From positions 1 to 34,314 of the forward strand of contig MGWP01000037.1 in NCBI GenBank assembly GCA_001801055.1: a stretch of DNA of 34,314 nucleotides, given 5' to 3'. The DNA is from Gallionellales bacterium GWA2_55_18. Its GTDB lineage: Bacteria > Pseudomonadota > Gammaproteobacteria > Burkholderiales > Gallionellaceae. The notes beneath the pieces are model-generated. The model did no database searches. It saw only the letters and a list, made by a program, of their open reading frames with translations, and was not told the DNA's origin. A program made the position numbers and the translations under genes. The stretch's first letter is position 1; the number at the start of each line of letters is the position of its first letter. This document shows, one piece after another, positions 1 to 34,314 of the stretch.

Positions 1-128
1 GCAAAGTGCCTGTTCGCACAAAGGCAAAATTGAAAGAGGCGGCAAGCAGCTACATGAGCAAACTTGAGCAAAACCCCGAGCGGGTGCGCTCGTACTTCGG
101 TGATCCTCGTGTCGCTTATGCAGCTTGA
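1..128 (+). CDS. C-terminal end of an unidentified gene (partial)
   Basis: An open frame runs in from the left edge and stops with TGA at 126-128. The visible 41 residues are basic and helical-looking and end in FGDPRVAYAA. The true start lies outside the window, so length and family cannot be judged. I do not recognise the protein. The next 216 bases up to hyfB hold no convincing gene, only very short frames. Confidence 0.4.
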   Translation, partial: KVPVRTKAKLKEAASSYMSKLEQNPERVRSYFGDPRVAYAA

Positions 129-344
129 TACTTTATGAGTGCCGGATCAATAGGATTGCCAAAATGACTGCTATTCTTGAACCAAATTGCTCCGGCTAAA
201 CCGGGTTTGGGGAAGCTTGCGAAGGAGTGCCGCCATGAGTAAAGCCGTGTGGCGGGCAGCAGCCGGAATATCTGATGTTGAAATGCGTATTGCGTAAAGG
301 AGTAGCATTACCGGCATGCATAAGGCGGAGGAATAACAACTAGG

Positions 345-2354
345 ATGGATATTGTCGGTGTATTGCCGTTAGATGTAGCGGGCACGATCATCGTGCTGTG
401 GCTGGCGCTGGGACTGCTGGGGCTGGCGCTACAGGGCAGCCCGCATCTCATCGCCAATGTCATCTTTCCCGCCGGAGCGCTCGTCTCGCTGGCGCTTGCC
501 GCCACCGGTTTGTGGGCGCTCGGCGCGGTTGCCAATATCGCCGTGCTGCCGCTCGGCCTGCCCGATCTGCCGTTACATCTCCGCCTCGACCCGCTCTCGG
601 CATTTTTCCTGATCCTGCTGGGCGGTGCTTCGTTCGGCGTATCGCTATTCAGTGCCGGCTATTTCCGGCGCATGCCGGGCAAGACACTCGGCCTGCTGTG
701 CCTCGAATACCACCTGTTCCTCGCCAGCATGGCGTTGGTGCTGCTGGCGGACGATGCCTACATGTTCATGGTGGCATGGGAAACTATGGCGCTGTCTTCC
801 TATTTTCTGGTCACCACCGACCACCATGTTCCCGACATCCGCAAGGCCGGCTATCTGTATCTGCTGGTTGCGCATGTGGGCGCCATCGCCATTTTGCTCG
901 GCTTTGGCGTGATGCAGGGCGGGCACGGCATCGGCGCATACACTTTTGCGGCGATGCGCGAGGCGCATCTGTCCGCGTTCTGGTCTTCGGTGGTATTCCT
1001 GCTGGCGTTATTCGGTTTCGGCGCGAAAGCCGGTTTGTTGCCGTTGCATGTCTGGCTGCCCGAGGCGCACCCGGCGGCACCTTCGCCGGTTTCCGCACTG
1101 ATGAGCGGCATCATGCTGAAAACGGCGATCTACGGCATTTTGCGCGTCACCTTCGATTTGCTGGATGCGCAGCAATGGTGGTGGGGAGTGTTGGCCCTGG
1201 CGCTGGGGTTGCTTACTGCGGTTTTCGGCGTAATGTTCGCCGCCGTGCAGGGCGACATGAAGCGGTTGCTGGCCTATTCTTCCATCGAGAACATCGGATT
1301 ACTGCTGGTCGGCATTGGGCTGGCCATCATCTTTCATGTCTACGGCAAAGACGCGCTGGCGGCCTTGTCGCTTACCGCAATGCTGTACCACAGCCTGAAT
1401 CACGCTTTCTTCAAGAGCCTGCTGTTTATCGGCGCGGGTTCGATCCTGCATGCGACCGGCGAGCGCAACATGGGGCGCCTCGGCGGGCTGATCCGAAAGA
1501 TGCCGTGGGCCGCGACGCTGATGCTGGTCGGCGTGCTATCCATATCCGGGCTGCCGCCATTCAATGGCTTCGTCTCTGAATGGCTGCTGCTACAGGCATT
1601 CCTGCTGTCGCCTGGCCTGCCGAACAGCTACATCAACATGCTGATCCCGGTGGCGGCGGCGGTGATCGCACTGGCCGCCGCATTGGCCGCCTATGTGATG
1701 GTGAAATTCTACGGAATTATTTTCCTCGGCCAGCCGCGCGAACAGGCCCTGGAACATGCGCACGATGCCGGCATCTGGGAGCGTATCGGGCTGAGCTGGC
1801 TGGCGCTCGGTTGCGTGGCGCTCGGGCTGACGCCGGTTTTTGTGATACAGCAGCTCGACCTGGTCACCCAGATGCTGATCGGACAGGGCTTGGGCAATTC
1901 ATCTGGCGGCTGGCTGTTCCTTACTCCGGTGGATACCGAGCGTGCCAGCTATAGCCCGGTATTTTTCCTGCTAGCAGTGCTGGGTGTAATGCTGGTGACC
2001 GTATTGGTAGTACACCGTTTCTATCACGGACGGCTGCGCCGCGGCCCGGCCTGGGACTGTGGTTTCCTGGCGCAGACCGCGCGTATGCAAGATACCGCCG
2101 AGGGGTTCGGCCAACCGATCCGACGCCTCTTCGAACCATTTTTCAAGATTGAAAATGAACTACCGACCGCGTTCGATACACACCCGCGCTATCACGGTCG
2201 CAGCGATGACCGCATCTGGCTGCACCTCTATCTTCCGATCAAACGCACCACCGAAAAACTGTCGTCCTGGGTAGCGCTGTTGCAGCATGGGCGCATCCAC
2301 CTATACCTAAGTTATACTTTTGTCACGCTGGTCGTGTTGCTGGCGTTCGTGTGA
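345..2354 (+). CDS. hyfB: hydrogenase-4 / formate hydrogenlyase-type membrane subunit HyfB (NuoL-like antiporter fold)
   Basis: A 669-residue, very hydrophobic protein of the proton-translocating antiporter-like family shared by complex I NuoL/M/N and group 4 hydrogenases. Conserved ion-channel residues are visible: E146 in VAWETMALSSYF, K228 in GFGAKAGLLPLHVWLPEAHP, K305 in DMKRLLAYSSIENIG and K357 in NHAFFKSLLF. The C-terminal region (WDCGF near 590-600, IHLYLSYTFV near the end) is typical of HyfB rather than NuoL, and the length fits HyfB. The ATG lies 13 bases after GGAGG (327-331), a long spacing. No hyfC/E/F/G/I partner follows; the next gene is on the other strand. Its role is therefore unclear: it could be a relic, or work with subunits encoded elsewhere. 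The family call is firm; the physiological role is not. Confidence 0.85.
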   Translation: MDIVGVLPLDVAGTIIVLWLALGLLGLALQGSPHLIANVIFPAGALVSLALAATGLWALGAVANIAVLPLGLPDLPLHLRLDPLSAFFLILLGGASFGVSLFSAGYFRRMPGKTLGLLCLEYHLFLASMALVLLADDAYMFMVAWETMALSSYFLVTTDHHVPDIRKAGYLYLLVAHVGAIAILLGFGVMQGGHGIGAYTFAAMREAHLSAFWSSVVFLLALFGFGAKAGLLPLHVWLPEAHPAAPSPVSALMSGIMLKTAIYGILRVTFDLLDAQQWWWGVLALALGLLTAVFGVMFAAVQGDMKRLLAYSSIENIGLLLVGIGLAIIFHVYGKDALAALSLTAMLYHSLNHAFFKSLLFIGAGSILHATGERNMGRLGGLIRKMPWAATLMLVGVLSISGLPPFNGFVSEWLLLQAFLLSPGLPNSYINMLIPVAAAVIALAAALAAYVMVKFYGIIFLGQPREQALEHAHDAGIWERIGLSWLALGCVALGLTPVFVIQQLDLVTQMLIGQGLGNSSGGWLFLTPVDTERASYSPVFFLLAVLGVMLVTVLVVHRFYHGRLRRGPAWDCGFLAQTARMQDTAEGFGQPIRRLFEPFFKIENELPTAFDTHPRYHGRSDDRIWLHLYLPIKRTTEKLSSWVALLQHGRIHLYLSYTFVTLVVLLAFV

Positions 2355-2420
2355 TGGGAACTTTCAGAATCAACTACGTCATTTTCGTGAAGGCTGAAGG
2401 AGGCGGGAGTTCAGAGAAAA

Positions 2421-2440
2421 TTTGTGTGCGATCACACAAA
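2421..2440. promoter_or_regulatory. perfect 8-bp palindrome downstream of hyfB
   Basis: TTTGTGTG and CACACAAA are exact inverted repeats separated by CGAT. No T-run follows, so it is not a normal intrinsic terminator. It looks like an operator or a short RNA hairpin in the 200-base gap between two convergent genes. The protein that would bind it is unknown. Confidence 0.35.
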
Positions 2441-2554
2441 CTACAGCCACGGTGCAGTCGTGGATATGGCGTTCCTGGTGCGGACATAAAAACGGTTTAG
2501 GAGGATCATTCCTGACGGGTAATGTAACGGCATGAGTGGCACACCTACAAAAAC

Positions 2555-3193
2555 TCACTCGATATATTTTGCGATATTCCCGATTACCGCCTCGAACATC
2601 GCCGTGGTCAGGCGTTTTGTCTGGGTGTTGTAGCGGCTGCAATGATAGCTGTCGAACAGTTTCAAGCCGCCCGGCAATTCATGTTTCGCACCATGACCAA
2701 AGGCAAAGCTGCTCTTGCGCAATTGCAACGCCATCAGCACGGCCTGATGCGCTATCGTGCCCAAGGCAAGTATTGCCGCGTCTGGCGGCAACATCGCCAG
2801 CTCTTCCGCGACATAGCCGTTGCAGGCGCGAATCTCGCCCGGCTCCGGCTTGTTTTGCGGCGGTAAACAGCGCACTGCGTTGGTAATGCGGCAACCCTTC
2901 AGATGCAAGGACGGGTTGGCATCCCCCGCTGCGTTTAACGGTTCGGCGCTGCTGGCGAAACCGTACTTGTGCAATGCGCCATACAGCAGGTTGCCAGCAA
3001 AATCGCCGGTGAACGGGCGGCCGGTACGGTTCGCGCCATGCATTCCGGGAGCGAGTCCGACGACCAGAAACGGGCTGCGCGGTTCGCCAAACGAGCTTAC
3101 CGGCAATGCATGGTAGTCAGGATGCTCGCCGCGCACCTGATCGAGAAACCCTGCCAGGCGCGGACATGAGCGGCAATCTGCGGTAAATTTCAT
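2555..3193 (-). CDS. uracil-DNA glycosylase, family 5 (UdgB-like, Fe-S)
   Basis: This 212-residue protein should remove uracil, and probably other deaminated bases, from DNA at the start of base-excision repair. Visible features are a CxxC at residues 7-10 (CRSCPRL), and further cysteines in KGCRITNAVRC and RAC that would complete a 4Fe-4S site. The glycosylase motif VGLAPGMHGANRTGRPFTGD spans about 45-64, and the closing motif is SYHCSRYNTQTKRLT. The last normally reads YHPS in this family, so a Cys replaces Pro here. The GLAPG-GANRTGRPFTGD form separates family 5 from family 4. The start lies 3 bases after the stop of the upstream EF-hand gene, so the two are probably co-transcribed. Confidence 0.85.
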   Translation of the reverse strand: MKFTADCRSCPRLAGFLDQVRGEHPDYHALPVSSFGEPRSPFLVVGLAPGMHGANRTGRPFTGDFAGNLLYGALHKYGFASSAEPLNAAGDANPSLHLKGCRITNAVRCLPPQNKPEPGEIRACNGYVAEELAMLPPDAAILALGTIAHQAVLMALQLRKSSFAFGHGAKHELPGGLKLFDSYHCSRYNTQTKRLTTAMFEAVIGNIAKYIE

Positions 3194-3196
3194 CGC

Positions 3197-5332
3197 TCAC
3201 CCATGCCCGAAAAAACCGGCGTACCACAAGCCGACCAGCGCGCAGATGCCCGCCGCTATCGCCAGATAATAAGGCCACACCACCTGTTTCTCGGCAAACG
3301 GGTCAACCAGCGAACGCTGGGCACCTTCCGGCAGATCGGCCAAACCGGTCAGCGAAGTGCCGAATGGAATATTGATAAGCAACCGCGCATTGATCGCCCA
3401 GCCGCTGGCATCCAGTATCGGGCCGAGGTTGCGTTTCTTCAGCTTGAACCAGGCCATCAGCATGGCGGGGCCGGATATCAGCAGCATCAGACCGATTACC
3501 GCCAAAGGCATTTGCCAGAGCTTCAGCCCCAGCAGGCCACTGACGATCGAAGCGAGAATGCCGCCGATGGCGCCGATCGCCAGACCTATCGCCGCAAAAA
3601 TACCGGCAAACTTGCCCACGTCGAAGGGTGGTTTGGGGGGCGCGGCAGGTATCTCTGCCGCCGGTTTACTGTTATCCACTACCGCCTTGAGCAACTTGTC
3701 ATCCACCGGGCCGGCCTTCGATGCGGCCAGTTTTTGCATCTGCTCGCCAATCATCTTGGACAGTTTTTTGTAGGGCGACCAAAACGCCTGGCGGATGCTG
3801 ATCGGATGATCGATGATACGCACGATGCTGGCATTCCAGTCTTGCCCCTTGCGGTCATAGAAAATGCCGTTGCGTCCGGCCAGCAGAAAATCCGAGTCGC
3901 CTGCGGTAAATGCGGCGGCGATGCTCATTTTTTCCGCGCCGCCATTGCGCACACAATCGCAATACGCCAGGCAAATCCCGCTCATGTTGGCGAATCCGGC
4001 GTGCTTGGCCACCTCCTCGACTTTAACGCACAGCTCGCAACTGCGCCCGTCCAGATACAGCGTGCCGACCTGGAATATCGCCTTATCCTTACCGGTGTAG
4101 AAATTGCGGAACGATACGAAGTTGTTCACCAGGCCGAACAGGTCGCGGTTGTAACGCAGCAATTTTTCCACCGAGCGGATTGCCTTTACTTCGGCTTCGA
4201 CAGCCTTATCCTGAGCGGCCAAAGCATCGATTGCTTCCTTGTGCCCGCTGCCGAGAATCTCGCGGATGCGTGCAATGCCAAGCTGCTCGATATGGGTTGC
4301 CGGTTTACCCGCCTGCCAAGTATCAAACGCCGCAAATCGGGCGCACAGATCGACCCATTCCGGCGCACCCAGACTTCTTTTGTTGCCCAGCAACGGCACG
4401 ACGACCTGTTCGCGCAGCACTTCAATCTGGCCTTGCCAGGCCGGATTGATGCCGGAAACCAACGGCAACGGCTTGTCTGCCTCTACTATTGCCAGCGGAA
4501 AATTGGCCACTTCCTGATTTTGTGCCGACAGGTTTTGCGCGGCGAGTTGCTGATAATCTTCGACAGAACGGCTTAACGGCACGGCTGCGCGCGCATCGTA
4601 TGCCGCCAGTTGGCAGCGCGTGAAATAGTCGCTGACCTTATCCTTGACGGAATGAAAGGCATCCGCCGCCGCCTGGGTTTTATCGCCCAATAGCTGAATG
4701 GCAGCGTCGCCCTCACCCTTGGCATACCAATCCGAATAAGCGGTGACCTCGGCGAAAAACCGGGCCGCGATATCCTGATTGATACCCTCCCCCCCACCCA
4801 GATCCGCTACCGAACCGGCGCATTTGGCAATGTCTGCAATAGTTGTGCGCAACCCGGTATCGGCAACCTGCCCGGCGCAAATCACGCCGTCGCCGTTAAA
4901 TTCCATGCTCGCCACAAACTTTTCAATGTCGGCCATGTCCGCCAGCGAGATGCTTGTCGCATCGGCCCTGCCGAGGCTTTTCAGAATATGCCGCGCAGAG
5001 GCCAGCACCTGTTTGCCTTCTGCGCTGCGGTCGTCTATGTCGGCCAATGCCAGGCTACCCGAACCCTTGACCAGCAGATCGGCATCCCTCAGCAACCCGC
5101 CCGCCCAGGCAATGGCCGCCAGCACCTCATTGGCGCGCACATGCCCATCCGCATCGCTGTCGATCAAATCCAGCGTCATGGTATCGAACTCGATGCCGCG
5201 CGTCGGGCAGCTCAGGGCTACCCACAGCTTCTGATCCAGCTCCTTGAGCGCCAGCAAATCCGCGCCGGTATCAAGCTGCACCTGATCGAATCCCCCGGCG
5301 CGAAAAAAATTCCATGTGTGTGAAGAAGCCAT
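3197..5332 (-). CDS. EF-hand membrane protein of unknown function
   Basis: A 711-residue protein that I do not recognise as a named family. A canonical 12-residue EF-hand loop is present at 58-69 (D58, D60, D62, G63, V65, E69), and a degenerate one near 145-152 (EFNGDGVI). The middle is soluble and helical. Cysteine clusters CELC (about 431-434) and CLAYCDC (about 453-459) could bind metal or form disulfides. The last 140 residues hold three hydrophobic stretches: one Gly/Ala/Ile-rich, one followed by a basic KLKKR stop-transfer, and one ending AGFFGHG at the C-terminus. No signal peptide is seen, so the large N-terminal part is probably cytoplasmic. The start has a good site, GAGGAG 5 bases upstream of ATG. 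The glycosylase gene follows 3 bases downstream. A calcium-responsive role is only an inference from the EF-hand. Confidence 0.75.
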   Translation of the reverse strand: MASSHTWNFFRAGGFDQVQLDTGADLLALKELDQKLWVALSCPTRGIEFDTMTLDLIDSDADGHVRANEVLAAIAWAGGLLRDADLLVKGSGSLALADIDDRSAEGKQVLASARHILKSLGRADATSISLADMADIEKFVASMEFNGDGVICAGQVADTGLRTTIADIAKCAGSVADLGGGEGINQDIAARFFAEVTAYSDWYAKGEGDAAIQLLGDKTQAAADAFHSVKDKVSDYFTRCQLAAYDARAAVPLSRSVEDYQQLAAQNLSAQNQEVANFPLAIVEADKPLPLVSGINPAWQGQIEVLREQVVVPLLGNKRSLGAPEWVDLCARFAAFDTWQAGKPATHIEQLGIARIREILGSGHKEAIDALAAQDKAVEAEVKAIRSVEKLLRYNRDLFGLVNNFVSFRNFYTGKDKAIFQVGTLYLDGRSCELCVKVEEVAKHAGFANMSGICLAYCDCVRNGGAEKMSIAAAFTAGDSDFLLAGRNGIFYDRKGQDWNASIVRIIDHPISIRQAFWSPYKKLSKMIGEQMQKLAASKAGPVDDKLLKAVVDNSKPAAEIPAAPPKPPFDVGKFAGIFAAIGLAIGAIGGILASIVSGLLGLKLWQMPLAVIGLMLLISGPAMLMAWFKLKKRNLGPILDASGWAINARLLINIPFGTSLTGLADLPEGAQRSLVDPFAEKQVVWPYYLAIAAGICALVGLWYAGFFGHG

Positions 5333-5394
5333 GAGTTCTCCTCAAAATACGTCGAGATGTCTATTGAAACGTACTGGCAAAACAGTATCGCCCA

Positions 5395-6612
5395 TCAAAC
5401 AGCCTGCCCCGCCGCAAAGCCGGACGCCCATGCCCACTGGAAGTTATAGCCGCCCAGTTGCCCAGTCACATCCACCACTTCGCCGACGAAATACAGGCCG
5501 GGCACGTCGCTGCATTCCATGGTTTTGGACGACAGCGCGCGCGTATCGATCCCGCCGCAGGTCACCTCCGCCTTGGTGTAGCCCAATGTGCCGCTTGGCG
5601 TGATCTGCCAGTCGTGCAGTCGCATGGCGATCTGCTTGCGCTGCTTATCGTTGTATTGGTTGAGCGGCAAGTTCTCGATATCTTTCTGTTCGGCCAACTG
5701 TGCGCACCACACCTCGGCGAAGCTCTTGGGAAACCATTGCGCCAAGTAATTGCCGAGCAATTTTTTGCTGCCCTTTTGCTCATCCAGCAAGGCCGCCATG
5801 TCGCAATCCGGCAACAGATCGATGTGCAGCGGCTGACCATGTTGCCAGTAGGATGAGATTTGCAATATCGCCGGGCCACTCAGGCCGCGATGGGTCACCA
5901 GCACATTTTCGCGGAACGAGCGTTTGCCGACGGTGACAACAGCATCGAATGAAACACCCTTCAAATCTGCGTAAGGCTTCCAGTCGTCCGGCGCGAAACT
6001 CAACGGCACCAGCCCCGGCTTGAGTTTGGCGATGGGGATGCCGAATTGTTCGGCGACGTGATAACCGAACGGCGTCGCGCCGGTATTGGGGATGGACAAG
6101 CCGCCGGTGGCGATCACCAGCGACTTAGCTTCGAATTCGCCGCGTGAGGTGCTGACGTGAAAAGCGCCCCCTCTCCCCAGCCCCTCTCCCGCGAGCGGGC
6201 GAGGGGTTCTCTTGACTTCCCCGACCTCGCAGTTCATGAAGCGTTTTACGCCCGCCGCATCGCACTCTTCGCGCAGCATCGTGACAACCACATCCGATTC
6301 GTCATCGCAGAACAATTGCCCGAGGGTTTTTTCGTGATAGCCGATGTTGTGCTTTTGCAGTAGCGCGATAAAATCCTGTGGCGTGTAGCGTGCCAGTGCC
6401 GAGCGGCAGAAATCAGGGTTGGCAGAAATGAAATTTTCCGGTTTGGTGTTAAGGTTGGTGAAGTTGCAATGCCCGCCGCCGGAGATGCGGATCTTCTCCG
6501 CAAGTTTTTTGGCATGGTCGAGCAATACCACGGAACGCCCGCGCTGTCCGGCCTGCAAGGCACACATCATGCCCGCCGCGCCGGAGCCGATAATAATTAC
6601 ATCTGTTTTCAT
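5395..6612 (-). CDS. NAD(P)/FAD-dependent oxidoreductase, HI0933/BaiN family
   Basis: A flavoprotein of 405 residues. The N-terminal dinucleotide-binding motif is IIGSGAAGMMCALQAGQRG, followed by the family signature KIRISGGGHCNFTN. A second FAD contact is VIATGGLSIPNTGATPFGY. Near the C-terminus are GTLGYTKAEVTCGGID and LYFVGEVVDVTGQLGGYNFQWAWASG, typical of the HI0933 family. Substrate and partner are unknown for most members. Residues about 135-150 (RTPRPLAGEGLGRG) are not family sequence: they are encoded by a C/T-rich palindromic repeat inserted in frame, listed separately. The start is supported by GGA 7 bases upstream. An 80-base gap follows the dnaQ stop, so a separate promoter or read-through from dnaQ are both possible. 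Confidence 0.88.
   Translation of the reverse strand: MKTDVIIIGSGAAGMMCALQAGQRGRSVVLLDHAKKLAEKIRISGGGHCNFTNLNTKPENFISANPDFCRSALARYTPQDFIALLQKHNIGYHEKTLGQLFCDDESDVVVTMLREECDAAGVKRFMNCEVGEVKRTPRPLAGEGLGRGGAFHVSTSRGEFEAKSLVIATGGLSIPNTGATPFGYHVAEQFGIPIAKLKPGLVPLSFAPDDWKPYADLKGVSFDAVVTVGKRSFRENVLVTHRGLSGPAILQISSYWQHGQPLHIDLLPDCDMAALLDEQKGSKKLLGNYLAQWFPKSFAEVWCAQLAEQKDIENLPLNQYNDKQRKQIAMRLHDWQITPSGTLGYTKAEVTCGGIDTRALSSKTMECSDVPGLYFVGEVVDVTGQLGGYNFQWAWASGFAAGQAV
6166..6213. repeat. C/T-rich palindromic repeat inserted in frame in the flavoprotein gene
   Basis: On the plus strand two CCCCTCTCCC blocks are followed by a palindrome closing with GGGCGAGGGG. The layout matches the element at 25731-25770: CCCCTCTCCC, three bases, CCCTCTCCC, then a G-rich complement. 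Here it lies antisense to the host gene and adds about 13-16 codons (PRPLAGEGLGRG) between two conserved segments without breaking the frame. Confidence 0.75.
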
Positions 6613-6692
6613 GTTTGTTCCGTAGTGCCCGAAAAGAGCGTTTGTTATTTAAAAGCCTATTTGGCAGGTTTCAAGCAGTACGCGGGCTCTGC

Positions 6693-7391
6693 TCACGCTT
6701 TTTCCAGTTGCACCCACAGGCAATTACCTTTACTGGCTTTGCCGATATCGATCAATTGTTGCGCATGTTCGGCCAGCTCTTCCGCGCTCGGCTCCAGCAC
6801 ACGCAGCTTGGGACGCGATGCATCGGTGCTCAACACAGCAGGCTGGCGTACCTTGGGCGCACGGTCGTCGCCGAGCAAGCTTTCCTGCCCGCGCGTCATG
6901 GCGAAGTAAACTTCGGCGAGCAATTCGGTATCCAGCAATGCGCCATGCAGGCTGCGGTGCGAGTTGTCGATTTCATAGCGAGAGCACAGCGCATTCAGGC
7001 TGTTCTTCTTGCCGGGGTGCATTTCGCGCGCGATCTTCAGCGTATCCATCACCGCGTTCTGCAACGGCGGCAGTCCGATCAAGTCCAGCTCATGATTGAT
7101 AAAGCTCATATCGAACGGGGCATTATGGATAATAAGCTCCGCACCTTCGATGAACTCCATAAAACTGGCCGCTATGTCGGCAAACTTTGCCTCGTTTTGC
7201 AGACGCTCATAGGTCAACCCATGCACTGCGACCGCCCCCGCCTCGATCTCCCGTTCCGGGTTGAGATAGCGGTGAAAGCGGCGTAGCGACAGCTTGCGCC
7301 CGTCCAGTTCGATTGCCGCCAACTCGATGATGCGATGCCCCTGTTTGGGGTCGAGCCCGGTGGTTTCAGTATCTACAACGATCTTACGCAT
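6693..7391 (-). CDS. dnaQ: DNA polymerase III epsilon subunit (3'-5' proofreading exonuclease)
   Basis: A 232-residue DEDDh exonuclease. Exo I is VDTETTG with D7 and E9, Exo II is [10 protein letters not shown], and Exo III is [18 protein letters not shown] with the catalytic His and Asp. The length and the C-terminal tail, which in the family contacts the polymerase alpha subunit, fit DnaQ rather than a stand-alone exonuclease. The start overlaps the end of rnhA by 8 bases, and the GGAGC site lies inside rnhA. The two genes are thus translationally coupled, and rnhA-dnaQ adjacency is also known in enterobacteria. Confidence 0.95.
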
Positions 7392-7839
7392 TGCCTTGCT
7401 CCTGAATCAGTTCCACGCCTCGGTTAGCCAATTCGTCGGCGCGCTCGTTGCCGTCGTGACCGGCATGCCCTTTGACCCACACCCATTCGATCTGGTGTTG
7501 CACCGCCAGCGCGTCCAGCCTGCGCCACAAGTCCTCGTTCTTCACCGGCTTCTTGTCCGCCGTCTTCCAGCCGCGTTTTTTCCACCCCTCCAACCACTCG
7601 GTTATGCCTTGCAGCACATACTTCGAGTCGGTATGCAGTTTGACATGACAATGCCGCTTCAACGCCTCCAGCGCGGAGATCGCCCCCATCAGCTCCATGC
7701 GATTGTTGGTGGTATGCGCCTCGCCGCCGAACAGCTCACGTTCCTTGCCCTTGGTGCGCAACAATGCGCCCCAGCCGCCCACGCCAGGATTGCCCTTGCA
7801 TGCGCCATCGGTAAAAATTTCCACTATATCCTTGTTCAT
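7384..7839 (-). CDS. rnhA: ribonuclease HI
   Basis: This 151-residue enzyme cuts the RNA strand of RNA-DNA hybrids (R-loops, primers). The catalytic residues are visible: D11 in [11 protein letters not shown]49 in NNRMELMG, D71 in HTDSKYV and D135 in [10 protein letters not shown], plus H125 in the flexible loop. The basic handle region ([18 protein letters not shown]) is present, as in the E. coli-type enzyme. Its ATG overlaps the stop of the upstream methyltransferase gene (ATGA, 7836-7839) and its end overlaps dnaQ, so the three genes form a tight operon. Confidence 0.96.
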
Positions 7840-8675
7840 TCGGGTGCCCGGACATAACCAGCCACTTGGCTGCCGTCTTTTGACAGCCTAGTGGAATGGC
7901 TAGTAGTTATATCAAAAGTTTTTCGTAGCGGGTCAGCCCCGTTACGCTGGGTGATCTTGTTGTTCAACTTCGGCGATACAGGCAACAACCGTTTCACCAG
8001 GCCATTGTTCCACTGCGGCTTGATCAGCCGCATCCCGGGCACGCGTTTGATCGCGTGCAAGAAATACACCCCGCCACTCACCGCCCACCAGCGATCACCG
8101 GCTGCCTCCATAAAGGCGTAGCGCTCCAACCATTTTGTTTTGTAAAACGGCGGCGCATACGCGGCAAAACGCCCGCCCGCCACTTCAAAGCCGAGCAACG
8201 CCAGCCAATCCTTGAGGCGCGGCAAAGTAATGAAACGCCCGTTCCACGGATAACACTCCTTGTTGCCCAGCGCGCGGCGCAACCCCCAAAGGCTGCGCGG
8301 ATTGAAACCGCTGATGACCAGGCTGCCTTCCGGCATCAACACCCGCTCTACCTCGCGCAGTATCTGGTGCGGGTTCTCGGAAAATTCGAGAACATGCGGC
8401 ATCAAGACCAAATCCAGGCAGGCCGTATCGAACGGCAGCTCTGCACAACATACTCGTACGTTATTCCCCGCCTGATTGCCCGCACTGAAGTGCAATGGCA
8501 TCCGGCTGCTGCGCAGAAAATCGTGCTCCGGCAATCCCAATTGCAGCGCGTTATAGCCGAAAATATCGCTCACCGTGCGGTCGAAATACGCCTGTTCGCG
8601 CGCCTGCACATATCCACCCTGCGGAGTAGCGAACCATTCACTCAAACTTTGCGCAGATAATTTATAATTCGGCAT
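7836..8675 (-). CDS. SAM-dependent methyltransferase, YafS-like
   Basis: A 279-residue class I methyltransferase-like protein. The core signature is [55 protein letters not shown] at about 76-131, with the usual motif IV-post I spacing. The glycine-rich motif I is weak, with [11 protein letters not shown] in its place. The position between gloB (divergent) and rnhA matches yafS of E. coli. The substrate is unknown. The last 25 or so residues (from about [12 protein letters not shown] on) are encoded by a palindromic repeat, listed separately, and are unlikely to be part of the original fold. Only 21 bases separate its start from gloB, so both promoters must overlap the starts. Confidence 0.82.
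7854..7909. repeat. CTAG-type palindromic repeat, copy B, at the 3' end of the methyltransferase gene
   Basis: CCACTTGGCTG (7862-7872) pairs with CAGCCTAGTGG (7884-7894) apart from one T-T mismatch. It is preceded by ATAACCA and followed by ATGGCTAGT. The same order, flanks and mismatch occur at 25044-25100, but with different paired bases in the stem. The element forms the last codons of the methyltransferase gene just before the rnhA start. Confidence 0.65.
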
Positions 8676-8696
8676 TGCTTACATTACACTCATTCA

Positions 8697-9458
8697 ATGT
8701 TTAATATTACCGCTATCCCAGCCCTGCAGGACAATTACATATGGGCGATCCACAATGACAGACATGCAGCTGTAGTCGACCCAGGAGAAGCTGCGCCAGT
8801 GCAGGCATTTCTCGATACACATGGCCTGCAACTCGATGCGATCCTATGCACCCACCGTCACGCCGACCACACTGGCGGCATCGCAAAATTGCGCGAAGTA
8901 TACAACGTGCCGGTGTATGGGCGTTGGCATGCCGGCAATCCGCTTGTCAGCAACAAGCTGCATGAAGGCGACCAAGTCAAACTTGATGCGCTCGGCATCG
9001 TATTCGACGTCCTCGAAATTCCCGGGCACGTCAACGACCACCTCGCCTACCTCGCTCCAGACATTCTATTCTGTGGCGACACGCTGTTCGGTGCCGGATG
9101 CGGCGGAAGCTTTGAAGGGACGCTGTCGCAACTGCACCGCTCCCTGCAGCGCCTCGCGCAACTGCCCGATTCCACCCGCGTGTACAGCGGGCACGAATAC
9201 ACCGCCGCCAACCTCCGTTTTGCGCTGGCCTGCGAGCCAAACAATCCCGACATTCAGCAACGCGACAATGCCACCCGGCGACTGCGCGATGCGAAACAGC
9301 CGACCGTGCCCTCCAGCATCGCGCTGGAAAAAGCCACCAACCCCTTCCTGCGCTGCACCCAGCCGGAACTTATCCACACCCTGCAACAGCAAGGCTTGAC
9401 AGACACCAGCGAATTCAGCGTGTTTACTGCCTTGCGAGAATGGAAGAACCACTTTTAG
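8697..9458 (+). CDS. gloB: hydroxyacylglutathione hydrolase (glyoxalase II)
   Basis: A metallo-beta-lactamase-fold enzyme that hydrolyses S-lactoylglutathione to lactate and glutathione, finishing methylglyoxal detoxification. The dinuclear metal site is clear: THRHADH at 52-58, GHVNDHLAY near 110, FCGDTLFGAGCGG near 125-137 and SGHEYTAANL near 165. The length of 253 residues is typical. The ATG is preceded by a poor ribosome site in a 21-base gap shared with the divergent methyltransferase gene, but the protein N-terminus (MFNITAIPALQDNYIW) matches the family start. Confidence 0.95.
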   Translation: MFNITAIPALQDNYIWAIHNDRHAAVVDPGEAAPVQAFLDTHGLQLDAILCTHRHADHTGGIAKLREVYNVPVYGRWHAGNPLVSNKLHEGDQVKLDALGIVFDVLEIPGHVNDHLAYLAPDILFCGDTLFGAGCGGSFEGTLSQLHRSLQRLAQLPDSTRVYSGHEYTAANLRFALACEPNNPDIQQRDNATRRLRDAKQPTVPSSIALEKATNPFLRCTQPELIHTLQQQGLTDTSEFSVFTALREWKNHF

Positions 9459-9459
9459 A

Positions 9460-9488
9460 TTGCGATGGATACCGTTCTGGTTTATCCT
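9460..9488 (+). promoter_or_regulatory. sigma-70 promoter of tRNA-Ser with GC-rich discriminator
   Basis: TTGCGA (9460-9465) and TATCCT (9483-9488) are spaced by 17 bases. They are followed directly by GCGCGCCC, the kind of GC-rich discriminator known from stringently controlled stable-RNA promoters. The expected start point is near 9495, just upstream of the tRNA. Confidence 0.6.
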
Positions 9489-9500
9489 GCGCGCCCTTTC

Positions 9501-9591
9501 GGAGAGGTGGATGAGCGGTTTAAGTCGCACGCCTGGAAAGCGTGTTTGGGGTAATACCCCAACGGGGGTTCGAATCCCCCCCTCTCCGCCA
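9501..9591 (+). tRNA. tRNA-Ser (anticodon GGA)
   Basis: The acceptor stem is GGAGAGG (9501-9507) paired with CCTCTCC (9581-9587), followed by G and an encoded CCA (9589-9591). The anticodon stem is CACGC/GCGTG with loop CTGGAAA, giving anticodon GGA at 9535-9537. A long variable arm (TTTGGGGTAATACCCCAA region) marks it as a class II serine tRNA, and the T arm is GGGGGTTCGAATCCCCC. It reads UCC and UCU codons. The 3' side borders the AbiE island. Confidence 0.97.
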
Positions 9592-9645
9592 AATCAATAA
9601 CTTGCGACAAGTGCAAACTAACGCAAGCAACTCGAAATAACCATA

Positions 9646-9667
9646 TTGCCACACTTCAGTGTGGCAA
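9646..9667 (+). terminator. hairpin downstream of tRNA-Ser
   Basis: TTGCCACAC (9646-9654), loop TTCA and GTGTGGCAA (9659-9667) form a perfect 9-bp stem. Only a short AAATTT follows, so termination strength is uncertain. It may serve as the 3' end of the tRNA transcript or belong to the adjacent repeat. Confidence 0.4.
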
Positions 9668-9679
9668 ATTTGTGGCAAA
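9660..9679. repeat. paired TGTGGCAAA direct repeats, 11-bp period
   Basis: TGTGGCAAA occurs at 9660-9668 and 9671-9679, one helical turn apart, shortly after the tRNA gene. The rest of 9592-9824 shows no gene. Such spaced repeats next to a tRNA resemble integrase arm sites, but no integrase is present, so this is only suggestive. Confidence 0.35.
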
Positions 9680-9824
9680 AATACCAAGTATTGAAATAGA
9701 CGTAACTGGAAACAAGCCGCTTGCTTCCAGTGTCAGAGGTATTTACGCAATCCATTCTGCAGCCATATGATGCCTAATGCAGTTTCATGAAAGCAACTCA
9801 GTTCCGCGATAGCTCCTTTCCAAG

Positions 9825-9853
9825 TTGACATGATACTGAATGTCGGTAAATAT
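9825..9853 (+). promoter_or_regulatory. promoter of the abiE operon
   Basis: A consensus -35 TTGACA lies at 9825-9830. The -10 is less clear: AAATAT at 9848-9853 gives a 17-base spacer and TAAATA one base earlier gives 16. Initiation near 9860 would leave a leader of about 22 bases to the ATG at 9882. Confidence 0.55.
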
Positions 9854-9867
9854 AAGCAACTACCGAC
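9842..9867. promoter_or_regulatory. candidate AbiEi operator
   Basis: GTCGGTA (9842-9848) and TACCGAC (9861-9867) are perfect 7-bp inverted repeats with a 12-base spacer, lying over the -10 and probable start point. AbiEi antitoxins are known to repress their own operon by binding inverted repeats in the promoter, so this is the expected place for the site. Confidence 0.6.
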
Positions 9868-9881
9868 GATATGTATCAGGC

Positions 9882-10484
9882 ATGGAAACCTCAAAAGTTA
9901 CGAAGGTTCTGAGTCTCGCCAAGCAGGCAGGCGTTATTCGCGCCCGAGACCTGGAACCGCACAACATACCCCGCACCTATCTTGCCCGCCTATGCGAAGC
10001 GGGCAGGCTCCAGCGTCTTGGGCGTGGCCTTTATATGCTGGCCGATAGCGCCATCACCACCAATCACAGTCTGGGGGAAGCCGCAAAGCGCGTACCCCAT
10101 GGCGTGATTTGCCTGCTCTCGGCACTGCGGTTTCATGAGGTCACCACTCAGGCCCCATTCGAAGTCTGGATAGCGATTGAAAACAAAGCCCGTGCGCCTG
10201 CTGCTAAAGAAACGCCGCTACGCGTTGTCCGGTTTTCAGGGCAGGCACTAGAGTCCGGCATAGAGACGCATGTGATAGACGGTGTGCCGACCCGAATATA
10301 CTCACTCGCCAAAACAATCGCCGATTGTTTCAAATACCGAAACAAGATCGGACTGGATGTAGCTGTGGAAGCACTGAGGGAGAGCTGGCGTGCCCGCAAA
10401 TGCACCATGGACGAACTCTGGCGTTATGCGACGGTTTGCCGCGTATCCAATGTGATGCGCCCCTATCTGGAAACACTGACATGA
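9882..10484 (+). CDS. abiEi: AbiEi antitoxin / autorepressor of type IV toxin-antitoxin system
   Basis: Taken from the ATG at 9882 the protein has 200 residues. An N-terminal winged-helix region (KVLSLAKQAGVIRARDLEP to RLGRGLYML, about 7-52) is typical of AbiEi, and the C-terminal part contains the family signature RIYSLAKTIADCFKYRNK. A longer frame starts at 9840, but that ATG falls inside the inverted-repeat operator and before the likely transcription start, so I prefer 9882. It overlaps abiEii by 4 bases (ATGA), giving translational coupling. In known AbiE systems AbiEi does not bind the toxin but counteracts it and represses the operon; phage abortive infection is the best-known role. 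Confidence 0.88.
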   Translation: METSKVTKVLSLAKQAGVIRARDLEPHNIPRTYLARLCEAGRLQRLGRGLYMLADSAITTNHSLGEAAKRVPHGVICLLSALRFHEVTTQAPFEVWIAIENKARAPAAKETPLRVVRFSGQALESGIETHVIDGVPTRIYSLAKTIADCFKYRNKIGLDVAVEALRESWRARKCTMDELWRYATVCRVSNVMRPYLETLT

Positions 10485-11413
10485 GCGCAGATCAACCGCG
10501 CAACCTCGCCGCCTCTGTGCGTCAACGACTGCTCAATATCTCCAAACGCGATGGAGAGGCATTCGATCTGGTGCTGACGCGTTATGCGCTGGAACGCCTT
10601 TTGTATCGCCTTGGGCAATCCGAGTATCGCGACCAGTTTCTGCTCAAGGGAGCCATGCTGTTTGTTGTATGGGGCGGAGAAATTCACCGCCCTACCCGTG
10701 ATGTTGATCTACTGGGATTCGGCACGAGCGAACTCCCACAGGTGGAGAAGTTTTTCCGGGACATTTGCCAAGAGTCTGTGGAGCCGGATGGGCTGGAGTT
10801 TCTCCCGGACACCATGCGTGCCATAGAAATCCGCGAAGATCAGGAATATCAGGGCGTGCGAGTGCTATTTGAAGCACGCCTGGAAAATGCCGTTATCCCG
10901 ATCCAGATTGATATTGGCTACGGCGATGCCGTGACACCCGCGCCAGAAGATATTATCTACCCCACAGTACTGGATTTTGCCGCCCCCAAGTTGCGTGCTT
11001 ATCCAACCTACACCGTGGTCGCGGAAAAATTCCAGGCCATGGTTTGGCTCGGCATTGCCAATAGCCGCATGAAGGATTTCTATGATCTCTGGGTCATCAT
11101 GCGGAAATTTCCATTTGAAGGTGAAATTCTGAGTGCGGCAATCGAGGCTACCTTTGCGCGGCGCAATACTCTCTTGCCGACCGAAGCCCCTTTAGCCCTG
11201 ACACAAACATTCGCCAACGACGCGGCAAAACAAACGCAGTGGAAAGCCTTTCTGCGCAAGAACGCTTTGCCGGTGGATGACCTGACGTTCCCCGACATTA
11301 TTACGGCTTTGCATGATTTTCTGATGCCACCGACCACGGCAGCCAGAACGGGAATCACCTTCCATGCTACGTGGCCAGCCGGTGGATCGTGGCAAACCCT
11401 GCCCAGCGAATAA
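10481..11413 (+). CDS. abiEii: AbiEii nucleotidyltransferase toxin
   Basis: From the ATG at 10481, 310 residues. It has a nucleotidyltransferase fold: LKGAMLFVVWGG followed by RPTRDVDLLG (the DxD metal-binding motif, about 55-75), a third acidic site in IQIDIGYGD, then KLRAYPTYTVVAEKFQAMV and SRMKDFYDLW, the conserved lysine and aspartate motifs of AbiEii/AbiGii toxins. The same frame is open back to 10325, but that stretch overlaps abiEi and has no family similarity. The toxin is expected to be bacteriostatic, by adding nucleotides to an RNA target in related systems. It is convergent with the small gene at 11471. Confidence 0.9.
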   Translation: MSADQPRNLAASVRQRLLNISKRDGEAFDLVLTRYALERLLYRLGQSEYRDQFLLKGAMLFVVWGGEIHRPTRDVDLLGFGTSELPQVEKFFRDICQESVEPDGLEFLPDTMRAIEIREDQEYQGVRVLFEARLENAVIPIQIDIGYGDAVTPAPEDIIYPTVLDFAAPKLRAYPTYTVVAEKFQAMVWLGIANSRMKDFYDLWVIMRKFPFEGEILSAAIEATFARRNTLLPTEAPLALTQTFANDAAKQTQWKAFLRKNALPVDDLTFPDIITALHDFLMPPTTAARTGITFHATWPAGGSWQTLPSE

Positions 11414-11442
11414 TGGGGTAAATCTCCAAGTCATTACCCCAT
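11413..11442. terminator. inverted repeat between abiEii and the convergent small gene
   Basis: ATGGGGTAA (11413-11421) and TTACCCCAT (11434-11442) are exact inverted repeats with a 12-base loop, beginning on the last base of abiEii. No T-run follows, so it may slow or end transcription only weakly. Confidence 0.4.
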
Positions 11443-11470
11443 TCGGCAGGAGTTAATACCCCGTTCCGGA

Positions 11471-11668
11471 TCACAGTTTCACAAGCCGCCCATCCCCCTG
11501 CTTCATCAGATACTCAACCGAATCCAGAAAAGATTTTCTGGCGTAGAGCTCACGTTGGTCATCTTCAAGCGCTTTGTTGTCGCCGAAGATCAGTTTCTCC
11601 AAGTGTTCGCGGTTTTCCACCTCGATTACAGTCCCTGCCGGTACTGCGCTAATTTGTGCTCTGATCAT
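11471..11668 (-). CDS. small hypothetical protein, 65 residues
   Basis: I do not recognise this protein. It starts MIRAQISAVPAGTVIEVE and ends MKQGDGRLVKL, with a charged helical middle. The ATG at 11668 has an almost ideal site, AGGAGG at 11675-11680 with 6 bases between, which favours this start over a GTG five codons upstream and argues that the gene is real. It faces abiEii and belongs to the same small island, so an accessory or phage-related role is possible, but nothing in the sequence tells which. Confidence 0.6.
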   Translation of the reverse strand: MIRAQISAVPAGTVIEVENREHLEKLIFGDNKALEDDQRELYARKSFLDSVEYLMKQGDGRLVKL

Positions 11669-11729
11669 CTCATGCCTCCTCACCCAATAAGTCTAGTTTT
11701 AGTCAAAAATGGGCTAATTCCGCTTCCGT

Positions 11730-11749
11730 TTGGTCACATCTTGGTCACA
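11730..11749. repeat. paired TTGGTCACA direct repeats, 11-bp period
   Basis: TTGGTCACA occurs at 11730-11738 and 11741-11749, one helical turn apart. The arrangement mirrors the TGTGGCAAA pair beside the tRNA on the other side of the AbiE island. The sequence differs, so it is not a direct-repeat attachment site in itself. Confidence 0.35.
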
Positions 11750-11858
11750 AACGCCACTGGCTGACCGCCCAGTTCCCTTTCGTTGTCGTCAAGGATGTGC
11801 GCCACGACAAAGTGGTCGAGCACCCTTATATCAACGAGTGACTGTTGCACTTCGAACT
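11734..11858 (-). pseudogene. C-terminal fragment of a radC-like gene
   Basis: The minus strand encodes [14 protein letters not shown], almost the same as [14 protein letters not shown] near the end of the intact radC in this window (24181-24855). The catalytic HxH...D part of the JAB domain is missing. What follows (HILDDNERELGG) is not RadC-like, and upstream the frame soon meets a terminator. RadC-type genes are common passengers of integrated islands, so this looks like a leftover from deletion. The upstream limit is approximate. Confidence 0.6.
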
Positions 11859-11907
11859 TGAATCCGCCCCGAAAAAACTTTCCGGTTTGTGGCTCAATTA
11901 TGGAAAT

Positions 11908-11938
11908 AAAAAAGGGGCGCAAGCTGCGCCCCTTTTTT
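11908..11938 (-). terminator. intrinsic terminator of the PPIase gene
   Basis: AAAAAA, GGGGCGCA, loop AGC, TGCGCCCC and TTTTTT form a strong GC stem with A and T runs on both sides. It lies 15 bases after the stop of the minus-strand PPIase gene and would also work in the plus direction. Confidence 0.9.
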
Positions 11939-11952
11939 ACCGTCAATACCAA

Positions 11953-12741
11953 TTATTCGATTTTTGCCTTGGCGCGCAATTCATCAATCGCCTTTTTAAT
12001 CGATTGCTGCTGCAAGCGTTGCTGCAATTGCGGTTTGAGCTCGTCGAACGGCGGCACTTTCAGGTCGCGTATATCGTCAACTGCGATAATATGCCAGCCG
12101 AATTGAGTTTGCACCGGCTCTTTGGTTCTTTCGCCTTTTTTCAGATTAAGCAGCGCGTTGGCAAACGGGGGGACGAAATTGCTCGGTACTGCCCAGCCCA
12201 ATGAGCCGCCCTGCGCCGCAGAACCGGTATCCTTGGATTTTTCAGCGAACTTCTCGAATTTATTGCCCTTCTTGGCGAGCAACGCAATGATGGATTTCGC
12301 TTCCTCTTCCGTTTCGACCAGAATATGGCGGGCATTGTATTCCTTGTTGCCAAGCTTGGCTTTCAGCTTATCAAATTCCTGCTTGAGCTGATCTTCGCTG
12401 ATCGGATGTTTTTTCGCATAGTCCTGCACGAATGCGCCAACCAGCACCGATTGCTTGGCCAATTCGATCTGCTGCGCCACTTCTTCGCTCTTGTTCAGGC
12501 CAAGTTTGTTTGACTCCTGCACCATCACTTCCAGATTGATCATGTCTTCGCGGATCGCTTTGCGCAGTTCAGGGCTGTCTGCCTGACCTTGCGCAACGGC
12601 GACCTTAACACGCATATCCACGCGAGCCTGCGGGATTGAAACACCGTTCACCAATGCGGCAGACTTGTCTTCGGCAAAAGCGGGATTTGCTGCCAGCGCA
12701 CCCAAAATTGCCAGTGCTACTAATTTATTAATTTTCAACAT
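11953..12741 (-). CDS. periplasmic peptidyl-prolyl cis-trans isomerase, parvulin (PpiC/SurA) type
   Basis: A 262-residue secreted foldase. The signal peptide (MLKINKLVALAILGALAANPAFA) has an AFA cleavage site. A helical SurA-like N-terminal chaperone region (about 30-135) follows, then a parvulin domain: YNARHILVETEEEAKSI at about 143-160, GSLGWAVPSNFVPPFANAL at about 186-205 and TQFGWHIIAVDD at about 220-231. It is expected to help outer-membrane or exported proteins fold. It stands alone, with its own promoter and a strong terminator. PpiD-like or foldase PrsA labels are alternatives, but no transmembrane anchor or lipobox is seen. Confidence 0.92.
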   Translation of the reverse strand: MLKINKLVALAILGALAANPAFAEDKSAALVNGVSIPQARVDMRVKVAVAQGQADSPELRKAIREDMINLEVMVQESNKLGLNKSEEVAQQIELAKQSVLVGAFVQDYAKKHPISEDQLKQEFDKLKAKLGNKEYNARHILVETEEEAKSIIALLAKKGNKFEKFAEKSKDTGSAAQGGSLGWAVPSNFVPPFANALLNLKKGERTKEPVQTQFGWHIIAVDDIRDLKVPPFDELKPQLQQRLQQQSIKKAIDELRAKAKIE

Positions 12742-12810
12742 TATTCAGTCCTCTTCAAAAAATAGAAAATCTTAAATTAAATCATTTCCAGCGCTTATAT
12801 TCGTAGCGAC

Positions 12811-12839
12811 ATGCTAAACGCATTTATTCCACATTTCAA
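12811..12839 (-). promoter_or_regulatory. possible promoter of the PPIase gene
   Basis: On the minus strand TTGAAA (12834-12839) and TAGCAT (12811-12816) are 17 bases apart, about 70 bases upstream of the ATG. The match is moderate and other AT-rich options exist nearby. Confidence 0.35.
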
Positions 12840-12842
12840 TTA

Positions 12843-13034
12843 TTAATCTTGCCCCACGGCGCGAAGTATAACATCCGGTGTTGAAAATGCACCTTGAAAA
12901 ATATCGTATTCACCGTCTTTGCCGATCTGTTTATCTTCTGCCGCCAGCGCGCACACCGACTGAAGATCGTGGCATGTGATGACGGCTAATCCATCACTAC
13001 ACAACACCCTTTTAAACTCAGCCTGTTCGCTGTA
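12843..13034 (-). pseudogene. fragment of a class I SAM-dependent methyltransferase gene
   Basis: An open stretch of 63 codons reads EFKRVLCSDGLAVITCHD followed by LQSVCALAAEDK, like the post-motif I part (E-RVL-pDG-vvTCPDLQSV) of methyltransferases that sit in glycan and lipopolysaccharide clusters. It ends with TAA at 12843 and is preceded in frame by TGA at 13035, with no ATG and no SAM-binding N-terminus. It lies just downstream of the orphan rfbC, which suggests decay of a former polysaccharide locus. Confidence 0.45.
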
Positions 13035-13104
13035 TCAAAATACATCCTGCTCACCGGCACCCTACCTGCTTTTTCCAAGCAACTTGATTTTCATGACCGA
13101 ACCG

Positions 13105-13656
13105 TCATGGAAAGATTTCTGCCTGACAAAAAGATACAGCATTTTGATCATTCACAGACAAAATTGGTGCGCATCCTTCCAGCGGCCAATCAATAGCCAA
13201 ATCCGGATCATTCCAAAGTATGGCACGTTCATATTCAGGTGCCCAATAATCAGTGGTTTTATAGAGAAGCTCAGCGTACCCGTCAATCGCAACAAAGCCA
13301 TGAGCGAACCCCTCCGGTATCCATAATATATGCCTGTTTTCAGCAGAAAGAATATTACCCACCCATCGCCCAAAAGTGGGTGATGATTTACGTATATCTA
13401 CGGCAACATCAAATACTTTCCCTGCCACCACGCGAACCAGTTTACCCTGTGCTTGCTTAATTTGGTAATGCAACCCACGCAAGGCATTTCGTGCGGAGCA
13501 GGAGTGGTTATCCTGCACGAAATTGCCTGTTTTGCGCCCAATTAACCGCTCAAACTCTCTCTGGTTAAAACTTTCAAAAAAAAACCCTCTGGCATCATCA
13601 AACACCCTGGGGTTTATGATTAATAAATCGGATATTGCGGTCTGAATAACTTGCAC
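13105..13656 (-). CDS. rfbC: dTDP-4-dehydrorhamnose 3,5-epimerase (RmlC)
   Basis: A cupin of 183 residues that epimerises dTDP-4-keto-6-deoxyglucose on the way to dTDP-L-rhamnose. The family sequence is clear: PRVFDDARGFFFESFN (about 16-31), QDNHSCS, RGLHYQ with catalytic H63, WIPEGFAHGF with H119, LLYKTTDYWAP with the catalytic tyrosine, and WNDPDLAIDWP. The start is GTG, with GAGG eight bases upstream; no upstream ATG fits better. No rfbA, rfbB or rfbD is adjacent, so it is an orphan, and the partners must be elsewhere if the pathway works. Confidence 0.92.
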   Translation of the reverse strand: MQVIQTAISDLLIINPRVFDDARGFFFESFNQREFERLIGRKTGNFVQDNHSCSARNALRGLHYQIKQAQGKLVRVVAGKVFDVAVDIRKSSPTFGRWVGNILSAENRHILWIPEGFAHGFVAIDGYAELLYKTTDYWAPEYERAILWNDPDLAIDWPLEGCAPILSVNDQNAVSFCQAEIFP

Positions 13657-13919
13657 TTGGAAAGCCTCTACAAATCCACATTTTCAAGCAACCAATGCTT
13701 ACCTTGCCCGCTTAAAACATATCCAGACAAAGCTGCGGGTTTCACACTTTGTCGTACTTCCAATGGATGCGTTCGCCAATGCTGTCGCCATCCAACATGG
13801 GACTCGTCAACAAGCTGATAACGGATGGTGTCCTGAAAAAACGCGAGGTCAGCGAGACTACTAAAGCGCTGAGCTCCTGAAACACAAAGTCAAAATACGC
13901 CCCTATCTCTGTAGCAGCG

Positions 13920-13945
13920 CACAGGCCCGCGATTGCGGGCTTGTG
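13920..13945. repeat. GC-rich hairpin in the rfbC upstream region
   Basis: CACAGGCCCGC, loop GATT and GCGGGCTTGTG form an 11-bp stem if one G-U pair is allowed in RNA. A weak T-rich stretch (CATTTTAG) follows on the plus strand. It may act as a weak terminator or be a repeat relic. Confidence 0.4.
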
Positions 13946-14005
13946 CATTTTAGTGCAGGGCGAATGCGATATATTCCAATTCTCTATTTGAAAACGGCAA
14001 CAATC

Positions 14006-14054
14006 ACATAGGGTGCGTTGCACGCACCAGCGAACATGGTGCGTGCAACGCACC
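14006..14054. repeat. REPIN-like element 1
   Basis: Two inverted units, each a small palindrome (GGTGCG-TTG-CACGCACC type), face each other across AGCGAACAT. The head is ATAGGG rather than GTAGGG and the far end is CCCTT, so this copy has decayed ends. It lies about 60 bases after the end of the giant gene and could fold in its 3' untranslated RNA. Confidence 0.65.
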
Positions 14055-14113
14055 CTTCGAAATAACACTTTCAATACATTGCGCTGCCATTATTTGTTGC
14101 GACGTAATACATA

Positions 14114-17100
14114 TTATGGAAGCGCAGCTCCCCGCTGGAACACGGCCACACCGGAAACTGTACCGGCATTGGCGCCACCCTTCTCGAATCCGTAGCTGAT
14201 CCCCGCCGCCACGCCGCCTGCCCCGCCAAACCCACCAGCGATTGCGCCGTGATTAGTCGTGCCGCAAGTCCCGGTACAAGTCACCGCCAATGCGCCTGTT
14301 CCGGTCATTCTGCTATCCGTAAAAAACATGGCGCGCTGTTGAATCGGCACATTTACAGCGGCAGCATCCAGAGTCGCGCCGCCTGCCGTGACATTCACGC
14401 CGACATTCACTGTTTGCGCAGTAAAGTTCGCGCTGAGCGAAGCCGAATTCAGCGTCCCGGCCACTCCCGCTTGATCGGTTGGCAGCGTGTTGCCAACCTT
14501 GGTATAGGCATAGGTTCCGCTCGTCGGCAATGACACAGGGCCGGTCATCAACGGCCCCACTATGGCATGTGCGCCACCGGCAAGGGTGATATTTTGCGAC
14601 GCGTTCGTCGTGCGATCAGTCACTGTTACCACCGTACCTGCATCCCAACGACCCCAGCTTACCGTGTCGCCGCCGATCACGGCGCTGCCCTGATCAGAGT
14701 ATGTGCCGCTCACATGCTGTATCGTAGAGCCGCCGCCGCCAATATTGTCATCGAATTTTGTAAGACCGTTAACATCGGTCAAAACGCGTGCAGCATTATT
14801 GTAGGAACCTCCCACCATGGCCGTCGGCACCGGTGCTGTCGGGTCGCTTATGGAAGTCGCAACCATCCGGTAAGCGGTTGCCGGATCATTGGCTACAGCC
14901 GCACCCAGTGCCGCCACGCCCTGTACAAATTCATACCCCCCAGCTGTACCTTGTCCATCCAGGTTAAACTTGAGGATAGCCCCATCCAGAGCCGCTCCCA
15001 CCAGTTGCCCGGCCAAATTTCCATAGGCTGCTATACCATCCACCGTCACCGTCAGATAACCTGGCTCCCCCGCTCCCCTGCCACTGTCTGCGTAAAATCC
15101 ATTCAGGGTATTGCCATTCAAATATTTTAGCGGCGCATTCGGGGTGTTGGCCAGCCAGTTATGCCCGTTCACTGCCAAGGCCAAGCTCACCGCCACCGTT
15201 TGTGCGGTGAAATTGGCCGTCAGCGAAGTGGAGCCGCCGGTAATAGTGCCATGCACGCCACCGTTCAGGCTGGTCACATCGCCATCGACAAAGTTATACA
15301 CAGCATTGGTTGCCGTCAGCACCTCGGCCAGATAAACCGGCGTGGGTTCCGGCGCGGTGATCCAATGGAATTGCTTGGTGGCCGGTGTATAGCTGAAGCT
15401 TGAAGCATGAACGGATCCCGCGCCCCACTGCCCCCAATTGATCGTGCCGCTACCGGTGCCAACCGCAGTTTGTGCTGCCGAGCCCGATGCTGGCGCAACC
15501 GTTGAACTCCAGCCGCCAGTACCACTCCAGCCATTCAGCACCCCTGACCCGTTGGTAGTGATCGCGGATGAGTTCTGAAATTGCCACGAATTCGCCACCA
15601 CAGTGATGCCGGTCGGTGTGCCCCCGGTTCCCACAGGCGAACTATTGCTAAACGCAATCAGGCCACCCACGTTCATTCCCGTTGCAGGTGCGTCATCCCA
15701 TAAGTTGTATCGGACAATCGCTCCGGCATAGTTCTGTCCGACAAATGTACCGTCAATATTGCCGCCGCAGGTCGCGCAAACCGGTGTGCCGCCCGTAATA
15801 GCCGTTGTTGCCACCTTGATGACCGGTGCATAGTCTTTGAAGCTTGTGCCAGTGCCAGTAGCGTTGTTCATGAAGCTGATTGGTTTATCCGTGCTGCTGG
15901 CCGTCCAATTATTTACCCCCATCGTGCCGGCCAGCGCGATGCTCACCGTCTGATTGGTGAAGTTTGCGCTCAACGTGGCCGAGGTCACACTGCCCGTCGC
16001 CCAAATATCCTGATTGAAGGATGTCGCGGCAACCTGATTGTAGGTATACGTGCTGTTCATCGGCCCGGTATTGGTTCCCGCAACCACGGGTGAATCAAGA
16101 TAACCTTCGGCGCCGTACATATAAGAAGGCAAGGTCATGGTACCGCCCGTGTTCGGCACAAACAGATTTTGCTCGGTCGCACTGACGCTCGCGACCGTAT
16201 CCCACAAACCAAAAGTAATTCCATTCGTTGTCGTGGTCTGCGGCGTTGCCGTAGACGCACCGTTCAAAACATCGGTTCTAAAGCCGGAACCACCGCCATA
16301 ACTCTGGGTGAATGTGGTCGGATTACCTGACGGAGTTACTCCCCCCGATGCGGCAATAAAGTTGAAACCGCCACCGTAAGAACCGGTATAGGCTACTGAT
16401 GTCCCGGTCGCGGCATATGCCGCGAGCGGCCCTGCTGGATTAACGGTCGGCGCGGTGCCCGCGTAAAGCGCAACTATCCCCTGAACGATATCGGTTACCA
16501 GCGCACCCTGTGCGGCGGTTGGCCATATCTTATAGGCGAGGTCTGCACTCCTTGCAGTCGCACCGTTAAAGGCACCGGACATCCATCCGAGATAGCCAGC
16601 GCCAGAACAGGTGCCGGTACAACTAACCGTTGGTGCGGTGCCCGCCTCCAGCGTTGCGTCGAAGAAAGAGGGAGGGCCAGCCGTAATCGGCACGCCCGTT
16701 GCAGCTACCGTCAGATTCTGAGCTGCGATGCTGAAGGCAACACTGGCGGCGATAGTCTGATTGGTAAAATTCGCAGACAGAGTGGCAACCGGCACCGTTC
16801 CGACATTGCCGAATGTGTCGGTCGGCAGCGTGGCACCCATCTGGGTATAGGTGGTGGTGCCCACCAGAGACTGCACATAACCGGCGGTCAACACCGATGC
16901 CGACCCCAATCCCCAGTATGCGCTGGTCGCTCCCAGATTTTTCACCAGCGTGGGAATAACACCCAAGTTGTCGGTAACGATCAACTGGCCGCCAGTCCAA
17001 CGGCCTATGGTCAGACTGCCATCGGGAGTCGTGTAACGATCGCTGGCAACACCGCCGCTGTAGGTAACGCTAGCATCCGCAAAAGCGTTAGCTGCCGCCC

Positions 17101-20100
17101 CGCTTTGCCAGGTTTGCCGTTCGTTGTAATTGACGTGAAGCGACCTGACCAAATTGCCTGCTCCGTCCAATATAAAGCTGGTATTCGGTTGAGCAGCCAG
17201 TGCGCCTATGTTAAACCGGCCTCTTCCCCACGCACCTGCGCTCCCAACAGCCAGATGCGAAAAACTCTCCCAGTTGCCTGCGGACGGGTTTGTGCCTGCT
17301 GTCGGCGCGGTCGCGGTATCAAACACGACGATACCTTGAATAATGTCGCTCACCAACGAATTCACTGTGGCGGTCGGCCAGATGGTGTAGTCAAAATTCG
17401 CACTTGCTGCCGCTGCGCCATTGAAGCCACCGATCAACCTTGCCAGGTAGCTGTTTGCCACACCGCTGCCGCCGGAACACCCGGCACCCGTACACATGAC
17501 TGTCGGTGCATTGGCATCTTCAGAACGCGCATAGAAACCGCCTGCCGTTCCCCCATTTGTTGCATTCAATGCAAATGGCATCCCGGTTGCCGTTGTTGTC
17601 AGAGTCTGATTGGCAATCGTGAAGGCAACGCTGGCATTCACGGTCTGACTGGTAAAGTTTGCAACCAGTGTGGCAGTCGGCGCTGTACCCACATTGCCAA
17701 ATGAGTCGGTCGGTAATGTGGCACCCCGCTGGGTGTACGTGGTCGTACCTATCAGAGACCGGACATAAGCATCCGAAGTGCCCTGCCCCATTGTCCAAGG
17801 CACGCTGATGTTTGCTCCCATATTTTTCACCAGGGTAGGCAATGGCGATACGACAGCATTATCGGTGATGGTCATCGTGCCACCCGTCCAGCGCCCGATT
17901 GCGCGGCTGCCATCCGGTAGCATGTAATAGTCGTTGGCCGTGCCGCCACTGAACGTGACCGTGGCATCCGTATAGACAGGTGTAGCGGGCGAGGTACTCC
18001 ACGTGGCTTGCTCCCGATAACCGGAGTGGAGCGCTTTGACCAGGTTGCCTGACCCATCCAACACAAAGTTGGTATTGACCAGAGGAGTGGCGGTGCTGAG
18101 TACACCCCTTTGATACGACCCGGTAGAGCCTACAGTAGGTTGTGCCCATGCCGACCACAGCCCTGCAGCAGGATATGTCTGAACGCTCGGTGCGATGGCG
18201 GCAGTGAACGCCACCAACCCTTGAACCGAATCGCTCGCCGGCGAACCCACAGCTACTGTCGGCCAGATGTTATAAGACATTCCAGCATTGGCGGCAACAG
18301 CCCCGGCAAAACTGCCGCCAAGATCAGCGCTGTAGCCAGATGCGCCTGCGGCACAGGCCCCGGTAGTGCAACTTGTTGCCAATGCCCCGGCATTGGGAAC
18401 GCTGAAGCCGCCGATCGAGTCAACCGGCATGGCGGTTCCAATCACGTTAAAGGTTCCCGCCATTGGGCCGGTGCCCATCGTCAAGTTCACTGCCGCGTCA
18501 ACCAGTTGACTGGTGAAGTTGGCAACAAGGCTCGCGCTGTTCAGCACACCAAGGGTGCCGAAGGCATCAACCGGGGTGGTATTACCAACCTTGGTGTAAG
18601 CAGCCGACCCCACCAGCGATGTCACATAGTTGGCTGGCGGCGGCAAAAGCACTGTCCACAGACTGGCGACAGGAGTGTAGGTATATACATTGGCCGGTGT
18701 AGCGTTATCCGTCACTGTCACCGTAGCATTCATCCAACGTCCGCCATAGATGCTGTTGTCGGAAAGTTTGAAGGTATCCGCAGCAGTGCCGCCGCTCCAC
18801 TTAATGTCCGCACCGCTGGCAGTGGTGATAGATGGAGTAAGTACCGTGCCATTCTGGTTAGCCTGCACCTGAAACGGCATGTTGCGCGCTTCAACCAGAT
18901 TGCCGCTGCCATCCAATACATATTTAGTGTTTGGCTGTAGCGGGTTAGTCGGCGCAAAGGCTTCGTTAAAACCACCAGCCGTTGCCACCGGGAACATCGC
19001 TACTCCGATAAAACTACCGGCAACAGCCGGGTTGTTGTAGGCGGCAACCGGAGCATTCGCGGCAATTGTCGTGGCATTGGTATTAACCGTCGCCAGACTG
19101 GTAGTGGAAGCGGTCAAGGCTGCGGCTGCGTTTGCGCTGGCGGTTTGAGCTGCTGTGGCTTGTGCTTGTGCCGTAGCAGCATCGGTGGCTGCCGTACCCG
19201 CTGCCGTTGCAGCGGTAGTGACTGCGGTCGCCGCAGTTGAGACGGCAGTTTGCGCCGCAGATGCCTGGGTGCTGGCAGTGCCCGCATCGGTGGCAGCCGT
19301 ACCCGCTACCGTTGTCGCAGTAGTGACTGCGGTGCTGGCCGCCGTCGCCGCTGGCGCTACCAGTGCGGCTTGCGTAGTTGCTGTGTTGGCAGCCGTTTGG
19401 GCCGTTGTTGCCGCTGTTACAGCATCAGCCACGTTGGTCAGGCCGGTAGTTCGTGCCGTTTGTGCGCTCGTTAACAAATTTGCCGCTGCGGTTTGGGCGG
19501 CGGCAGCGGCAGCTTGCTGCTGCTGTGCAATCGTCAGCTGATTTTGTGCAATTGTCAGTTGCGCCTGCGCACCGACTAAATCACCCGCTGCCTGCAAAGT
19601 GGCAGCTTGGGCAGCAGCAGCCTGGGCTGCTGTCGCTGCAGCCTGGGCGGCGGCGGCAGCAGTTTGTGCGGCGGTGAGCTGTGTGGAAACCGAGGTCTGT
19701 GCGGCGGTAATCGTAACATTCTGAGTGGTCGCTGCGGTCAGATTGGTATTTGCCGTGGCCAAGTTGGATTGAGCTGTAGCGAGTGCGGCCTGAGCGGCAG
19801 CCTGCGCCGCTGTCAATGCCGTATTCTGATTGGTCGCCGTGGTCAAATTGGCATTTGCCGTGGCCAAGTTGGATTGAGCTGTAGCGAGTGCGGCCTGAGC
19901 GGCAGCCTGCGCCGCTGTCAATGCCGTATTCTGATTGGTCGCCGTGGTCAGGTTGCTATTTGCCGTGGCTAAATTGTTGGTCGCCGCAGTCAGCGCATTC
20001 TGTGCGGCAAGCTGCGCCGCAGTCAAGCTTGTGTTGTTCGTGCTGACTGTAGTCGCGGCTCCTTGCACGGCAGCATTGGCGGTTTGCAAAGTAGCGTTGG

Positions 20101-22048
20101 CGGCTTGGGCTGCGGCAAGCGCCGGTGCGGCGGTCGTATCGGCAAATGTTGCATTTGCAGCCAATTGAGTTGCCGCAGTAGTGGTTTGAGTGGTGGCTAT
20201 ATTGGCCGCTGTAGTAGCGGCAGTAGCATTGTCAGCAGCAAGTGTAGCATTCGCCGGAGTAAGTCCACTCGCCGTAGCCACCGCAGGGCTTGCTGTTCCG
20301 ATATTGCTGTTGGCTGTCGCAATCGCCGTGGTAGCGGGCGTAGTTACAACTGGAGCCAATGCATTGGCCGCCGTCACCGCAGCAGTCGCCGCATTAACAT
20401 TCGTCGCGGCAGTTGTCACCGCCGTTGATGCCGACGTTGTGACAACAGGCGTTATCACCGAAACCGTTGAGTAGGCTGTGGCCGCACCGGTAACCAGCGG
20501 GCTTGCCGTCGTGATGGCCGTTGATGCCGGTGCAATATCAACCGGCAACAATGCCGCCACTTGGGTGTTGGCCGTTTGCACAGCTGTGACAGCGGCCGCA
20601 GCAGTGTTTGCTGCAAGCAATGCAGCATCCGCAGCCGCTTGCGCCTGAGCCGCAGCCACACTTTGCGTCACCGTTAAAACTTGCCCGGTGTTAGTGGTGG
20701 CTGTTCCAGTCGTGATATTCACCGTCGTGCCGCCAGTAGCAATCGCCGTGGTGGGCACATTCTGGGTGGTTGGTGGCGGCGTAATTACCGGCACAACCAT
20801 TACGGGTGGCGCAACCACCGGTGAAACGGGAGTTTGTATAAGTCCTGCATTGGGCGGGACTGTATCCACACCTGCAGATACCCGCATGGGCGCTATTGGC
20901 TCTGAAGGCGCTGTGACTATGGTTGGGGCTGGTGCTGGTGCCGGTGCCGGTGCCGGGGCTGGTGCCGCAGCCGTGGTTGCTCCTTGCGCAGCACCGCCAG
21001 TTGAACCGCCATCGGTTGCGCCGCCAGTTGCGCTCGCTGTTGACGATGGAGCGGTTGACGTAGCACCTCCCGCCGCCGCTTCCTGGCTTCCGCCAGTTGC
21101 CGCAGTAGTATCGGAGGTCTGCCCTGAACTTGGCGAAGCGGCTTTTTCAGTGCCGGCCTGTTTGGTTTCTGCGGCAGCGCCTTCCTGCTTGGCTTCTTTG
21201 GTGTCGCCCTTTGCTTCGCTACTGCCCTTATCAGCCTGCTTGCTGTCTTTGCCGCCCTCTTTGGCCTCACCCTTACCGCCTTCTTTTTTATCTTCTTTCT
21301 TTTCCTCTTTATCGCTGCTGGCGGTTTTTTGCTCCTGCTTTGCTTCAGCCTTCTCTTCTTTCTTTTCCTCTTTCTTCTCCGCCTTGGCTTCTGGCTTGGC
21401 CGCCTCGGCAACCGTAAACACCTTGGTATTTATCGGTTGCACCTGTGGTGCTTGATTCATGCCGCCCGCAAAACCCATCTGATTGGGCAATACATTGATG
21501 GTGCCTTTGTCGGTAGTCAGCGTAGTTTCACCCACGTTCACCTTGTTGTAAGCCCCGGCAGGCGCGATTTGCGCCAAAGGACTGCCGGGCACAATCAGGA
21601 AAGTTTCATGGTCGGTACCGCGAATGCCAATTGTTGCTGCCGGTGTGGTGATTTTATAATTTTGCTTATTGGCTTGTCCGATCAAACCGGTGACCGCACG
21701 AAAACCGCCCTTGAACAGCGAGAAGAAACTTTTCTCACTGCCATCCTGTTTGCCGTCAAAGGCGAATTGATCAAACTTCATTTTGGTATCAGCGCGCACT
21801 GCAACAAAGCCGCCATCCCGCATCTTGACTTGTGCGGAGGATGAAGGCGCGGATGTCAGTGTGTCGCCCTCGCTGATCGCATCGCCCTTTTTTGCTGGGC
21901 GGGCTTGCCCTGCGGAATTGGTAACTTGCACATCGCCGTTAACAAATTGCACATGCCCCGCTACCGCCGCATGAACCACTTGTGACATGCCTGCCAGACA
22001 GGCAATCGTTACACCGAGGCAAGCAAGTAATTTGTTAAAATTCTTCAT
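14114..22048 (-). CDS. giant exported FecR-domain protein with six tandem beta-barrel-like modules
   Basis: 2644 residues. A signal peptide (cut after VHA, residue 27) leads to a FecR domain, about 29-150 (AGHVQFVNGDVQV to TPAATIGIRGTDHE). Then come a Lys/Glu-rich linker (about 216-302), a Pro-Ala run (about 361-373) and a long Ala/Thr/Gln/Asn region of helical character (about 440-1000). Six modules of 250-300 residues follow, marked by the motif ANFTxQTV near residues 1175, 1462, 1758, 2027, 2278 and 2540. Each carries a GRW or GxW strand before that motif and GxFxGAxA...IWP...VQGIVAF-like sequence after it. This second half resembles the TbpB-type barrel (G-F-G...A...G...GvF). Five modules carry a CTGxC-like cysteine pair. 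No lipobox fits well. It follows the Slam-like barrel gene after 20 bases, with GAGGTG as ribosome site, and is its likely cargo. Function is unknown; adhesion or ligand capture at the surface is inferred. Confidence 0.82.
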   Translation of the reverse strand: MKNFNKLLACLGVTIACLAGMSQVVHAAVAGHVQFVNGDVQVTNSAGQARPAKKGDAISEGDTLTSAPSSSAQVKMRDGGFVAVRADTKMKFDQFAFDGKQDGSEKSFFSLFKGGFRAVTGLIGQANKQNYKITTPAATIGIRGTDHETFLIVPGSPLAQIAPAGAYNKVNVGETTLTTDKGTINVLPNQMGFAGGMNQAPQVQPINTKVFTVAEAAKPEAKAEKKEEKKEEKAEAKQEQKTASSDKEEKKEDKKEGGKGEAKEGGKDSKQADKGSSEAKGDTKEAKQEGAAAETKQAGTEKAASPSSGQTSDTTAATGGSQEAAAGGATSTAPSSTASATGGATDGGSTGGAAQGATTAAAPAPAPAPAPAPAPTIVTAPSEPIAPMRVSAGVDTVPPNAGLIQTPVSPVVAPPVMVVPVITPPPTTQNVPTTAIATGGTTVNITTGTATTNTGQVLTVTQSVAAAQAQAAADAALLAANTAAAAVTAVQTANTQVAALLPVDIAPASTAITTASPLVTGAATAYSTVSVITPVVTTSASTAVTTAATNVNAATAAVTAANALAPVVTTPATTAIATANSNIGTASPAVATASGLTPANATLAADNATAATTAANIATTQTTTAATQLAANATFADTTAAPALAAAQAANATLQTANAAVQGAATTVSTNNTSLTAAQLAAQNALTAATNNLATANSNLTTATNQNTALTAAQAAAQAALATAQSNLATANANLTTATNQNTALTAAQAAAQAALATAQSNLATANTNLTAATTQNVTITAAQTSVSTQLTAAQTAAAAAQAAATAAQAAAAQAATLQAAGDLVGAQAQLTIAQNQLTIAQQQQAAAAAAQTAAANLLTSAQTARTTGLTNVADAVTAATTAQTAANTATTQAALVAPAATAASTAVTTATTVAGTAATDAGTASTQASAAQTAVSTAATAVTTAATAAGTAATDAATAQAQATAAQTASANAAAALTASTTSLATVNTNATTIAANAPVAAYNNPAVAGSFIGVAMFPVATAGGFNEAFAPTNPLQPNTKYVLDGSGNLVEARNMPFQVQANQNGTVLTPSITTASGADIKWSGGTAADTFKLSDNSIYGGRWMNATVTVTDNATPANVYTYTPVASLWTVLLPPPANYVTSLVGSAAYTKVGNTTPVDAFGTLGVLNSASLVANFTSQLVDAAVNLTMGTGPMAGTFNVIGTAMPVDSIGGFSVPNAGALATSCTTGACAAGASGYSADLGGSFAGAVAANAGMSYNIWPTVAVGSPASDSVQGLVAFTAAIAPSVQTYPAAGLWSAWAQPTVGSTGSYQRGVLSTATPLVNTNFVLDGSGNLVKALHSGYREQATWSTSPATPVYTDATVTFSGGTANDYYMLPDGSRAIGRWTGGTMTITDNAVVSPLPTLVKNMGANISVPWTMGQGTSDAYVRSLIGTTTYTQRGATLPTDSFGNVGTAPTATLVANFTSQTVNASVAFTIANQTLTTTATGMPFALNATNGGTAGGFYARSEDANAPTVMCTGAGCSGGSGVANSYLARLIGGFNGAAAASANFDYTIWPTATVNSLVSDIIQGIVVFDTATAPTAGTNPSAGNWESFSHLAVGSAGAWGRGRFNIGALAAQPNTSFILDGAGNLVRSLHVNYNERQTWQSGAAANAFADASVTYSGGVASDRYTTPDGSLTIGRWTGGQLIVTDNLGVIPTLVKNLGATSAYWGLGSASVLTAGYVQSLVGTTTYTQMGATLPTDTFGNVGTVPVATLSANFTNQTIAASVAFSIAAQNLTVAATGVPITAGPPSFFDATLEAGTAPTVSCTGTCSGAGYLGWMSGAFNGATARSADLAYKIWPTAAQGALVTDIVQGIVALYAGTAPTVNPAGPLAAYAATGTSVAYTGSYGGGFNFIAASGGVTPSGNPTTFTQSYGGGSGFRTDVLNGASTATPQTTTTNGITFGLWDTVASVSATEQNLFVPNTGGTMTLPSYMYGAEGYLDSPVVAGTNTGPMNSTYTYNQVAATSFNQDIWATGSVTSATLSANFTNQTVSIALAGTMGVNNWTASSTDKPISFMNNATGTGTSFKDYAPVIKVATTAITGGTPVCATCGGNIDGTFVGQNYAGAIVRYNLWDDAPATGMNVGGLIAFSNSSPVGTGGTPTGITVVANSWQFQNSSAITTNGSGVLNGWSGTGGWSSTVAPASGSAAQTAVGTGSGTINWGQWGAGSVHASSFSYTPATKQFHWITAPEPTPVYLAEVLTATNAVYNFVDGDVTSLNGGVHGTITGGSTSLTANFTAQTVAVSLALAVNGHNWLANTPNAPLKYLNGNTLNGFYADSGRGAGEPGYLTVTVDGIAAYGNLAGQLVGAALDGAILKFNLDGQGTAGGYEFVQGVAALGAAVANDPATAYRMVATSISDPTAPVPTAMVGGSYNNAARVLTDVNGLTKFDDNIGGGGSTIQHVSGTYSDQGSAVIGGDTVSWGRWDAGTVVTVTDRTTNASQNITLAGGAHAIVGPLMTGPVSLPTSGTYAYTKVGNTLPTDQAGVAGTLNSASLSANFTAQTVNVGVNVTAGGATLDAAAVNVPIQQRAMFFTDSRMTGTGALAVTCTGTCGTTNHGAIAGGFGGAGGVAAGISYGFEKGGANAGTVSGVAVFQRGAALP
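19745..19970. repeat. 105-bp tandem repeat inside the giant gene
   Basis: Two nearly identical 105-bp units begin at 19761 and 19866, with a decayed third start near 19971. They encode a 35-residue unit (ALTAAQAAAQAALATAQSNL followed by ATANxNLTTATNQNT) in the Ala-rich helical region. The near identity points to recent duplication. Confidence 0.85.
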
Positions 22049-22068
22049 GATGACACCTCACACAAAAA

Positions 22069-24087
22069 TTATTTGAAATCGCGGCGGATGGTTAATGACA
22101 CGTCGGTACGGTCCGAACTGTATATAGCCAGATTGGAAGTTTTTTTGGAAATTGCGATTTGCGGCTTGATCGTCCACAGCTTGTCGAAATGCCAATTTAC
22201 GCCAAGAGACAAATCAGCAGTGGTTTCACTGCGCCTCGCCATAATCAAATTATTCAAATTGCCATAATCGGCTTTTTGCCAGCCTACGCTGGCAACCCCT
22301 TCAGATTGGTCCGTCATTCCAACTTGCCCACCGACTCGAAAACCTTCAAAGCGTTTTTTTCCGTCGGTACGTCCACCATTTGGCAATCCGGCGGATATTA
22401 CAGGCGCGACATCAAGCTCTTTCCCAAAATAGGCACTGCCGAACAAAGCGTTTTTGCTGTCCGGAAATATATGCACCCACCCGCCCCCGGCAATGATCTG
22501 GTCGGTATTTCCCTCAATACGCGCATCGGTAGTCGGCGAAGTAGGTGGAAAACCTGTTGCCCGACTTTCGCCATACTGCGCAAAAGCGCTCATCTGGTTG
22601 GCAGGGCTGAAGACATGCTGCCACTCCGCGCTCAACCCAATTGAATCGCGACGCATGGTGTTGGCGGTATAAGCCTGCCCACCGGTCAATGACAGTTTGT
22701 AGGTATCCCGCTCACCGGCGTACATCACGCCGACACGACCATCCAGGCTAACCGAATCGTAAGCGGTCTGGGTCATATTGCCATGCTGGCGCAAATCGGC
22801 TCCACCATACACACCCCAGCTGGTATTCAAACTATGGCTGATTTCGCCTCCCGCATTAACCCCTTCATAGACACCCGTAAGCTTGGCGCCGGGCTGCAAT
22901 TGATTGCCTGGAAATAAACCGCTCCACGGGGAATTAGGTGCAAATGTAAATATCTGAGTGCTGCTGCTGGCGATGTTGCTGTCATGCCCCACGATGCCCT
23001 CGACATACCCGCTGATGCGGGTCTGCTTGGCCTGCTCAAAGGCGATAATTGCATCCAGATATTTCTGGATAACTGCGCGCGCCGCTGCCGGCGGGTTTTG
23101 TTTCATCACTTCATTGAATTCAGTTTCGGCGCGCTGCAAGTCGCCAAGCTGATAATAGGCGCGCGCCATATCGAGACGCGCACCGGCGAAATTCGGATCA
23201 ACCGCCAGCACCCGCTCGAAAGCGAGCGTCGCCTTGTCCGCCTTGCCGCTATCCAGTGCGGAAATGCCCAGCAGGTAGTCGAAACGCACTTCGCCGGAGC
23301 GGTCAAATTCAAGCGGTTCCAACAGGGCATAGGCTTCGGCAGGTTTGCCGTTTTTAAGAAGAGCATCGGCATCGCGCAGCGGCTTCTCGCTTGCTTCCGC
23401 CTCGGCCTGCTTCCTTGCTGCGGCTTCGGCGCGCAGGCGCGCTTCCTGTTCGGCTTTGGCCTCCTGCTCGGCTTTGGCACGCGCTTCCGCTTCACGCTGT
23501 GCCTGAATGGCTCGCGCATCCGGCTTTTCGCCTATTTTCGCGTCTGGCTTGGCCTTTTGGGCAGCAGCCTTTCTGGCCTTGCCCGGCACCGCTTGGATTT
23601 GTGCCCCGGCTTGTTTTCCGGCTTCGGCAAGCAGTATAGGTTTCTGCTCGCCCTGTTCAGCTTCGGCAAGGTGCAATGTGCTGCCCGCATCGGTCACTAC
23701 TGCATTACCCTGCAATGAAATCGACAGACTGTTGCCGTCGATTTTGGTGTTATATGCCAGCATTCGATCAAGATTGATCACCAAACGCGTGCGTCCGGCG
23801 GATTGGACAATATTGGCGCTACGCAAATCCCCTTCAGCAAAATGCTGGATAGACTTGCCCAACTCGTTTGCGGTATCGGGAAAATCGAGCACGATGCGCG
23901 GCGGGCTGTCGGTGGTAAATCCGGTTGGCAAACTACCCAAGGGTTGCATCAGCTCAACCTTGATGATGGTCGCCCCGCTATCGATGCCACCGATGTTCAG
24001 CGCGGTAATGCTGTTCTGTGCGCATACGCTGCTTACCGCCAGCATTGATCCAGAAAATATCCAACCTGCCGAGCACATGAATTTCAT
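22069..24087 (-). CDS. Slam/DUF560-like outer-membrane protein with AMIN-like and TPR regions
   Basis: 672 residues. The signal peptide is cut after VCA (residue 23). Residues about 27-127 resemble an AMIN domain (IIKVELMQPLGSLP, PPRIVLDFPDTANEL, SAGRTRLVINLDR), as in PilQ, which would bind peptidoglycan. An Ala/Lys/Glu-rich linker (about 140-235) is followed by TPR-like helices (about 237-345: ADALLKNGKPAEAYALLEPL, VLAVDPNFAGARLDMARAYY). From about 357 the sequence alternates like transmembrane beta strands, starting GYVEGIVGHDSNI and ending DVSLTIRRDFK. TPR plus such a barrel is the layout of surface lipoprotein assembly modulators; the added AMIN and linker are unusual. It is first in an operon with the giant gene, so it probably moves that protein across the outer membrane. 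Other TPR-barrel porins remain possible. Confidence 0.75.
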   Translation of the reverse strand: MKFMCSAGWIFSGSMLAVSSVCAQNSITALNIGGIDSGATIIKVELMQPLGSLPTGFTTDSPPRIVLDFPDTANELGKSIQHFAEGDLRSANIVQSAGRTRLVINLDRMLAYNTKIDGNSLSISLQGNAVVTDAGSTLHLAEAEQGEQKPILLAEAGKQAGAQIQAVPGKARKAAAQKAKPDAKIGEKPDARAIQAQREAEARAKAEQEAKAEQEARLRAEAAARKQAEAEASEKPLRDADALLKNGKPAEAYALLEPLEFDRSGEVRFDYLLGISALDSGKADKATLAFERVLAVDPNFAGARLDMARAYYQLGDLQRAETEFNEVMKQNPPAAARAVIQKYLDAIIAFEQAKQTRISGYVEGIVGHDSNIASSSTQIFTFAPNSPWSGLFPGNQLQPGAKLTGVYEGVNAGGEISHSLNTSWGVYGGADLRQHGNMTQTAYDSVSLDGRVGVMYAGERDTYKLSLTGGQAYTANTMRRDSIGLSAEWQHVFSPANQMSAFAQYGESRATGFPPTSPTTDARIEGNTDQIIAGGGWVHIFPDSKNALFGSAYFGKELDVAPVISAGLPNGGRTDGKKRFEGFRVGGQVGMTDQSEGVASVGWQKADYGNLNNLIMARRSETTADLSLGVNWHFDKLWTIKPQIAISKKTSNLAIYSSDRTDVSLTIRRDFK

Positions 24088-24121
24088 ATTAATTCCCTAA
24101 GATTAAACCATCTCGTTGTTC

Positions 24122-24150
24122 ATCGTATCCCCCTGCCACGGCACAGTCAA
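24122..24150 (-). promoter_or_regulatory. sigma-70 promoter of the Slam-like / FecR operon
   Basis: On the minus strand TTGACT (24145-24150) and TACGAT (24122-24127) are separated by exactly 17 bases. The start would fall near 24115, 28 bases before the ATG at 24087, which has AGGGA about 7 bases upstream. It lies in the 93-base gap after radC. Confidence 0.65.
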
Positions 24151-24180
24151 CAAACCGAAATATCTATATATTTTCTCCGA

Positions 24181-24855
24181 TCATATCAGCCCCTTCTCCG
24201 CAAACGACAACACCTGCCCAACCGCCACAACGAAGTGATCCAGCACGCGCACGTCCACCAGCCCCAAAGCCTGTTTCAGCGCGGCGGTGAGGTGCTGGTC
24301 TGACTGGCTCGGTTCGGCCACACCGGAGGGATGGTTGTGCGCGAGAATCACGGCGGCGGCATTGTGCGCCAGCGCGCGCTTGACCACTTCGCGCGGATAC
24401 ACGCTGGTCTGACCTAACGTGCCATGAAATAGTTCTTCAGAAGCGATCACGCGATGCTGTGTATCGAGAAACAGCACCAGAAAAACCTCCTGCTGGCGCC
24501 CGCCGAGCAAGAGTTGCAAATAGTCGCGCACCGCACCCGGCGAGTTGAGCGCATCGCCGCGTTGCATCTCCTCCTTCAGTGCGCGTTGCGACATTTCCAT
24601 TACCGCTTGCAGTTGCACGAATTTCGCCTGCCCCATGCCGTGCATGTCGCAGAAATCTTTTTCACTGGCAGAGAACAGCTTGGTGAGATTGCCGAAGCGT
24701 GTGAGCAGGCCACGCGCCAAGTCCACCGCGCTTTGCCCGACCACGCCAGTGCGCAGAAAGATCGCCAGCAGTTCGGCATCGGAGAGCGAGGCTGCGCCTT
24801 TCTGCAATAACTTCTCGCGTGGTCGCTCGAATTCAGGCCAATCGGTGATTGCCAT
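24181..24855 (-). CDS. radC: RadC family JAB-domain protein
   Basis: 224 residues from the ATG at 24855. An N-terminal helix-hairpin-helix-like part ([24 protein letters not shown], then [19 protein letters not shown]) leads to the JAB/MPN domain with [15 protein letters not shown], the metal-binding H-x-H...D pattern, ending [10 protein letters not shown]. The biological role of the family is unsettled despite its name. The frame is open for 44 more codons upstream, but these come from a REPIN. GGAGG at 24860-24864, four bases before 24855, together with the usual family N-terminus ([17 protein letters not shown]), fixes the start. Order radC / coaBC / dut is as in E. coli. Confidence 0.93.
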
Positions 24856-24864
24856 TCGACCTCC

Positions 24865-24929
24865 GTAGGGTGGGCAAGTTGCCCACCGTTTTAATGTCCG
24901 CGTGGGCAGATAATACCTGCCCACCCTAC
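24865..24929. repeat. REPIN-like element 2, next to the radC ribosome site
   Basis: GTAG plus GGTGGGCA-AGT-TGCCCACC (24865-24887) faces an inverted partner ending CTGCCCACCCTAC (24917-24929). The CTAC end directly abuts the GGAGG of radC on the minus strand, so the hairpin would lie immediately upstream of the radC start in the mRNA. Confidence 0.8.
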
Positions 24930-24946
24930 ACACCATCCCATCCAAA

Positions 24947-24992
24947 CGGGCATGACAAGTTGCCGCCCCTGATAATAAACTTGCCATGCCCG
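24947..24992. repeat. long hairpin upstream of coaBC
   Basis: CGGGCATG, one mismatch, CAAGTT (24947-24961) pairs with AACTTG, mismatch, CATGCCCG (24978-24992) around a 16-base loop. With the neighbouring REPIN and the CTAG-type palindrome it fills most of the 308-base space between radC and coaBC, in which no gene is seen. Confidence 0.6.
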
Positions 24993-25043
24993 TTTCCCCC
25001 TATCCAAATCCCCCTCGCTACGCTCTCCCCCTGCGCAAGCGGG

Positions 25044-25100
25044 ATAACCAATGACTTGGTTGGCGTTGTTTGCCAACCTAGTCAGATGGCTAGTTGTTTC
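25044..25100. repeat. CTAG-type palindromic repeat, copy A
   Basis: GACTTGGTTGGC (25053-25064) pairs with GCCAACCTAGTC (25072-25083) apart from one T-T mismatch. It is preceded by ATAACCA and followed by ATGGCTAGT. The stem differs from copy B at 7854-7909 by paired changes that keep it closed, while the flanks are conserved. Confidence 0.65.
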
Positions 25101-25163
25101 ACCCAGAAAGGGCAAACGAATCGCTTCGCGAGTTTCACGTTAATCGGGCAGTTTCTTGATAAG

Positions 25164-26423
25164 ATGCGCGACATTATGAGGCAAGAACCAATAAGACGTA
25201 TCGTACTTGGCATCACCGGCGGCATCGCGGCCTACAAAGCGGCGGAATTGCTGCGTCTGCTGGTGAAGCAGGGCGTGGAGGTGCAGGTCGCGATGACCGA
25301 TGCCGCGTGTCATTTCATCACACCGACCACGATGCAGGGACTTTCCGGCAAGCCGGTGTTCACCGACCAGTGGGATGCGAGTGTGCCGAACGGCATGGCG
25401 CACATCAACCTGAGCCGCGCCGCCGATGCCATCGTGATCGCGCCTGCCAGCGCCGATTTCATCGCCAAGCTGGCGCATGGCCTGGCGGACGATCTGCTGT
25501 CCACATTATGTCTGGCGCGCAATTGCCCGCTGCTGGTCGCCCCGGCGATGAACCGCGAGATGTGGCTGAATGCCGCAACGCAGCGCAACATCGCGCAACT
25601 GCTTGCCGACGGTGTGCAGGTGCTCGGCCCGGATTGCGGTGTGCAAGCGTGCGGCGAAGAAGGCATGGGGCGGATGCTGGAGGCGGAGGATTTGGCGCGG
25701 GATGTATTGGCATTGCTGCACAATGCGGCACCCCTCTCCCTAACCCTCTCCCCCTCGGGGGAGAGGGGACTGACTCGAAAAATGGACGGAGTGAAAATTC
25801 TCATCACCGCCGGGCCGACCTACGAGGCTATCGATGCGGTGCGCGGCATTACCAACCGCAGTTCCGGCAAGATGGGCTATGCCATCGCGCAGGCCGCGCT
25901 GGAGCAAGGCGCGGAAGTGGTGCTGGTGTCCGGCCCAACCTCGCTCGCCAAGCCGCAGGGCGCACAGTGTGCGGATGTGGAAAGCGCCGCGCAGATGTTC
26001 GAGGCGGTGCAACAACGCGTTGGCGATTGCGATATTTTCATCGGCGTGGCGGCGGTGGCGGATTACCGCGTCACACAACCGAGCGCACAGAAAATCAAAA
26101 AGAGTACTGGCACACTCACGCTGGAGCTGTTGCCCAACCCGGATATTCTGGCGTATGTCGCCGACCTGCCGAACCCGCCGTTCTGCGTGGGTTTCGCCGC
26201 AGAGAGCGAGAATCTCATGGAATATGCCGAACAAAAACGCCGCGCGAAAAAACTCCCGCTGCTGGTGGGTAATCTCGCGCAACAAGCCATCGGCAGCGAT
26301 GATAACGAACTGGTGTTGTTTGACGACAGCGGCTGCCATGCGCTGCCGCGCGCCGATAAACTCACGCTGGCAAGACTATTGATGCAACACATTGCGCGAC
26401 ACTATAAAGGAGCAGACAAATGA
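25164..26423 (+). CDS. coaBC: bifunctional phosphopantothenoylcysteine decarboxylase / phosphopantothenate-cysteine ligase
   Basis: This enzyme makes 4'-phosphopantetheine for coenzyme A. The CoaC half carries [29 protein letters not shown] with the active-site His, PAMNREMW and the [14 protein letters not shown] loop with the catalytic Cys. The CoaB half begins [15 protein letters not shown], then [16 protein letters not shown], and [18 protein letters not shown]. The linker [21 protein letters not shown] is encoded by an in-frame palindromic repeat. Two starts are possible, ATG 25164 (419 residues) or ATG 25176 (415); neither has a clear ribosome site. The frame stays open to 24849, but that part is repeat DNA. 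It overlaps dut by 4 bases (ATGA). Confidence 0.93.
25731..25770. repeat. C/T-rich palindromic repeat inserted in frame between the CoaC and CoaB domains
   Basis: CCCCTCTCCC, TAA, CCCTCTCCC, then CCTCG and GGGGAGAGGGG: the same layout as the element at 6166-6213 but in sense orientation to its host gene. It encodes [13 protein letters not shown] at the flexible joint of the two domains. The TAA in the repeat is out of frame here, so translation continues. Confidence 0.75.
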
Positions 26424-26875
26424 AACACATTCCCGTCGATGTCAAAATTCTCGATCAACGTTTGCATAACTGCATGCCCGGCTACGCGACCCCCGGATCG
26501 GCAGGAATCGATTTGCGCGCGTGCATCGACCAGAACATGGTGATTCAGCCCAAGCAGTGCGAGCTGATCCCCAGCGGCATCGCGATACACTTGAGCAACC
26601 CCGGTTATGCCGCGATGATTTTGCCGCGCTCCGGCCTGGGCCATAAACACGGCATCGTGCTCGGCAACCTGGTCGGCCTAATCGACTCGGATTATCAGGG
26701 GCAGATTTTTGTCTCGCTGTGGAACCGCAGCCAGATTCCGTTCACGCTGGTGCCGATGGAACGCATGGCGCAACTGGTGATCGTACCGGTGATGCAGGCG
26801 AAGTTTAATATCGTGGAAGAATTTCCGTTAAGCGAACGCGGTAGCGGCGGATTCGGCAGCACCGGCAAGCATTAA
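26420..26875 (+). CDS. dut: deoxyuridine 5'-triphosphate nucleotidohydrolase (dUTPase)
   Basis: A trimeric enzyme of 151 residues that turns dUTP into dUMP, lowering uracil in DNA and feeding dTMP synthesis. All five motifs are seen: [33 protein letters not shown] with the catalytic Asp, [11 protein letters not shown], and [10 protein letters not shown] at the C-terminus. AAGGAG precedes the ATG inside the end of coaBC, and the genes overlap by 4 bases. The window also encodes a uracil-DNA glycosylase, but it is not linked in position. Confidence 0.97.
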
Positions 26876-26877
26876 GG

Positions 26878-26952
26878 CCGTAGGGGCGAGATTCATTGCG
26901 CCCTATCCATTCATGTCACAGAAGAAGGGCGCGATAAATCTCGCCCCTACGG
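26878..26952. repeat. REPIN-like element 3
   Basis: CCGTAGGGGCGAGATTCATT starts the left arm (through GCGCCC at 26903). The right arm GGGCGCGATAAATCTCGCCC is followed by CTACGG. The arms are separated by 23 bases and begin 3 bases after the dut stop, so the element would fold in the coaBC-dut transcript and could protect or end it. Confidence 0.8.
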
Positions 26953-27056
26953 GAACAACCACTGCCCCGAATGAACTCGTTTGGGGATTCAAGTTCAAAC
27001 CGCGCTCATTCCCTGTAAAATTGCAACTTTGCTTTCATAATTAGGTCGTATTTATC

Positions 27057-28763
27057 ATGCGCGTCTCACAATTCTTCATCTCCACTCTTAAAGAAGCTCC
27101 GTCCGAAGCGGAACTGCCCAGCCACAGGCTGATGCTGCGCGCCGGATATATCAGGAAACTGGCCAGCGGCCTGTACACCTGGATGCCGCTCGGCCTGCGC
27201 GTGCTGCGCAAGGTGGAAAACGTGGTGCGCGAAGAAATGGATAAAAGCGGCGGGATCGAGTTGCTGATGCCCGCCGTGCAGCCTGCCGAACTGTGGCAGG
27301 AAACCGGGCGCTGGGAAGTATTCGGCCCGCAGATGCTGAGAATCAAGGATCGGCACGACAACAACTTCTGTTTCGGCCCGACCCACGAAGAAGTGATTAC
27401 CGACATCGCGCGCCGCGAGATCCGCAGCTACCGCCAGTTGCCGGTCAATTTCTACCAGATCCAGACCAAGTTCCGCGACGAGGTGCGCCCGCGTTTCGGC
27501 GTGATGCGCGCGCGCGAATTCGTGATGAAGGATGCCTATTCGTTCCATGCCGACTACGCGAGCCTGGAGCACACCTACCAGCTCATGCACGACACCTACA
27601 GCCGCATCTTTACCCGCCTCGGGCTGCAATTCCGTGCCGTCACGGCGGATACCGGCGCAATCGGCGGCAGCGGTTCGCACGAGTTTCACGTGCTGGCGGA
27701 TTCCGGCGAAGACGCGCTGGCATACTGCCCCGCTTCGGATTACGCCGCGAATGTGGAGATGGCGGAAGCGGTTGCACCAAAAGCACCGCGCGCTGCAGCC
27801 ACACAGGAATTGCAAAAAGTCATCACGCCCGGACAGCGTTCCATTGAGGAGGTTGCGGCATTTTTCAACACCTCCGCGCCAAGCATACTGAAAGCCATCG
27901 CAGTAATGACACACGAAAACGAGTTCGTGCTGTTGCTATTGCGCGGCGACCACACCCTGAACGAGATCAAGGCTGGCAAAATTTTGGGCGAATTCCGTTT
28001 CGCCAGCGACGACGAAATCCACCGCAACATGAACTGCCGCGCCGGATATATCGGGCCGGTAGGCAGCAAGGTGCGCATGCTGGCCGACCGCGCTGCTGCC
28101 GTATTGAGCAATTTCATCTGTGGCGCGAACGACGACGGTTTCCATTACACCGGCGTGAATTTCGGACGCGACGTGCATCTGGACGAAGCAAGCGTACACG
28201 ACCTGCGCAACGTCGTCGCAGGCGACCCGTCGCCGGACGGCAATGGCGCGCTGGAAATCTGCCGTGGCATCGAAGTCGGGCATATTTTCCAGTTGCGCAC
28301 CAAGTATGCCGAGGCGCTAAAAGCCACTTTTCTGGACGCGCAAGGCAAGGCGCAAATCATCGAAATGGGCTGCTACGGCATCGGTGTTTCGCGCATCGTG
28401 GCCGCCGCCATCGAGCAGAATTACGACGAGCGCGGCATTGTTTTGCCGAGCGCAATGGCGCCGTTCCAGGTCGCCATCGTGCCGATCGGCATGGGCAAAA
28501 GTGCGGCGGTGCGCGATGCGGCGGAACAACTGTACACCGCGCTGCAAGCCGCCAAAATCGAGGTATTGCTGTATGACCGCGACGAGCGCCCCGGCGTGAT
28601 GTTTGCCGACATGGAGCTGATCGGCATCCCGCACCGCATCGTCATCGGCGAGCGCAGCCTGAAGGAAGGCAACGTCGAATATCAGGGACGGTGCGATGCA
28701 CAAGCGCAATCCATCCCCTTGCAAAGCGCGCCGGAATTCGTAAAACCAAAACTATGCGACTAA
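27057..28763 (+). CDS. proS: prolyl-tRNA synthetase, bacterial type with editing domain
   Basis: A class II synthetase of 568 residues that charges tRNA-Pro. Motif 1 lies in the region [20 protein letters not shown]. Motif 2 is [20 protein letters not shown], and motif 3 is [14 protein letters not shown]. The roughly 180-residue insertion between motifs 2 and 3 ([17 protein letters not shown] to VGDPSPDG) is the cis-editing INS domain that clears Ala-tRNA-Pro. The anticodon-binding domain ([13 protein letters not shown] to the end) closes the protein. The downstream lytic transglycosylase gene starts 10 bases before the proS stop. Confidence 0.97.
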
Positions 28764-29410
28764 CGACTGAAAGATTATTGCGTCGCCTCGCCTTGCCGCT
28801 GTGCCTGGCGGGCGCGTTATTCTCTCCCGGCGCATTTGCCGGGGCGCAAGTCTATGCGCCGCTTTCCGCCAGTGTCCGCGCGGTATTGCAGCATAGCGTA
28901 TCGGATCAGGCCGCCCCCAAACTGGTGTTCAACACGCGCAATGAAGCGGATATATGGCTGAATGAAATGTCGCGGCGCCTGCAAAAACGCATCCCGGATG
29001 CCGAATACCGCATCGACCTCCTGAGCACGGTGCACTATGAAGCAAACCGCGCCGGACTCGATCCGCAGCTGGTGCTGGGCCTGATCGAAGTGGAAAGCGG
29101 CTTCAAGAAATATGCCATATCCGTTGCGGGCGCGCGCGGCTATATGCAAGTAATGCCATTCTGGGTAAAGGAAATCGGCGCTACCGGGCACAATCTGTTT
29201 CATCTGCGCACCAACCTGCGCTATGGCTGCACCATCCTGCGCCACTATCTGAATATGGAAAACGGCGACCTGTATCGCGCGCTGGGACGTTACAACGGCA
29301 GTTTGGGGCGCCCGGAATACCCGAATCTGGTGCGCGCCGCATGGCATAACAACTGGGCATTACCGCAGCGGGCGGCTGACAGCGGCCACCGGTCTGCCGA
29401 CAAGGGCTAA
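28754..29410 (+). CDS. lytic murein transglycosylase, Slt type
   Basis: 218 residues from the ATG at 28754. The same frame is open to 28691, but that part lies in proS and lacks a signal sequence. The signal peptide is cut near AFA (29). The SLT domain has [10 protein letters not shown] with probable catalytic E114, then [33 protein letters not shown] and [10 protein letters not shown]. It should cleave peptidoglycan glycan strands to anhydromuropeptides in the periplasm. No lipobox is convincing, so it is likely soluble. Overlap with proS implies co-transcription. Confidence 0.9.
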
Positions 29411-29451
29411 CCCCTTCCCTGATCGGAAGGTGGCCTGATCGAAAGTGAATT

Positions 29452-29502
29452 GTAGGGTGCATTCCATGCACCATTGCTATTGGTGCATGGAATGCACCCT
29501 AC
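29452..29502. repeat. REPIN-like element 4
   Basis: GTAGGGTGCAT-TCC-ATGCACC (29452-29472) and its inverted copy ending GAATGCACCCTAC (29482-29502) flank ATTGCTATT. The two arms are perfect complements. It lies 40 bases after the lytic transglycosylase gene. Confidence 0.85.
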
Positions 29503-29548
29503 ATGGTTTAATCCAAATTATCCATTAGGCAAAATAATCCAATAGACC

Positions 29549-29594
29549 GTAGATCGGGCTTCAGCCCGACAAGTCGGGTTAAAACCCGACCTGC
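29549..29594. repeat. REPIN-like element 5
   Basis: GTAG-ATCGGGC-TTCA-GCCCGAC (29549-29570) faces GTCGGGTT-TTAA-type sequence ending ACCCGACCTGC (29573-29594). The stems of the two arms differ from each other, but each is self-complementary. It sits between convergent genes with element 4. Confidence 0.75.
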
Positions 29595-29641
29595 AACCCC
29601 TTGATTTACCGATGCCTCAAATGCCGATGGACAATCCGGGT

Positions 29642-30112
29642 TTAATTAAATTTCTTGTTTTTGATGTAAGTCTCAATGCTCGCGCGCGTCACTTCCCCGT
29701 CCTGATAGCTCACCTGCTTGCCGTTTGGCGCGTACAAATAACTGGTTGGCAACACCTTCAGCTCACCGATTTGCCTTGTAATTTTGCGATTGCCCATTAC
29801 GACGGGGTAACTGATGCCGTGTGCCTCGGCAAAGCTGGCCACCTTGCTGCTTGACCCGGAATCCATGGCGATACCGATCACCACCAGATCGCTATCCTTG
29901 TGCGCGTCGTGCAAGCTGCTCAACTCGGGAATCTCGCTCAGGCATGGCGGGCACCAGGTTGCCCAAAAATTCACCAGCACCCATTTGCCGCGATAATCCT
30001 CCAAACGGTGCATCTTGCCCCGCATATCTTCCAGCGAAAAATCTGTTGCATGGATGGGAGATGACAAGGCCAGCAATAACAAGCCGCGAGCCAGATTCCT
30101 GAATATTTCCAT
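29642..30112 (-). CDS. TlpA/ResA-type periplasmic thioredoxin
   Basis: 156 residues from the ATG at 30112. An earlier in-frame ATG (30184) lies in the preceding gene and would put 24 basic residues before the signal peptide, so I reject it. The signal peptide MEIFRNLARGLLLLALSSPIHA precedes a thioredoxin fold with VNFWATWCPPCLSEIPEL, the WCxxC redox centre, and the cis-Pro region VLPTSYLYAPNG. It probably reduces disulfides for cytochrome c maturation or other exported proteins. It begins 4 bases after the stop of the YqhA-family gene and is likely co-transcribed with it. Confidence 0.9.
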   Translation of the reverse strand: MEIFRNLARGLLLLALSSPIHATDFSLEDMRGKMHRLEDYRGKWVLVNFWATWCPPCLSEIPELSSLHDAHKDSDLVVIGIAMDSGSSSKVASFAEAHGISYPVVMGNRKITRQIGELKVLPTSYLYAPNGKQVSYQDGEVTRASIETYIKNKKFN

Positions 30113-30116
30113 ATTT

Positions 30117-30692
30117 CTAGTGCCCGTGCTTTTCGGGATTATCCCCGGCCGATTCTTCTTTGCCCGTGCCGTGCTCTGCGGCATGGGTTAGATACAGCGC
30201 CAGCGCAATCAGCGCAATGCTCGCCCCCAGATAAACCAGATCGAGCGGCGTGGTCATTTTCATATTGAGCGCTTCTTCAAACAGGGTGACGATCAAGATC
30301 ATCAGAATCACTTTGGCCAGTCGCGATTTCAGATCGTCAAGGTTGCTGATCACCAATATCTTGCTGGAAGCCTTGCTGCCATGCGCCTGGTCGATGTCAC
30401 TGATAAATAGCTCGTACAGGCCCAGCGAAAAAATCAGCATCACCGTTGCCAGCAAGTACCCGTCCACCACCTCCACGATATGCGACACCGTGCTGTCATG
30501 CAGGGCCTTGCGCGCCTCCTCGGTCATGCCGGAATCGGCATAGTGCAATGCATGGCCGAACAAGTTCACCACATCTACGGTGGCCATATAAAAAATTGCG
30601 AACCCCGCCAGCAAGCTGCCTATGACAGCGGACAAAATGACAAAACGGCTATTCCACAACATGCCTTCAAACAATTTCTCAATGAAATTCAT
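30117..30692 (-). CDS. YqhA family (UPF0114) inner-membrane protein
   Basis: 191 residues with four hydrophobic segments (about 18-38, 77-97, 126-142 and 152-170). The family signature is seen in FEGMLWNSRFVILSAVIGSL, VDGYLLATVMLIFSLGLYEL and DDLKSRLAKVILMILIVTLF. The tail is hydrophilic and His/Glu-rich (HAAEHGTGKEESAGDNPEKH), longer than in E. coli YqhA. The function is not known. It precedes the TlpA-type gene in a two-gene unit. Confidence 0.88.
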   Translation of the reverse strand: MNFIEKLFEGMLWNSRFVILSAVIGSLLAGFAIFYMATVDVVNLFGHALHYADSGMTEEARKALHDSTVSHIVEVVDGYLLATVMLIFSLGLYELFISDIDQAHGSKASSKILVISNLDDLKSRLAKVILMILIVTLFEEALNMKMTTPLDLVYLGASIALIALALYLTHAAEHGTGKEESAGDNPEKHGH

Positions 30693-30830
30693 ATGGCATC
30701 TCCAGTCAAAAGTCGCGCATTAAAACGTAAATAGCCATCTCAATCAAGCATTCGGGCATAAGCATCCCCTCACGGGCGCATTTATAAAGGGCTGATCGAT
30801 AAAAATCCGCAGAAAGATCAACGGTTTTTT

Positions 30831-30856
30831 GGAGCGCGGGCATTTTGCCCGCAGAT
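30831..30856. repeat. GCGGGC-attttt-GCCCGC hairpin repeat
   Basis: GCGGGC (30836-30841), loop ATTTT and GCCCGC (30847-30852), flanked by GGAGC and AGATT. This is the frequently dispersed bacterial repeat whose minus-strand translation gives AGKMPALQ. Only one clear copy is seen here. Confidence 0.5.
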
Positions 30857-31004
30857 TTACATGGCACATCGCCATTGACATCCCTCCAACAACTCAAATA
30901 CAGTTCGCCCCTCTTGCACTTCCGCCCCACGCACATCGCACCGCACGAACGGTGGCCAGCAAACGCCCGGCTATTCGGGTGCCGAAGGGGTGCCAAGCAT
31001 GAAA

Positions 31005-31018
31005 ATGGCATACGCCCT
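31005..31018. repeat. left direct repeat flanking vapBC
   Basis: ATGGCATACGCCCT, repeated exactly at 31755-31768 on the other side of the vapBC operon, 750 bases apart. It could mark the ends of an inserted toxin-antitoxin cassette. Confidence 0.5.
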
Positions 31019-31033
31019 GCATAAAAAAACAAA

Positions 31034-31061
31034 TTGACTGCGACGCAATTAAATATATACT
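31034..31061 (+). promoter_or_regulatory. promoter and likely operator of vapBC
   Basis: TTGACT (31034-31039) and TATACT (31056-31061) are 16 bases apart, with the ATG at 31093. ATATACT repeats at 31055-31061 and 31068-31074, a 13-base period around the start point, as expected for binding by the VapB-VapC complex. Confidence 0.6.
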
Positions 31062-31092
31062 ACACACATATACTTTTTCAGTCGAAGGCATC

Positions 31093-31326
31093 ATGAAAAT
31101 CGCCAAACTTTTCAAAAATGGCCAGAGCCAGGCCGTCAGGTTGCCAAAAGAATTCCGCTTCGAAGGCGAAGAAGTCTTCATCAAAAAAACCGGTAATGTG
31201 GTAGTACTGATTCCGACCGCGCACTCGTGGGATTCGCTGCTGTGCAGTCTGGATAAGTTCACCCCCGACTTCATGTCCGAGCGTGACCAGCCGCAACACC
31301 AGACTCGCGAGGACATCTTCCCATGA
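31093..31326 (+). CDS. vapB: VapB antitoxin, AbrB/SpoVT type
   Basis: 77 residues. The N-terminal swapped-hairpin DNA-binding domain is seen in KIAKLFKNGQSQAVRLPKEF and GEEVFIKKTGNVVVLIP. The acidic C-terminal tail (SERDQPQHQTREDIFP) would wrap and inhibit the toxin. It is expected to repress its own promoter together with VapC. The stop overlaps the vapC start (ATGA). Confidence 0.9.
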   Translation: MKIAKLFKNGQSQAVRLPKEFRFEGEEVFIKKTGNVVVLIPTAHSWDSLLCSLDKFTPDFMSERDQPQHQTREDIFP

Positions 31327-31730
31327 TCCTGATGCTGGATACCAATACCTGCATCGCACTGATCAAACGCAAGCCGGTTCACGCCCTGCAGCAATTCGGC
31401 AAATATCAGCCCGGCGACATCGGCATCTCTGCCGTGACGCTGGCGGAGCTACGCTACGGCGTTTCCAAAAGCCAGCACCACGCCAAAAATCAGGCGGCGC
31501 TGGCCGAATTCATCCTGCCTCTGGAAGTTGCGGCATTCGATGAACCGGCAACACTCGCTTATGGTGTACTGCGTGCGGCGCTGGAAAAACGCGGCACGCC
31601 CATCGGGCCGCTGGACACCATGATAGCCGCGCATGCACTAAGTTTGGGCGTGATGCTGGTCACGAATAATACGCGGGAGTTTGATCGTGTCCCAAAGCTG
31701 AAGATCATTGACTGGATCAAACACAGTTAA
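31323..31730 (+). CDS. vapC: VapC toxin, PIN-domain ribonuclease
   Basis: 135 residues. PIN-domain acidic residues are in place: MLDTNTCI (D6), VTLAELRYG (Glu near 41), GPLDTMIAAHA (Asp near 98) and TNNTREFDRV. This sub-type usually cuts tRNA-fMet or another specific RNA; the target cannot be told from sequence. Coupled to vapB by a 4-base overlap, with a 14-base direct repeat 24 bases past its stop. Confidence 0.92.
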   Translation: MILMLDTNTCIALIKRKPVHALQQFGKYQPGDIGISAVTLAELRYGVSKSQHHAKNQAALAEFILPLEVAAFDEPATLAYGVLRAALEKRGTPIGPLDTMIAAHALSLGVMLVTNNTREFDRVPKLKIIDWIKHS

Positions 31731-31754
31731 CATATTCGCATTCCGCAGGGACGT

Positions 31755-31768
31755 ATGGCATACGCCCT
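31755..31768. repeat. right direct repeat flanking vapBC
   Basis: An exact second copy of ATGGCATACGCCCT. Here it is also part of a small inverted repeat, GTATGGC ... GCCATAC. Confidence 0.5.
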
Positions 31769-31931
31769 CATCGCCATACCCCTGACAGCATCATTCCGCA
31801 CTTCCTTTGCGCAAGCACTATCAGTCGCCGCCTCGCCACGCCTGTCAAAAACCATCGCGATACTGACAACACCTCGTCTGCAGGAGCGCCAAATGAAGTG
31901 CATCGAATACAACGATGGCTGCAATTAGAGG

Positions 31932-31968
31932 GGCTAAAAGAATCATGGCCTCATTCTTTTTCTGAGCC
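31932..31968. terminator. AT-rich hairpin between two toxin-antitoxin operons
   Basis: AAAAGAAT (31936-31943) and ATTCTTTT (31953-31960) are perfect inverted repeats, extended by GGCT and AGCC at the outer ends. It lies between convergent vapC genes and may stop both transcripts. The rest of 31731-32017 holds nothing recognisable apart from the right direct repeat. Confidence 0.4.
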
Positions 31969-32017
31969 GCTTACCCGTGCACATCGCTTCGGTATGGCAG
32001 AGGCAAACCGGAAAATT

Positions 32018-32437
32018 CTAGCCGAACTTTTTCACACCAGCTTTCTTTGCGGCCTTTTGCAAATCTTTGTCGAATGTAGCTAGCGGCATGCCCAGCCTTA
32101 AAGCCAGCTCAAGATAGGATGCATCATAGGAGGGTAGTTTGTATCGCCGCGCCAGTTGCAGGATATCCGATAGCGCGTGTGCGAAAGTGGCGGTGTCCAC
32201 TTCAATATCCACACCTTCCAGCATTTCAAGAAATGCCCCGCTTCGCGCCTCTGTCACAAATCCTTTTGCTTCAGCTTTGGCAATGACGTTTGCTACCTCC
32301 AGCCCCCAGGTTGCGGGTACGTGAGCGCTGGTTTTTTTCATCGCATCGAGTACTTTGCCGGCATAGGCAATTTCTTGCGGTTTGCCGTCGCCAAAAAACC
32401 AGCGCATGGTCACCGAGTTATCCATGACGAAGTTCAC
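32018..32437 (-). CDS. VapC-type PIN-domain toxin (second system)
   Basis: 139 residues starting at GTG 32437. PIN residues are FVMDNSVTMRWF (Asp in the first strand), GLEVANVIA (Glu), PSYDASYLELAL (Asp) and ATFDKDLQKAA (Asp). It is a different PIN subfamily from the VapC at 31323. The GTG overlaps the antitoxin stop (GTGA), so the two are translated together. The next ATG is four codons later and would cut into the first strand of the fold, so GTG is preferred. Confidence 0.9.
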   Translation of the reverse strand: MNFVMDNSVTMRWFFGDGKPQEIAYAGKVLDAMKKTSAHVPATWGLEVANVIAKAEAKGFVTEARSGAFLEMLEGVDIEVDTATFAHALSDILQLARRYKLPSYDASYLELALRLGMPLATFDKDLQKAAKKAGVKKFG

Positions 32438-32676
32438 GCGCGCCCCTCTTCGATGAGTTCCCTGATGTTTACGCCACGCACCGGGTCGGCCAGCATAAAT
32501 TCCTTGAGTTTTTTCGCCGCCCCCACTTTGTCCTTCGCCCTTGCACCGGCACTTGGCACCAAATCCGCAATAGCTTTACCGCGATTGGTGATGGTAAAAC
32601 TTTTCCCGGTTTTGACTTGCCGCAGCAATTCTGGAAGCTTTGTTTTTGCTTCGTATGAACCTATTTCAATTTTCAT
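32434..32676 (-). CDS. Phd/YefM-type antitoxin
   Basis: 80 residues from ATG 32676, with AGGAGA 7 bases upstream; an in-frame start six codons earlier has no such site. The N-terminal Phd/YefM fold is visible in IGSYEAKTKLPELLRQVKTG and SFTITNRGKAIADLVPS. The C-terminal part (RGVNIRELIEEGRA) would bind the toxin. Pairing a Phd-type antitoxin with a PIN toxin is common. Confidence 0.9.
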   Translation of the reverse strand: MKIEIGSYEAKTKLPELLRQVKTGKSFTITNRGKAIADLVPSAGARAKDKVGAAKKLKEFMLADPVRGVNIRELIEEGRA

Positions 32677-32706
32677 GATTTTCTCCTGCAACACGAATTT
32701 TAATTC

Positions 32707-32726
32707 AGACCAGTATATAGACCAGT
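32707..32726. promoter_or_regulatory. direct-repeat operator of the phd-vapC operon
   Basis: AGACCAGT, ATAT, AGACCAGT: two exact 8-base repeats with a 12-base period lie over the -10 box. This is a natural target for the Phd-type antitoxin or its complex with VapC. Confidence 0.6.
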
Positions 32727-32740
32727 CTGGATGAAATCAA
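32712..32740 (-). promoter_or_regulatory. sigma-70 promoter of the phd-vapC operon
   Basis: On the minus strand TTGATT (32735-32740) and TATACT (32712-32717) are 17 bases apart. The start falls near 32705, about 29 bases before the antitoxin ATG. Confidence 0.7.
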
Positions 32741-32760
32741 TGGCTTAACTGACATGGGGC

Positions 32761-32920
32761 TATTGAGCATTACATAATTCATACACCGTTCACCCGGATG
32801 CTTCGACAAACTCAGCACAGGGTACGCAAAGCGTATCGAAGGGTAGGCTTGCGTGTAGCCACAGGCTTCGATACCTCAGCCCGAACGGAGTGGCTGTCGC
32901 GAATTATGTAAAGCTCAATA
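32761..32920. mobile_element. 160-bp MITE-like element with 20-bp terminal inverted repeats
   Basis: The left end (32761-32780, TATTGAGCATTACATAATTC) and the complement of the right end (32901-32920) match at 19 of 20 bases. A second inverted pair, CCGTTC / GAACGG, lies inside. The interior holds two CTTCGA...CTCAGC segments of a type often dispersed between bacterial genes. No coding capacity is seen. No clear target duplication is visible at the edges. Confidence 0.55.
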
Positions 32921-33044
32921 ATAGGGCCACAATAGTTTTTCGCAGCAACTGCACCGACCCGGTACAGCCGTGCAGCCATAACCAATCCCACCACAGGAAA
33001 TTGCCAGTAAAATCTCGCTTACGTTTCTTTCCTTCAATTCCCCC

Positions 33045-33587
33045 ATGCTTCCGAAACCATCGCCGAATTATCTTGCCGGTTACCCTGCCGCACAGGCGGA
33101 GCAGGTGCAGCGGCTGATCGAACAGGGGCAGCTGGCCGAGGTGTTGCAGCAAAAATATCCGCTTGCGCACACGGTGCGCACCGACAAGGCACTGTACGAC
33201 TACGCGCTGGAACTGAAGAACGAATATCTGCGCAATGCCGGGCAACTGAGCAAGGCGGCGTTCGACAACAAGCTGCATGTCATCCGGAATGCGCTGGGCA
33301 CGCACACCCGCATCTCGCGGGTGCATGGTTCGAAGCTCACGGCCAAACGCGAGATTCGCGTCGCGGCGCTGTTCAGGGAGATGCCGGCGGAATTCTTGCG
33401 CATGATCGTGGTTCACGAACTGGCGCACCTCAAGGAACTCGAACACAACAAGGCTTTTTATCAGCTATGCCGGTATATGGAACCCGATTATGCGCAGCTG
33501 GAATTTGAGCTGCGCGCTTATCTGACTTATCTCGATGCGGGCGGGGTGGGGCTGTGGACGGCGGATGTTGAGGGTGGGGCGCTTTAG
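33045..33587 (+). CDS. YgjP-like (DUF45) zinc metallopeptidase-type protein
   Basis: 180 residues with VVHELAHLKELEHNKAFYQL, the HELAH zinc motif and third ligand typical of YgjP/WLM-like gluzincins, followed by MEPDYAQLEFELRAYLTYLD. Family members are small cytoplasmic proteins with no settled substrate. No good ribosome site is seen before the ATG; no other start in the frame is better. It stands alone between the MITE-like element and a REPIN. Confidence 0.85.
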   Translation: MLPKPSPNYLAGYPAAQAEQVQRLIEQGQLAEVLQQKYPLAHTVRTDKALYDYALELKNEYLRNAGQLSKAAFDNKLHVIRNALGTHTRISRVHGSKLTAKREIRVAALFREMPAEFLRMIVVHELAHLKELEHNKAFYQLCRYMEPDYAQLEFELRAYLTYLDAGGVGLWTADVEGGAL

Positions 33588-33665
33588 GTTGTTACCAGTC
33601 AAATGATGTCAAAAAATGACAATAATTTTGTGTTTATATTATTATCAACGCGTTAAATAGCATTT

Positions 33666-33709
33666 GTAGGGTGGGCTTTGCCCACCATGTCGGGCAGAGC
33701 CCGACCTAC
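33666..33709. repeat. REPIN-like element 6
   Basis: GTAG-GGTGGGC-TTT-GCCCACC (33666-33686) faces GTCGGGC-AGA-GCCCGAC followed by CTAC (33689-33709). Its left arm resembles element 2 and its right arm element 5, so the arms come from two stem variants. Confidence 0.8.
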
Positions 33710-33742
33710 ATTTTGGTTCCGGCTCGTCCGGCTTAGGCTGTT

Positions 33743-33769
33743 CCCGGATTTCGATATGCTGTATCCGGG
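33743..33769. terminator. inverted repeat after the yebC-like gene
   Basis: CCCGGAT (33743-33749) and ATCCGGG (33763-33769) with a 13-base loop, close to the stop of the minus-strand yebC-like gene. No T-run is present, so it is at best a weak or rho-assisted terminator. Confidence 0.35.
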
Positions 33770-33776
33770 CTTGCCC

Positions 33777-34314
33777 TTAACCCGCCAACCCCACATAAAC
33801 ATTCTGCACGTCATCATCCGCGTCGATCGCTTCCAAAAACGCTTCCACTTCTTCGCGCTCGGCATCATTGCCGAGTGTGACGGCATTCTTCGGGCGGTAG
33901 CCTAGCTGGGCGGAGATGACGGTAAAGCCTTGTGTCGGCAAGGCGCGGCATACGGCATCGAGGTCGGTAACGTCGGTGATGAACAGGGTGGCACCTTCGT
34001 CTGCCGGTTCAAAGTCCTGCGCACCGGCTTCGATGGCGGCCACTTCGGCATCGGCTTCTTTGGAATTCGGCGTGGCTTCAATCATGCCGACATAGTTGAA
34101 GTCCCACGAGACGGAGCCTTCTGCGCCGAGCTGCCCTTTGCGGAACAGTACGCGCATGCTGGACATGGTGCGGTTGGTGTTGTCGGACAGGCATTCGACG
34201 ATCACGGGGACGCGGTGCGGCGCGAAACCTTCATAGACGAGGCGTTCCAAATTCGCGCCCCCGTCAAGCAGGCCCGCGCCTTTTTTGATCGCACGCTCCA
34301 GCGTTTCACGCGGC
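33777..34314 (-). CDS. yebC: YebC/PmpR family protein (partial, 5' end outside window)
   Basis: The C-terminal 178 or so residues are visible; the frame continues through the right edge. Family sequence is clear: [53 protein letters not shown] and [24 protein letters not shown]. The family was described as transcription regulators and more recently linked to translation through difficult sequences. [10 protein letters not shown] rather than the classical GPGGVA form suggests the YeeN-like paralogue group. Confidence 0.9.

Follow-up and report, generated by a model that had tools for sequence, protein, structure and literature searches.

A predicted FecR-linked exporter and giant cargo of the type XI secretion family in a relative of Gallionella

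The window, a 34,314-nucleotide stretch of DNA from an iron-oxidising relative of Gallionella, contains a two-gene operon that probably encodes an exporter of the type XI secretion system (T11SS) family together with its cargo; export and surface exposure are predictions from sequence and structure models. We read the pair as a member of an undescribed FecR-linked T11SS branch in Gallionellaceae and other Burkholderiales. The arrangement of the original prediction, a barrel gene followed 20 bases later by the gene for a 2644-residue exported protein, is confirmed, and both reading frames are open on the minus strand. The gene for outer-membrane protein (OMP) P0002 (positions 22069–24087; 672 residues) encodes an AMIN domain, a linker, a TPR domain and a predicted 14-strand barrel, and is followed by the gene for the putative cargo P0001 (14114–22048). 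The parts of both proteins described below are located on the same strand.

P0002 begins with a PilQ-like segment that comprises a signal peptide and the AMIN domain (residues 1–152; 23632–24087). The charged Lys/Glu/Ala-rich linker (23368–23640) is partly helical, with low pLDDT at residues 128–189 and a long helix at residues 191–245. The TPR-type helical domain (residues 241–354; 23026–23367) is supported by two TPR families above the Pfam cut-off and by the AlphaFold2 model, in which helices at residues 191–354 precede an outer-membrane barrel of 14 predicted strands (residues 356–671; 22075–23022) with pLDDT above 90 in most blocks. The AMIN-like, charged, TPR-like and barrel regions proposed earlier were thus all recovered. 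Slam barrels have 14 strands. A periplasmic TPR domain at the N-terminal side, as found here by Pfam and AlphaFold2, characterizes T11SS/Slam exporters, and a passage on NilB (PMC8406197) supports it as a T11SS feature.

The expected Slam-type barrel is borne out by the predicted strand number and by the close family, which matches SlipAM (PF04575, DUF560). P0002 itself scores 18.3 bits against SlipAM as a whole protein and 19.9 bits for residues 220–672, both below the cut-off of 22, so that the assignment holds for the OMP family and not formally for P0002. At E ≤ 0.01, 36 of the 39 homologous OMPs match SlipAM and 16 match TPR_Slam, and an 81%-identical OMP copy from the same bin reaches 24.2 bits against the cut-off of 22 in a whole-genome search. 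Also under the SlipAM cut-off are the AMIN-bearing OMP of locus L204, for which SlipAM is not listed at E ≤ 0.01, and that of locus L075, for which it is likewise not listed. A second SlipAM locus in the bin (C13, L003) resembles a paralogue, but the radC ends of the locus and the window share 86% identity, and the initial 106 bases of the locus match the region of the window at the start of proS. The locus may therefore belong to a related strain binned together, and it is not taken as proof that one cell has two systems.

The AMIN domain of P0002 scores 29.1 bits against PF11741 (cut-off 20.5), and residues 10–150 are 59% identical to PilQ of the same bin, in which a Secretin domain was confirmed. 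Judged by sequence, the domain is atypical and resembles the PilQ N-terminus of the genus; in PilQ it is carried by a secretin, whereas in P0002 it is fused to a Slam-like exporter. AlphaFold2 modelled this region with low confidence (pLDDT blocks of about 39–69). The claim that the exporter gains an AMIN domain stands for P0002, but as a local addition: five Slam-like OMPs with an AMIN fusion were seen in 76 genomes of the genus, and most relatives of the exporter have none. The same AMIN type is also present on TpsB, DUF1302, adhesin and M48-like proteins of the genus, and it is perhaps a shuffled peptidoglycan tag. Two papers describe PilQ AMIN domains that bind septal or polar peptidoglycan and recruit the machine (PMC5285504, PMC10653833). 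By analogy with PilQ, the domain may direct P0002 to the septum or poles, a prospect that we rate just short of even. If such labels act outside PilQ, envelope placement would be a modular trait. No paper combining an AMIN domain with two-partner secretion was found in the open-licence literature.

P0001 starts with a signal peptide (21968–22048), the most likely cleavage position of which is the signal peptidase I site VHA/AVAG, an Ala-x-Ala-type site; a loose lipobox-like pattern is located at Cys17. In the family, 76 of 77 N-termini were compared, with start codons picked by script and a few of them clearly wrong: 68 have an Ala-x-Ala-type site, eight a strict lipobox, and 16, P0001 among them, the loose pattern. 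T11SS cargos have a Sec signal and are lipidated or soluble; the signal of P0001 is likely of type I. The suggestion that P0001 is not a lipoprotein agrees with its Ala-x-Ala-type site, but because of the pattern at Cys17 it is graded only as likely. The FecR domain region (residues 28–215; 21404–21967; Pfam match 62–146) lies at the cargo N-terminus, as proposed, and scores 36.7 bits against a cut-off of 24 when residues 1–215 are scanned alone; the whole 2644-residue protein gave no match to Pfam or NCBIfam at E ≤ 1. Farther along are a Lys/Glu-rich linker (residues 216–300; 21149–21403) and an Ala/Thr-rich spacer, probably helical, with 105-nt repeats in its coding sequence (residues 461–1000; 19049–20668).

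P0001 continues with six modules of about 260 residues, delineated by iterated HMM searches: module 1 (residues 1030–1284; 18197–18961), module 2 (1302–1581; 17306–18145), module 3 (1617–1866; 16451–17200), module 4 (1865–2136; 15641–16456), module 5 (2144–2384; 14897–15619) and the C-terminal module 6 (2382–2644; 14117–14905). The motif ANFT occurs six times, once per module. Modules 5 and 6 were also modelled together, with pLDDT 89.6 and pTM 0.87. Foldseek comparison of this model with 350,542 PDB chains gave 11 matches at E ≤ 1e-3: ten chains from TbpB entries, of which one is a TbpA–TbpB complex, and one Acinetobacter baumannii hemophilin. Rank 12 is unrelated, and ranks 13–15 are Vibrio harveyi HphA, a TbpB C-lobe and an fHbp complex. 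The TM-scores of the TbpB matches are low (0.20–0.25 by query), and one HphA reaches 0.41 by target. By sequence, TbpB_B_D is not listed for any of 35 module pairs (Pfam, E ≤ 1), and the module profile found only weak matches in the PDB (E > 5). The predicted fold of the modules is consistent with the C-terminal handle and eight-strand barrel of TbpB and HphA. The proposed relation to the TbpB fold and the count of six modules are upheld; the placing of the likeness in the second half of each module is not, since each whole module reads as a handle and barrel-like lobe.

The gene pair is conserved in related genomes, as had been anticipated. Of 78 loci from named genomes, 66 have a FecR-family gene immediately after the OMP gene (−100 to +200 nt), the position expected of a cargo encoded next to its exporter. 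An overlapping set from a search for relatives comprises 36 loci, and in 34 of them FecR adjoins the OMP, at a distance of up to about 340 nt or with ORF ends that overlap. As a base rate, each of 13 genomes contains 0–5 matches to the FecR family PF04773. Five loci of the first set (L093, L097, L114, L130 and L140) yielded no FecR ORF though sequence remained, and L097 contains a module fragment. Partner size ranges from 225–311 residues for FecR alone, in 22 operons, up to 2949 residues, and 40 operons contain closed FecR-plus-module partners. The FecR-only partners carry no barrel module, and a model in which the barrel alone is the export signal leaves them unexplained. Across 39 operons, pairwise OMP distances correlate with those of FecR (r = 0.785) and of the last module (r = 0.62), with partial correlations of 0.66 and 0.29, values that ignore species phylogeny and include modules near saturation (mean distance 0.59). 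The constant partner of the OMP is FecR, not the module, a pattern that would be consistent with docking or retention by FecR.

Retention of the FecR domain at the periplasmic face of the exporter is a tentative proposal, to which we give appreciable but minority weight. It competes with export of the whole protein by the same route, after which P0001 would be released, re-bound or lipid-anchored at the surface, with FecR as just another outer domain; we give this alternative similar weight. Lipidated cargo is the classic T11SS case, passages on HrpC and hemophilin establish that soluble cargo can carry signal peptidase I signals (PMC8406197), and the mixture of cleavage sites in the family, including the looser pattern of P0001, accommodates either fate. 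However, FecR is kept in operons without modules and its divergence follows that of the OMP more tightly than module divergence does, and FecR domains elsewhere act in the periplasm, according to part of PMC5192318.

Two further explanations dispense with export of P0001 or make it secondary. The best PDB structure matches of the OMP are BcsC, EstA and PelB, the best 50 structural matches listed include no Slam chain, and TPR-containing chains are among the best 60 matches listed in a PDB sequence search with the OMP profile. P0002 could be a polysaccharide exporter of the BcsC/PgaA/PelB type, with P0001 as a periplasmic or matrix partner that is not translocated. BcsC and PgaA barrels have 16 strands; against the 14 predicted for P0002, the SlipAM matches of the homologues and the Slam-substrate-like fold of the modules, this explanation is very improbable. 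It is unlikely, if less so, that the FecR-module protein acts mainly as a sensor that reports the state of the exporter or envelope to a signalling partner such as a nearby CHASE2 cyclase. A gene family exemplified by a CHASE2–guanylate cyclase is located beside the operon, but at only eight of 79 loci, and sensing needs no six large TbpB-like lobes. The precedent is LysM-FecR, described in part of PMC5192318 as encoded beside CHASE2 histidine kinases in Burkholderiales and Pseudomonas aeruginosa.

In the T11SS reading, P0001 would leave the cytoplasm via Sec and be cleaved by signal peptidase I. By analogy with TbpB, Skp would probably keep it from folding in the periplasm. The TPR/barrel protein would recognise the C-terminal handle-barrel module, as suggested by the C-terminal specificity motif of Slam, and thread the chain out, so that the six lobes could fold outside in succession. 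The N-terminal FecR domain may fold inside and dock at the periplasmic face of the exporter; the low-charge spacer would then cross the pore, and the lobes would project from the cell as a tethered fibre. The PilQ-type AMIN domain would tie the exporter to peptidoglycan, perhaps at the septum or poles. The domain anatomy is based on sequence and models, and we infer the steps after Sec export. A combined proposal is rather unlikely to hold in full. In it, FecR would be an obligatory docking and retention module that fixes a giant multi-lobed adhesin in a Slam-type pore or, in some operons, acts for an IgGFc-binding-like lipoprotein. Within the Gallionella group, shuffling would have placed a PilQ-derived AMIN domain on Slam, on two-partner proteins and on further proteins of the envelope, as a portable label for septal or polar peptidoglycan.

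The closest known system is Slam1–TbpB (T11SS, also TXISS or DUF560), in which a SlipAM-family OMP with TPR and barrel is likewise found beside a Sec-signal cargo with handle-barrel lobes; in contrast, P0001 starts with FecR, has 2644 residues and six lobes and is probably not lipidated, and P0002 has an AMIN domain. The soluble hemophore systems HrpB–HrpC and HphA share the handle-barrel fold and, likely, a cargo without lipid anchor, but their cargos are single-lobed and lack FecR. LapA-type adhesins are exported by type 1 secretion and their N-terminal part stays in the exporter to hold the giant adhesin; P0001 would share this retention idea by inference only. Multi-TbpBBD proteins of Sphingomonas and Psychrobacter, and Pls of Haemophilus parahaemolyticus, described in part of PMC12282271, carry two or three copies of the handle-barrel unit or have a long helical repeat ahead of the barrel, whereas here up to six copies follow an N-terminal FecR and the modules lack a Pfam TbpBBD match. 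Multi-lobed, helix-bearing or soluble T11SS cargo is already known in smaller form from passages of PMC12282271 and PMC8406197, which tempers the novelty claimed for a giant multi-lobed non-lipoprotein cargo. The LysM-FecR/CHASE2 operons described in part of PMC5192318 also encode an exported FecR-domain protein in Burkholderiales, but with a peptidoglycan-binding LysM partner and a histidine kinase and no exporter.

In agreement with the claim that the combination is undescribed, no such system was found in the open-licence literature, which also yielded no description of a FecR-domain T11SS cargo and nothing on FecR with type XI secretion or FecR domains with Gallionella; FecR is absent from its nine papers that combine two of DUF560, T11SS, TXISS and NilB. 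A Lysobacter cluster described in part of PMC11233812 combines a Slam and a TbpB-like lipoprotein with FecR in its classic role as a regulator. According to PMC12282271, the seven experimentally verified T11SS all belong to animal-associated cluster 1. The operons described here would add a branch, conserved among free-living iron oxidisers and further Burkholderiales, in which FecR is a new fixed cargo domain, and name a candidate major surface protein for Gallionella-type bacteria. The partner range of 225–2949 residues offers a way to probe the limits of the translocon, and operons that naturally lack a barrel module make exporter recognition directly testable.

A promoter-like site, TTGACT-17-TACGAT, is located upstream of the exporter gene (24122–24150, minus strand); it is rated weak because the region contains 10 such sites against 7.9 (sd 3.4) after shuffling, within the shuffle range. 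The sole Rfam match at the gathering threshold is a tRNA. Downstream of the cargo gene, a stem-loop of 12 pairs (13919–13946) is terminator-like on the plus strand.

The operon consists of the exporter gene P0002 (672 aa; 22069-24087, minus strand) and, 20 nt behind it, the cargo gene P0001 (2644 aa; 14114-22048, minus strand). The exporter and the fold of its cargo are of a known kind, the type 11 secretion system (T11SS). The outer-membrane protein (OMP) P0002 contains TPRs and an AMIN domain that exceeds the Pfam cut-off. Its match to the Slam barrel family SlipAM (PF04575) is under the cut-off of 22 bits (18.3 bits for the whole protein, 19.9 bits for residues 220-672). The bin has another copy, on contig C13, that is 81% identical to P0002 and passes the cut-off, and among 39 homologous OMPs scanned singly SlipAM is matched at E<=0.01 in 36 and TPR_Slam in 16. 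The AlphaFold2 model of P0002 (81 sequences; mean pLDDT 79.8, pTM 0.63) has helices between residues 191 and 354, followed by 14 strands between residues 356 and 671; prediction quality is poor for the linker and for the AMIN part. Foldseek matches the model to BcsC, EstA, PelB, and OmpG, with a TM-score by target of 0.70 for one OmpG chain, and the best 50 matches include no Slam chain.

In P0001, the signal peptide and the FecR domain (36.7 bits against a cut-off of 24) fall within residues 1-215. They are followed by a Lys/Glu-rich linker, a low-charge linker, a spacer of ~540 residues with 105-nt repeats and 74% Ala/Thr/Gly/Ser/Asn, and six modules. Each module contains one ANFT motif, and five of the six have a close cysteine pair. 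The modules do not match the TbpB_B_D model. The predicted structure of modules 5 and 6 is confident (pLDDT 89.6, pTM 0.87), and its comparison with 350,542 PDB chains by Foldseek resulted in 11 matches at E<=1e-3: ten chains of TbpB entries (one a TbpA-TbpB complex) and one Acinetobacter baumannii hemophilin. Rank 12 is an unrelated chain, and ranks 13-15 are Vibrio HphA, a TbpB C-lobe, and an fHbp complex. The global TM-scores of the matches are low (0.20-0.25 by query), indicating a topological match to TbpB and hemophilin, not a close superposition. TbpB, fHbp, and hemophilins are given as verified T11SS cargo in sections of PMC12282271, and the title of PMC8560813 describes the hemophore of A. 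baumannii as Slam-dependent.

When GTDB genomes were scanned once with the alignment of OMPs, 401 relatives were identified, 80 of which, corresponding to 78 distinct loci, were kept. At 66 of the 78 loci, a FecR ORF starts -100 to +200 nt behind the OMP gene. At the remaining 12, FecR is positioned just upstream of the OMP gene in three (L145, L151, L152) and in an overlapping ORF in L141, the sequence stops within 240 nt of the OMP gene in three (L107, L109, L137), and no FecR was found at five (L093, L097, L114, L130, L140), of which L097 has a module fragment. In a relatives search of 36 loci, a set that overlaps with that of the scan, the OMP gene has the FecR neighbour up to ~340 nt away or with overlapping ORF ends at 34; there is no such neighbour in L054, and L061 encodes a module protein without FecR. 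Because matches to PF04773 are rare (0-5 per genome in 13 genomes), chance adjacency of OMP and FecR is very unlikely.

The closed OMP-FecR pairs of the window, of the second operon in its bin (L003), and of the 78 loci differ in cargo. FecR is combined with 1-6 modules in 40 pairs (501-2949 aa), stands alone in 22 (225-311 aa), and is 155 aa long in two. In one of these two, L144, the FecR ORF (9119-9586) overlaps a four-module ORF of 1584 aa (9573-14327), which is either a natural split or a frameshift. Of the 22 FecR-only operons, 13 have an IgGFc-binding-like gene as the immediate upstream neighbour of the OMP gene (at most 400 nt away, or overlapping), but none of the 40 module operons does; the assignment is based on one scanned example (PF17517, 229.8 bits). 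Such exported proteins are encoded in L102 (8274-9854), L101 (8100-9800), and L110 (8194-9840), and ten further operons share the layout of IgGFc-like, OMP, and FecR-only genes. Three IgGFc-like proteins inspected by eye look like lipoproteins, with LTACGGG or LTGCGGG. The IgGFc-like proteins may represent another type of cargo for this exporter branch. Because every pair contains FecR, this domain is a more plausible candidate for the part in invariable contact with the exporter. Correlations of pairwise distances in 39 operons agree with this (OMP-FecR 0.785, OMP-module 0.62; partial 0.66 versus 0.29), although they are uncorrected for species phylogeny and the modules are near saturation.

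P0001 probably leaves the cytoplasm via Sec. It would most likely be cut by signal peptidase I, as 68 of 76 N-termini of the family have an Ala-x-Ala-type site, in contrast to 8 with a strict lipobox; the signal peptide of P0001 itself has an Ala-x-Ala-type site and a loose version of the lipobox. The protein would then be held unfolded; Skp keeps TbpB unfolded, as described in part of PMC9090332. The OMP may recognise the C-terminal module, the chain would be threaded through, and the six lobes would fold outside. The main alternative is complete secretion of the cargo, FecR included. In the preferred mechanism, FecR would stay in place, serving as dock and tether. Of this scheme, the domain anatomy is based on the present data, and we infer the steps that follow Sec export.

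The literature searched contains no description of FecR as a fixed cargo N-terminus, of six-lobed cargo reaching 2949 aa, of AMIN-fused exporters, or of FecR-only partners with an IgGFc-like lipoprotein, IgGFc itself being outside the search. FecR does not occur in the main texts of two T11SS surveys. Cargo with two or three lobes, and helical repeats, are already covered by published work on cluster-1 T11SS (PMC12282271); therefore, size and multiplicity are extensions, not new principles.

Over its residues 10-150, P0002 shares 59% identity with the N-terminus of the PilQ encoded in the same bin, the secretin domain of which was confirmed by Pfam. AMIN is matched at E<=1e-8 in 70 of 76 genus genomes, mostly in PilQ-length ORFs, of which ~20 were inspected and one was Pfam-scanned, the remainder being called PilQ by length alone. 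Eight genus genomes encode non-PilQ AMIN proteins in this survey, which leaves out one 53-residue fragment from G016. AMIN is joined to Slam-like OMPs (window, G017, G016, G008, G081), TpsB/ShlB-type proteins (G020, G099, G016), a DUF1302 protein and a surface-adhesin E (both G016), and two proteins without family assignment (G016, G099). It also forms the C-terminus of M48-like peptidases in G017, G097, G099, and twice in G016 (L203, L205, L208, L209, L210). M48 is over the cut-off only in L203 and L205, under it in L208 and L210, and not listed by Pfam in L209. AMIN is not listed by Pfam at E<=0.01 in L069, L072, L073, L074, L206, L207, and L208, so that its assignment there depends on 48-58% BLAST identity to P0002. 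In two midpoint-rooted trees with 21 PilQ rows, one from another family, the AMIN fusions form one cluster apart from PilQ (support 100/99 with 8 fusions, 90/92 with 17). The AMINs do not separate by host protein; in G016, for example, that of TpsB groups with that of DUF1302 (98/88). The pattern is consistent with a single domain, putatively derived from PilQ, that was shuffled among envelope proteins. Positions 1-6523 of contig C89 from G020 (L202) form a two-partner secretion locus with a large TpsA-like ORF, identified by eye, followed by AMIN-TpsB and a protein in which Pfam matches FecR in two stretches; thus, FecR also accompanies another outer-membrane exporter class.

The organism belongs to the Gallionella group, known as iron oxidisers. 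Its bin (1.69 Mb in 78 contigs, 71.5% complete) contains the window as contig C37. The second OMP-FecR operon of the bin (L003, contig C13; 531 and 2155 aa) lacks AMIN, is 79% identical in DNA to that of the window over the conserved part, and may be from a co-binned strain. It sits behind another radC end, and radC is directly upstream of the window operon (24181-24987). A RadC ORF is present in 16 of the 36 relatives-search loci and the radC family in 14 of 79 loci of a neighbour-family survey, counts that may be too low owing to ORF overlap rules. CHASE2-guanylate cyclase family genes, assigned from one scanned example, adjoin the OMP-FecR operon in L106 (13835-16072) and seven other loci. 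Downstream of the cargo, on the same strand, is a gene for a PpiC/SurA-type prolyl isomerase (11953-12741), which might aid in cargo folding; a similar-looking gene, identified by eye, follows the cargo in L058.
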